From NCBI RefSeq assembly GCF_035083965.1, contig NC_089740.1, positions 12,044,052 to 12,108,051 of the forward strand: 64,000 nt of DNA. The letters are read 5' to 3'. How positions within the stretch are numbered: position 1 is the first letter of the stretch; each line of letters starts with the position of its first letter. The position numbers were made by a program, and so were the translations under genes. Source of the DNA: Branchiostoma lanceolatum. Lineage: Eukaryota > Chordata > Leptocardii > Amphioxiformes > Branchiostomatidae. The notes under the pieces were generated by a model, which searched no databases, had not been told where the DNA came from, and saw only the letters and a list, made by a program, of their open reading frames with translations. Shown here piece by piece: positions 1 through 64,000 of this stretch.

Positions 1-133
1 GAATTGCAGTGTAGTATCAAATTAAGAGAGGGGTTCTCATAGTCATACAGTTATTATTATTAGAACATCGATATCCTTATCCAATCAGTACTGAGCTACA
101 TTGTGATGATTGTTGATGTTGTTGTCTTTCCAG

Positions 134-324
134 GCCAGCCCACCCAATGGCAGAACATGACGCTACCTGGGATGAACAACAACTCTCAGTGTCAGGTGGG
201 CGCCAGCAGTGTCTCCGTATTGGTCGACCACTTCTCATGGTTCGCTCTGATTGGCTGGCCCAGGTTCCACCGGTACGACCACACTGGGTCCATGGGAGGA
301 GTCATAATGACAAACATCTTCTGA
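134..324 (+). CDS. Last exon of a ZU5-like domain protein (partial)
   Basis: A pyrimidine tract ends in a consensus acceptor (tttccag, 127-133). The downstream frame is open for 63 codons to TGA at 322-324. The exon enters in mid-codon: its first two bases complete a codon begun in an exon outside the window. The encoded end contains VSVLVDHFSWFALIGWPRF. The x-x-x-HFSWFALIG signature is what I associate with the C-terminal strand of ZU5 domains (UNC5, ankyrin, PIDD and many lancelet death-fold proteins). Little sequence is available, so the family call is tentative and the full domain architecture is unknown. The last ten codons, including the stop, fall inside the first copy of a minisatellite that continues through the 3' UTR. 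A polyadenylation signal AATAAA follows at 871-876. Confidence 0.5.
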
Positions 325-693
325 GAATGATTGACAGTTCTGTGTGGGGGAGGAGTCACAACAGCAAACACCTGATTAGGACAGTAATGAATGGAGTCAT
401 GGCAACAGCAGATTATGATTTGACAGTTCAACAGTTGTGTTGGGGAGGAGTCATGGCAACAGACAGCTTCTGAGAATGATTGACAGTTCTGTCAGTAGGA
501 GTCACAACAGCAGACACGTGATTTTGATTGACAGTTAGGAGGAGGAGTCATGGCAACAGACAGCTTCTGAAAATGATTGACAGTTCTGTCAGTAGGAGTC
601 ACAACAACAGACACCTGACTATGATTGACAGCTCTCTCTGTGGAAGGAGTCACAAGAACTGACACCTTCTGACTTTGATTGACAGCCGTCTGT
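295..693 (+). repeat. Degenerate minisatellite, about 8 units of ~50 bp
   Basis: Units start near 295, 349, 391, 445, 496, 543, 595 and 646. Two subtypes alternate: GGAGTCATGGCAACAGACA followed by TTCTGA, and GGAGTCACAACAGCAGACA followed by CCTGA. Both are followed by TTGACAG. Alternation gives a higher-order period of about 98 bp. The array begins inside the coding exon and runs on as 3' UTR. Confidence 0.8.
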
Positions 694-870
694 TTGTGGA
701 CTGGACCAAATGTGTCCCCATTGGTGCACTTAGCCCAGATATAGAGGACTGATTTTATCTGTTTTTATGCAGTTTGTTTTTAGTTTTTATACCTTTTGTT
801 TATTCATTTTATTAAGATACCCCGCGTGTACGTTTAGAAAGGGCTGATACCAGAATGTGAGAAGAACCTG

Positions 871-876
871 AATAAA
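871..876 (+). promoter_or_regulatory. Polyadenylation signal AATAAA
   Basis: A canonical AATAAA lies about 550 bp after the TGA of the ZU5-like exon and just past its minisatellite. It is the first good signal in the + direction and so the likely transcript end. Confidence 0.5.
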
Positions 877-2880
877 ATGTGGAAATTTTCAGATGAAGAA
901 CGAAAGGACTGCTGACAACAATGTCTGGACCTATGCAGAACATTCTGTTACAAAATTAAAGACTCCATCTTCTTGGAGAGAAGAACATCTTTTTCTTTAT
1001 ATCCCAAATACTTGAGAAATCAGTATTTTTTGGCTGAAGCCAGAACCCATGATATTTCACCATTTAAAAGTACTATGCCAAAAAATGTGCCTTTTATACT
1101 TTTTTAACATCCGAAGCTATACAAAAGGCAGCTAGCAAACAGGCCAACTTGAAATTGAGTGGGATATAAAACAAGAACAGCAAAGTGCACAAAGAAGACA
1201 TAAAAATGGCAAAGTTTATGACTGAAACAGCAAAGTTGTGGATTCACTGAGTCCTAAATACACAATGGAAATGTTCAAACAACCATTTGAGAGGTGGGGA
1301 GGGCGGTATTTGTAAGTCAAGTAGCTTCTCTTGTTTTTAATTTTTACCCTTTGTACATAGGAATAAGCCATCACTTTTTGTGCCAAAGAGTTAAGAAGAT
1401 AAGATTTAACATGTATGTGATTAACCAAATCCATGTATACAACAAGTTGAATGTATGTGTGGGATGTCTGTTAGAGTAGTTAAATAACTACTAGTAGACT
1501 GATATGTTTGTGGAAGTGAGAGAGAGAGAGAAAAGTGTACTTATGTCCAAATGTATGAGCAAAACAATGATATAATAACCTGTTGTACTACAGGTATGAC
1601 TTTTCTTATATAGCAAACCCGATACAGCTCCATCGTTACAAGGAGTTTCAGAGATATGCCAACCGTATTATACACATTTCTTGTGCAGTTATTTTCCGTT
1701 TTCATACTGGTAATTTGAGGAATAATTCTCGAAAGCAGAGGCCAGTTAAATGATAAGTAGAAACTATCTTTTGTAAGAAAACATTTAGTTAAAGTACAGA
1801 CTTGGCATCTACTGATGCAACTGCAGTCATATCAGTCTTGGTAAGACTCGAAAATGGTGACAACGTTGGAAGCGGACGAGAGTTTGGGTTTCTTTTGTAC
1901 ATCAAAGTATTTTTCTACTCATACTGTAACAACCAATATTAATTATGGCAATCGTAGCACAATAGATTGCACTAAGTATAAAGTAGTTTAATTGCTCAAT
2001 GCATGATGAAATTCAGGTCTGATAACTGTGCTCTTAGTGATGATAGAAACGTCAACTTGAGTTATGTTATGCATGTATTTTCTTACAGCAAACTCGCTGT
2101 GAATTCTTTTATATAAAACCTTGCTTTAAGTATCCTTTTTCTAATATGAATTATTACTACTTAGCGTTATCTTAGATTTTTCCTAACTTGCGCAAGAATC
2201 TCTAGAATATGTACTTGTAAACTGACTACTTTTTCTTCGGTAATGTGTCAATGGTGCCATCATGAAAACAGGCCATGTTTAGTTGTGGTAAAAGTTAAGT
2301 ACGGCTCAACATCAGGTCATCTGTCTATGTTAGTTTCTTCTTTTCAGTGTAAAACTTCTAGGCTATGAACTACATGTGTTACACAAACACCCTATAAATG
2401 AAGGCTTGCCATTTTGTTGTACTTCTTTTTTGTCAGACAAAACAGCCAACTTTTTCTATTACAAGAAAGAATGTTTTTTGTATGACACATTTAAGCATGC
2501 TGTCAGCTAGTGTTCTCCTACAAAAGTTTTGTATGACAAGTTTTTTTTTGGGTCATAACAGAGCATTCTTGTGCGTATCAAAGTGCAGTAGCAAACTAAC
2601 AGGACATTTGGCCTAATGTTGGTGCCTTACTGATGCTAGTGTTTTCTCTTTATGATACAAGCATGCCATGATGTACTTTACATAAACCTGACTAACTTCA
2701 GCTGTTACAGTGTCTGTCTTCCCTTCAATGGACAATCTTTATGATGATGAAAGGATTTTAAATTGAATACCCAAGAAATTAGCTAGCTTCATTTTAAAAA
2801 ATCACAGGGTATCTTTCCAAATGTTCTTAGAAGTGTAGATGAGACTTGAACATTGGCTGTCTTAGGGCTGAAAGAAAAGG
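877..2880. other. AT-rich intergenic stretch
   Basis: Only short chance frames with no family resemblance. No convincing exon, RNA gene or long repeat was seen. Confidence 0.5.
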
Positions 2881-2888
2881 TGTACCTA

Positions 2889-3133
2889 AGAACAAACAAC
2901 TTTATTTTCTTGGTTAACGGATTTTTAATTGTAACACCAAAAAAATCATGAAAACAGAAGGCAGGGGTGAAAACATGCACCTAACCCTGTTCACTCCCTG
3001 ATGCTGTGTGCACCAAAGTAAAAACATTCCTCTGAGATTCTGTTTTCATGTTGTTTTTCCAAACAAGCATTTTTTTTTTAATTTCTTTTATTCCGTTAAC
3101 CAAGAAAATGAATTGGTGTGGCCTAAGAACATA
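2889..3133. mobile_element. Harbinger-like MITE, family A, copy 1
   Basis: About 245 bp with inverted ends built on TTTCTTGGTTAACGGA / TCCGTTAACCAAGAAA. The right end finishes AATTGGTGTGGCC followed by TAA. The outermost left bases are eroded. The interior (AGGGTGAAAAC, CTGTTCACTCCCTG, CCTCTGAGATTCTGTTTTCAT) matches the copies at 11.3, 13.2 and 53.0 kb. Confidence 0.8.
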
Positions 3134-3970
3134 CAAATTTAATCTTCCAGGATGGGTATTCACTATTGGAATATTTTACCATCAAACAGTACATTGTTGA
3201 TGAGACAGACGTCTAGTATATATCTTGCTGAAGGAATTCTCTTCTTCTATAACAAATAAAAGAAATTTTACTGCTGTATGAGTCTCTGCTGTTTTTCTTT
3301 TAGTCTGTTTTCCTCAAATATAAATCTAGTTCTCGAATGTTTACATAAAGATGACATGAAGATGACCTAAGACAAATTCTTCATCAGGTTGCAGACAAAA
3401 CGATGAAAGATTCTGGAATACTAGTATTCGTTTACCATCAAAATCGTGGAATATAGCAAGTTGGCAACATAACGTTACATGTAACTCGAACTACGGTAGT
3501 AAGGAGGCACCACTCTACGGCACAATGATGCATTGCAGCTGCATAACATTTAAAACTATAGCTGTAGACTTATAAGGTGTACACGTGTTGTCAGTCTCGT
3601 GTTGTCCTATTTGTTTGTGTGTGTGTGAGTGGCTGGCTGGCATTTCCCGTGATGTCCTTGACAAAATATATAACCAAATTCAAACCGCTGTACCGCACAG
3701 CGAAAGCTCGAATCAATGGCTGCATATGCTAAATGATCAACCAATATAGTTATCTTGTACATAAAGGCGTCTTTGTACAGACCTTGGTTACTGTTTTTGG
3801 TTATTTTTGAAAACTGCAAACTGTCGCATGCGCAATGGCTAGCTCTTTTGATTCTAGAGCGTTTTCCTCATCACAATGTACGTCTCTATTTTTCATCAGA
3901 TGTCCCTGTTTCTATGACCCCAAATCCCAAATACTAGTACATAACCGTATTGGACAGTTTTTCTAGTCCT

Positions 3971-4290
3971 TGACGCAGTTTTGCATATTAAAGTAAAGGA
4001 CGAAGACTTCTGACCAATCACCGTTTCTGACCAATGACCCAAATACATAACTGCATCAAACAGCTATGTTTTGAGTATATGGCAGTAAAACAAATTAATC
4101 GATTGACGCAGTTTTTTTATACTAAATTAATAACTGTGTGTGCCAATCAGTTTATATAAGGGCAGCAAAACATTAATCAACTGATGCAGGTTTGCATATT
4201 GATAACGGACGACAATTTCTGACCAATCACCATGCCTGACCAATGACCCAAATACATAACTGCATCAGACAATAACGTTTGGCGTGTACA
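3971..4290. repeat. Tandem duplication with ~210-bp period
   Basis: The block with TGACGCAGTTTTGCATATT, TTCTGACCAATCACC and GACCCAAATACATAACTGCA at 3971-4090 recurs at 4182-4290. A weaker partial copy starts near 4321. Confidence 0.7.
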
Positions 4291-4532
4291 CATGTTAGAC
4301 AAAAAAGTAAAAAAACAACATTGGCGCAGTTTTGTGACCAATGACGAGCGAATAGTCAGTATAAAATCTATTTGCTGTCAGCCCCACGTACCCATCGCCA
4401 CAGACGCTCTGAGATTCGGCACCAATTAAGGTTAGCCGAACGCCTATCCCTTCCATTTGGCAGGTAAGATGCTTAGAAGTTGCATATTTCATATTATGCC
4501 TATTTTGTATTTTTTTAATGTTGTCACTTTTA

Positions 4533-4713
4533 GTTACTCAAGCAACTGGATAAAATTTTGAAACAGACGTTTTAGGCAGCATCCTCTGTCTTTCGTCAGT
4601 GACTAACGATGGAACTGGGAAACCAGATTTATACCAAAACTCTGAAAGACAGCGGATGCTGTCTGAAACGTCTGACTGTTTCAAAATGTTATCCAATTGT
4701 CTGAGTAACTCTT
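4533..4713. mobile_element. Fold-back MITE, ~180 bp
   Basis: The left end AGTTACTCAAGCAACTGGAT is nearly the inverse of the right end ATCCAATTGTCTGAGTAACT. Pairing continues inward through GAAACAG..AGACGTTT and GCAGCATCC.CTGTCTTTC. Overlapping minus-strand open frames are by-products of this palindrome. Confidence 0.75.
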
Positions 4714-4895
4714 TTTGGCGTATATTATTTACTGGATGTCTAACCTTCATCAATGTATGTTGGCACTTTTGCTCTGCTATGTCTAAGGGCTGGTCACATG
4801 CCTCATACGATCGTTGTACGGTCGCAAACTTAGGGCATTCTCGAAACAGTTGTGCCGCAGTGTGTACTTGTAACATGTGTTCGGCTGTCTTGTTG

Positions 4896-5092
4896 CAGAA
4901 AATGCTGTTTTAGATCCCTGTCAGTATTCTCCAAGCAGAGGTTTCGATAGGGGGGCTAGTACTGTCTTGGATTTTGAACGATTGAAAGGAGGGCACCGTT
5001 AAAAATACTGGACACTGATCCTAGCCCCCCGATCGAAACCTCTGCTTGGATAATACTGACATTAGTGACAAGGATCTAAAACAGCAGACAAC
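4896..5092. mobile_element. Fold-back MITE with TCCAAGCAGAGG ends
   Basis: The left arm reads CTGTTTTAGATCC..TGTCAGTATT..TCCAAGCAGAGGTTTCGAT..GGGGGGCTAG. The right arm is its inverse (CTAGCCCCCC.. CCTCTGCTTGGA.. GGATCTAAAACAG). The TCCAAGCAGA core also appears in the MITE at 35.3 kb and in a single end at 46.8 kb. Confidence 0.75.
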
Positions 5093-5294
5093 CTTGTTAG
5101 TGGTTGGCTCTGCCATAGCACACTTAAAGATTGTACGGCATCAAAATCGTACGACCATCTACGACAAATGTAACCGTGCCGTTAGAGAGGTAGGGACAGT
5201 TTCAAATCTACTGTAGACAATTAAAAAATGTTCTTTTTCATTTGTTTGTCTCCACAGGGAACCTCTTGTTGCAGAGTACGCTTCACGATTCAAA

Positions 5295-7457
5295 ATGGAA
5301 TCTCTTACTGTATTTTTCCTTTTTATTTTGTTAACAACTGCTAATGAAAGAACGGTTGATTACACAGGGCGAAACTTATCACGCGTTCCAATAGATAAAA
5401 TCAAACACGCCTTTGTCGTACGACTAACAGATAACAACATAACCGACCTGGGCTCATTCAGCTCATCCACTAGCATACTATATCTTTACATCGACAACAA
5501 CAAGGTAAATAACATTTCGACGAAAACGTTTCAAGGGCTGAAAGATCTAGTTTATCTAGATCTCAACAAAAATCACATTTCTTCCCTTCGCCAGTTCACT
5601 TTTTCTGCACTTTCGATGTTGTTGGATCTTTACCTCACAAATAATTTCATTTCCACCATATCAGACAACGCGTTTTATGGTTTGGCAAACTTGCAGTTCC
5701 TAGATCTTTCTGCAAACCGTCTATCTAGTTTTCCAACGCTGGCCATCAAGCTGGTCCCTAGTAACCGGCTCTGTATGGTTATGCTTAGAGTCAACAACAT
5801 CAGTCAAATACCTACAAACATACTAACACTACATCCGTCCACTTCTTACGACTTGCAAGGCAACCCTTTGAATTGTCAGGCTGCACCAATAAATCCAAGG
5901 GGTATAAACCCGAACAATGTTGGATTAGCCTATTACACAATGAGCACAAAACATCATAGACCTTTCATTAAAAAAGTGATGTTTATTAGAGAACGTTATG
6001 AATACTATGGCGTTCGTCCACCTATTAGATATGTAGGTGAAAACAAAACTGTTTCAATATCTCTACCATTCTTCAGGTCCTCAGAGTCGTCCTATTATTG
6101 GGACACTCCGACTGGAAGGCACAAAATGAACGCTTTACAATTTGCAGCAGGAAAAGTTACTGTTCCATGGTTTAATGCTAGAGACTCTGGTATGTACACT
6201 TGTGTGGGAGACAGAGGTGATATCAAAATGAAATATGATCTGATATTGTGTATGGCTAAGCCGCTCAAGAGGAAAGAACATCGCCATTCTAAAATACCCA
6301 CAATAGAAAAAACACATGATGGCAACAACAGTGACACTAGTACTTGTCTCTTTTCTAAAAACCAATCTTGTTGCCGGCCACAGAATCAGGAGTTCTGTGT
6401 TCTTGGCAACTTAACTCTACAAACGAACTATGAACGTGGCCATAACGCATTGTCAGTGATTGTACCTGTTAGCATAGCCGCAATTCTTACATCGTTCTTT
6501 CTTGCGGCTGTATGTTGGTGGAGAAAATATAGTGCTATGTTCAGCCCCCAAGCCCCTCACACCGTGAGTGCAACATGGTATGCGGGGACACAAGCTGTGT
6601 CTGTCCGTATCTCTCCTCCCACCGTGCCCGGTTCTGCAGGACGTTCGGAATCAAATCAGAGCCAGTCGTTTCTCCGACGTTCGGTTTCGCAAGAAGGTCA
6701 GTCAACCACAGGAGAGGCACAACCTAGTTTAGACCCTCCTGCAGTGCGCATGCGCACAACGCAAGTGCAGATTCATCATCACCTATATGAGGATGCATCC
6801 GAGCATTGTGGAGACGATGAGGATGATCATATTTACGCCTCTGCAGAATCGTCCCCTAAACTCGGCGACAACGTAAGACAAGAAGCTGCAAGCGCCTTGC
6901 TAAATAAAAATCTATCGAAAACAATAATGTCTGCTCAACCTGTTTCTCGTCTGGAGGAAATCGTGCCGAGAGTCGAAGAAGGGTTTCACGGGATAGAAAC
7001 AGTAAACAGACTGTATGAACAAGCTGCAGATCAGAGTCAATACAAGATCTCTTCTGCGGATGGTGTCAATCAAAACGAAACGATGACCTCTTCTCTTTCG
7101 AGAAGTAGCCTGTATGGCCAACATTCTGACAATATGTGCCATGATACAACATACTCGGGTCAATATAATATCACAACAACTGATACTGCGGGGGGTGTCG
7201 ATCAAAACGAAACTCTCGCCTCTCTTTCGAGAAGTAGCCTGTATGGACAACATTCTGACAATATGTGCCATGATACACACTCGGGTCAACACAATGTCAC
7301 AACTACTACAACGGACTGTGCAGCGGGAAGTAGCTTGTATGGACAGAATTCTGACAACGTAACTATGGCTCGTGACATTACCAGAACTGAAAATCAAACA
7401 ACAGAGGTAACGTTAGTGAACGCCCTGTACGAAAGTACTACTGCAGCTTTAGAGTGA
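5295..7457 (+). CDS. LRR plus Ig-like single-pass membrane receptor
   Basis: One uninterrupted 720-codon frame. Residues 1-17 form a hydrophobic signal peptide. Residues ~20-200 carry about five leucine-rich repeats (LxxLYIDNNKVNNI, LVYLDLNKNHISSL, LQFLDLSANRLSSF) ending at GNPLNC, a short LRRCT-like cap. Residues ~241-318 are Ig-like: W269 and DSGMYTC (C303) mark strands C and F. The strand-B cysteine expected near 256-257 is absent (TVSISLPF), so the usual disulphide cannot form. A transmembrane helix spans ~386-408 (VIVPVSIAAILTSFFLAAVC). The ~310-residue tail has six LY motifs (Y498, Y574, Y607, Y650, Y682, Y712) plus IY at Y514, and a 43-residue internal repeat around SSLYGQHSDNMCHD. A good acceptor (ctccacag, to 5258) lies just upstream, so a spliced 5' UTR is likely. 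This architecture resembles lancelet LRR-Ig receptors of presumed immune or adhesion role; the exact orthologue is unknown. Confidence 0.85.
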   Translation: MESLTVFFLFILLTTANERTVDYTGRNLSRVPIDKIKHAFVVRLTDNNITDLGSFSSSTSILYLYIDNNKVNNISTKTFQGLKDLVYLDLNKNHISSLRQFTFSALSMLLDLYLTNNFISTISDNAFYGLANLQFLDLSANRLSSFPTLAIKLVPSNRLCMVMLRVNNISQIPTNILTLHPSTSYDLQGNPLNCQAAPINPRGINPNNVGLAYYTMSTKHHRPFIKKVMFIRERYEYYGVRPPIRYVGENKTVSISLPFFRSSESSYYWDTPTGRHKMNALQFAAGKVTVPWFNARDSGMYTCVGDRGDIKMKYDLILCMAKPLKRKEHRHSKIPTIEKTHDGNNSDTSTCLFSKNQSCCRPQNQEFCVLGNLTLQTNYERGHNALSVIVPVSIAAILTSFFLAAVCWWRKYSAMFSPQAPHTVSATWYAGTQAVSVRISPPTVPGSAGRSESNQSQSFLRRSVSQEGQSTTGEAQPSLDPPAVRMRTTQVQIHHHLYEDASEHCGDDEDDHIYASAESSPKLGDNVRQEAASALLNKNLSKTIMSAQPVSRLEEIVPRVEEGFHGIETVNRLYEQAADQSQYKISSADGVNQNETMTSSLSRSSLYGQHSDNMCHDTTYSGQYNITTTDTAGGVDQNETLASLSRSSLYGQHSDNMCHDTHSGQHNVTTTTTDCAAGSSLYGQNSDNVTMARDITRTENQTTEVTLVNALYESTTAALE

Positions 7458-8426
7458 CTACTATATGTACTATTTCTTACTTAGATGTCTTGACGGTGAG
7501 GCTGGCGTTTTGTTGTAAGAGTATCGATGAAATCAAGTCTTACAGCTTTATACATGATTATGTATATTTCGTTTTTGGTTTTCTTCTTTCCTACCCATTT
7601 CAACTTGGAAAGCTCCCCTATACTTTGTACCTATATTTAGTATGTAGTCACACAAACGCCATATGGATCTGTGCTATGTTGGATTGAAATGTATGAATGA
7701 AAATTGTAGGAATGTTGACATTTAGGCAGTTTTAGACGGTAGACACAAAGCTTTGATTTTTATGTGACTAGCCTTTGTTGTAAATTTGCAACCTTGCACC
7801 ATAGACATTGTTATAGATTAACTACTAGCAAATGTGTATTTGTAAGTATTCTGTAATTTGCAAAGCCCATAATTATCGTATCATTTGATGTAATTTTTCA
7901 TAACTACAGGTGTATTTTGGTAATTAACGTTATTGTTTTGTTTTGCAATTGGAACTTTATATAACTCGGGGCATTCAACTATTTAATGTAGCTGTACATG
8001 TATACATGTATACAGACAAAAATGTTAATGCCATACCTCGTTGTGTGTGGTACTATATACAAGAAACTGTTAGTTGGTGTGATGATTGATTGAAACTATA
8101 TTTCCGGTTAATTTCATTGATTTGTCTGGCATTTTGGGGTCCATTAATATGCACGATGTTGTGAATATAATTTCATATCTGAACAAATAAGGAAATTAAA
8201 CCAAGATGTCATCATGATGAAATATTGTTGTGCTGATATTTTGTGTATATACCATCATCCTATAAGATCAAGTTATAGTTTAAGAAATTCAGGGCATTCT
8301 CTTTTATCGTAGTGTATTCTTGTTTCGAAAGGTTTTGGTTGACAGCTGTCAATCACCGTATTATCAGGAAGAAATACAGTACAGTAAAGGGGTGTATTTA
8401 CAGTAAAGTGATTTCAGTTAGTCTTC
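7458..8426 (+). other. 3' flank of the LRR-Ig gene
   Basis: AT-rich, with no coding potential beyond short chance frames. No canonical AATAAA was found close to the stop; variants such as ATTAAA (near 8193) are possible transcript ends. Confidence 0.4.
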
Positions 8427-8555
8427 AAAATTGTTTGAAAAGAACACAAACTAAGTCAATGGAATTTGCAAAATTGTTTGAAAAGAACACAAACTAAGTC
8501 AATGGAATTTGCAAAATTGTTTGAAAAGAACACAAACTAAGTCAATGGAATTTGC
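8427..8555. repeat. Three perfect 43-bp tandem copies
   Basis: The unit begins AAAATTGTTTGAAAAGAACA and ends CAATGGAATTTGC. All three copies are identical, which implies recent amplification or homogenisation. Confidence 0.95.
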
Positions 8556-8639
8556 ATTCTTTTATTCGAAGATTCAAACTAAGTCAAGTTATGGCGAAGA
8601 GATTGTTAAGCATAAGAATACTGACAGGACAACTATATC

Positions 8640-8835
8640 TATGTTTTTATGCTGTCCATAAACACCAACATTTCTCAATAGACATGAAATTTGGTACCCT
8701 CTGCTACATGCCAAATTTGGCATCTCAAGTTTGGAGGCAAAACCATAGAATTTTCCAACTTGTAGTTTTTACTAAATATGATAGGGGGCGCTGCAACTGC
8801 ATATGTGTTGCTATTTCACAATAATTCATCAAAGC
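8640..8835. repeat. Dispersed repeat, copy 1 (pair with 10.2 kb)
   Basis: It shares a block order with 10200-10400: CTCAATAGACA..AAATTTGGTAC, CATGCC, AAAACCATAGAATTTT, GATAGG.G.CGCT, and CATATGTGTTGCTATTTCACA. The two copies are strongly diverged. Confidence 0.6.
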
Positions 8836-8994
8836 TAAAAATTTGGTGCTTTTTTGTGGGCAATTGTTAACAAGGACTTGTTTTTCGCGTTGCAAAGTTG
8901 TACCATATCCTTATAGTACTGCAGGCCTGACCAAAGGGAATGTTTTGTATTCTTTTCATTTCGAGGTATGAAAGCTGCCTCAGGTGCTCAGGTA

Positions 8995-9255
8995 TTGCTG
9001 CGTACCGGTACTGTACCGTAAAAATTGATTAGGTACAGCTCCAAAATACCAGATCATGAAGTACCGGTACTGTACCGATATAAATTCATACCAAGTATGT
9101 GCGCATTTTGTCACTAATCTCCTGACCTCATGCAACACCATTTTTGAAGAGGTTCAGATAAACGCATGTTAATTTTTCAAAGTTGTTCAGGTACAGGTCC
9201 GGACCTGTACCTAAACCTCTGTACCGGATGTTACGTTTAGGTACGCAACACTAGT
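8995..9255. repeat. TACCGGTACTGTACCG repeat cluster
   Basis: The near-palindrome TACCGGTACTGTACCG occurs at about 9003 and 9061. Related GGTACAGGTCCGGACCTGTACC and CTGTACCGGATG lie at 9190-9235. The spacing suggests a diverged inverted-repeat element. Confidence 0.6.
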
Positions 9256-11309
9256 CTCAGGCCTTCACTAAGGTCATTCCGTCCTAGCTTTAGTTTCCTT
9301 AGAAAGCACGAAGCCACTTTCAATCAGGGAGACGGGGGTTTCAAGATTTTATTTTGGTTCACGCGAGTTGTTTGAGAGGACAACGTTTTTAGTTGGCGGC
9401 CCATCATCGGGGCATGTTTAAGGATCGAACCCAGGACCTCTTGGCTTCTGAGTCAACTACACTGAATCATATAGCATTTACTTCACGACAAGGGATTCAC
9501 TACAAGCATAGCTTTCCGAGTTCATTTGAAAAGGCCAAACATCAAAGGACGTTTTCAATCCAATTTGCCAAGGCATCAGTACCCGATTGATGAACTTTGG
9601 GTCTTAGTTTAGACTGATTGCAAGGAGCTCTTATGGTCGGGATCAGGAAGGAATGACAAAAGACTGGGACTATTTCTTGAACACCAGACGTAACGTATCG
9701 AGGTTTGCGGTTTTGTTGAGGGATCACATAAGGTCCGGCTGCTAAAGACTTACTGTGTATCTAGGTATGTACACTGCAGTACTGGCAAAACAAAGTAAGT
9801 GTCGCTGTGAGACCGTACACAATCCTACTTGTTTTGGGGGAAACTATACGAAACCATAGATTTGACCAGTTCGTTTCCTTCTGTAAAACAAATTCTGAAA
9901 CTCTTTTTGACAAAGAGGATAATTTGTAATTTCTTTTGGGCCTTAAGAAGAATGTGTGGTTATTTTTGACGCAAGAAATGCTACTCGGGTTTTCTTTTAC
10001 CAATGAACCAATTTTCTCTCACCCTCTAAGATTAACGATCAGATCAAATTGCTAAAACTATTTGCGATTAATTTATGGTGTCAGTGCCTTGCAGAATAAA
10101 ATCAGATACACGTGATGCCTAACTCTTACTAGTCTTAAATTTACGTTTCTTTTTAAACAAAATCTAAAGTAGTCATATATATACTTTGCAACGGCCAATG
10201 TTATGTTGGGTTCTTTTCCAACATCAAAATTACTCAATCGACAAGAAATATTGCAGCGTTTGGTACATGCCGGAGTTTGAAAGCCAAACCAAAGAATTTT
10301 CTACACTGCACTCTTTTACAAAATCCGATAGGTGACGCTCAAATTCCATATGATCCCATATGTGTTGCTATTTCACAGCAGTTCATTGAACTTGAAGTAA
10401 GGCCTCATGGACTTGACTATATGCTCTTGGTAACAAGTTGCCAGAAAGATTGAGCAAATGACTGAACACACAGAATATGATTTAGCAAACAATAAGTTCT
10501 ATATTTTAGTTATTTCAAATCTTTTTCCTGGACTTTGGAAGACTGCGCTCTAAACATATTTTGCGGCTAGTTGTACTGATACACGTGGCAAGAAATACTA
10601 TCGGAAAAGGAATTTTACAATTAAATAATATCAGTTTTCCAATATTTGTGGCAACATCTACATCATAGATATGCTTCTCTTGAAGCTTCCTTGAACGATT
10701 TACAGAATGGTCGGAAAGTTTACCTTTCTTAGAAAATTTGATGCGCGAGGGGATGTCATCCATATATTCATGTCAGTTGGGCCCAGAATAATTTGGCATC
10801 CTTTTCTGTGAACAATGGAGAACTTTATTTGTTTTTTTCAGAATTAAGCTTAATTTTCACAAATGTTGTAGAAAGGGATTTACGTGCAGACGCTTCTTGT
10901 TTTGTAAACAAAGGAGGGATTAAAAGGGCCTCTATGAAGAATTTTTTTTCGGAATTAATGTTGTACAAAAAGGCTTAGAGTGCAGGCGTTTCTTTTCCTT
11001 ACGCTTTCCTTTAAAAGATTCGGCAAGCCATTCTAGGTTATCAACAAGCTAAGGCTATTCCAAATGATATTTTTTTACATTGTGACAGACTTATTTATAA
11101 ACTTATAATCGGGGTGGGTACTTATTTACTCGTGTTTCTACCAGAGCTCATCTTAAATGGCCAAACATCATCGGATGTAATCTTATACTTTAATTTTGAA
11201 AAAAAGCCAGAACCCTAGTGGAGAAAATTGGGGTTTCACTGCACTTACTTTGAAAGAAACTTTTTTTCATAGCCAAATTAAAGATGTAGAAACTGGATTG
11301 AAGTGATTA
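9256..11309. other. Intergenic, no gene recognised
   Basis: It contains a weakly tRNA-like stretch (GGATCGAACCCAGGACC at ~9421) and the diverged repeat at 10200-10400. The remaining frames are under 85 codons and low complexity. Confidence 0.4.
10200..10400. repeat. Dispersed repeat, copy 2
   Basis: The partner of 8640-8835, with the same block order ending in CATATGTGTTGCTATTTCACA. Confidence 0.6.
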
Positions 11310-11534
11310 GGCCACACCATCCTAATTTCTTGGTTAATGGATATAAAAAATGCTAGGTTGGAAAATGAACATGAAAACAGAACCTCAGAGGAAAGTTTGT
11401 ACTTTGGTGCACAGTTTCAGGGAGTGAACAGGGTCTGGTGCAAGTTTTAACCCCAGCCTTCTATTTTAATGATGTCCTCATGCTAAAACTTTACAAGAAA
11501 AATCCGTTGACCAAGAAATTAAATTGGTGTGGCG
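11310..11534. mobile_element. Harbinger-like MITE, family A, copy 2 with TTA duplication
   Basis: 225 bp beginning GGCCACACC..CTAATTTCTTGG and ending CCAAGAAATTAAATTGGTGTGGCG. It is flanked on both sides by TTA (11307-11309 and 11535-11537). A 3-bp TWA target duplication with GGCC-starting inverted ends fits PIF/Harbinger. This is the best-preserved copy of the family here. Confidence 0.85.
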
Positions 11535-12530
11535 TTACAGTATGGTTTGAAAGCCAAAATTGCATGTAGGGGTGTTTAATTTCTCAAGTCCTCATTTTGG
11601 GATAGGAAAACTGCTTCAAACACAACGGCTTGGTTAGGAGCAATTGCAGACCCAGTAAGACTTTGGCAGCCAGAGGTAGCTTATGTGTGCGCCCTTTATG
11701 GGAGGACGGGGGGTGGGCGACCGTTATTTGATGCCTTCTGTTTTCTAAAGCCTCTGGCAAACTTGTGCGTATATACAAGTCCGCATGAGTTGCGTATTAA
11801 CATGTTTTTGGTTTAGATTAAGTTTGCAGCCGAATAAGTGATTTCTTAGGTTCGATCACCAGGCTGCACAAAGTAGAAAACAACTCTTTCCCCGCAAACC
11901 TTACTTAACACACTTGAATATACGCACAAGTGTGATAGGACCCTACCAAAAGGTTCTCACTAGTCGTAAGCGGGAATCTCACTCCTGCGACCTATTGGCG
12001 ACCTTGCTGCGATCGAAACTGGATTTGTGTTACCGTTGGCTCATCAATGTGTTTATCAATTAATTGCAAGACACACAAGTATGACTGAAAGGCAACAAAA
12101 CACACAGAGCATTAAAAGATTTGTTTCTTATCGATGAACTTAATTGAGCTGTCAAATCGCCGGGCCACAGTTTCAGTGATATTCCCTCTTTAGCCTTGTC
12201 ACTCACTCACTCACTCACTCACATGACCTCAGTGTATCCATGTAAAGGGGGAAGGAGGTAGGCAGACCTATCTCCACCGTCCCGGATTAACGACGCCTTG
12301 GAAAAGAATGCTCCTTTAAGCGTGAATCTCACTGAACTGCCTCGCTGCGACCTTAATCAGATTGGTTACCATTGACTTTACAATATCATGCAAAATGTAC
12401 AAGTAGTTATGACTGAAAGAAAGAAAAAAGTGTAAAAAGATTCGTATGTTTATCAATGAAATTTTTTCAGTACTCTGGGCCCCAGCAAGGTGGCAGTTTC
12501 AGTAAGATCCCCGCTTTAGCCTTTCAAACA
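11535..12530. other. Intergenic, no gene recognised
   Basis: Only a short CACT microsatellite (about 12201-12222) and scattered short frames were seen. Confidence 0.4.
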
Positions 12531-12532
12531 GA

Positions 12533-12849
12533 CATTCTGAGAGGGTTTGTGGAAAAAGCTGGCTACCTACCAGGCCTGTCTACCACATCAGGCTTCTCAG
12601 ATACCCCATTCATATCTAGACGTTAGAAACTCCTCCAATAATTGTAAAATCCCATTGTCATCCCATACTACTACACCATATTGTATAAGATAGACGGATT
12701 AGCCTAATAGAATGTTATCTATGTACCAGTGAATGCCATACTTTTTACCTTGTACAATTGTTGTGCAATAAAGTTATTATTATCCCCACAAACGTGAAAG
12801 TTTCTGGGGCCTGGTAGGGGCCAGCTTTTTCCACAAACCCATTCTGAGA
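12533..12849. mobile_element. Fold-back element with ~40-bp inverted ends
   Basis: The left end TTCTGAGAGGGTTTGTGGAA..AGCTGGC..CTACCAGGCC is the inverse of the right end GGCCTGGTAGGGGCCAGCTT..TTCCACAAACCCATTCTGA. The middle holds TGCAATAAAGTTATTATTAT, which looks like a retroposon tail. Confidence 0.75.
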
Positions 12850-13154
12850 CTCCCCTATTCTGACCTTTGACATAAGGCTAACAAGTGACCACTCAAAGAA
12901 TGACACAGAGACTCTCGTAGGTCAGGGGTTACATTTCTGACCCCTGACCTCTGCTGCTGATGACCCCTGCTGCTGATGATCCCTGCTGCTGATGACCTCT
13001 GCCCTCCATCAAAGCCACCGTGCAGTGGAAGACACCTGTCCTGGAACCCCCCGTCACACCTGTCCTGGAGTCACCTGTCCTAGCTGTTGGCAGTCTTAGG
13101 TTTTCCTTACCATGTTGCACAGGTAACTGGACATAGTACCAAAATTGACCCTTA

Positions 13155-13363
13155 GGCCACACCAACGCAATTTCTTGGTTAACTGATTTTTTTATTTTAG
13201 CACGAGGACATCATTAGAACAGAAGGCCGGGGTGAAAACTTGCACCTGACCCTGTTCACTCCCTGAAACTGTGTGCACCAAAGTAGAGACTTTCCTCTGA
13301 GATTCTGTTTTCATGTTCATTTTCCAATTTTTTAAAATTCCAAGAAATTAAATTGGTGTGGCC
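13155..13363. mobile_element. Harbinger-like MITE, family A, copy 3
   Basis: It begins TTA then GGCCACACCAA..AATTTCTTGGTTAACTGA and ends CAAGAAATTAAATTGGTGTGGCC. It has the same interior as the other copies. The right-hand flank no longer reads TTA. Confidence 0.85.
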
Positions 13364-14489
13364 ATCCCCTGAAATCGATACCATACAGATATACAGATAC
13401 AGACTGATCTCCATTTTACTCGGGTTATTTTGGCAACACAAAATACATTTCTTAACAATACAAAAGTTATAATGGATTGCAAGAAACATCGTGCTTCAGA
13501 CTATGCGGATGTAAAATGTGACGTCACATATTTTAATTCATGACCAAAAAGGTTTAAATATCTAATCTTGACATGAGAGCTTAAATGCATGACAAACAAA
13601 TTTTAGTATTTTAAGAGTATTGACAAAAGCACAATGTGAAATAGAATAAAGTACCATGTCCAGCCCTGTGCTCCAATGCTGTTACAGTAAAGTGTCCTGT
13701 TTTATGGTTTGGATCATACCCGCAGCATGGAGAAAAAACAAGCACATCTGCCAGAATATGGAATTGCCTGGACGATTTCCTGAATCCACAGACTACACAA
13801 ACTACTCTTAGACTACCTGAATATAGTTTTTAAGATCATTCAAACTTTTAAAACCTTTTTGGTGCTTCCAAAACTGAAAAAATGGCTTGATATCAATAGA
13901 CTTAAGGATCCTCCTATTGGATGTTGTTGTTTTGAATCCCTGGGTTACACATTATGGCCTAAGAGAGAATGCTAAGGAAAGTCGTTAGAATCAACCATCT
14001 TGACAATTTAAGTAAATGTTCAACATTAAGTTTCAATCAAGAGAAGCTGCACTCAGTCTAATGACTAACAAGACTAACAGCCCGAGATTATACCCGAGGT
14101 CCCATCAGGGATGTGGGTCATATTTCATTTTTCTTTAATTACTGTTACAGTAACGAGAACAGGCTAAGCAGTCATTTTGCAGGCTTAAAGCCTGGCCAGC
14201 TTCTGGAGAAGCCAAAGCTATGAATTCAATAAATCAATCAGTTGTTAATTTGTACTAAATATGTATCAGTCTGAGGGAACTGTCTTTTATATCTCAGCAC
14301 TGTAAATCACTAGTATCTTTAGACCATATATCTGCCTCCAAACGAAGCTTACATCGTAAGTTGGTATCTGCCTTCAAACAAAGCTATAAATGATAAACAT
14401 TTTATTTTTATTTTTTTTACCACATTTGGGGAAGGATTGACCCAACAGGTGACTATCATCACCTTTTCAAGATGTCAACCAAGACCAAA
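13364..14489. other. Intergenic, no gene recognised
   Basis: AT-rich, with no long frame and no clear repeat apart from short AC/AT tracts. Confidence 0.4.
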
Positions 14490-14812
14490 CTGTAAGGTTT
14501 GAACCATCGCACACCGGGGCATGCCCCTACTCTTTTTCAAAAGGTGTGGTGGGTTCATTAACGTACGCGAGGTGTGGCTCTCCCCAAACACGGGACCTCC
14601 ATTTAACGTCCTATCCGAGGGACCTCCCTAACCGAAGCTAGGTACTCATTTACACCTGAGTGAAGTGAGGAAATTTATGTTAAGTGCCTTTCCCATGGGC
14701 ACAACGTCCGGGCGCATGTCCAGACATGTCTGGAGGCAGGCCGGGTTTGAACTCGGGTTCCCTTGTTTGACGACCGAATGTTCTAGCCGTTACGCCACAC
14801 GATGCCACTTAT
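14490..14812 (-). mobile_element. tRNA-derived SINE, near full length
   Basis: On the minus strand the head reads TGGCATCGTGTGGCGTAACGG CTAGAACATTCGG (A-box region) and then GAGTTCAAACCCGG (B box), as in a tRNA body. The body then continues with GGAAAGGCACTTAACA and GGGAGGTCCCTCGGATAGG. The same body modules recur at 59.0 kb and, more diverged, at 38.5, 44.8 and 46.2 kb. Confidence 0.75.
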
Positions 14813-14989
14813 CTTGAGTCGGTATCTGCCTTCAAACAAAGCTAACACTTTAAGTCAGTATCTGCCTTCAAACAAAGCTTACATTTTAAGATGGTATCTG
14901 CCTTTACATCTATTTAGATAGTTGAATCCGTCTGAGGTAATCAGTGCAGTTGGTCTGCTGTGCGGCTGTGAATCATAGTGACAAGTGGT

Positions 14990-15560
14990 TTCGCTCCACC
15001 ACGGCTACTCCGCACTCGCCGCAAGACTAACAGCCAAAACCCTACATGGCACAATTATATATACATTAAGTGCCTGAATAACGACCTCACGATAAGGGCC
15101 ACACATTAGGCCCCCATCCTCAAGCTAATCACTAAAGCTAAAGTCCTATGCCGACTGTACGCCACACCCCTGAAAGCACCAGTGAAAGCACCCCTGTACG
15201 GCAACCAGGGAGTCGTCCTCATCCCACCATGGACGATCCGCTCAGGTGCCACACGCAAACCGAGAGGGTTCCCTTTCCCCGAGCAGTTTTCAGCGGTCAC
15301 AATGGTCCAAAACTGCTGCTTCAAAGAGGAATAGGATCCCTGGTCCCCCGTTAGCTCGCATGCTTAGGTGACCGACAGTGGTGCACAAGCAGACGACAAC
15401 CGCACGGCGGACGAGCCGAAGCCGCCCAGTGTAACGATCGCCTTCACACGTTCCCACAAGCCACATTGCTGTGCGATCCGCCACTACAGCCCCACCACCT
15501 CGACACTCCCCGGTACAGTGAGGCCGTGAGCTACAACTATTTCAATGCATTCATAACAAG
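14990..15560. other. GC-rich block of unknown origin
   Basis: Composition is clearly more GC-rich than its surroundings. Both strands have frames of 60-72 codons, for example 15148-15354 (+) and 15106-15324 (-), but I recognise no family. Its position beside the octamer satellite, with a similar block at 17.4-17.95 kb, suggests a decayed mobile element interior. Confidence 0.3.
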
Positions 15561-15654
15561 AGTTCTACGACCTCATACCTTCGCGAAATGATTTTGACCT
15601 TTATGACTGACGTATTAGGAGTGTTTTTCATCAATCAAAAATCATACCAGTTGA

Positions 15655-16375
15655 TCCTCCTCACCCAAATAACATAAGTTGTCCAAACCTCCTTGTTATG
15701 ATTATGAGCTTAACAAAGAAGGTTATGCTAACATTTTTCATCAATAATGCAAATAAGCTCCTTATTAGCATAATTTGATTCAATGGTGTTCACATTCACA
15801 CAACTTCTAAATGCAACAAGTATGAAATTGCCGTTATTTACTAGTATGGAATGATAGTAGTTTCTCATGAATTATGCAAATTAGGCCTACATTTGCATAA
15901 TTTCTATCTATTGACATTCCTCTCTTCCTCAGTTACAAATGTCACATATTTGAATAGTCATATCATGGAACACAGCAGGTTTTTAAAATTGCCTCATTAA
16001 TTATAATCTGATTTGCATAATTATCATCCAATCATACAAAGCATCACATAAGCTATCTACATACCAAAAATCATGACCATCCATCAAGCCCATCTCGAGT
16101 TATATTATTTTCTCATTGATTATGTAAATGAGGTTCTCATTTGCATAGCTGATATCTATTAATATTTCTCTCTTCCTCAGTTACATATGTCACATGTTTG
16201 CGAGTCCTATCATGGAAATTGATGAATGTATAAACTTTCCTCATTAATTATGCAAATTAGTTACTGATTTGCATAATAAGTATCCAATCATGTACATCAT
16301 CGCTCAAGCTATGTACATGCAAAAAATCATGACCTTCCATCAAGCCCTTCTTGAGTTATTCCCTTTCAAAGTCTG
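15655..16375. repeat. Octamer-rich satellite (ATTATGCAAAT/ATTTGCATAAT)
   Basis: About four diverged units of ~180-230 bp. Each combines TCATGACC.TCCATCAAGCCC, TCTCTCTTCCTCAGTTACA and paired ATGCAAAT / ATTTGCAT sites (for example near 15743, 15871, 15891, 16010, 16139, 16246 and 16268). Confidence 0.7.
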
Positions 16376-16379
16376 AAGC

Positions 16380-16665
16380 AAAACCTACCCCTGCAGTTCC
16401 AAAAAAGTTGCTAGGGGGCCCAAGCCTATACCACTTACTCTCTGCCCAACGAGCTATCTACCACTTAAAAATCAGTTCCATAGCATGTCCACAACACGAG
16501 ATATCATAACATGAAGTTCCGCTGCAGTACCGTAACAAGCCGATAGGGGGCCCAAAATCTAATCATTTTCAGGTTTCATCGAGACCTACCAACATACCAA
16601 ATACCAAGACAATCCTTCCAAGAATTCTCGACTTATCGTGTTCACTAACAGACACACAGACATGC
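16380..16665 (+). repeat. Dispersed GGGGGCCCAAAATC repeat
   Basis: Characteristic modules in order: GCAGT.CC..AAAAGTTGCTAGGGGGCCCAA, GTACCGTAACAAGCCGATAG, GGGGGCCCAAAATCTAATCA, GACCTACCAACATACCAAAT, TCTCGACTTATCGTGTTCAC, and a run of ACAGACACACAGAC. The same order occurs at 17.25, 42.3, 61.1 and 62.3 kb, and inverted at 37.4 kb. Confidence 0.7.
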
Positions 16666-17249
16666 TCGGTATTCCCATGCTGTGGCACTGCATTAATGAC
16701 TGTTCTTACTCATATAAGGCCGTGTATATCCAACTTTGGTCAAAATTTGTATGTTTCAGTCTTTTAATTGGTGTAAGGAGATATCTTTGTGGTTTGGTTT
16801 CACATGCTCCGAGTGGACTCTTCCAGGCTGGGAGTAGGTCAAAGTTGACGATTGTTTTCGTCTGTCAGCTGTTACGAGAGAACGAGCTGGTCAACTGTCT
16901 ATTTTCTTTGCATGATTCTAAAGTAGACAGATGTGGCTTTCTGGTGCATAAGAATTTTTGGGGCTTGCAATTAAGGTGAATCCTTTTCTGAGCCCTTGTT
17001 TTAGTGCTTTAAAGCATTACTGCATGGGCAAGCCTATCTCTTGTATCTGCCCTACAGCTGGCTGATAGCCAATTTGTCCCTGGCAGCTGCAGTACATGTA
17101 ACTGACAGTTTCCTGCCTGCCTCATGACCCCTCATGACCCCTCATGACCAACTTTGCCCCCAATCTACCCGTATCAATATCCCCGTCGCAACCAGAACGC
17201 ATAGTAAAGCATACAATTGAACACATTTTTACACTTTTCTCGTTAATTA

Positions 17250-17435
17250 TGCAAAACACTTCGCCCAAAATCTAATCATCTTGAGATTTGCCACATACAC
17301 ACCGACACACCAACTACGACAACAAACCATCCAGGCGTTCTCGACTTATTCTGTTCACTAACAGACACACAGACAAGCACCGTCGCATAACCTTCTCGAC
17401 GAAACCATTCGTCGCGAAGGTAATAATACCCTAAC
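17250..17435 (+). repeat. Dispersed GGGGGCCCAAAATC repeat, second copy
   Basis: It contains CCCAAAATCTAATCATCTTG, TTCTCGACTTATTCTGTTCA, ACAGACACACAGACAAGC and CATAACCTTCTCGACGAA..CGAAGGTAATAAT. The last module marks the repeat's 3' end. Confidence 0.65.
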
Positions 17436-17950
17436 GGAGTGTACCAGTGAGGACGTCGTGATGGAAGGCTAACCGCTGAGGCGCCCATTAGGGTGTAGCC
17501 GACCCACGTGTGACAAGGGGACCATGCCGCAGCCAGCAAATCAGTCCGGTACCGCCTGCCGCGGAGGGCAAGCCCTCCCGACCCGTGGGGTACCATCCAC
17601 AGACTGCCTGGGTTATTGTGACCACCACTGCCCTCGGCGCGATGAGTCAGGGTTCAACACAAGGTATCACACGGGACAGACTTTTCATTGACTGGCGAAC
17701 GATAATAATGTGGGCTATCGGAGATCCGGTATCGCCCGCAGATGCTGGGACCCATTAACTTCCACTGCCTTCAAGACGTAGTCTTGGACACCCCGGCGGT
17801 TTCCGGAAGGCCTGACCCGAAGTCACCCTGCCTGTGGAACTGTCGCCCGTATTATCGTTCCGATTGCACGTACCACACCAAGGACCACACCAAGCCAGTA
17901 CTAGAACTCGCTGTCCCGCGGACTCTCACCATCTAACAGGGGTTAAACGC
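17436..17950. other. GC-rich block of unknown origin
   Basis: It carries frames of 64-106 codons on both strands with no recognisable domain. It directly follows the dispersed repeat, and composition changes abruptly at the junction. Confidence 0.3.
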
Positions 17951-18071
17951 ACAGTATGCTAACAACAGCCTAACCGTCTATCCAGTTTTGGAGCACCACT
18001 TATTTCCGGGCGCTCACTGATGGCCAAAGCACAGCAAGCTACCGCACCTGTTACCGCTGACTGATTCTTTC

Positions 18072-18275
18072 TAATTGGGTACCTGCCCAAATTAAATGGA
18101 ACAACACATCAATGATTTTACTTGGGTACCTGCCCAAACCAGGTGAAACAACACCTACATGACTTTAATTGGGTACCTGCCCAAACCAGGTGTAACAACA
18201 CCTACATGAATTTAATTGGGTACCTGCCCAAACAACAACACTTCCATGACCTTAATTGGGTACCTGCCCGACAAG
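18072..18275. repeat. Tandem TTGGGTACCTGCCCAA array, ~50-bp units
   Basis: Five units each start with TTGGGTACCTGCCCAA and continue AACAACACCTACATGA..TTTAA. The last unit is truncated. A separate 27-bp duplication (CCCTGCACTCTGGTAGAGAT) follows at ~18300-18350. Confidence 0.85.
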
Positions 18276-19479
18276 GCTAGGGAGGTAGAGGGAGCCTATC
18301 CCCTGCACTCTGGTAGAGATCCAGCCCTGCACTCTGGTAGAGATCCAGCCCATCACCAACAATAGAGCACACATTACCTAATACTAATAATAACTTTATT
18401 GCCAGTTCATGCCCGAAGGCAAATTGCAGACAAACAAGTACACACTCGAAAAAGTTATCTAGCTAGTCTACTGTGAAAGTTAGTGATACTAACTACTGCA
18501 TGCCCACAGTGCGCCTACACTTACATATACAAATGATCCTCCCTAATGATAATGACATCACATTGCCTACCTGTTTGGGTGAGCTAAAACAGACAGAAAT
18601 GTCAGACCACCCTTCATAGGCTCCCCTAGTACTAGTGCAGCCATACACCCCCCCCCCCTCGTACTGGCAGGTACCAACTTAAGATGTTACAGAACCAATG
18701 ATGATTATAAACCAACTTATTATCACAGTAAGATGATGCAATGTTTAAACTCACAATTTTGAAACTATTAGGATCGTAAAACTATTGGTAAGGAATTCAC
18801 ATATAGCTTATATATCAGCATACACTGAAGTTTGCTGTCCAAGTTGGAACTTTGTTGAAATAACCGTAGGTATCTATAGGTACATGTGAAATCAAATCGA
18901 AGTCCACAACATGGATTTTTATTATGAGACCAGCTGAAATACATGTACATACATTGAATAATTTATTCATAAATTCTTCAGGGCACAATGTCGTAAACTT
19001 TAATGTCCATTCACTTTATTTCACATCTTTATTAATGATTGTTGCATATGACAATTTCGTGGCGAAAATCATCAGAATTCGAATCACTGCGTTGAAAACA
19101 AAAATGACTTCACACAAACTTGCAGTTCATCATAGAGGTTTACAGCAGGCCGTCTGTTGTGCAAGCTAGCTAGTGTTGAGTAAAGTGTATGTTGACTTAT
19201 TTGCCTGCTCTACACAAGGAAGAGCTGAGAAAAAAAAATTGGTATAGACTCATTGTTTGTTCCCCTTGTATTTTTTTTGTTTTCAAAAAAATAATGTTTG
19301 AGGTCTAAATAGGTTTGATTGAAACTAAAACAACCTTCATGGCACAGTTTCCTTCAAATTACCTCATGACTCATACAGATCGTTTTCTCCCTACGAACAT
19401 CTTAAGTTACTACTTTCAATTGTGGTAATAAAACAAGTTAACAAAGAAGAGTATAACAAGAAGCTAGATAGTACAGAAC

Positions 19480-19770
19480 ACAAAATGTCTCTATTACAAT
19501 ACATAGTCTTTTCCACAAACATGCTAATCAACTTACTGAGTAGTAAAACCGTAAGGGGGAAGAAACAGAGAAGATCAGACAAGTAACCAGTGCAGGGATC
19601 CAACCTCCTGGGTTATAACACCAGGAACGAACCAGACTGCAAACGTTGCATCGGCAAATGAGAGAAAAATCATAAGAAAAAGATAGTGTAGTCCTGGAAA
19701 ATACCTACCTCCGTGGAGGGGGCTCTGAAGACTCAAACGCAGATCGTACACCGTATTCGTGTCCACAAAA
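19480..19770 (+). pseudogene. Degenerate copy of a Cys-rich frame (left palindrome arm)
   Basis: This arm can be aligned codon by codon to the open frame in the right arm (IHSLFHKHANQLTE, then GYNTRNEPDCKRC). It has TAG TAA after LTE, frame disruption, and further stops, so it is a decayed copy. Confidence 0.6.
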
Positions 19771-20223
19771 CGTGCTAGCGATCAGAACAATAGAGACAGT
19801 AACTATATCTATTACTGTACATCAACATTGGAACATTTTTGGGGTGTGCTCTCTTTCCATAGTATGTGCAAACTACACCACCATGCCTCGGAGCTTTGCT
19901 CTGACGTTCCCCTCGCCGGCACTATGTATTTAAGCCCCCATTTGGGAATAAGGAGCCCTGGTGTTGTTGCAAGCCAAATGTCGGCTATTCAAAGCCCACA
20001 CCAGCATCATAGTCCTGTAAACAAGGCATATAATTTGGGTGTCCGCTCAGTCCAGACTTCGTCCATGCAGGACTCGGTGGTGTACAATATTCCAATCTGT
20101 TTGCACTTTCGGCCCTTAATAATGGCCCGTTGGGAGGATCATTGTCACAATCCCACACATGGTAATAACCCCTGCGTTTGTGTAAATGCACAGCAATAGA
20201 TATGATCACTCTACTCTACGGTT

Positions 20224-20550
20224 CTAAACTCTAGCAATGTTGCACGGACAAGAAAACGGCGTACAATTTGAATACGACTCGACAGAACCACCCGCAACGA
20301 AGGCAAGTATCTTATAGGACTGCACAGTCTTCCGCCTATGATTTTCCTTTCCGAATCTGTCAAGGCAATGTTTGCAGTCAGGGTCCATCCCGGTACTGTA
20401 ACCCAGGAGACTGAATCCCCTGCACTGGTCACGTGACCGACATTTTCTGTTTTCTTCCACCTTACGATTGAACTCCTCAGCAAGTTGATTAGCATGTTTG
20501 TGGAAAAGACTATGTATTGTAATAGAGACATTTTGTGTTCTGTACTATCT
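20224..20550 (-). CDS. Unidentified Cys-rich open frame (right palindrome arm)
   Basis: About 108 codons are open without a clear ATG. The frame includes SLFHKHANQLAEEFNRKVEE, then CRSRDQCRGFSLLGY and TGMDPDCKHCLDRF, ending CNIARV and a stop. The cysteine spacing and the presence of a decayed twin in the other arm suggest a real exon or its remnant. I do not recognise the family and see no complete gene model around it. A tandem related fragment at 20850-21000 implies earlier local duplication. Confidence 0.35.
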
Positions 20551-21221
20551 AGCTTCTCGTTATACTCTTCTTTGTTAACTTGTTTTATAACCACAATTGA
20601 AAATAGTAACTTAAGATGTTCGTAGGGAGAAAACGATCTGTATGAGTCATGAGGTAATTTGAAGGAAACTGTGTCATTAAGGTTGTGTTAGTATCAATCA
20701 AACCTATTTATACCTCAAACATTATTTTTTTGAAAACAAAAAAAAATACAAGCGGGACAAGCAATGAGTCTTTACCAATTTTTCTAAGCTCTTCCTTGTG
20801 TAGAGTAGCCAAATACCAAAATCACTATACATCATAAAGAAGGCATCTTGTATCCTCTACTTTCTAACTTTTCCTTATACTCTTCTTCGTTTAGCTGATT
20901 TTGTAACCACAATCAAAACAGGTAACGGAAGCCTTTAAGTGGATGGCGAAAGGCCTGTATGTGGTAAATCGAAGAGAAACCAGATTGACATGGAAGTTGT
21001 TTTTAGAAAAGCTGTTTTGACCTAACTTTGAATTCTACCACAGAATCTCCATTCAACTAGAAATGTAAGTCCAAAATGTGATTGAATTTGAGAGTATCTT
21101 ACTTTCAGATATACCATCGTTTTCTCAAACTTCATCAGACAAATGAAATGTCGAAGGATTTTTTTAGTTTCTTTTAACAATGACTGCTGAGACATATAGA
21201 TGTATATGTAGATGTGATGCT

Positions 21222-21345
21222 GTGTTAAAGATCAATGTCAAAGGTCAGCGAATGCGTGTTTTGCAATGTTGAGACCCTGCCTCTGGACCAAGAGGTCAGT
21301 GGTTCGAATCCCCGCTGTTGTCGCTCATCGTGCAAGGGTTGCAGG
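21222..21345 (+). mobile_element. tRNA-like SINE head
   Basis: CTCTGGACCAAGAGGTCAG followed by a perfect B box GTGGTTCGAATCCCC (~21297-21312) is tRNA-derived. The 3' flank continues GCTCATCGTGCAAGGG, typical of a SINE body rather than of a functional tRNA end. The acceptor stem cannot be paired. Confidence 0.5.
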
Positions 21346-21788
21346 CTTCAGGAAGGGATGTTGAAATAATTTACTTCTTCAGCATGAATATGAATATCAT
21401 AAAAGTATGTACATATAACACATTTATCATGATGAAAGAAGCCGACGCCTCGGTGTGCACACAACTTTTTTTTTTGCTATGGTACGATGCATTAGAATGT
21501 GCAACGTTTCTCGTAGCCTCTTAAGTGTAAAATAAAAGTCTGCAAAGACAGTTTGTACATGTATATTCTTTATTATCTGGCAATCGTCACATACATTTCT
21601 AAAATTTCTGAACTGGTCTTTGTTTTGTCAAGACCTACCCACATACCAAATATCAAAAATCACAACTTCTTGAGATATGGGTTGAAACGGTACTGCTGCA
21701 TGAGCGCATTCAGATTATCAAAGAACTATATATAGAAGCTTTAAATCGAATTACATGTCTGCTTTGTACGGAGTTACTGTATATAAGC

Positions 21789-22780
21789 TACGAAGCAGAA
21801 ACAGTGTCAAAAAGATCGTATACGTTTTTTGAAATGGAATAGGTATGTAATTTAGAATGGAATATGTGTTTTTGAAATGGAATAGGTATGTAATTTAGAA
21901 TGGAATATGTGTTCTTCAAATCGAATATACATGTGGTGCTATTATTTTTGAAAGTTGGTATTGTTTTAAAATCTGGTACTATACGATTCCAAAATACCAT
22001 ACGATTTCTGTTTGCTATATCATTTCTGTTTGCTATATCATTTCTATTTGCTATATCATTTCGGTTTGCTATGTCATTTCTGTTTGCTATATCATTTCTG
22101 TTTGTACTCCGGAAATGACGCGTTCCGCTCCGGAAGTAGGGTAGGGCATACATCGGACAAGTTCGTGGTCTCCCACGATGTTGCCGGCCATTTGCTCCGG
22201 GTAAGTTGTGTTCGTCTTTGGCGAAATACGCCGATATTTACGCACGCCACGTGTTGTCAGTGTCGCTGTGGACACTTGGACTTAATATCGGCCAGTTACG
22301 GTTGGTAGTGACCGTCATTTTGTCGACAATCGCCAACATTGACTCGGGAACTTTACGTCTGACAGTGTGGGGGAGGGGGGCGTGTTTTCGTGTACCAATA
22401 TATAACGTTAGATTTCCACCGGCGAATCTTTACGAAAAGAGGAGATTAAATATGGAAATTATGGGTAGAAAGTCAACACAAGTTCTGCTGCTTCTTCGGA
22501 CAATTTTTAATTAGGCTTGATTACCCTCAACTTTGGGGTTGGTAAGCTTGCCGCAAACCGGGCGTTTTGTGTATTTACGACAGAAGGGTAAAAGGGCGAG
22601 TCCAGAATGGATGTGTCAAATTAGGGCGTCAAATTAAGGTCGCACAACACAGTACGCAGACTTTGTGTGGATAAAATAGTGCTAAAAATCATTGTAAAAT
22701 TCTTCTAAATTCTAGAATAAATACCAGTGATTGGCAACTTGGGCTACATGTTATGCTATTATCATGCCCTATTCTTATAC
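21789..22780 (+). repeat. Left terminal inverted repeat of the composite element
   Basis: The outer part is nearly identical to the right repeat: a 102-codon chance frame (22206-22514) differs by one residue from its counterpart (34315-34623, minus). The inner ~150 bp is much more diverged and has small indels. It contains a 42-bp duplication (21835-21925), an 18-bp minisatellite, GTGGACACTTGGACT..ATATCGGCCAGT and GGGGGGCGTGTTTTC.. AGATTTCCACCGG. Confidence 0.9.
22003..22107 (+). repeat. 18-bp minisatellite CATTTCTGTTTGCTATAT
   Basis: About six copies here but only about three in the mirror position (34723-34771). Array length has therefore changed since the two terminal repeats were last identical. 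Confidence 0.85.
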
Positions 22781-22904
22781 CTACCAATTTTAGACTAGCT
22801 CCTTAGTCTAGTTGCCATACATTGTACCTGTTATGATTGTCAAGCAATAAAATGTTATGTTCTGTGTATAATAATAAGTTGCATTTCATGTATTTTCTTC
22901 TCAG

Positions 22905-23027
22905 AGTTCCCAGAAAAGATGTTGTGTCTGCACTGTGGGGCGTGCGGCACACAGGACGCTGAACTTTACCATTGACTTTCTAGAAGAGCAGGGCACAGTC
23001 GACTTGCCTGAGTCCAGCACACGTTGA
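22905..23027 (+). CDS. Possible terminal exon of an unidentified gene
   Basis: The acceptor TTTTCTTCTCAG ends at 22904 and is followed by 40 codons to TGA at 23025-23027. The frame includes QKRCCVCTVGRAAHRTLNF and TIDFLEEQGTVDLPESSTR. It lies just inside the left terminal repeat and has a downstream AATAAA at 23867-23872. I do not recognise the protein and see no upstream exon inside the element. It could be a captured 3' exon or a chance frame behind a good acceptor. Confidence 0.35.
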   Translation, partial: SSQKRCCVCTVGRAAHRTLNFTIDFLEEQGTVDLPESSTR

Positions 23028-24534
23028 GAATACCAACAGGGCTGCCATACGGGGAGTTCTGTAGAAGGCTTGTCAGCCATTATTTTCTAATCCTAAAACA
23101 TTGGTCACTTGAAAACTGAACAGATTTGAAGGTGATGTTGGAAAACTTGGAAACCTGCTTTTTGGCACAAGACTTAAGTAATTTGAGAGACCATGTTTAT
23201 CTCAACATAACAGATCCTTTTATTTAGTCATAGTAGTGTATATTGTTATATAGATATTCACCTTTCAAAACTGCACCGACCATGGTCTATTTACAGTTTT
23301 GGGGGGAGTCTGTACAGGCAGACCAAGTTGTATGGGTACTGTCCATGCCTAGTGTAACAGAGGACTTTGTGTGGTTTGTGGTGCCTCCATCTAGACTGAA
23401 TGAGCCTCGTCACGCTGTTAGAATCACATCAAGAGAGTTCACACCCAGCTTGGCAGTACAATTAGTGTTTGTGTGACAGCTTTTTACAAACCAGTGAATG
23501 ACATTCAAGTCAGCATGAAGGTCATGTCAAATTTTGACTGTGGTGATGAGGAATACTGAAGTTTATGTTGAGAAAATGGTGTACATGTATATGCAGTATT
23601 AAATAGAATATGTGTCTGAACTTGAGAGATTAGAATAGGTCATCTTTTTTCTAAAGGAAAAGTCCATTTCAACAAAAGTTTAGTGGGAGCACTGAAAGAC
23701 ATCATGATTCAGTCTGAAACTGTGGCAATGTAGTTTTTTATTGTAAGAATAATATCACTAGACCATGGTCGACATTCACCTCATATAGAAAGGGGGATTT
23801 CTGTCCATTCTATATATATACATTATTCTATATTCATGTATATGTATATGCATACACTTATATCAAAATAAACATTGTAATGTAGAACTTTCCGTGTCAA
23901 TTTTCTACTTGTGCCTGACATGTTTTTCTTAGTATACTGCAGTCAACATTGCAACACTATGTAGCTGTCAATAGTTCTACTCATGTAGCATACACCGCAG
24001 TCAACGCTACAACACTTTGTAGCTTTTAATACTTAACCAGTCATTCCGACACACCTTCCACACAGGTGTAAGGCCCCACCCCACATGGCCACTGCTGGCT
24101 GGTTGGGCCCATCGCCATGTAAGCATATATAAGCAAGGACATGATTGTCGAGCCGGACTTGGTCAACAAGTTAGTTACATGTAATATAGTCTAGGGCTAG
24201 GATTTGGACATTTAGCGGCGCTCTCTAATTACACTTATATACTGAATATACTATATGAATAGAGAAAAGGCCACACAGGTTTCAATATGATTGTGTTTGT
24301 ATTTTAATGAGATAATTACTTCACAAATATACAACAACAGGACTGGCTTACAGGTACTTCGGTTACATAAAGGTCGGTAGCCCATTACGTTCCCATGTAA
24401 GGGACAGGAAGGTAAACAACCCCAAACCGTTGTTGAAGTATTGTACTGGCCGGTCAAGAACCCCTCTCTGATCTGATTGTACAATTCAGTAAACACCCTC
24501 GTTTCGATGTTCAAGCACCATTGTATAAGATCAG
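23028..24534. other. Element interior without recognised gene
   Basis: AT-rich, with AATAAA at 23867. The minus frame 24251-24538 (TDLIQWCLNIETRVFTEL) directly follows the end of the 28S homology and may be residual coding sequence, but no family is recognised. Confidence 0.4.
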
Positions 24535-25195
24535 TCACGTCGCCAGTTCCATGCGCGGGTCGACCCGGCCAACGGGCCTCGTTCAGTCACGGAAACTCCC
24601 ATCTCGCTTCTTGTCCGTCCCAGTGCGATCGTGACAGCACTTATTAGAGCCAATTCTTCTCCTGAAGTTACGGATCCGGCTACCCGACTTCCCTTACCTA
24701 CGTTGGTCTATCGACGAGATGCTGTACACCTTGGAGACCTACTACGTTATGGTACGGACAGACGTGAAAATTGCACGTCTCTCTCTTTAATGAAGAGAGA
24801 GTCACGTCTCTCTCTTCAATGGCCCACCTGAGCGTACCGGCACCATAAAAGCCGCGGTGCTTTACGGGGCAGCTTTCCTTATCTCCGGGCAAACCGATTC
24901 CTGGACACGTGCGCCTTACAAAGAAAAGAGCACTCTTTCCGGGGCTCATACCCACGTCAACGACTTCGCTTGCGTTGCTGCGCCGGGCGAACATTTCCCC
25001 GTTCGCGGGAATGTTAACCCGATTCCCTTTCGGTATGCCGGGGCGGCTCGTGACGCACAGAATCCCGCGGCCGCACCCGCCACCGTGCGCCCGACGAACC
25101 TCGGAAGGACCCGAACACCCAACCTCGTTACTGCTTGGAGCAAGCAGAGCGAGCCGGGGCGACGCGCAGTGACCACGAAACCGGGCCCGCACTTC
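24535..25195 (-). rRNA. 28S rRNA pseudogene, downstream segment
   Basis: Reading the minus strand gives 28S landmarks: CCCCGGAAAGAGTGCTCTTT TCTTTGTAAGG, CAGGTCTCCAAGGTG-like TAGGTCTCCAAGGTG, GTAGGTAAGGGAAGTCGG, AGCCGGATCCGTAACTTCAG and AATTGGCTCTAATAAG. Many conserved positions are changed (often C to T or G to A). Homology fades near 24535 with no 28S 3' end. It resumes upstream at 27618 after the inserted palindromic element. Confidence 0.85.
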
Positions 25196-27617
25196 CGGAA
25201 TAGACCCCTTTCCAAATACCGCGGCCATTTTGAATCCAGGGCGCGCGCACGTGATTCGAGCGCGGGAAAAGTCAACACCCGGTAAGACCAAGCCAGCGGT
25301 AAGGCGCTCCCAGTAGAAACCAGCGTTGAGTCATCTTCGGCGGCGAGATGTTCTCCTTCTCGGTGAAATCCATCGATATATTTGCATGGCACAAGTAGAT
25401 GATATTGTTGTGGACACTTGGACTAGATATCGGCCAGTAAAATTGTGAATTTCTGCTACTTTTCCACAGTTTCTGCCGGGATGTTGAACGCGCGCTACAG
25501 TGATAAAATGCTGATATGTTTACACCGCGTGCTTGTAATTTCCCTAATAATGTTAGCTAAAGTCGAGAAAAATCCCACAAAACATACACTTTTCGGATCA
25601 TTTTAGCTTCGTTTAGGTATGAATATAACTCTTGAGCCTTTTGGCTGTCGTGACAATGCCAACATCATCTTGAAATTACGTTAGTTTGAGGGAGGGTTTT
25701 GTTTTCTGTGCAGCGTTACATCGACTTCGCTCAGCAATATTTGACATTTCCGTTGAATGCAATCCCACAAAAAAAACAAGACGTGAAAATATAGACTTGA
25801 GTTCAATGTCCTTTTGGGTACAAATTTGGCAGCATTCCGGCGGCTTTTTGACGATCTTTTCGGATGCCAAGAATTTAGGCTTGAGGACTCCAAGTACGCG
25901 AGTGAAGTTGTGTTTTCCATTCTATCTGACGTTTCTTTAAATCATTTTGCGCGGCAATATTTCAGATATCTGTTGGCCGGATGGAACCCAAAAAACGTTA
26001 AATAATATTGACTTGAGGACTGAAGGACCTCCGGCCGATATTTTTCCTTTTGTTGTGGGGTTTCATCCTGTGGAAATCTAAGATATTTCCGCAAAAAGTG
26101 ATGTAATAAAACGCTCCAAAGAAAACACGCCCCCTGCTTCACTCACAAGTCGAGAAAAACCCCGTAAAGCATACACTTTTCGGGCTGGGATCCTTATAGC
26201 TACTTAGATAGAAATATACAGAATTTTACCGGTTGTGACTTCCCCTGGGAAAACGCGCGTTGAGAGGGGGTCGTGTTTCTGTCTAGCCTTTCTTTCTTTT
26301 CTGTCTAGCTTTTCCTTTCTCTCTTGTTACATCGCTCCGCAAGCGATATTTGACATTTCCGCTGAATGCAATCCCACAAAAAAAGACCTGAAAATGTAGG
26401 CTTGAGCTAAAGGTAATTTTTTGGGGGAATTTAGCAGAATTTCGGCGGCTTCTTTTGACGAGTTTTCTGAAATATCAAAACCTAAAGTACGTGAGTGAAG
26501 ATGGAGTGTTTTCACTTTGCGCCGTAATATCTTAATTTCCGTCGGATGATATTACAGAAGCGTGAAAATATAGGCTTGAGGGCTTTGCGAGTATAAAAAT
26601 TTGACGGAACTTCGGTGGCTCCTTTGACTTTGACGATATTTCAGTGCCAAGATTAGCTTGATGAAGTTCGTGAGTGAAGCAGGGGGCGTGTTTTCTTTGT
26701 AGCGTTTCATTACATTACTTTTTGCGGAAATATTTTAGATTTCCACAGGATGAAACCCCACAACAAAAGGAAAAATATCGGCCTGAGGTCCTTCAGTCCT
26801 CAAGTCAATATTATTTAACGTTTTTTGGGTTCCATCCGGCCAACAGATATCTGAAATATTGCCGCGCAAAATGATTTAAAGAAACGTCAGATAGAATGGA
26901 AAACACACCTTCACTCACGTACTTAGAGTCCTCAAGCCTAAATACTTGGCATCCGAAAAGATCGTCAAAAAGCCGCCGGAATGCTGCCATATTTAAGGAC
27001 ATTGAACTCAAGCCTAGGCCTATATTTTCACGTTTTTTTGTGTGTGGGATTGCATTCAGCGGAAATGTCAAATATTGCTGAGCGAAGTCGATGTAACGCT
27101 GCACAGAAAACACGACCCTCCCTCAAACTAACGTAATTTCAAGATTATGTTGGCATTGTCACAACAGCCAAAAGGCTCAAGAGTTATATTCATACCTAAA
27201 CGAAGCTAAAATGATCCGAAAAGTGTATGTTTTGTGGGATTTTTCTCGACTTTAGCTAACATTATTAGGGAAATTACAAGCACGCGGTGTAAACATATCA
27301 GCATTTTATCACTGTAGCGCGCGTTCAACATCCCGGCAGAAACTGTGGAAAAGTAGCAGAAATTCACAATTTTACTGGCCGATATCTAGTCCAAGTGTCC
27401 ACAACAATATCATCTACTTGTGCCATGCAAATATATCGATGGATTTCACCGAGGAGGAGAACATCTCGCCGCCGAAGATGACTCAACGCTGGTTTCTATT
27501 GGGAACGCCTTACCGCTGGCTTGGTCTTACCGGGTGTTGACTTTTCCCGCGCTCGAATCACGTGCGCGCGCCCTGGATTCAAAATGGCCGCGGTATTTGG
27601 AAAGGGGTCTATTCCGA
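25196..27617. mobile_element. 2.4-kb palindromic element inserted in the 28S
   Basis: The ends are GGAATAGACCCCTTTCCAAA and its exact inverse. The arms are about 950 bp (25196-26148 and 26672-27617) around a 520-bp loop. Removing it rejoins the 28S with no base gained (..GGCCACTC + GGAAGTGCGGG..), so no clear target duplication is visible. Arms and loop are built from 200-230-bp modules (GAATGCAATCCCACAAAAA, TAGGCTTGAG, TTTCGGCGGCT.., GTGAGTGAAG, GCGTGTTTTCTTTGTAGCG). Motifs GTGGACACTTGGACT..ATATCGGCCAGT and GGGGGCGTGTTTTC.. AGATTTCCAC are shared with the outer terminal repeats. No protein-coding gene was recognised. Confidence 0.85.
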
Positions 27618-29007
27618 GTGGCCTTCGCTTATCACTCATGACCAGCTGACCCATGTCCAACTACTGTTCTCACGTGGAACCCTTCTCCGCTAGTCTTTGA
27701 ATTTCTCGTTTGAATATTTGCTACTACCACTATTACTAAGACCAGCAGCCGCGGCGGCTCCACCCGGACTCGCGCCCGAGGCTTCTGCGCTCACCGCGGC
27801 GGCCCTCCTACTCGTCGCGGCCTGGCTCAGCCGGAGCGGACTGCCGCGACGGCCGGGTATGGGCTTGACGCTCCAGCGCCATCCATTATCAGGGCTAGTT
27901 GATTCGGCAGCTGAGTTGTTACACACTCCTTAGCGGATTAAGCTTGGCCACCGTCCTGCTGTCTGTATCAACCGACACCTTTTCTGGGGTCTGATGAGCC
28001 TCCGCATCGGGCGCCTTAACCCGGCGTTCGGTTCATCCCGCGGCCCGCAGCGCCAGTTCTGCCTACCACACGTGGCCCACTGAGCACTCGCATTCCAAGC
28101 CCGGCTCCACTCGAGCGAGTCGGACACCTTACCAATTGAAAGTTTGAGAATAGGTTGAGGTCGTTTCAGCCTCAAGACCTCTAATCATTCGCTTTACCAG
28201 ATAAAACTGCGACAGAGTGTCAGCTATCTGAGGGGAACTTCGGAGGGAACCAGCTACCTAATGGTCCGATTAGTCTTTCGCCCCTATACCCAAGTTTGAC
28301 GATCGATTTGCACATCAGAATCGCTACGGACCTCGACCAGGGTTTCCCCTGGCTTCGCACTGCTCGGGCATAGTTCACCATCTTTCGGCCGGTACCAACG
28401 CGCACGCTCTAGCGCGACCTCACCGACGGAGCGGTCGAGATCGGCCGGTGGTGCGCCCGCGCCGCGGAGACGGCGGGGATACCACCTCGGACATACGGAC
28501 GGCCCTTCACCTTCATTGCGCCTCTGGGTTTCGTACAACACCCTTGAGTCGCGCACGCGTTAGACTCCTTGGTCCGTGTTTCAAGACGGGTCCTGGTCGG
28601 GTGGACGATCGGACCTCGCCGCAGACCCCGGGCGCCCTGCGTGGCGCACCCGTCGACCGCACGACGGGGACCCGGCCCCTGCCCGCCATGGGGGCAATGG
28701 GCAAACGCGGCGGTGGATTGCCTGTCCTCGGTCCGACAGCGGGCGGCGCACGCACCGCGACTATAACTCCGGAGACCCGAGGGCCCCGGGCACCTTCCGC
28801 GGGGACGTGGCCGCCGTCGAACCGGTCGCGGAAAAACTGAAGCGGGTCCGCACGCCTCGACGCCGGCCGATCGGTCTTGCGATCCATGCTCGGCCGGTGG
28901 GGCGCGGACGGACGCCGCCTGAATCCTCCGGGCGAACCTTGCGGCCCCACCAGTTTACCTCGGTTAGCTAGCGGTTTCACGTCCTCTTGAACTCTTTCTT
29001 CAAAGTT

Positions 29008-29041
<34 letters not shown>

Positions 29042-29307
29042 CCGGTCTCGTGTCCGTATTTAGCCTTAGGCGGAGTTTACCTCCCGCTTTGGGCTGCATC
29101 CCCAAACAACCCAACTCCGAGGAGGGGCAGACCGAACGCCACCGTCGCCGCCATATGGGGCTGACAGCCGCTCTGGGAGAGGCCTCGATCACAAGGACAT
29201 GGGCAACTGTCGACGGACGGAGAGCACCTCCCGAACGCCACAGTTCCCGCGCCCCGTGGGAGCGGAGATTCGGCGCTGGGCTTTTCCTGCTTCACTCGCC
29301 GTTACTG

Positions 29308-29354
<47 letters not shown>

Positions 29355-29385
29355 TATGTGGGTCGTCTCGCCTGAGCTGAGGTCG
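27618..29385 (-). rRNA. 28S rRNA pseudogene, 5' segment
   Basis: Minus-strand landmarks in order: the 28S start with CATATTAAGCATATTACTAA GCGGAGGAAAAG, AACGGCGAGTGAAGC, GGGTTGTTTGGGGATGCAGC, CGAACAAGTACCGTGAGGGA AAGTTGAAAAG, GGTAGCTGGTTCCCTCCGAA, GCGAATGATTAGAGGTCTTG, GATGAACCGAACGCCGGGTT AAGGCGCC, CGCTAAGGAGTGTGTAACAA CTCA, GACGAGTAGGAGGGCC, and AGTAGCAAATATTCAAACGA GAA. Decay is evident: universal GACCCGCTGAATTTAAGC reads GACCCACATATTAAGC, and GGGGCCGAAACGATCT reads GAGGCTGAAACGACCT. Proteins predicted in this span on either strand are shadows of rRNA. Confidence 0.92.
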
Positions 29386-29795
29386 AGGAGTGGAGTGAGC
29401 AAACGCGCAAAGCGCTGCTCTTTGGCGACCGTCCATTCGTTGCGGACGGGCACGCCGCCTGCCGACGCCCTTCGCAGTCTAGCTCGCCGGGGAGAGAGTA
29501 TCAGCTCGATTGTTAGGGCTGCAATTCGGACGGCCGGCGGGGACGCGCCAAGCCGGGTCGGGGTCGCGAGGAGGAACTCCCCACGGTCCACCCGAGCGAG
29601 GCGCCGCGAGCGCGAGAAGCAAATCGGGTTTGGACGCGAGCGTCTCCGCCGGAGGGAACTGTGAAAATCTGTCCTTCGGGGGACGAAGCTTCTACCGATC
29701 GCCGTGGAAAGCCGCCAGCTTCGACAAAGACACCCAGCCGCGCGCCAGGACCGCAGTCTCTCCATGCGCCCGAGAGCGAGAGAGATGGAGCGGCG
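29386..29795 (-). other. ITS2-like spacer
   Basis: GC-rich sequence between the 5.8S fragment and the 28S start, in the position of ITS2. It has no coding resemblance. Confidence 0.6.
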
Positions 29796-29897
29796 CGAAG
29801 AGTCGATGATCAATGTGTCCTGCAATTCACATTACTTCTCGCAGCTGGCTGCGTTCTTCATCGACACACGAGCCGAGTGATCCACCGCTAGGAGTTG
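29796..29897 (-). rRNA. 5.8S rRNA, 5' two-thirds (truncated)
   Basis: The minus strand reads CTCCTAGCGGTGGATCACTC GGCTCG, GATGAAGAACGCAGCCAGCT, TAATGTGAATTGCAGGACAC and ATTGATCATCGACTCTTCG, as in animal 5.8S. It then breaks off before the expected AACGCA..TTGCGGCC portion and passes directly into ITS2-like sequence, losing about 55-60 nt of the 3' end. Confidence 0.9.
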
Positions 29898-30682
29898 TCG
29901 TTTTATTTTCGTTTGATTTCGCATCGAAAGTTTGTCTTTGCCTCTCGGCATCGTCGTTTCAGAGAAGGGAAGAAGCCGCCCTTCGGAGTGAAGGACGGTG
30001 AACGAGCGGAAGGGCCGGGGGTCGCTTCGCGAACTGGGACCCGCCGTGAAGACCGCTGTGCCCCCTCGACAAAACGCGACCGACCGGCCCGAGCTGGGAA
30101 AGAGAGCCGAGGGGTTGATTGCGCTCGCCCTTCTCTTGAAGACCTCGGGGAGTGGAGCAGTCGGTCGAGACCGCCGGTGGCGACCGAGAACAAGTCCTAC
30201 CCTCTGCCCAAAGGAGGCCTTGGACCGCAGGATGCCCGCTCGAAGTCCGACGCTTAAGGACAGGTCACTCGTCCGCAAGACGGATTGTATCGAGTCAGAA
30301 ACCGAAACGCCGCGCCGGGGTGCCGGGGAGGAGTCGTCTCACCTAGGCGCCGCCGTGAGACTAGCAACTCAACCCCATTCCGCGCAAACCAACAACGCGA
30401 CGCCCCTCCGCCAGGATATAGGTTCCCCCACTTGCGCACGCCCGCTTAAAACTTTTCGCCGGGAGGACCTGACTCCGTCCTCGACCAGGCTACTCGGGGC
30501 GGCTCGCTGGTTTAGCAGGGTATAAGGAACGACGGGCTCACACTGAAGGTACCCGACCAACGTTTCAAGGAAGCTGCCAGGTCCCGCCGCCAACTGGGTT
30601 GGCATGGGTGCTCCTGACACTCCGCCCGCGCTCCTCCGCGAAGGAGGAGCGATTGACGGCAGAGAGCGCCACCTTAAGAGAG
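29898..30682 (-). other. Spacer between the two 5.8S pieces (ITS-like)
   Basis: The part next to 29897 should be ITS1, and the part next to 30683 should be ITS2 of a second unit. No 18S 3' end (GGAAGGATCATTA) is present, so the boundary is undefined. Long frames on both strands reflect GC-rich composition. Confidence 0.5.
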
Positions 30683-30742
30683 CGGGACTGACCCGGGGCC
30701 GCAGACTGCGTTTGAAGAATCGATGATCAATATGTCCTGCAA
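30683..30742 (-). rRNA. 5.8S rRNA, 3' fragment of a second copy
   Basis: The minus strand reads TTGCAGGACATATTGATCAT CGATTCTTCAAACGCAGTCT GCGGCCCCGGGTCAGTCCC. This overlaps the first fragment by about 30 nt and supplies the part missing there. Three C-to-T-type differences mark it as a separate, decayed copy. The true 3' end is missing. Confidence 0.8.
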
Positions 30743-31600
30743 CATCGGGGGAGGGTGCCGGAGCGTACGCGCCCGCAGTTGGGTCGGTCCTCGGACAAGA
30801 TCGGACAGGCTTGCTCGGCTAGTTTCGCCGCCGTCGAGGCGGTACGCGGACGGGGGGCGTGGGGCTGGTGGTGGTTCACGGACCGTCGGCGGGCGGGCCG
30901 GGGTGGTGCCAGGGTCCTCCAAATGCAGACCCCGGTAGAGTCCTTTCCGGGTCGGTGGAGTCGGGGCCGGCGTACGGCCTGTCGACGGGGAGCGGTGGTC
31001 GGTGCCGGTGAGCGCACCTTCACCCCCTTCCCGAAGGTCGCTCACCCTACCTTGAAAGAGAGTGGTCGTTTTTCGTCTAGCGCGGGAAATGACGGCGGAC
31101 ACCGGGTCTCCGGTCAGCACACTCCCTCCCAGTCGTTTTGCTACCCCGCCGATCAGGCTGCCGCTCCCCGCGAGGTCGACCGTGCCGCGGGCGTCCGGAC
31201 GAACCAGCGCTGGGGCAGGGTCTTCCGCGGAGGCGATGCCCAGGTCTTCGGACCCGCCAGTGAACGGACTCACCCCTTCCGTCTGCGTGCGAGGTCGCCT
31301 TTCGGACTCGGTGGTCGGACTCAACCGGCGGAGGCGTCGCCCGAGAGAGTGGGGGCTCGTCCTTCGCGGGACGGCTAGGGCGTTAACGGGAAGCAACGGT
31401 CGGTGTGGCCGGGAGTGCTGCAGCTCAGGCTCCCGAGGCTTCGCGGCCTCGCGGCGCGTTCCCGCTGTTCGGGGGCGTGCGGACTACTGCACGGACCGCG
31501 GATCGCTCTCTGGTGGATCCCCATTACGGCCGACTGCCCCCGTCACCGTTCTCTCGCCGAGACGGGTTTTGACGGGCAGCGCCCGCGCCTCTGCCGGGGA
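30743..31600 (-). other. GC-rich rDNA spacer-like sequence
   Basis: It continues the high-GC island upstream (in transcript sense) of the second 5.8S fragment. No 18S motif was found. The island ends near 31600, where composition returns to background. Confidence 0.5.
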
Positions 31601-31610
31601 TCGTGTAGAC

Positions 31611-31949
31611 TGGTGCAATACAAAAACACAGAGGAGGGAGGAGAGGCAGACCACCTTCGCTGAATTTCATGGACCCCTTTCCAAAACGGGGCTTACCGAG
31701 AGGCTATTCTGTCTGGCTGCCCAATGGACGCTCATTGTGCTTTCGACGGCAACTCATCAGGTGGCGCAAGGGCCTGAGGGGAGGAGGCGTACGCGTTCTT
31801 ATCCAGGTGCGATGGCATGCGACGATGCCGATGGACTTTATTACAAGGACGTTGACCTTGACGAACAACAGTGGTCCTCCTGTGTGTTTGAGCGCCCGTC
31901 CAAAAAGTGGCAGCGGCAACTATTCTGGTGCCTGCTGAAGACAATTTGA
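31611..31949 (+). other. Unidentified open stretch at the edge of the rDNA island
   Basis: The + frame ending at 31949 is open across here and reads ACDDADGLYYKDVDLDEQQW then SSCVFERPSKKWQRQLFW. An alternative + frame (31669-31938) is also open. No family was recognised; it may be a captured coding fragment. Confidence 0.25.
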
Positions 31950-32584
31950 ATATTGTCACACAGGTCTGCATGCTCTTGGTGAGGGGCATTGGCTGTCAGA
32001 TAGAGTATAGAACTAACTTAAAGTCGTGTAGAAGTTGTACTGGCTCCTTAGATTGCTAAGTCAAAGTAGGCACTACAAGCAACAGCACATATTGCAAGTT
32101 GCAACTCTGTAAATAAGATCAGGCATTGTGGAGCAAACTCTGAAAGGGCCTAATTTGAAATAGATAGCTTTGATTTCAAACTGCAGGCCAACATCCTGAA
32201 TTTCTAATGTTTATAGCACTAGACAGGCTCCCTGTGGATTTCTACATGTTTATATGCCCTATTCACACTGCAAAGTACAGAACGAGGCCATTGGGTGTTA
32301 ATGGATATTGTTCTTACCAGGGCAAGGAACCAGTCTCTTTAAAACCAGTGGTAGTGAAGCAGTTTTGTATGATATGAACTGTTGAAAATTGTACATACAA
32401 TAAGGAACATTAAGTGAGTCATGATGTTTTTTTTATTAATAGAAAGTAACATTTGCAATCTCCATATAGCCCTTACAATAATAGTTAAATCTGAACTTCT
32501 TTTGACTAATAGGTGACAGCATGAAGGCCCATGTAATAAATGACCATATTGTTCATCAAAACTACAAAAAACTACAAAAAATTC

Positions 32585-33960
32585 ATTCACAACTGCTGAA
32601 CTAAATGTCTGTATAGCAACGAAAACTTGACTACCAGTGACAGAGCAAATAAAAAAAAATCTAAGAAAACTAGTAATTCTCAAATTGATCAATCCAAATA
32701 AATTTATTGGTTCTCTGGTTGCTGTATGAAACAAATGGAGTGTAAGATCAGCATGAAAAATACAACACTTTTAATAGACCCCGTGATAGTCCCATAACAT
32801 TATGTAGGAATAAGCTTACTGCTAAATGCTGGGGAAAAAACAAACCTTTGAGATGTTTGAGATAAGAGTTTCCGGATGAAAGAATTTAGAATAAAATTTT
32901 CAAAGGCAGGGCTTTTCAGGTGTTGAAAAGAGAATTTTGTGGTTGATCTGTACCTGACTGCATGGTCGGCACCGTCAAGCAACAATCCAATACAGATGCT
33001 GAACAGTTCATTCAATGTTTTAATAGTAAACATGGCAAACACAATGAAGAGTGCCAGTCCAAGAACCAAGCAATTACACTGGTACAAAAAAAGCTTCTTT
33101 ACATTCAAGGGAGTTAACTTGGCAGAAAATATCTCTTATGCCTTGCTCAGTCAGTTTTATCTCTGAAACTTAACTCATTTAACAAGGCACTTTTCCTATC
33201 AAAAGGTCATGACAGATAAGGATAAATTCTACGACAAGGATAAAGGTTTCAAGCAATATTAAGTAAAAAATCATGCACATGTAGAAAATGTTTACCTGTC
33301 AACGTACAGAAAATCCATTACATGTACAAAGGAACATAGCTGCAACATGCCCAAGGTTACTTAGTAAGATGAGAAATTGACGAGAGAACGTTCTCTGCCA
33401 TGCTGCAACAAGCAGCCATAACATGTCATCATGGACTTACAGTAAGTGGCCGTGATGATAACCCAGGGGGCATAGGGATGTCAGATGTAGCTTCAAAGCC
33501 ATTATGTTCCAATATGCTTAAAGGAAGTATTGAAATTCATGCGTGCAATTGATCAATCTTCCATACCATCACACCTTCCATTTGACTCCTATAATACAAT
33601 ATGATATTATATTTACTCTAGGAAAGGCAAGGTTGTGGAAATTACAAATACAAGAGTTGCTAGTTCTCCCAAGCATCAGTTTGCAATGTTCAAATATATG
33701 TCTCTGCAACATGTCAAATTGACATTACCACTACATGTATTTCTGTCCAATTCACACCTCCCACATCTGAACGTCTAGCTTAGATTCCTGGATAGTTCTA
33801 AACATTGAACTCAACAGCGATTCTGATATTTCTCCCTGTGAGCTGCAAGACAAGAGAGATAGCAGCATCCCTCCAACTTCATAAGCATCAGTTTCCTGCT
33901 GAGATCTCAAGGCTCACAGTGCAGATAATTCCATATCCTGTACATGTTGGCTTAAATCCC
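32585..33960 (-). CDS. Putative exons of an unidentified gene inside the composite element
   Basis: Three minus-strand exon candidates have good acceptors and donors and agree in phase: 33918-33960 (acceptor ttgcag, donor gtgagc), 33758-33842 (acceptor cttgcag, donor gtgtga) and 32954-33078 (acceptor gtaccag, donor gtacag). Joined in frame they begin DLSQHVQDMELSALSQGEIS, run through LLSSMFRTIQESK, and end in a helical hydrophobic stretch with LGLALFIVFAMFTIKTLNEL. A fourth candidate begins at 32630 (SQVFVAIQTFSSAVV); its end is uncertain, near 32585. The helical pattern resembles ARM/HEAT-type proteins, but this is only an impression. There is no start or stop, so this would be a gene fragment. 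Confidence 0.35.
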
Positions 33961-34069
33961 CTGCAAGTCAGAAAGAAAGAGGTTGAGAAGCATGAAACCT
34001 CATTTTCATCACCAGTCAGTTTAAATGAATAGGATAGTAAAATTGTAGGATAATAAAGAACAACGGCAT

Positions 34070-34985
34070 AGGTAGGTATGATAATATCCCAAGTTGCCAA
34101 TAACTGGTGTTTATTCTAGAATTTCTACGAATTTTCAATGATTTCAGCACTACTTTATCCACACAAAGCCTGCGTACTGTGTTGTGCGACCTTAATTTGA
34201 CGCCCTAATTTGACACATCCATTCTGGACTCGCCCTTTTACCCTTCTGTCGTAAATACACAAAACGCCCGGTTTGCGGCAAGCTTACCAACCCCAAAGTT
34301 GAGGGTAATCAAGCCTAATTAAAAATTGTCCGAAGAAGCAGCAGAACTTGTGTTGACTTTCTACCCATAATTTCCATATTTAATCTCCTCTTTTCGTAAA
34401 GATTCGCCGGTGGAAATCTAACGTTATATATTGGTACACGAAAACACGCCCCCCTCCCCCACACTGTCAGACGTAAAGTTCCCGAGTCAATGTTGGCGAT
34501 TGTCGACAAAATGACGGTCACTACCAACCGTAACTGGCCGATATTAAGTCCAAGTGTCCACAGCGACACTGACAACACGTGGCGTGCGTTAATATCGGCG
34601 TATTTCGCCAAAGACGAACACAACTTACCCGGAGCAAATGGCCGGCAACATCGTGGGAGACCACGAACTTGTCCGATGTATGCCCTACCCTACTTCCGGA
34701 GCGGACGCGTCATTTCCGGAGTACAAACAGAAATGATATAGCAAACAGAAATGATATAGCAAACAGAAATCGTATGGTATTTTGGAATCGTATAGTACCA
34801 GATTTTAAAACAATACCAACTTTCAAAAATAATAGCACCACTTGTATATTCGATTTGAAAAACACATATTCCATTCTAAATTACATACCTATTCGATTTG
34901 AAAAACACATATTCCATTCTAAATTACATACCTATTCCATTTCAAAAAACGTATACGATCTTTTTGACACTGTTTCTGCTTCGTA
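34070..34985 (-). repeat. Right terminal inverted repeat of the composite element
   Basis: Inverse of 21789-22780. It differs mainly by fewer 18-bp minisatellite copies, one boundary indel block and a diverged inner end (TTGGCAACTTGGG..TATTATCAT). It is followed by ATAAGC at 34986-34991, matching the left flank. Confidence 0.9.
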
Positions 34986-35089
34986 ATAAGCTCGCACGTC
35001 CACGTGTACATTACATAGCTTCACACGATGTCGCATGCGCAGGGGCCGAGGGAATGTTGTTCTCGGTGCATTGCATGTTGGCATTTGGG

Positions 35090-35240
35090 CAAGCGGGAGT
35101 GGGGTGTGGAGCAAGCGGGAGGGGGGGGGGGGGGCAAGCGGGAGTGGGGTGTGGAGCAAGCGGGAGTGGGGTGTGGAGCAAGCGGGAGTGGGGTGTGGAG
35201 CAAGCGGGAGTGGGGTGTGGAGCAAGCGGGAGTAGGGTGG
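35090..35240 (+). repeat. 22-bp minisatellite CAAGCGGGAGTGGGGTGTGGAG
   Basis: Six to seven copies. One is interrupted by a G run of about 14 at 35119-35134. Chance frames on both strands produce repetitive peptides. Confidence 0.9.
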
Positions 35241-35327
35241 GGAAAATATGGGGTGATAATAGTAAGTAGGGGAAAGATTGTGATGGATAAAAATTAAAGG
35301 AAATTTAACTGACCTGATTTTAAATAA

Positions 35328-35464
35328 TCTCCAAGCAGATGTAAGGATCCGGAGGAAACCAATGACTACAAAAGGTCGATACTAGAGAAGATAACAAAAG
35401 ATATGGCAACAGGTAGGAACCACTGTCAGTGAGAATGAGCCGGATCCTTACATCTGCTTGGAGA
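35328..35464. mobile_element. MITE with ATCTCCAAGCAGATGTAAGG ends
   Basis: 137 bp with terminal inverted repeats ATCTCCAAGCAGATGTAAGG ATCCGG. The flanking dinucleotide is TA on both sides (35326-35327 and 35465-35466), compatible with a Tc1/mariner-type target. Confidence 0.85.
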
Positions 35465-36384
35465 TTAATTTTGCAGTCTGTATGGCATCCAGGAGATCAT
35501 GCATATGCAGCAGATTCGGAAATCCATCAGTGAGTGGTGGGGAGGGCGAGGGCGCTCACATTCTCATCTATCCAATGGTTTTACTATGACGACCTGAAGT
35601 AAACAACACAACAGGAGTCTTAAAATTCTACCTTCGGTAAAGGCATCAAATGTCAATGAGGAAAACGCAAAAGAGCGCATTAATGTGGCGTCATCTGTGA
35701 ATTCCGTACCTATAGCTAAAATGTTTCACTGTATTCTGACATTTCAATGTTAACAATATGGCGGACAGTTTGTGTTGCCATGACAATATCGCCACTGAAG
35801 TTTGTATGCAAATTAGGATCACGTAACTGGATGCGCTCTATGCACGACCACAGGCAATAACAGCAGCAATAAGCCGTACAGGTTGCATATTCAAACATCG
35901 AAAATTCAACCATTCTATCAGATAGGTAAAAGGGCAAATAAAACTGGACAGTGAAAGGCGAGTAGGTTTACAAACCTTTCTACGTCATAGGAACACACAA
36001 TGAATGGCGCTATTTACGTGTTTACACTCATACATAATTATGCAAATGACATGACAAGAAACCAGGTGCGTATCTCCAACCCACCACTTCACTCAACATT
36101 CCTTGCATTTAACGTTAAACGTTCGTGATATGAAACAAACTATCAACAGTGGCGCTTTTGCCGACACACTAAGAGGGATATCCTGTCTTGATATTTACAG
36201 CCTCACCTAACCGTCGTAAAAGAGTCGTCAAACGAGTCCGTGTTACGACGTATAACAAGAGAAAAATACACTAGCAGTATACTTCTACAAACTACAACAT
36301 AGCAAAAATAGCCAACTGTGGTCGAAAACGCTCGCTGTCATATACTTAACAACAACAAAAGAAGAATGTACACGATATAGATTT

Positions 36385-37100
36385 TTACTTACTTATTTGG
36401 CTGGAAAATGAAGAATCAGTGTTGTTTGTCCGGGCTTCGCGTTGCAGAGGGAGAGACAGGTTGTGTGTGTCCAGCTATGACTGCGGCGAAAAACAAGGAC
36501 AATATCCATGAATATATGTAACGTTACATCAAATGATACCGTTGAATGTGTGACTACCATAAAACACTTGTTGGCAATTAAGTCTCAATGCCTCGGCTTG
36601 AAATTTCTGCTCTAAAACTTTCAGCACAGTTTCTCCGCCTTAGTTTTTATACCAATTTCCAAAGCGTCGCCTGTTATTTTCACCAGCCTTTCGCGCCTTT
36701 GTTTAGTCCGTTTCAACTGTGCAGTAAAAACAGACAAGACACGAGTTTCCGACCACACTGCATTGCTTTGCTGGTAAATCTTGACACTTTTCGTCGAAAA
36801 CACAAAGAAAAAATTTCTAGAAGCTTGCCTGTATGGTTCTGCGTCACATGTTTGAATCCAAAGCCATCCGACCGCCCTTCCAAGCATTTCCGTAAACTTT
36901 CCCGGCCATTTTCGCCCATGGCATTCCAGAAGCCCTTCTTCGCAATTTTTGTGGACAAATCTCCGCGAAAATGTGAGAAAATTGCAAGTTTTGTGTGTCG
37001 AAAGTTGGAACTTTTGGACACGTCGTGCACACGGACCACGCTACAGCAGGAATGCAACACCTGGTGAACCTGACTTCATCACGGCGGGAAATCTGAATAT
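36385..37100. promoter_or_regulatory. Possible promoter / first-exon region
   Basis: A minus-strand donor (AATAA|GTAAGTAAA, at ~36390) follows a short GC-richer stretch, and 36588-37067 is open on both strands. This could be a 5' UTR exon and promoter for a minus-strand transcript, but no product is recognised. Confidence 0.25.
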
Positions 37101-37364
37101 CACGTGAGGTAATTTAGGCAAGGGGCGTCTCTGATTGGCCACGAAGGTACGATATAATTGATTAAAGACATGCTGACGAAGTCGTCACATCAAGGAGGTT
37201 AAAATATTATTTTAACCTCCATGGTCACATCAGAATCCTTTTCTAATTATTCGTGACCTTTTTACCTTATCAACTCAAATTAAGAAACTCGTGTAAAACT
37301 GATGAATCAAAAAAGAAACCCTGCCTAAGGCTTGGTGATCCTTGGTTCACACACGCATTTCTTA

Positions 37365-37520
37365 AACCTCGCCAAGAAGGTTATGTTTTCGGTAGCGTTT
37401 GTATTAGTGTGTGTGTGTGTAGAAGACCAGCATAACTCAAGAAGGCCTGGATGGATTGTCTTGATATTTGGTTTGTTCAATTTCTATATCAAAGACGTTG
37501 CAAAGATTCAGCCTTCTACG
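37365..37520 (-). repeat. Dispersed GGGGGCCCAAAATC-family repeat, inverted copy
   Basis: The + strand reads CGCCAAGAAGGTTATGTTTT, GTGTGTGTGTGTAGAAGACC, CATAACTCAAGAAGGCCTGG and TTGTCTTGATATTTGG. This is the inverse of the family's 3' half. Confidence 0.65.
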
Positions 37521-38021
37521 ACTATATTTCACGACTGACGGTCAGGTATGCTGCACGTCCTCTTTCAGTCGCTAGACGGCGTCTTTTTCAACACCACGTA
37601 TTGGCACCTAATACATGGTTCCATACTCAGCTTCCCCTACCGGGAGTGACCTCACCTCTACCTTCCACCTCATCTTCTGTTTTGGACATACTATGATAGT
37701 CGTGATTTTGGGGAAGAAGGCAGCTTTAGGGTCAGGAAAGAGCAGTATATCAAGTTTAGGCCCCCTATCAGCTTGTTTTGAAACTGCACGGGCACTGAAT
37801 TAACCCATCTATTTAAAAGGCACTGCATCTGATGATCAAATTACAACACTGCCCATGATCTCATCCCTAATTGCATTACAAATCCAGCAGTGGCCGTTCC
37901 CACATCAGACTACAGAATGATGTGATTACCAGAGGAGCATTAATGTTATCCCAGCAGTAGTGATTAAGTTAGCAGACTGAACAAGACGCCCACACAACTC
38001 TACTGTACTAATGTAAAAACC

Positions 38022-38125
38022 CAAAGGGGCGAGTACGCCGCTCCCGGGATTAGAACCCCCGCCTATCCCAGTCCGCATGGCTTGGGAATTCAACGCGCTA
38101 ACCACTAGGCTAAAAGGTCCGGACC
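38022..38125 (-). mobile_element. tRNA-like SINE head
   Basis: The minus strand reads TTTTAGCCTAGTGGTTAGCG CGTTGAATTCCC (A box), then GGGGGTTCTAATCCCGGGAG (B box). The anticodon arm (CAAGCCATGCGGACTGGG) does not fold as a functional tRNA, so I call it a SINE or tRNA pseudogene. Confidence 0.55.
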
Positions 38126-38529
38126 AGTTAGACTGGTCAGTTATAATTACCAGTGGTAGTGGTGGTTGATCCCCACTGTTACGCTAATACTGTGTAACAG
38201 TAGAGAAGGCATGTTTCTGCAAAGTCTACCATAATACATGAAGGTTAGACATCCAGGTTGACAATATCTAAAGACAACTGACAGTCTCTACAACTGGATA
38301 CGATTCAGAGATCACTTCAGGACATTTCGAGTGACATCTATTACTCTTCTTCAGCGTCACTAGAATAAACCGGCAGATCATTAGAGATTGAATTGTCTTC
38401 AAAACATGTCTACCACAAGCTTAACAAGAGCGCATCAGGTAAAACCCCTACTAGCTATTGACAAGTGCAACATGCGGGACTTATTCAGGCTAGAGAGAGA
38501 CTGTTTCTGCAATGTTTGCTCTATAATTA

Positions 38530-38785
38530 GTGATAGGACACAGGGGCAAACCCCTACTCTACAATGTAGATCTTATTAACAAGTGTGGTGGGATCTTAAA
38601 CATGCTCAAAAAATGAACCAAAGATCTAACATCCCCTCTGAAGGTCAATCTCAACATTGCACGGCAAGTAAGCCCTTCCGGTAGCAAGTAAGTTAATGAT
38701 AGTTATTTGGGTTTTGAACCCGTCACCTTTGGGTTTTCACCCAGTGAGCGAGAAGTAAGGCCACTAACCAATCACACCGAACTTC
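38530..38785 (-). mobile_element. tRNA-derived SINE, diverged
   Basis: Body elements match the 14.5-kb SINE: GGGGCAAACCCCTACTCT, AAGTGTGGTGGGATCTTAAA CATGC and GGGTTTTGAACCCGTCACC, the last being an inverted B box. Confidence 0.55.
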
Positions 38786-39869
38786 ATAGAGGCATTGAAA
38801 GATGCGAAACCATAGCTTTCAAATTCTGTGTTCCAGAACTTTATTGTCATCAATCGATCATTCTTCATTGGTCCATTTTTTCTTGCCTGAATCATTATTA
38901 AGGCTGGTATCACATTCACATCGTAAGCCTCCAAACTCACCCCTAAACCCTGATGTTGTCCCTGATCTCAACACTTCTGTGTTGTTTACATGAAGAGAAA
39001 TTTGTTTGTTTTTCAGTTTCCTTGTGTTTGCTGTAGATATATATACATGTGTATCATTTGCTGTCATGAAACAGGTAACCACTTCGGTGTACTAATACAA
39101 GATAAATCGTTGAAAAGTCTTTTAACTACAGATGTGTTCAAGATTTCATGTATCCCCATTAATAAGATTACATGCACATAGCTATGAGTTGATTTTTTCT
39201 AGTCCACTCCTTTTGAATCCAAGATTTTGAGGTATTACCTAGCATATGAAAATATGAGTGATGCATGTTTTACCATTGCAAAGTCCCTGGCTTATCATAA
39301 TTGGATATTTGCAACAAATCAACCCAGAAGAGTGTTAAATATGGCTTTTTCACATAATTTTACAGAATATGACTTTACATATATAACGTAGTATATTGCG
39401 TTTCAGTGATATCGATTCTCATGGTTCAATAATATCAAGTATGGCATCACCATTTACACCAACAGCTAACAGTTGTGACAAATTCAACAATGTAATATGT
39501 AATATATACAGTAGATTATAGAATGACAGGTATAGCATAAGTAATGACAATATAGGAATAGTGAATAGATACAATGCTACAATGAATGCAACAAAGCTAT
39601 AATACTGATAGTAGGCACAGCATAGGAGCGATCTGTAACTGAGCTGCAATAATAAATTGCACTAGCACATGCTACTTTAGCTACCATCAGATGCAAGAGG
39701 TTAATTGTTAAATATTTCAGTCCCAGTACAATGAGGACATATCTTTTAACATGCATGTAGGCTCGACTCTGTGTCAAGTACTTTCTCCATTTTCTGGAAT
39801 GATCAGAAGATGTGCTTGTTTGCTATAGACAAGGTTTGGGGACATATCAGCCTGAATGTCAATGTCAGC

Positions 39870-40525
39870 ACAGTTTCCCTGTAAATGTGTCCTGCTGTCT
39901 CTAAACATGCTGCCCTTCAGCTGTCCTATGCACAGCATCTGGAATCTTAGATGTCCTACAAACAGTACTAGATGGAAAAACATCTGCTGTCACTGCAGTT
40001 TCCTTGTAAAAGTCTTCTGCTGTCTCTACACAACATTGACCTTCAGCTGTCCTGGACACAGCACCTGGAACCTCAGCTGTCCTTCAAACAGTACTAGCTA
40101 TAGATAGAGAAACATCTGCTGTACATGTTACAGCACAGTTTCCCCGTAAATGTCTTCTGTTGTCTCTACACAACGTTGACCTTCAGCTGTCCTGGACACA
40201 GCACCTGGAACCTCAGCTGTCTTACAAACAGTACTAGCTATAGATAGAGAAACATCTGCTATACATGTTACACCACAGATTCCTTGTAAATGTCTTCTGC
40301 TGTCTCTACACAACGTTGACCTTCAGGTGCCCTGGAGACACCACCTGGAACCTCAGTTGTCCTACAAACAGCACTAGCTATAGATGGATAAACATCTGCT
40401 GTACATGTTACAGCACAGTCTCCCTGTAACAATCTTCAGCTGTCTCTAACCCCTCAGCTGTCCTGGGCACAGCACCTGGAGCCTCAGCTGTCCTACAAAC
40501 AGCACTAGATGGAGAAACCTCCCCT
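39870..40525 (-). repeat. ~140-bp tandem repeat spanning the ENTREP stop codon
   Basis: The landmark CTTCAGCTGTCCTGG recurs near 39915, 40041, 40181, 40321 and 40451. Each unit also has CACCTGGAACCTCAGCTGTC, CAAACAGTACTAGCTATAGA and CTGTCTCTACACAACGTTGA. The terminal coding sequence of the upstream gene is the first unit; the remaining units lie in its 3' UTR. In the same reading direction, downstream units still encode TVCKTAEVPGAVSRTAEG-like text. Confidence 0.85.
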
Positions 40526-43500
40526 GTCCTACAGACAGTTGAACTGGAAACCTCCACCGTCCTGTAAACGGAGCCAGACGAGGACACGTGACTGCTGGAG
40601 CTGGTGGAGCTCAGGCTGTACCTGTAGGTGGAGTGGCGCACTTCCACTTCCTGAAGGACACTTGCACTGTGCATCACTTCCGCTAGGTGGTGCTCATCCG
40701 ACTGGATGACAGACTTGATATTTTCCACAACAATCTGCACGGCCGGGGGAAGGTTTCCTACCGGCTGCTCCAGAAACTGAGCAACCAGGACTTTCGTGTC
40801 TTTAAGGTCTTTAGCATCAACCAAGGATCTGGGCCTCTTTTTATGACTTCTATGAGTGTGTTTCCTAAGCTTTGCATTCCCAGATAGATTGAGTGTTTTT
40901 GGTCTTTCTGCCTTACTTTTCCTGCCAGTGTTGCCCTGTGGATGACTGTCCTCCTGAATGCCATTGAGTGATGAAACTTCTGCGAGTGGTTCTTCATGCC
41001 TTTTGTGCAAGCCCAGCCTGGGATCACTTCTCACTCTTGAATCTTGAGTCTTATTTTTCAAGTCCTGCCTGACTCTGCTTCCATGGCGTGGCACGTTTGA
41101 GTCTGAGTTCTCTCTCACTAAGCTAGCTGCTCCCTGTGGACTTGGTGTTGCATCAGGAAGGGTAAAGTGAGGTACATGTCTGAAGTTCCTGGTCGGCTCC
41201 TGTCTGACATTTGTTTCCGTCCCGTCCATCTGCTGTGTTTGTTCGTGGAAGGCCTGGAGTACGCTCTCCAGACTCATGTCTACAGCACGCTGCAGTTCAG
41301 CCGATTCACACGTCGTTGTTCCCTGTAAAATGTTCAATCATATTTATTTAACACTTTCAACAAACTACAATTCCTTGTCGGGTCACACTGATTGAGTATG
41401 TTGGTTCTCCGATTAATTTAACATGATACTAAACAGGAGGATCAACATAAAACTAGAGTTAAGTGTTCTTAAATATACTTCAGGTTTGCTATGTTAGTTT
41501 AGCAATTACAGGGTCTTTTTATAAATATGAATTGGTATTGAATTTTTCTTTTTATTGGAGTTGAATGTGTGATAGTTGTGTGCCGATTTGTTGAAAATCG
41601 AGAGAACGCTAGCGACCCAAAAAACACCCCTGCCAATGAAATGGTATGGCTACCCTGCGACGTCACAAAATCAAGATGGCGGCCACCACACATGCCAATG
41701 GATCCAGAGTCTGAAGAAAACGTTACAGGGCCAGTGACCCAATAGCTTCATGAGTTTCCTGAAGTGATGATTCAAATTTTCCTCCCAGCCCACTATTTTC
41801 ATCTTGACCTCTAGGTTCATTTTTACTGTAAAACATCTGAGATCCAAGAAAACAATTTGGTCGGGTCTCAGGTATAGATACAAATTCAAATTGATTAATG
41901 GATTTTGGTGGTCCCTTAGATTATAGTTCGCATTGTCTCAAGCATTACAAATTCTGTCTACAGTGACCACCTGTCTACTATAAACATTTTTTTCAAGTGC
42001 CATGAGTGGTCACCTAAAGACAGGTTTGACTTTACATACATGAACACTGACCTTAGCGTTGGGTGGAGTCTGGCCGCTGTTGAAGCTGGAAGCCAGTTGT
42101 AGACTGTCCAGCATGTTGTTGAGAGTTCCCGAGTGAGACACTGCCAACACGGAATGTGAGACAGCCTGCGTTCCACAGGCTCCTTCTACACTGGGGCTCA
42201 GTCTGGTCGCATCATCCTAACATATACAAACAAGAACATGACAATCTGTCGTTCCTTTCTTCAGTTATTCTCCTTAGAAGATTTTTACAAATACGCCACT
42301 GCAGTTCCAGTGACACATACCAGGGGGCCCAAAATCGACCTTGACCTTTCTCCTCCCAACACCTACCCACATACCAAATATCATTACAATCCATCTACAT
42401 GTTCTACAGTTATGCTGACTTTAAGCATCCGGTGACACAAACATACACACAAACACGCAAAACAGTATCTCCATGAAAAAGCCTTTTTTCATGGAGATAA
42501 GAAGAAACAACATTTTAGACATCATATAGATGACAAACATTTGTCAAGAAAAACATTGGTCTGTACGAAGACCTCCTTTAATACAACAGTAAAGAAAAGA
42601 AAACTGAAGTGGTACGGCCATGTGTCACGTTCATCAAGACTAGCCAAAACTATCGTGCAAGGAACTGTCCAGGGAAGAAGAAGGAGGGGTAGGCAACAGA
42701 AAACATGGGAGGAAAATATCAGAGAATGGACAGGCAAGGAAATAAGTGAAACAGTAAGAACAGAAAACCAAGAAGGGTGGAGAAAACTGTTTGCCAGATC
42801 TTCTATGGTGCCCCTATGGTCAAAGAGTTAGACTAGTAAGGGTCTGCCTGCAAATGGTCTTTTCTACCAGTTTCCTACCACAAGATGTGATGAGATTAAA
42901 AACATTTCCCACAATTAAGGATGTTAGATCTTACATTCTTGGATACATAAACTAATCTGTAATCATTATACACAGTATTACAGACAAAATGTATTATAAA
43001 TGTGATGTCAGCTTACCACCGAGCGCTGTGCCTCAGCTGTCCACTGTGCACCAATCTCTGTAATCCTGGCAAGGGGGTCAACAGCTGAGTAGGGAGGGGG
43101 GTCCTCACTGGGGAAACAAGTTGTATTGAGGTCAAGGGTCATGCATTGAGCAATGTGAAGCTTAACTTTCCTGTTTCTGAATTTACTGTAATGTCTTAAT
43201 AACCTGAAAACTTTCCATTTGTAATGCACTGCCCCCCTTTCTTACCCACTTCTAAATCAGAAATGCACTGCTAATTTATCTATTTATTTTTGTGGGGACT
43301 TAACCTCATGGTAGATGGTTTATGGAGGTTTTCACTTTTATGTTTAGAGTTTAAACAAGACTGCAGTACAGTTATGCACTGGAAACACACATATTCCCTG
43401 TGTCATGAATTTGCATGAAAGTGGTCACAGCAAAAAAATGTGAGAATAAAACCGCCACAAACTAGAAGTGGCCTCTTACGGCCTTGCATTGAGAGAGATC

Positions 43501-46500
43501 GTTAAAAAATAAATTAAAAAAAAACATTTCAGGATATACTGAGTACAATGTACATGTATTTGAAACTTATATAAATTCAGTAAGTTGAAGATACAACTAA
43601 CCTGAGAATTCCGTGTTGTGAGATGTAACAGCCAGGAGGGGAGTAAGGAGGAGGAGGAACAGGCTGAACCATGTTTACTGGGAACATCTCATCTTCCAGA
43701 GGTGTGCGTAAGGAGTCGGAGGGGAGAACTGGGGATCCCAGGCTGTGTCCATACAGCATCTGTCAATTAGAGCAAGGATTCGTACATTTAAAAAAAAGTA
43801 AAGGTAGTCTCGTAGCCTTTTTGAGGCTGTAGGGGCGGTAGGTTGTTATCCACTGTGTCTACACCATGGTAATGGAAGGCAGAGCCAAACCCTCTCCTTC
43901 CACTGTCTTTAACCTCCCGTAAAATTTGTATGCATACTGACAGGTACTCCTGATCCAGAACCCCCCCCCCCCCCCCCCCAATCAAGGCAGTTGTGTGTTC
44001 AAAAGGTAGCATCTCAGTAGTGGGTTGTTTGTTAAAGAACAACATAACAGAAGACTAGAAATGCACCATAGAAAATATCAATGATTAGATTAGATTAAAT
44101 AACATCTATGTTTGGCACCCAATTCCCTATAGCTATTGGTTAAAGGGTTAGGCAGCAGGAAGAGTGGTGTTAAATACAAAAGACAAGATTGCTATGAGAA
44201 AGTTCTACTCACACTCTGGTGCGATCCTCTCTTGATGAAGTGCATACAGCCCACAGCTACAGACAGCGCACTGACTAGACACGCCACGACGCTGGTCCCA
44301 CAGACGGCGTACATCAGTTCCTTCAGCAGGGTCTGGATACCCGAACATGTCATGTCAGTGCCCCCTAGCAGACACTGACATGTCTGCAAACACACACGAA
44401 CACAAACTCCAAGGTGAATGGTGAATCCAGTGCTACTCTTCACACAAGAGTCTGATTTCAAATTGATTTTAACCCACCAGTTTCACAGGAACACAGCAGT
44501 TGCTTATACATTTATCACACCAAACAGCTTGTCATGCCTAAACTATTTCAAGCCCTCCACTGCACTTGATGACACGATTTGGGCTGATTCTTGTAGTTAT
44601 GATCATGATTCTTCCTTGTTCTTTTTTGAGTTGGTACTTATTGGCTATCACTTCTACAAGACATTAATAACGTGAAGAAAAAATACAATTGTCTTGTAAT
44701 GTAAGGTAAGAAAAAAAAGGTTAACTTTACGGTAAATTACCGTCAAGTGGCCAAAATCAAAATGAACATGAAGAGTGATGCTTTTTTCAATAGCTGATAG
44801 TGCCTAGCACAAGTTTTTAGCCAAGCACATTGGGTCACCCCGACCCTACTCTTTTCAATGAATAATTGTGTTGAGCTCTTTTACATGCAGAGGCTTGAGG
44901 TGTTTTGGGTTCCTTTACAAGCAGAAGTTACATGTTGACACCTGAAGCTCCGTCATACACGGGGCCGCTGGCTTTACATCACCATCCAAAATGACGAATG
45001 CAATCCTTAACATGTCCAAGCTGGGGCTGACAGTGACCCTGGGATTGAACGGATCCAAGGACAAGCTACGGGGTTACGCTACCACTTGAGACACATGAAC
45101 ATGTAATATGTACTGACCTTGCCCAGGTTCTGAGGTATACAGGAGTTGAGTGATGTCAGCAGTGTTGTACTCTCCCCAGACAAGACAGCGGCCACCAGGT
45201 GTAACAGCACACACACAGCAGACAGGAACGTGAAGAAACTCACCTGGTGGGGGGAGAAAATAAATGCATGGCTTCTGGATCAAAGTTGAACTGTAATTTC
45301 CAACACAAATAAATTTACCCAAATTTTTGACTGCAGTCTTTGTCAAGGAATGAGCAATCCACTGCTTCTGTGAAATTACATTATGCAGATAGGACATGTG
45401 ACTCGGTGAGCAGTTGATCGTAAGTTACAGAGAGTCTATGGCTCCCCCTGTCTCTGTTGATGAGGGATGGTTGTAAAGCTCTGCCATTTTTTGTGTGAGA
45501 AATTACAGTTCAATTTTCATCCAGAATGATTTCTACCAACACAGATGAACTTTCAAATAGATGGCTTGTTTTTTTTTTTAATTCTGTATTTTGTGATCTT
45601 GTTCTAAAATGGTCTTTCTTGCATGGCAACGTTAATCCACAAGAAAATTTAATAGCCATCGACTTTTTAGGAATTTTGATGTACATTGAGATCAGTGTTC
45701 AATTCTACTGATGTCCGATAGGGACTTTCGTTCATTTAGCCTCAGAAGGGCAAAAGATTTCTGCCCTTGGAATATCATACTTACTGCCAGAGAAGTCTGC
45801 TGCTTCCAGGCTATCATCCCAACCCCGCCTGACAGCATGGCCTGTACAACAAGAAAATACATCATCTCAGATTCTATGACTTATTAATACAGACACCTGT
45901 ATTATTAATACAGACACCTGTATTAATTCTATGACTTAAATGCCTCTTACATCATGGCATAGAAGCCCAAATCTAGCATTTTTTGTGTGAAAATAGCAAA
46001 AGAATTCTACCACAGGCTGAGGTAGGGGTTACATAGCTCTACATGGTAGTCCGCTATACAGTGAAGCTCCATTATCGATAATGGAGCTTCACTGTATAGC
46101 GGACTACCCTGTATAGCGGACTACCTCAGCCGATTTCTACTATTTTCCCAGCGAAAGGACGGGGCCTGGTAGAGGCTAGGGGTTACAAAGGCTGCTCAGG
46201 AACATTCCCTACCCCAAGTGGGAAATTCATCAAAAGTGCCTTTCCCTAGGGCACACCATCTGGGCCTATTGGGGGTTTGAATCCTTAACTCTTGGCTAAA
46301 CACCAAAAGTATAATGCCACATGATGCCATCTAACAGAAAAAAAATATATATATACTATGATATGACAAATACTATGCACCATTTATGCTAGAAAGACAC
46401 AAGATCATGAAGATTTGAAACAAAAAATTTGCACAAATACTAAAAAGGTAATCTGAACCATCCTTTCTGGTCCATCTCTTTTCTCATTCATATTTAATTG

Positions 46501-47608
46501 TACTCATTAAAGTGGATAAAACAAGCTAATCCTGTTGATATGCTAAATAATTCTACAATAAAATATCTCCATAGTTTTACAGGTACGCATTTACACAATA
46601 GTTGCAGCCAAACTGTAATCAACATTATCAATTTCCTGTTCTTTTGTTTTCTAGCACAAATCAAAATATTAGTATCTTTTTTTCTAAAGAACCCAGCACA
46701 CTAAAACCGAAAAGCGCAGGGGTGACCAGATTTGCTTGGCGAAATTGGGGATATTTATTGGCGCAAGCCTTCTTTCCTATGATCTCTCGATGACCAATCT
46801 CTCCTTCCAACATCTGCTTGGAGATTAACAATTTCCCTCAATCAGGAATGGTGTTTAAAAGCTTAATTCTGTTGATATGGTAATTCTACAATTAACTATC
46901 TCCATAGCTTTACAGCTATGCATTCACACAATAGTTGCAGAGAATCAGCTAAACCCTCCTCAGCATTAGCATAGGATCCATAAAAATGCAAATAGATGGA
47001 GTCCCTCGGGATCAGCATCATAGGATCAGTCATATATATTAGTCATAAGGTAGCCATTGTGTTCGTTCTGTACCGCTGTCGCTACTGGGGAATATCTGAA
47101 CACAAAAACGTCTTATTCAGGGTCGAGAACTGTGAAATAAAGAGACGCAAATGGGACACAGATCGACAACAGATCTGCGTGAATCCAAATAAAGAGAAAT
47201 CGGTTTAAGGGCCGAAACGATTAAGAGTTTCTACGAATGAATTCTGGAAAATAACATTCTGGAAAATTAGTATAAACGTTAATAGCTAGTACAGCGGGGT
47301 TCAAAAATCAGTCCTTCGGTAATTTTGACAATGAAATACGTATTTTATACTACGTAGTATTGTAAAGAGGCTAGTGGTCATCTTGTGTGGTCACTACTTA
47401 CGGCGAAACCAGCCCAGTAAGGACACGCGTTCCGGACACGGCTGTAGGTGGTCATGGCCAGCGCGGCGAAGCTGAGGGACACCACGGCACAACCGAGGAC
47501 GATCTGAAGAATCCCGAGGCCCAGGAGCATTGCTTGGCTCCGTCCGAGGAGGTCCCGTCCCCCCGGCCGGGCCTGAGAGACCACTAGGCCGTGCCGGACA
47601 GCCCGCAT
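40408..47608 (-). CDS. ENTREP: ENTREP/FAM189-family four-pass membrane protein
   Basis: Eight exons with matching phases: 47402-47608, 45785-45841, 45118-45243, 44213-44383, 43602-43759, 43017-43107, 42052-42216 and 40408-41322. They give 629 aa. The start is the first ATG after an in-frame upstream stop. Exons 1-4 encode four membrane segments: LGLGILQIVLGCAVVSLSFA followed by NACPYWAGF, GGVGMIAWKQQ, FFTFLSAVCVLLHLVAAVLS, and AVCGTSVVACLVSALSVAVG. Exons 5-6 carry PPxY motifs (PPPPYSPP and EDPPPYSAVD), which in vertebrate ENTREP1 bind WW domains of ITCH-type ubiquitin ligases at endosomes. The tail has the family block KVLVAQFLEQPVGNLPPAV then IKSVIQSDEHHLAE. The C-terminal ~45 residues (VCRTAEAPGAVPRTAEG) come from a tandem repeat and are unlikely to be conserved. 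It corresponds to ENTREP1/2/3 of vertebrates; the paralogue cannot be assigned. It lies head to tail with TTC34 upstream. Confidence 0.9.
42285..42445 (+). repeat. Dispersed GGGGGCCCAAAATC repeat in an ENTREP intron
   Basis: Modules CCACTGCAGTTCCAGTGACA, CCAGGGGGCCCAAAATCGAC, CCTACCCACATACCAAATAT and ACACAAACATACACACAAAC occur in the usual order. Confidence 0.7.
42486..42831 (+). mobile_element. LINE ORF2 3'-end fragment, antisense in an ENTREP intron
   Basis: A 96-codon frame (from 42541) reads KKRKLKWYGHVSRSSRLAKT, then VQGRRRRGRQQKTWEENIRE and WTGKEISET. The LKWYGHVxR...GxRxRGRxxKTWxxNI signature is typical of the C-terminal end of reverse-transcriptase ORFs of animal non-LTR retrotransposons. 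There is no reverse-transcriptase core, so this is a 5'-truncated insertion. It is on the opposite strand to the host gene. Confidence 0.85.
43963..43979 (+). repeat. Poly-C tract
   Basis: A run of about 17 C in an ENTREP intron, probably length-variable. Confidence 0.8.
44826..45092 (-). mobile_element. tRNA-derived SINE in an ENTREP intron
   Basis: The + strand runs CACATTGGGTCACC..CCCTACTCTTTT, then GTTTTGGGTTCCTTTAC, and ends GGGATTGAACGGATCC..TACGGGGTTACGCTACCACTT. This last part is the inverse of a tRNA-like B box and A box. Confidence 0.6.
46045..46108. repeat. Perfect 64-bp palindrome
   Basis: GGTAGTCCGCTATACAGTGA to the centre TATCGATA, then the exact inverse ending GGACTACC, with no spacer. 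Another half-copy (CTGTATAGCGGACTACC) follows at 46109-46125. It lies in ENTREP intron 1. Confidence 0.95.
46126..46335 (-). mobile_element. SINE-like repeat with ATTTCTACTATTTTCCCAGC head
   Basis: ATTTCTACTATTTTCCCAGC GA..CTGGTAGAGGCTAG is shared with 59960-60010. It is followed by SINE body text (AAAAGTGCCTTTCCCTAGGG CACACCATC, GGGGGTTTGAATCC, AATGCCACATGATGCCATC), matching the 14.5-kb SINE. Confidence 0.6.
46336..47400. other. ENTREP intron 1, remainder
   Basis: AT-rich with no coding exon seen. A single MITE end (ATCTGCTTGGAGAT then TAA) at ~46813-46829 is a remnant of the 35.3-kb family. Confidence 0.5.
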
Positions 47609-48580
47609 GTCCAGCCGTACCTCAGGCCGTCCTTGTTGTCGTCTGATTCCTGTCAGCTGGGGCTGGTCACGTGGTGATCAGCCATTGGACCAATCAGCGC
47701 ACGACCTCGCCTCGCAAGTTGGGCGGGACATTTAAACTTTTTAGGCCCCGACAATTAAACTTCTCGGTTCTGGAAATTTAGCAAAAAATCGGTGGATGGG
47801 CAGCCCAAATAAATTTAGATAAATTTAGGAAACTAATATTTATGATAGAGCCATCGGTTCTACTGCACTGTGCAGAAACATTTAATCCGTTGATGGACCA
47901 AATTTTCAATGTCGGACCAAAGTTAATGTTAATTCCATGGCAAGTAAAAAATGTACAGAGTAATAAGAAAATGGCAACTTGAAAGAAAACGTTCATGTTT
48001 GAATATAAGACTGTAGATTGGAAATTCAACATTATCATTATATTGACCAGGTGAATCTTATTAAAGCAACAGTCTCAACAAAATGTTGTGAAATTTTATT
48101 TCAAATTCATAGTGGTTGAATGAAATAAACCTCCCGGTATCAAACAACTAAAAGTGTGATCACCAAAAAGTGTGGTCACACCAATCTATATGTTGGAACA
48201 GACATTCTGCCAATAAAGACAGGTGGCAAATGTTTATACATGTAAAAGTGACAAAATAAAGCTCTTTTTAAAACCGTAACAGTGCTATCAATCTGATCTG
48301 TTCTTGATAATCACTTACCCTACCGTACATGTACTGTATGATGTACACTAGAAGACAAACAAAGGATTGAAAAAAAGCAATAAAGCCTTGCTAAAGCCTT
48401 CTTATTCATCTAAAAAGAATACAAGCATCCCTATCCTTGATGCACAGAATAACCTCAAGGATAACTCGTGCCATCATGTACCAATGACTCAAACTTGACA
48501 TAATTGAGTTGACCACCAGGAGGCATAATATTACAGCTTATTTACACAATAGCATAAAGACTGGGTTACAAGTATTCTTG
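47609..48580. other. Spacer between TTC34 3' end and ENTREP start
   Basis: About 1 kb that must hold the ENTREP promoter and 5' UTR. Sequence near 47580-47720 is GC-richer, and no TATA box is obvious. A 93-bp segment at 48191-48283 is repeated at 48812-48909 in the TTC34 3' UTR (TTGGAACAGACATTCTGCCA through AAAACCGTAACAGTGC). Confidence 0.5.
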
Positions 48581-48594
48581 TTTTTTTTGCAACC

Positions 48595-48600
48595 TTTATT
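48595..48600 (-). promoter_or_regulatory. Polyadenylation signal for TTC34
   Basis: AATAAA on the minus strand about 350 nt beyond the TAA; the first canonical signal in that direction. Confidence 0.5.
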
Positions 48601-48951
48601 TAACCTTGAAAGTATTCAACGATACACTCATTCGGCCGAGGCCGTTTTTCAAGAGTTCAAGGGAGGAGGTCAGGGGTCCTTTTAACATACCATCGGAAAA
48701 TAGAATATAAATTCTTTAAGCTGGTAACTGTGTTGTACATTGTATTACAGCCATCTGTGTGATATCCCTACCAGGGGATTTGCAGACTATGAACAAGAAC
48801 CAGAAGACTATGTTGGAACAGACATTCTGCCAATAAAGACAGGTGGCAAATGTTTATGGTTACATGTAAAAGTGACAAAATAAAACTCTTTTTAAAACCG
48901 TAACAGTGCAGACTCTGAACAAGAACAGATTCAGTGACTGGTGGTGGACAG

Positions 48952-51900
48952 TTACAAAATGGTACACTGTGCATGTGCCTGGTCCTTTGTGGCCTTCATC
49001 TTCAAACTGCGCAGTTTTTCATTGGTTCCGTCCAGTAGTAGCCCCAGCTGACAGACTGCAATGGTGTCTTCTGTCTTCCCTTTCTTATACTGGTGCTCAG
49101 CATATCTGAAAGCACAGATGCAACAATACAATAATTAATCTGCTTTTTTAAGTTCATAAGGAACATACAAGAAAGTGGGAGGGCATCTTGTAGTGGGGAG
49201 GGGGGCAATTTGTAAAAATGTTCATGCACCTTTTTTTGCCCTCCCTTTCACATTGTGATGAACTCAATTAAACAAAGTTAATAATACTCAACCAATTTTT
49301 CTGAAGAAATGAGTTAAGGATATCCACTCTTTTCAAGGAATATTGATACAATGTAGCATTAATGTCATTGACAAAAGCCAAAAAAGCCTATCATACATAA
49401 CTGTTTCCTTGATTGTACTAGAAAAGTTTTAAAAAAGAATTAAGATAGCTTGATCACTTGCACCTTATCATATTTATCCATGTCAATGTCTTATACATCT
49501 GAAGACTCTACATCTACCTACCTGTGAAACACCTGAGCAAGGGTGTTCTTCCCTGGACGTGATGTCACCAAACTGACGGTTTTCTGTCGGTCTGTTTTGA
49601 ATGCGTGCACATAATCCACCACGGCGGGATGTTCCTTGTTGCGAAGGAGGTTGATGTAGCCCCGCCAGCAGTAGTCACTGACCTGTTGGAATCGTGATGA
49701 CAGCCACATAATTAGACATGTTAAGCCTTAACCTATGTTTACATAGTTTTGTAGTAAACTGGGAACAGAATGTGTCCAATAGTTCATACACAATAAGCGC
49801 TTGGGCTGAAGTTTGCTTGATTTTGAGACTTTTTTATCATGTAGCGTTACAGATATTTGACCACATGTACTCGAATTGTAACATTTCATATTAAGTACTC
49901 CCTGATTTACCTTGGCTCATTTGAATACATGTATCACCTAACAAAACAAGTCATTCACTATAACTTTTATACAGTTTGGAAATCACAACAAGTTAAACTC
50001 CATGTACGTTTCTATGATTTAGAAATCAAAACTATTACATGAAAAAGTAGGTGAAAATCGATTGTAACAGAGATAAGTCTTACCTGAGATGTACTCTTGT
50101 TTGCATTGTTCTTCTTTATGACCAGATTGATATCGTGCAGGGCCTGGTCGTACTGTTGTAGCCTGCTCAGACACTTTGTACGCTGGCGGAGAACGTCCAC
50201 GTCTGAGCTCTGTGAGGCGGCCACTGCAAGGGTCAGGTAGCACAGAGCCTCCTCGTGGTCATTCAGTCCAGTCAGGACTTCAGCCTTCTTCAGGGACACC
50301 TGTTCAAATGACAGTTATGTGTTGATTTCATTTGAACTAAACCTTCACTAACCACAGATTTTCTTTTTCTGTCCACCTCAAGTCAGCATCAAATAATCTT
50401 GTTTAGAACCTTGAGACTTTGTGACTACACTTGTAGAATCAATTACAATAGTGTTCAGCACCAAGGACAGGCATGTTCACCTAAATGTGGATTGTGTTCA
50501 GCACCAAGGACAGGCATGTTCACCCATGTGTGGATTGTGTTCAGCACCAAGGACAGACATGTTTACCTGTGTGTGGATAGTGTTCAACACCAAGGACAGA
50601 CATGTTCATCTGTGTGTGGATAGTGTTCAGCACCAAGGACATACATGTTCACCTGTGTGTGGATAGTGTTCAGCACCAAGGACAGGCATGTTCACCAGTG
50701 TGTGGATAGTGTTTAGCACCAAGGACAGGCATGTTTACCTATGTGTGGATCGTGTTCAGCACCAAGGACAGGCATGTTTCCCAGTGTGTGGATAATGTTC
50801 AGCACCAAGGACAGGCATGTTTACCTATGTGTGGATAGTGTTCAGCTTCTTGAAGTTTAAGGATGATTTCACACCTTGACCAAGGAGTCCCTTTGCTCAC
50901 TGTCTAGAGCCTTCAGGACGAACTCCAGGCCTTCAGAGTCCAGCTCCGCCAGAGGACTGAGTTCTGTTGCGGCCAGCTGGTAGTTGCCCTTCTTCACATA
51001 GATCAGTCCTCTGCGCGCCAGGACTGACCGGTCATCAGGTGTCAACTGTAGCACACGATTCAGGTGCACAAAGGCCTGGTCCAAGTCCCCTGGAGAAAAA
51101 TAAAAGGTAAATGCTTAGTATACATTTTTACAGTAGAATTTACAAATTGATGGTGACCACCTCTACATAGGGACCACGTATCATGGCCAATTTTTGGTGG
51201 TCCCTTAAATCATTTCTCCCATTGACCATGCACTCATAGTCCTCATGGCTATCTGTATACAGTGGCAAGTCCACTAAGGTTTGACCGTGATTTGAATAGA
51301 AATTGTTTTTAAAAAGAAAGGTGGTCACAGAAAACCATATAAAGTTACTGTACACAAAAATGAAGGTCACAGAAAAGCAAGACGACCACAATATGATGTT
51401 GGAGACATTGACATTGATAAACTTACCTTTAATGATAAGAGAATCTGCATACAACAGTTGCCATGCTGCAACATCAGCATCAATGGATATGAGTAAGTGT
51501 CCGATCAACACTGCGTCGTCCAGACACCTGTTATATGGTCCCTGGGACATCACGTCCGTAGCGTACAGATGTAACCAGTACAGCAGTAACAGCCGCATTT
51601 GTTGCTGTAGGAGTAGGATTTGTGTCCTTGCTGCTTCCGAGTCTTTACGCAATGCTGACAGGAAATCTTCCACCGCTTCCTGCAAGGTATTCAACATATT
51701 CGTAAGTTCAAAGTGGAAAATTTGGAGGTACATTTTCGGAAGTATAGAATAAAAAGACAAACAACTAAGTCATTTATTCAACCAACGTTCCAGTGACCAT
51801 CTGTCACCTTCCTCAAGGCAATTCTGACTGGTTCACATTTGCACTGCAGCTTACAGATCATTCCCAGATGCAAAGTATTCATACATTTGGGACCACATCT

Positions 51901-54900
51901 ATACACATTTTATACCTGTTGAAACTAATCACGGGCTACAGAAGTATAATATGTTTGTTCAACACTGATACTTATTTTTCTTTACTGACCTGTTGCTTGT
52001 TCATGACAATGTTCATGCAACCCCGGGCGCACAATGCGGTGCTACATTCGGTCTGGACCTCCAGCACTCTACTGTAGTCCTGCGCCGCTGCCTGGTAACT
52101 CCCGAGGTGAGCGTGGCATTCAGCACGAGCCATCAGGGCTGTCGTGTTCGTCATATCTGTCACATTAAAAAGGGAATACAAAGGGAGTCATTGACTTCTA
52201 CTTCACAGCACTTGTGTAGAGCAAAGGAACCATAAGAAGTACAAAGTTTCTGCTCTAGGTCTAGACTGCAAGTACATTGCTACTCAGCTTTAACCTTCTC
52301 CCAGAGTGCTGCCTATCCCATAACCAATAAAGAATTGGTAGCCAAGTAGCTATAGTGTGCTTAAGGTAAAGACAAAAAAATTTTCATCACTCCTATGACA
52401 TGTGCTTCAATACACGTTGCACATTTGTCTAATTCTCGTTCACAAAGTCAAGTTCATCTTTCCATGACATACCTGATGTCAGCGTTGCAATGGTGAAGGC
52501 ACTGACGGCTGTATTTATGACAGCAGGTTCCTGACTCTGTTGTAACAGGCTGAAGCCGTACTGCTGAGAACTCCTCAATAACACCTGTCTGTCCTCTTCT
52601 GGCACATCAGCTAGTGCTGCATGGAAGGTGGCTTCTCCTTGGGTCTCCAGAACAGCGATACAGCCCTGTAAAGAACAATCAACAGTATTGAATTTCAGAT
52701 TAGTCGCGGACCATATATGTGCATGTATTAAACATTAAACACCCTGATGCATTATGGTTTGAAGCCATTGGTTGAAATGAAATGTAGAGTCGGACTTAAA
52801 GAAAGAAGTTGTTCTGCTGTATTTTGCTGTGTCAATTTTATGTCTAACACAGACAGACAGACACACACACACAGAAACACAGATGCACACATGTACAAAT
52901 CTGTGCAATTCATGCATTTAGTACACACACACACACATACAGGTAAACCTTAATCCCATACAACTGTCATATCAGACAACCTTGCACAAAATCACAACAA
53001 ACTGTTACATTTAATTTCTTGGTTAACGGAATTGGTTAACGGAATTTTTTAAAATATGCTAGATTGGAAAATCAACAAGAAAACAGAATCTCAGAGGAAA
53101 GTTTTTACTTTGGTACACACAATTTCAGGGAGTTAACAGGGTCAGGTGCAAGATTTCACCCCAGCCTTCTGTTTTCATGATTTTTTTGTAATGCTAAAAT
53201 TATTTAAAAAATCCGTTAACCAAGAAATTAGATTGGTGTGGCCTAATGAGATAAATGTGCTTTTTCACCTGCACTGCTTCCTGTACTTTTCCCAGTCGTA
53301 GCCTCAGCAGCGCCAGGTGAACGCTGGAGACAGGGTCCTGCGGGTTAGACTTGACCTTGTCCAGTAGGATCCGCTGGGCCTCCTGCTCGTTGCCCAGCTC
53401 CAAGTGTGCGTGGGCCCGCAGGAGATGAACCCCCTCTGTCCCTGGACTCAGCAGCTGGAGCAGGTCTGTCAGACAGAGCACAGCCTCTGTCTTCTCCCTG
53501 TACAGTTATGGGGGCAGTTAGTCAGTGTTCAATAGTGGACAGTATTGCAACGTTACTGTTACAGTACATTTATTGATTCTAACTACTCGCTGTAACATTA
53601 CAGTAAACTGTTATATATGGACAACTGGTATGTAATGTTATGGGACCTTACAATATTCCTATGTAATACATAATGATGGTGAAAAAACAACTTTTCTTCT
53701 GCAGAGAAGGGAAGACAATAAAAAAATTGGTAAATGTTAAAAAGTAAAAACCTAAGAAATGTGAAATAAATATGATCATTAAGGAAATTTAACAAATTTC
53801 TTTTCAAAAAGATACTTACTTGACTGACACCCCAGCTACATCAGCAGTTTTGGGGGCAGTTAGTCAGTGTTCACTGATGATTAGTATTGCAATGTTACTG
53901 TGTATATACTGATTCTAACTACTGACTGTAACATTACTGTTAACTGTTATACAATGTATATGGGCACACTGATATAAGGTTATGGGACCTTACAACAGCA
54001 TTATACATAATATCAATGGGGAAAAAACAGCTATTCTTGAAGTTGTATAGAAAAATAAATGAAGAAAATAACAACGTATAGTGATCTTCAAAAGTCAAAG
54101 CCTATATAAGATGAAATAAATGATGTTAAAGAAATCTTATAAATATCTTTTTTTAAATACTTACTTGACTGACATCCCAGCTGCATCCCCAGTATTTGTA
54201 GTATCCTCTCTATTAGCATGGAGAAGAGTTTGACAGCCTTTGATGATGATTTCCTTCAAGTGTTCTTGTTCAGGGACAGGGATTTTCTTCAGACTCACTG
54301 CCGTGTCTTTAACAGACACAAGACTTGCCTTCAAGACATCTTCTATCAAGTCGTCTTCTTGACCCTTGAGCAAGAAGAAGTAGGCTCTAGCGCAGAGCGC
54401 GTCAATGGAGTTCGGATTTCTGTCAAAGGCGATGTTTATATCTGACATGGCGATGTCGAGATGTCCTGCTTTCAGGTTGGAAAGCGCTCGGGAGCATAAC
54501 GTGGACGTGTCAGTTCTTGTGTCGTTCTGTAACATGGTATCGTAGATGTCCGCCGCTTCTTGGTGTTCGCCCAAGAACGTGTGGCACTCGGCGCACGCAT
54601 GGAGTACTTTCCTGTTGTTTGGCTGAAGCGCTAGGACGAGTTTGAACAACTGGAGGGCAGCCCGGACCTGATCACTGTTACCGTCGTCTGTCTGGCTCTC
54701 CTTTCTCACACAAACACTCATCTTTCTGCCAAGGCCAACAACGTAGCTCACGATTTCTTTCAGTTGCTCTTTTGCGAAGTTTTTCGACATTTCAGCTTTC
54801 GATAGGTCTGCATCGATGTTAACCGCAGCGATCAGATCAGTGGTTGCGTAATCTAGCTTTCCGAGCTGGAAGTGACAAAACGCTCGTGCCACAAGAGTGT

Positions 54901-57900
54901 CAATCATGGGACCCTTGGACGGGCTCTCCTGACCCCGTAGCAGCTTTAGCATGTTGGTCCACATCTCTGTTGCACCCGTGAAGTCACCCAGGTCTGCCTG
55001 TAGTGTGGCACAGCGAGTCAATGTCTTTCCATCGTACGGATCAAACAGTAGGATGATTTTACCACAATCTATTACAAAAGACTGCCACTTGTTGATGTCT
55101 TCAGTACTAGTGGCTCTTTTAGGCTGATCCAAGCTCGCGCACCTATGTAAGACCTTCAACACTCGAGGTAGGTGCTGTTTCTGAGCTAGCATGTACTCTT
55201 TCAGCTCATTCTCGTCCTCTAGGAAGGCCTTTATGAAGTCCGCTGCCACAACTCGGTCCCGTTTCCTCGCCAGTAGAGCAGCGAGACCGCGGTCTAGGTA
55301 CAGACGGAGAGGTTTGTCGGGTTGGTGCTCCAGGATAGCGGAGCACTTCTCAATCACTTCTTGGTACTTCTTTTCTTTGAAAAGTTGGGATATTCTAGCA
55401 CAGCTTGATGCACCGATCAGGCTAGCGGGACACGATAGAATGAAGGATGACAGCTGGTCGGGGGTGAGCAAGACGCCATACTCTTCCCTCTGCTCCGCCG
55501 CTTCTGCCGAACTTCGCCCCCAGAAGTCTACCAGCTCCACCACGCTTTCCAGCGACTCTTGCGGCAGCGACTTGAGGTGGTCGATGACATACAACGGATC
55601 CTCTTCATACGCGCTACAGTAGCAAGACACAGCTCGAGTAAGGTTCCCGTTGATCCGCTGAATATCGCCCTCGACGCACAACGCTTCCTTCTGAGACATC
55701 TTCAAGCCTTTAGACTGCACAAGTGTAGTTTGCTGCTGATTTTTCTCTTTACCCTCAACGCTCATATGAAAGACTGGATGATGACTGCCTCCGATGGTTG
55801 TAAAGTCCTTCAAAGCTTCTCCCATTAACACATGCTTGGTCTTTGTGTTGAAAACTTTGTTCAGTTTCTTGGAGGAAAGACTGAGAGCGGCCGAGTCGAG
55901 GCCAAGGTAAGAGGAGTAGACGTACAGTGCAAAGTCTAAGAGGTTGGCGGCACGGAGTTCTCGGGTGATGCGGAATCGGACGATTGGTGTGATGCTGGCA
56001 CTGCTGGATGTGGCGTGCAAGACCTCGATGTAAGCTGGAACTGAAAAGCAACATACACATTGTCATTCTGACTGTTGCTATTTTCTAAATTTGTCATATT
56101 GAACTACTGACAAGCACAGAGGTTTGAGACAGATATGAATCACACCTTTGTACAACTACAAGGACCTTGGCATTATGCTATAATTCACATATTTAGTTTT
56201 ATATATTAGAAGATTATTCTCACATATTAGAGTCAATAAATGTATTAAAAATATTCCAAGATGCAAATCAAATATAAGGATGGATACTATACTAAGAACA
56301 TAGTACGTATACTATCTAACACTATGATTTAGAATAGTAATTTATCACCACCTGTCTGCTATGACCATTTTGTTTCTTTCTAAATCCCTTATTAAGCAGT
56401 CACTATAGGGACAGATCTAACTCATACGAAGTTAAACCATATAGTGGTCTGCTTCTATTGTAGAAACTGAAGTAGCTGGCAACTATTGACGCAGAGTCTG
56501 ACATGTGTATCATGATACTCCAACCAGACTGGTGCTTCACAAGACAACTGTTAAACTCCCTTGACTCACTGGACGGATCCTAGCTTGGTTTGACAACAGC
56601 ATTCAGCAACTTTTCAACACAGTTAGTTTAGAGTAAGAAACTCTAGTCTCTACCAGACTCTTCTAGTTGCTGGAAAAACAGTCAGAACTGAACAAATAGG
56701 GTGAATGATTTGTGACAGAAACACTATTCAGTGTTTCCGTCTAACTCCTCTCGCAAATTCTTCACCCGATTTGGCCAGTTTCTTAACTTTTTTTCAGCAA
56801 CCAAAGGAATCTGGTGGATACTAAAGAAACTTGAAGTACACACGAACAATAAAGTATGTATGAAGGAGATCACATCTACTCACAAGGCCCAGATTTCTCC
56901 ACGTAGACTCCCCTGGCCACCGTGCCCTGCTTTTTGAAGTTTTCATGTTGTAACCTGAGGAAACAGATCGGGAGACGTCAATAGGTGCTGTCGCCGGGGT
57001 GCCACCTGCACGCCTTTGTTCAGGAGGAAACATTAGATGTTTGCTTTGTTCTTAGGTAATTAATCACAGTGTCGGTGGCTTTCTTAGGATGAAACTCAAA
57101 CCTTTTAGTTCCAATATACCAGAACGTAGCGACGGAAATGTAAAAGGTCAGGTACTGTACTGTTATGTGAATTGTTAAATAAACACACATATAAATGTAT
57201 ATACCGAATGTTACGACAGAAACTATATATACCTTCACTTCAGGTTGCCTTAGGTATTATTCACAAGGTTACTTAAGACAATAAAATTCTGTATGAGGGC
57301 TCTAACTGCAAGTTGTATGGTCAGTTTGGGATGGATTATAATCATGCTTCAAATATGATAAATCAAATCTTCAGGTAGTACACAAAATTGCTGATAATTG
57401 TGTGTCTCAACTTAAGATAGAGCAGATCATGCTTTGACACTTTGGACCTCCCTCCCCAATATGCTCCCTCCCTAGAAATTCCATAATTTTTGACCCCCAC
57501 CCCCACTCCCCAGACTCCATTTTATCCCCTCAGTCACACTCCCCCCTCTCCATTGCTGTACCCCCTCCCTTCTCCTCTCCACCCCCTTCAAGCTGCCCCC
57601 TACTCATGTCACCCCCTTTCTCTACTCCACTTTCACACCAACTTCCAATTCCAATTCCAAAATGTCTAGACCTCACTCACTGGTCCTTTTAATCCTACTC
57701 CCAAAGTGATCAGCTGTCAACTCTCAAAGGGCTATTCCAATGTGTTGGGGGGGATCAATCATAAATTTTACATATCATCAATAGATTTACTAGAAAGTAA
57801 CAATTCAGCCTAAGCAAATCATTAGTAGACCTAGAATATGTGACACTTTGTTATGACGAGAAAACAATCGGAAGTTTGATGGGGATGGTTCTACCATACC

Positions 57901-60525
57901 AGTCACAGCAAATACTGCTGCAATAATGAAATCTCTCGCATGAGGACTCTTCTGTACCGCTAGGGACTTACAGCACATGTAACACTATATGCCGCAACAT
58001 TTCAACTCCGTTACTTTGGCAAACACTAACGTTTTAGGAGGGAAGGCTCATTACCAAAGAGCCCTGCTACCTTCAATCGTGCTTGTAACACGAAGAATAT
58101 TCGTTGAAATCAAAGTCATAGTCTTCATTTTAGTATGACAATGTATCATGAAACTTCATAAAATTGTTTGATAAGGTTGGTACATTGTACTAGCATCGTC
58201 TTAATTCTTCTCCTTCTTCCATGTTTTCCGTCCAACTCGAAGCGTCATGTTCCCAGTTAAGTTATACTTAAGTTAATACTCATTACTTAGAAAGCATGCG
58301 CAGTATCTACATTTCTAGAATTCTAGATACATTTGATCAAAGTTACGTTTCTTCTAACACTACCGTGAGAACTACTAAGACAATATCTTGAGCTTCTTTT
58401 TTCACTTTGAATCCATTGTTCCCCACATGTCTGTTGTTGTACGATGATAGTACGACAACACTGCGTGATTAATCGGTTTAACTTTAAGAGACCCGCTGGG
58501 AGGTCTTCAGCAGGTTCGGGTTGCTGGACACCTGTTCGACCTAAAAATGGGACCTCCTTTATTTGACGACCAAACCCTATAAATATTCTCATACCAAAAG
58601 GAGGAGATGACATAATAACGTTAGAACGTCCATTTATATATGGGTTTCTTTAAATCGTCTTGTTCTTGCAAGAATTGTGATCTGGGCGCGTGTGTGTGTA
58701 GCTTTACGACTGCGATAGCCCTAATGCTAGCGCTTTTAGATCTATGATATGCTGTATATAACGTTAATGTCGACTCAACAAATCTGTAAACAAAGCAGAT
58801 GTTGGAAGAATAAAGCCTTACATTTTTCTGGCTATCTCAGCATAACCTGGTTTGTTTATTTGCTTGTTTTTGTTGTTGTTGTTTTTTGTTTTTTGTTTGT
58901 TTGTATTGCATACCCGGTAAACCGCCTTAACACGTAACACACCAGGTTTGTAACAGCACAAGCTGCATATCAAGAGATTACGGACAGATTAAGAGATTTA
59001 TTTGATCCACTCACACCAGGAAAGTGTCTCTAATCTTTTCGATAAGTGTGGTGGGTTCTTTTACGTGCTCGATGTGAGGCTCTCCTCAAACACGGGACCT
59101 CCACTCAACTTCCTATCCGAGGGATGTCCCTAACCAGAGCCATGCACTAAGAGATGCTAGTATGTGTTCATCTGTATGAGCTCGTTCAAATAAGGTATAC
59201 AACCCAAGGGTTTGCCATGACGTCAAACAGACGACATAATCATGAAAGGCATCAGTCTCACGTAAGCAGTTGGCTGTGAACGTCTCGGAGAGCTCTCAAA
59301 TCGTACACGATATCTTTATAAGGCACTACAAAACAGCTGTACATGGGCTGGCTAGTCAAGTATGCATTCCTATTTCCACTCTGTGTTTTCCATATCCATC
59401 ACCCTTTAACCCTATCCACCACACGTTCGAAAATGAGTCTGTCTGTATCTGTAGTCTGTGTAGCCGGTATAACTTACTTAGCCTCCACCAGGCTTTCCAA
59501 TGGATCGTAGAATTCGGTAAAAAAAAGGGAATAATTGGCCAGTAGAGTCAGTCCACGGTAAGGCTAATAAGTAACTGCGCTTGCAAATGAAACCCTCTGG
59601 TGGCCAAACGGTCCCTGGCAAATGTTCTCCCTATAGCTGGCGTAGTTAGTCTGGTAGAGACTAGGTATAACCGCCCTTCGGCGTAACACATCAGCTTTGC
59701 AGGCACACGGCGCGACAGCAGCTGGTTACATTACACTGAACGACCTGTCACACCTACCCTCTGCACATCTAGCTGCAAGCGTTCTTTAAAGCTACCTAGT
59801 CAAAGGCTAGTCTCTACCAGACTAACCGCGTCGGAAATAGAGAGAGCATTTGCCGGGGGACTTTGGCCATGGAGGACAACATTCCCATCCGCAGTCTAGG
59901 GTTGCCTATTGGACCCTCTCTCCGTAGCCGACTCCCTTCATACAATTGACTTTATTTGGCCAATTTCTACTATTTTCCCAGCGACCCGCGGAGACTGGTA
60001 GAGGCTAGTCAAAGGCTACTTCTACTGTACTTGGTGGTAACGAGTTCCACTCTGGAATAGATTTTCTGGTTGATAAAAAAGGTGAATTTTAAAACTACGT
60101 GACTGTATCAATATACAATTTACATATATAAAAGATATGTAAACGTTACTATGACCTTAGATCTTTTCCAGTTCAAAATGTTTGACATCAAACATGTTGT
60201 CATGATACCGCATGGGAAGAGAGATAAGGAATCTGATTTTCCCACACAGATCTCAAAGTAAAATCTAACTATTGCTTGTTTACAACTTCAGTCCTTTCAC
60301 CACACACTGTACCGGTGTTACTTACCTGTGCAGGTGACAGCAGTGTGCGAACGTTGTTTCCTTCCATCTGTCCTCCTCGTCTTGCAGACGTGATGTCAGC
60401 ATCTCTATAGCCATCTTAGACTCCTGGAGCACATCGTTCCTTGTCTTGTCTTGCTGTAACTCTTCTTCTGAAGCCATCTCTTTCCGAAGGTAGTCCACTC
60501 GCTTGGAGAAGTCAAAACTTTTCAC
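48952..60525 (-). CDS. TTC34: Tetratricopeptide repeat protein 34
   Basis: Eleven exons with consistent phases: 60326-60525, 56884-56954, 54165-56040, 53269-53497, 52473-52665, 51990-52156, 51427-51679, 50875-51089, 50084-50299, 49522-49682 and 48952-49105. They total about 1244 aa. The first ATG at 60525 is used; a second in-frame Met is 16 codons in. The N-terminus is helical and acidic. The large third exon and all later exons encode degenerate TPR helix pairs, such as ALCARAYFFLLKG, ALQLFKLVLALQPNNRKVLH, AFVHLNRVLQLTPDDRSVLA, and the C-terminal CQLGLLLDGTNEKLRSLK. No enzymatic motif or membrane segment is seen, so a scaffold-type protein is expected; the function of TTC34 is poorly known. 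Assignment rests on overall architecture and the typical C-terminal block. Intron 1 is 3.4 kb; other introns carry a MITE and a minisatellite. Confidence 0.85.
50451..50845. repeat. 43-bp minisatellite in a TTC34 intron, ~9 copies
   Basis: The unit GTGTTCAGCACCAAGGACAG..GCATGTTCACCTGTGTGTGGATA recurs every 43 bp (CCAAGGACA at 50461, 50504, 50547 and onward). It ends about 30 bp before the exon at 50875. Confidence 0.95.
52854..52940. repeat. CA-rich microsatellite
   Basis: ACAGACAGACACACACACAC plus ACACACACACACATAC, in a TTC34 intron. Confidence 0.85.
53011..53244. mobile_element. Harbinger-like MITE, family A, copy 4 (TTC34 intron)
   Basis: It begins TTTAATTTCTTGGTTAACGG A and ends CCGTTAACCAAGAAATTAGA TTGGTGTGGCC then TAA. 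The outer left bases are lost, and a short internal duplication of TTGGTTAACGGAA is present. It ends 24 bp before the exon at 53269. Confidence 0.85.
53505..54170. repeat. Intronic tandem duplication, ~340-bp unit
   Basis: GGGGGCAGTTAGTCAGTGTTCA and following text (AGTATTGCAA.GTTACTGT, GGTTATGGGACCTTACAA) at 53510-53830 recur at 53851-54170, including the duplicated stretch TACTTACTTGACTGACA. This second TACTTACTTGACTGACA at ~53813 is a copy of the authentic donor region of the exon at 54165. Confidence 0.75.
59000..59150 (-). mobile_element. SINE fragment
   Basis: GTGTGGTGGGTTCTTTTACG, AGGCTCTCCTCAAACACGGG ACCTCCA and CTATCCGAGGGA..GTCCCTAACC match the SINE body at 14.54-14.64 kb. Confidence 0.7.
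59592..59869. mobile_element. Fold-back element, ~280 bp
   Basis: The left end GGCAAATGTTCTCCCTAT..GTTAGTCTGGTAGAGACTAG is the inverse of the right end CTAGTCTCTACCAGACTAAC..AGAGAGCATTTGCC. The CTGGTAGAG.CTAG core is shared with 46.15 and 59.99 kb. Confidence 0.7.
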
Positions 60526-60659
60526 ATAGGCCGATCAAAAGCTTGTACCGATTCGTCCTATGTATTCCTCTGTTCATGATATTTTCTCTCTCAAAAATAG
60601 TATTTACCCCCAAGATTGGACAACGCCTCAATATCAACACGAAGAAGGACCAGTGAATC

Positions 60660-61140
60660 TCGCCAGGAGAAAATATCGCAACACCTGCTAGTCGCGTAAT
60701 ACAGTGTATTTGTGCACGTATAGCGTAAAGGCATTTGATAGTTGATCCGACTAACACGTAGTTGTGAGTCGCGTTACACTATGTGCGGTGGGTTCGCATT
60801 GTTCCCCCGTTTACTTTGTCTAAAACAACATGGCGTGTTTAACGTGTTGATTGTGTCGGTGTTGTTACTGTTGGAGTGAGATGGACATGGCTTTTCCATT
60901 GGGACTGACGTGTTCGCTATTATTGTTACTAACCCCGTGGGAACCAAACACATCGGTGCCTCTCTGTGATCGGTTCGGGGTTCAGAGCGACCTTGACCGA
61001 CAGGAGATAACGGTAGTTCCCAGGACATAAGAGGAACGATACCACACGTGCATGCAGGGTACTTAATAAACTACAAAACTTAACGACTCGAGAAAAAGTA
61101 GAGTGGATCAGAGAATTAGTGTCTAACGATAACGATTTTA
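60660..61140. other. Upstream flank of TTC34
   Basis: No TATA box or initiator can be placed with confidence. Minus frames of 80-92 codons (60774-61207) have no family resemblance. Confidence 0.35.
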
Positions 61141-61147
61141 ACAAAAA

Positions 61148-61296
61148 TTCCCGTGCAGTTCCGGACCAAGCCGCTATGCCATACGGGGCCAAAACTTGCA
61201 CCATCAAAAGCTATCTCACCCCCCCCCCCCCACCCCGAAAAAATAAGATCCCGCTGCATTACCGCGGGAAGCCGCAAGGGGCCCCAATTAGATCTA
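61148..61296 (+). repeat. Dispersed GGGGGCCCAAAATC-family repeat fragment
   Basis: Modules AATTCCCGTGCAGTTCC, CCGCTGCATTACCGCGGGAA GCCGCAAGGGGCCCCAA, and a poly-C tract at 61210-61220. Confidence 0.55.
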
Positions 61297-61300
61297 GTAA

Positions 61301-62131
61301 GGCCACAGCAAGTAAATTTTATGGATGACATCCTCCGCAGACTCCAAAATTAATGAGATAGGGCGGAAAAAAAAAAGATGGGCAAAAAAACAAGATTCCT
61401 ATATTTTCAAATTTTTAGATTATGAATCTTGTTAAACAAGACTTGAGGCAACAAAATATGCTATCACGACCAACAGGTCATGTATTCAACCAATGAGGTT
61501 TCATATATAATATAAGACCGCCTTGATTCAACAGTAAACATGTCATACCATCATGGGCATTCTTGAATACCTGGGCAGCAACTATATTCAACTGGGTATT
61601 CATATGGAACACCCTGTCAACACATGCCATCAAATGCAAGCAATTGAGCTTCAAGTTCTGCTGGATCATATCAAACAATTGCACAACACAGGGCCTTTGT
61701 CGGACATATCATCGGAGGGCAATGAAATTTCGATTTTGTTAGTAGTACACTTCATTCAAGAACAGCACATTGGATTACACGTTGTTTATAATAACGGCAC
61801 AGAAAGTACACACTATATTACAAGTTTGGCATGAGGGCTGCACAGTGTCTTCCTGTAAGTTGGTGACGAAGAGCAATCTTGTTACAGCTTGCATACACAA
61901 TAATTGTACAACGCATTTGTATGGAGTTTTCACCATTCTTACATGTGCATATGCCTTGTTATGGCATCTAGAACATTTTTGCCATAGAACTGACTGTAGT
62001 TTGCGACATATTGTACTATTTAAGGTATGTTGACCATTGCCGAAGGACAAAAAAAATTGTTTTTTTTTTCGAAATCAGGCGAAAATTAATGAGCGCGCTG
62101 ATGTCATCCATAAAATTTACTTGCTGTGGCC
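61301..62131. mobile_element. 831-bp element with perfect 32-bp terminal inverted repeats
   Basis: The ends are GGCCACAGCAAGTAAATTTT ATGGATGACATC and its exact inverse, flanked by TAA on both sides (61298-61300 and 62132-62134). GGCC start plus TWA duplication fits PIF/Harbinger and resembles the ends of MITE family A. Internal frames (for example 61553-61834, 93 codons) show no transposase motif, so it is non-autonomous. Confidence 0.85.
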
Positions 62132-62319
62132 TAAGTTCCAGTTTTTGTCACAACCTCGATCGAAAAGTTTGTCTTTCTTGGGTGGCAGTCAAATATTCCA
62201 AATATTCATTCAAGAATTGGCGTCCCGATTAAATTTGACCATAGAACATGAGACCAATATGAGAAAACAGCGAAAGTCAGCCCAAAAAGTCCCCCACAGG
62301 AGGTCTACACAGAAGGCCG

Positions 62320-62495
62320 ATAACAAGTCGCCAGGGGGCCCAAAATCTAATCATTTCGAAGTCTCACAAAGACCTACCCACCTGCCAAGTATCAAGACAA
62401 TTCATAGACATTCTCGAGTTATCGTGTTCACAGAAGGACGGACACGCACACGTACGAACGCTGACGAAAACATAACCTTCTCGGCGAAGGTAATC
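62320..62495 (+). repeat. Dispersed GGGGGCCCAAAATC repeat, 62.3-kb copy
   Basis: Contains AACAAGTCGCCAGGGGGCCC AAAATCTAATCA, CCTACCCACCTGCCAAGTAT, TTCTCGAGTTATCGTGTTCA and ACATAACCTTCTCGGCGAAG GTAATC, the complete family 3' end. Confidence 0.75.
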
Positions 62496-62599
62496 ATGAT
62501 GTTAGTTAGCATTGACCACATTGTTGGGCACGTACCCGTCGTGCTTTACGGTAGAATCCAGGAATTATTTCAAGCAGCCTTGATATGATGATTAAATCA

Positions 62600-64000
62600 A
62601 ATTTGTCAAATTTGAAATGTTCTATATACCGTGTAAGTAACATAGGCTTTCATTGAAACTATTTTAACCTGTCAAATGTCAGTGATTTGTATGTAAGTCA
62701 TCTTGATATTTTAATACTTTGTCTATTGTAACGAAAACCCACGCAATTCAGCCTGTGGCTGCCATGTGGTGTTTTGCTGTTTGATTGTTTGAATCGAATA
62801 AAACCATTATTATTATTAACAGATTTTCGGGAAACTAGATACTAACAAAGGCCAATGTACAGAACACCAGGCCAAGACATCTTACGAATCAAAGATTTGT
62901 AGACCAGATCCGAGCTGGGCTGCCAGCAAACCATATCAAATAAACCTCTTGTGTCTTAACCTTCTCCCTGCTGTCTTATTCTGTAACCAATGGGGATTGG
63001 GGTGCCAAACGGCTACTTCAGTGTGCTAAAGCGGGGTAACTGTCCGGAAGAAGCTTCAGTGAAGCTTCGCGCTCTCGCGGTGCTCTTTCGCCTTACATTT
63101 TCCGTTTCAGTCTGAGATGGCATCCAGGGACAGTTCGCGAGCCGTCCCCTGAGTTGAAGACTCCAGCCTGAAAAAGCTCCGTATACGTAAACACACACGG
63201 CACTTGTTTTCACAACCACATGGTATTACCTAAAATATCCCAGTGTCGTGGTCACATTTGTCTTCGCGATTTTGTCGTAGAATCTTTTTCGATGCTCTGA
63301 CAGAACCGACTGTAGAGAAGGATCTACGGCAACCCTTTCTGTCGCAAGACAGTTGGATTCTGTACGACGCAATCGCGACTAAAGAATTCCCTCGATTTGC
63401 GGGATCGTATTCCCATCGTACGACGAGTGTGACCCGAGCGCTGACAGCGGGTAGCTATAAAAATCAAAACGACACGACACGTGCCGAAACGGGACAGATT
63501 TTTGTTTCCAAACTGGCGGTTTTCATGGTTTGATATCGCCGCGTTTCATTCTTAGAAACTATATTAAGTTATGTTAACACGTTATCGGATGTAAAATGCA
63601 ACAAGGGTACCATTTTGGGCTATATTTGTGCTTCACTAGAATTAGACTTTGTAGAAAATGCAGTGAGTGAAGTTTAAGTATTGCAGACCAAATACTTCCT
63701 CCGTTCAACCCACTACTAAACCCCTGTGCCATCGACCTCTCGAAATGATCTTGGGCGGTCTGACTAGTTAAAAAAAAAACGTTTATCCGGATTGCAATGG
63801 ACGGGGAGGGGTTGGCACACAACAAACACCCTACACAGGAAGCCAGTGAGATACGTTTTCCCGCAACTGTCCATATTGGAAACTCAAGATCACTAGATAA
63901 CCGCCTGGTGCCGAAGATTGGGACTTGTCGAAGTGCCGTGCTCGCTGGAGATAAGGCACGAATGTGACAACTGTCACGCCAAGGACGGAGGCAACAGGAA
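62600..64000. other. Right edge, no gene supported
   Basis: 62700-62820 ends in AATAAAACCATTATTATTATT, which resembles a LINE 3' tail. The frame 63243-63533 (+, 96 codons) has no recognisable domain, and no splice context supports it. Confidence 0.4.

Follow-up and report, generated by a model that had tools for sequence, protein, structure and literature searches.

A 13.2-kb element in a window of Branchiostoma lanceolatum DNA (NC_089740.1; the window is the whole stretch of 64,000 nt that was analysed) is probably a non-autonomous foldback of the Pack-TIR type, with IS3EU-like ends and a passive cargo of rDNA. The parts of the element are known and their combination is unusual; it is the cargo that is unusual, and the kind of element is known. 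The boundaries and arms of this outer element were as follows.

21789..34985, outer element (13.2 kb)
21783..21788, + strand, target site duplication ATAAGC, left copy, 6 bp
34986..34991, + strand, target site duplication ATAAGC, right copy, 6 bp
21789..22746, + strand, left terminal inverted repeat (TIR), 958 bp, starts TACGAAGC, CpG o/e 1.26
34085..34985, - strand, right TIR, 901 bp, finishes GCTTCGTA, CpG o/e 1.31
21826..21927, + strand, 43-bp tandem repeat, left arm, 2.4 copies
34847-34948, 43-bp tandem repeat, right arm, 2.4 copies
22004..22104, + strand, 18-bp tandem repeat, left arm, 5.6 copies
34724-34770, 18-bp tandem repeat, right arm, 2.6 copies

The termini, TACGAAGC...GCTTCGTA, are of the TA..TA type. 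Both copies of ATAAGC were read directly from the sequence. The probability that two 6-mers of the flank composition are identical was 3.6e-4. When the window was scanned for pairs combining an exact 6-bp direct flank with an exact 10-bp inverted repeat, 35 pairs were detected, comprising 33 with a self-complementary 6-mer, one T run, and the ATAAGC pair of the outer element. These results support the conclusion that the ends of the outer element inserted as a transposon and made a 6-bp duplication. The arms lie in opposite orientation and were identical in 887 of 958 aligned columns, with 57 gap columns and 14 mismatches, nine of which are located at arm position 872 or further inwards. The terminal inverted repeats of about 1 kb and the direct ATAAGC duplication given in a preliminary description of this DNA were thus both confirmed. 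Conversion between TIR arms can keep them alike, and their identity therefore gives no insertion date. We rejected the idea that each arm is a small element of its own, as no inverted termini were seen within the arms on reading the sequence. There was no Rfam match at the gathering score adjoining the outer ends, and the outer terminal 20-mer had no exact match in genome_contigs, a set without a lancelet genome.

IS3EU/GingerRoot DNA transposons are recognised by TA..TA ends combined with a 6-bp duplication (PMC10045372), and the outer element carries both. The end type is therefore not undescribed, contrary to the earlier view that it belongs to no standard family. The excerpts on fungal IS3EU give the termini as TAYGG..CCRTA (PMC10045372; PMC12730594) and describe the TIRs only as longer than 30 bp (PMC12730594); the outer element reads TACGA..TCGTA, with the fifth terminal base off consensus. 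Further, it differs from IS3EU/GingerRoot in having no transposase, arms of 901-958 bp, and an rDNA cargo. Its anatomy is that of foldbacks (FB, Galileo, Tetris), which according to the cited excerpt have long arms, internal tandem repeats and a variable middle without apparent coding capacity (PMC4079207). Likewise, the outer element has long arms with 43-bp and 18-bp tandem repeats, and a copy number of the 18-bp repeat that is unequal between arms. In its middle, seen in one copy, no coding domain was found in the regions searched. The ends might instead come from a superfamily with variable duplications, either Mutator, to which most foldbacks seem to belong (PMC4079207, in part), or hAT, as the hAT6 duplications in the cited excerpt are 6 bp (PMC12730594). 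We consider this origin unlikely, because TA..TA ends with exactly 6 bp fit IS3EU/GingerRoot (PMC10045372), whereas Tetris, a foldback placed in Mutator, has a duplication of 8-10 bp (PMC4079207). The 6-bp duplication, the TA ends and the rDNA in the middle set the outer element apart from known foldbacks.

None of the ten open reading frames of the outer element had a Pfam match at the curated cut-off. There was also no match near the cut-off in six-frame translations of 22700-24580 and 31500-34150, or in the left arm (six frames) and the inner element described below (three forward frames). These searches covered the middle segments, the left arm and the inner element, and reached the rDNA and the GC-rich spacer only at the edge of 31500-34150. 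A protein-coding interior was therefore not supported in the regions searched, and the possible exons of the preliminary description were not borne out. Weak Pfam rows were DUF1218 (0.065), RDD1 (0.2), Gp22 (0.049), the Spin-doc zinc finger (0.12) and TgpA_N (0.022). A DDD/E transposase of the IS3EU clade gave no Pfam match above the cut-off in the searched regions. Because the copy has no recognisable transposase, the superfamily is assigned from the ends. Non-autonomous copies may be without a transposase, so its absence leaves membership of IS3EU unproven.

The interior between the arms, roughly 11.3 kb, consists of the following segments.

22747..24520, left middle segment, AT-rich, CpG o/e 0.38, TG/CA excess, right edge approximate
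24646..25200, - strand, 28S continuation, E 2.7e-29 (24200-25200 searched)
25201..27611, inner palindromic element, TAGACCCC...GGGGTCTA, 2,411 bp, between the two 28S parts
27612..29362, - strand, 28S 5' part, positions 24 to about 1572 of the LSU model, alignment weak at the last of these (Rfam match 27735-29362)
29728..29896, - strand, 5.8S rRNA match, clear similarity stops near 29800
29901..31660, - strand, spacer-like DNA, GC-rich (0.65) and CpG-rich, presumed ITS1 or rearranged spacer
31661..34084, right middle segment, AT-rich, CpG o/e 0.37, left edge approximate

The interior is a mosaic in which CpG-poor, host-like DNA flanks a CpG-rich 5.8S/28S block. CpG o/e was 1.10-1.31 in the arms, rDNA and inner element and 0.37-0.38 in the middle segments. 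Outside the element, none of 471 overlapping 1.8-kb windows reached a CpG o/e of at least 1.1, and this value was reached by seven of 489 900-bp windows (maximum 1.18) and 19 of 497 500-bp windows (maximum 1.46). Thus, high CpG is not unique at small scale. Both middle segments are ordinary for the window, as 111 of the 471 outside 1.8-kb windows had a CpG o/e of 0.38 or less.

The 28S and 5.8S sequences, which are on the minus strand, and a second palindromic element lie inside the block, as first described. The 28S extends further than its Rfam match and is interrupted by this inner element, with LSU model positions 24 to about 1572 on one side and about 1595 to 1954 on the other. The continuation is clear from window position about 25045 (model about 1595) to about 24646 (model about 1954), and 25046-25200 is GC-rich and aligns to the model only as an insert. 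The spacer-like DNA had no Rfam match and contains, at 30714-30742, a 29-bp repeat of 5.8S (93%). The inverted repeat of the inner element (25196-26146 / 27616-26670) has 96% identity, with arms of about 947 bp around a 523-bp spacer. Its termini are also TA..TA, as in IS3EU/GingerRoot, and it is flanked by an imperfect 6-bp duplication (TTCCGG/TTCCGA, with two extra bases on one side). Given the imperfect duplication and a weak alignment of the 28S on either side, the exact ends of the inner element were taken from its own inverted repeat.

The 28S is likely decayed, judging from its sequence. At strongly conserved Rfam columns, 64 of 751 positions were substituted (8.5%) and deletions affected 11 of 762 (18 blocks), compared with 3.3-6.3% substituted in four working 23S controls (L057, 14/287; L041, 7/214; L026, 16/253; L054, 10/228), the counts covering part of the printed alignment blocks and the controls being prokaryotic and aligned to their own Rfam models, other than that of 28S. 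Deletions did not fully set the 28S apart from working genes in this wider recount, because L054 had 10 of 238 positions deleted, whereas L057, L041 and L026 together had none of 754. An earlier count, which used hand-chosen blocks, with 5.8S included, and two of the four controls, had suggested such a separation. The decay noted in the preliminary description is confirmed only in part, and the conclusion that the rDNA unit cannot work is drawn mainly from its truncation and interruption. A 28-base 28S probe matched 62 prokaryotic contigs, all of which were compared; the best 40 rows were short matches, none of them a eukaryotic 28S. The probe had no match in viral_contigs.

Near-identical arms of 900 bp and rDNA are typical misassembly points, and unrelated rDNA or the interior of another copy could have been placed between the arms by the assembly. 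Such an artefact is very improbable, since an assembly error cannot produce an exact target duplication and since the rDNA, with its truncation, interruption and rearrangement, does not resemble a standard array unit.

In the reading we favour, a foldback with captured cargo, a transposase supplied in trans would recognise the TA..TA ends; subterminal sites, among them a 93-bp stretch common to the outer and inner arms, may assist in this. The 6-bp duplication arose on insertion of the outer element. The middle would be captured host-like, CpG-poor DNA holding a truncated 5.8S-28S fragment, within which a second, partly similar palindromic element sits. The rDNA would be passive cargo, acquired by template switching during repair or, alternatively, as a segment located between two inverted ends. 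In this order of events, the cargo may have moved with the ends.

The earlier claim of one insertion event stands for the ends and is unproven for the whole block, because the duplication dates only the ends. Movement of 13.2 kb as a single piece is not established, as later gap filling yields an identical duplication. A small IS3EU-like foldback could have made the duplication and had its middle filled in place later, so that the 13.2-kb block was never mobile as a unit; only the ends are constrained by the duplication, and gap filling independent of transposition is the origin reported for most single-copy animal Pack-TIRs (PMC8277862). We regard this course as possible, though on the unlikely side. 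Against it stand the great size and mosaic make-up of the middle and the greater divergence between the arms of the element inside the rDNA (28 mismatches in 943 columns, compared with 14 in 901 for the outer element), although a template already holding the inner element would also account for this divergence. It is improbable that two separate, inverted ends of the outer family moved a whole pre-existing rDNA pseudogene locus as a macrotransposon, a type of transposition known from maize. The middle does resemble a slice of a host locus, with CpG-poor DNA on either side of the rDNA block; however, the arms have an identical inner limit and near-identical outer parts, as those of one element would. 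Between 24050-24620 and 31500-32000, at the edges of the block, there was no direct or inverted match of at least 10 bp. These zones have 53 six-mers in common, and a 4-9 bp duplication made by a separate insertion of the rDNA block would therefore not be recognisable.

As in Pack-TIRs and Pack-MULEs, the TIRs and duplication of the outer element enclose non-transposon sequence, here 28S/5.8S (PMC8277862, in part). It differs from animal Pack-TIRs, whose median is 224 bp in the same excerpt, in the length between the arms, a point that speaks against the favoured reading, and in its rDNA cargo. Should the cargo have travelled together with the ends, this Pack-TIR would be far above that median and IS3EU would gain a foldback form, on the basis of one locus.

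The likeness between the outer and the inner element lies in a single subterminal stretch.

22204..22296, + strand, stretch common to the outer and inner elements, 93 bp, 66 identical

Identity was 70-71%, with E values of 7e-12 and 5e-11 in direct comparison and 7e-7 against the whole window. Because its 27 differences are spread 10, 9 and 8 over the frame positions, the stretch is not protein-coding, and a coding origin was rejected. A 29-bp pattern derived from the two arms matches all four arms exactly by construction, and the likeness is therefore drawn from the 93-bp alignment; the pattern had no match in 100 shuffles, so composition alone does not make it. The shared motif had no exact match in viral_contigs. 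The relation between the two elements stated in the preliminary description is thus real in this stretch, from which its proposed lineage would have to be drawn. A lancelet lineage of IS3EU-like foldbacks tied to rDNA, some entering 28S genes, like the inner element, and larger ones spreading rDNA through euchromatin, is a doubtful proposition. Were it true, dispersed rDNA pseudogenes would be transposon cargo lifted from arrays. A cut-and-paste element holding rDNA would directly carry rRNA pseudogenes out of arrays.

Among the matches listed in the open-licence literature, there was no report of rDNA inside an IS3EU or foldback element. Pokey and Dada are likewise DNA transposons linked to multicopy RNA genes, and Dada has duplications of 6-7 bp (PMC3706591, in part). 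They insert into RNA genes (Pokey elsewhere too), whereas the outer element encloses rDNA and, of the two elements, just the inner one is located in 28S. Membership of Dada was rejected, because Dada has no TIRs and lies in small RNA genes, in contrast to the long TIRs and the lack of a flanking Rfam match here. KolobokP, which is present in Branchiostoma, also has long terminal repeats on either side of its interior (PMC9587614); these repeats are direct, not inverted, and the Kolobok duplication is TTAA.

When the arms of the outer element (21789-34985), a 13.2-kb unit with ribosomal DNA inside, were aligned (21789-22746 and 34985-34085), 887 of 958 columns were identical, 57 were gap columns and 14 were mismatches. 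Five mismatches lay within left-arm positions 1-871 and nine further inwards; identity therefore drops towards the inner edge. Such fading would fit arm-to-arm conversion, and arm identity is thus no clock. A 43-bp tandem unit is present in 2.4 copies in each arm, and an 18-bp unit in 5.6 copies in the left arm compared with 2.6 in the right. ATAAGC occurs in direct orientation at both outer boundaries (probability of identity for two 6-mers taken from the flanks, 3.6e-4). When the window was scanned for an exact 6-bp direct flank with an exact 10-bp inverted end, 35 pairs were detected. Of these, 33 had a self-complementary 6-mer and one lay in a T run, leaving the ATAAGC pair. The opposite arms, near-identical in their outer parts, and the flanking duplication reported in the preliminary description were thus confirmed.

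The termini of the outer element are TACGAAGC...GCTTCGTA. Complete IS3EU families are described as always ending in TA..TA and usually having 6-bp duplications, and GingerRoot as having 6-bp duplications and mostly TA..TA termini (PMC10045372). Fungal IS3EU families are described with ends TAYGG..CCRTA and TIRs longer than 30 bp (PMC12730594), from which the outer element differs in its fifth terminal base. No statement of IS3EU in lancelets was found in the literature matches examined. Because the termini fit but protein-family searches of ten ORFs of the outer element, of its two middle segments and left arm in six frames, and of the inner element in three forward frames found no transposase, we describe the outer ends as IS3EU-like by termini and 6-bp duplication, and membership as only possible. 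Further, long arms holding tandem repeats are likewise found in foldback elements, a shape with a non-coding middle that may stem from different lineages (PMC4079207).

The ribosomal DNA comprised the following features.

29901-31660: GC-rich spacer-like DNA, 1.76 kb, upstream of the 5.8S, without an Rfam match
29896-29728, minus strand: 5.8S, Rfam match, clear to about 29800
29362-27735, minus strand: 28S, Rfam match in two adjoining pieces, model positions 24-1455

A search of 27560-27960 extended the 28S to about model position 1572 at window position 27612, the last positions being weak. A search of 24200-25200 recovered the 28S once more (E 2.7e-29, 117.7 bits). This match is clear between about 25045 (model position about 1595) and about 24646 (about 1954); the GC-rich 25046-25200 is treated by this alignment only as an insert. 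The inner palindrome (25201-27611; 2,411 bp, limits set by its own inverted repeat), with termini TAGACCCC...GGGGTCTA that are also TA..TA, separates these two consecutive parts of a single 28S. The rDNA and the second palindromic element of the preliminary description are therefore nested. No 18S was found in the Rfam search of the window, and no 28S was recognised with confidence past about model position 1954. A second 5.8S piece, a 29-bp repeat (93%) at 30714-30742 in the spacer-like DNA, lies upstream of the first, and the order is therefore rearranged and wrong for a simple rDNA unit. In its present state the unit is unable to yield a whole 28S. Among conserved 28S columns, 64 of 751 were substituted and 11 of 762 deleted; in four working prokaryotic control genes 3.3-6.3% were substituted, three having no deletions and the fourth (L054) 10 of 238. 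Against these prokaryotic genes the signs of decay are modest; the earlier term "decayed" is supported only in part, and the case for a non-working unit lies chiefly in the truncated, interrupted 28S.

The flanks of the inner element, TTCCGG (then AA) and TTCCGA, could at a stretch be read as a 6-bp target duplication in 28S that has since been damaged. Its arms show 28 mismatches in 943 columns. The outer and inner arms have 93 bp in common (identity 70-71%; direct comparison, E 7e-12 and 5e-11; whole window, 7e-7), and their remainders show no clear likeness. A 29-bp pattern built from the shared stretch has one match in each of the four arms and no other in the window, and 0 of 100 shuffles contained it. 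Since the differences within the 93 bp are independent of reading frame, we take it as a candidate cis-acting site, perhaps for transposase binding.

The outer arms (CpG observed/expected 1.26 and 1.31), the rDNA blocks (1.10-1.27) and the inner element (1.14) are distinct: outside the outer element, values of at least 1.1 occurred in 0 of 471 overlapping 1.8-kb windows, 7 of 489 at 900 bp (maximum 1.18) and 19 of 497 at 500 bp (maximum 1.46). The middle segments between the outer arms and the rDNA (22747-24520 and 31661-34084; edges 24520 and 31660 approximate) had ratios of 0.38 and 0.37, with an excess of TG and CA. Ratios of 0.38 or less are common outside the element (111 of 471 windows at 1.8 kb), and the middle segments therefore resemble the region's ordinary DNA, which is probably methylated. 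The contrast between these segments and the adjacent arms and rDNA is sharp and serves as a module map.

On the most likely reading, the outer ends would be recognised by a transposase from another source, and a 6-bp stagger at insertion would account for the ATAAGC duplication, the rDNA being passive cargo. Three routes to this cargo remain. A copy may have inserted already loaded; the middle may have been filled in after insertion, the route suggested for the majority of single-copy Pack-TIRs in animals (PMC8277862); or two inverted ends may have mobilised the segment lying between them. A single insertion of the whole block requires the preloaded copy or the two ends; all observations concern a single copy.

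Separate descriptions exist of foldbacks, IS3EU ends and Pack-TIRs, and the end type and long-TIR anatomy are thus not the undescribed family first suggested. The novelty would be the combination, IS3EU-like ends on foldback arms enclosing an rDNA fragment interrupted by a partly similar element, for which no precedent was found among the matches listed in open-licence literature.

All rRNA matches in the window at the Rfam gathering score fall within the element, and the locus is therefore not an rDNA array. The surroundings carry genes, with two ORFs, one for leucine-rich repeats (5217-7454) and one for TPRs (54164-56062). Two tandem precursor matches to mir-2060 (Rfam), a microRNA family not known outside lancelets, lie at 50604-50783 within a repeat array (50448-50846) and make a lancelet origin likely, as the preliminary description assumed. 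A short way to the left of the element is a long palindrome (19198-20815; arms 19198-19822 and 20815-20186, 84%) that begins TATTTG, with no evident duplication in its immediate flanks. A 22-bp tandem array of seven copies (35089-35243) adjoins the right end. Further, members of a dispersed family of roughly 220-bp repeats, 76-86% alike and occurring in either orientation, were located at:

2893-3126
11307-11533
13152-13363
53009-53246
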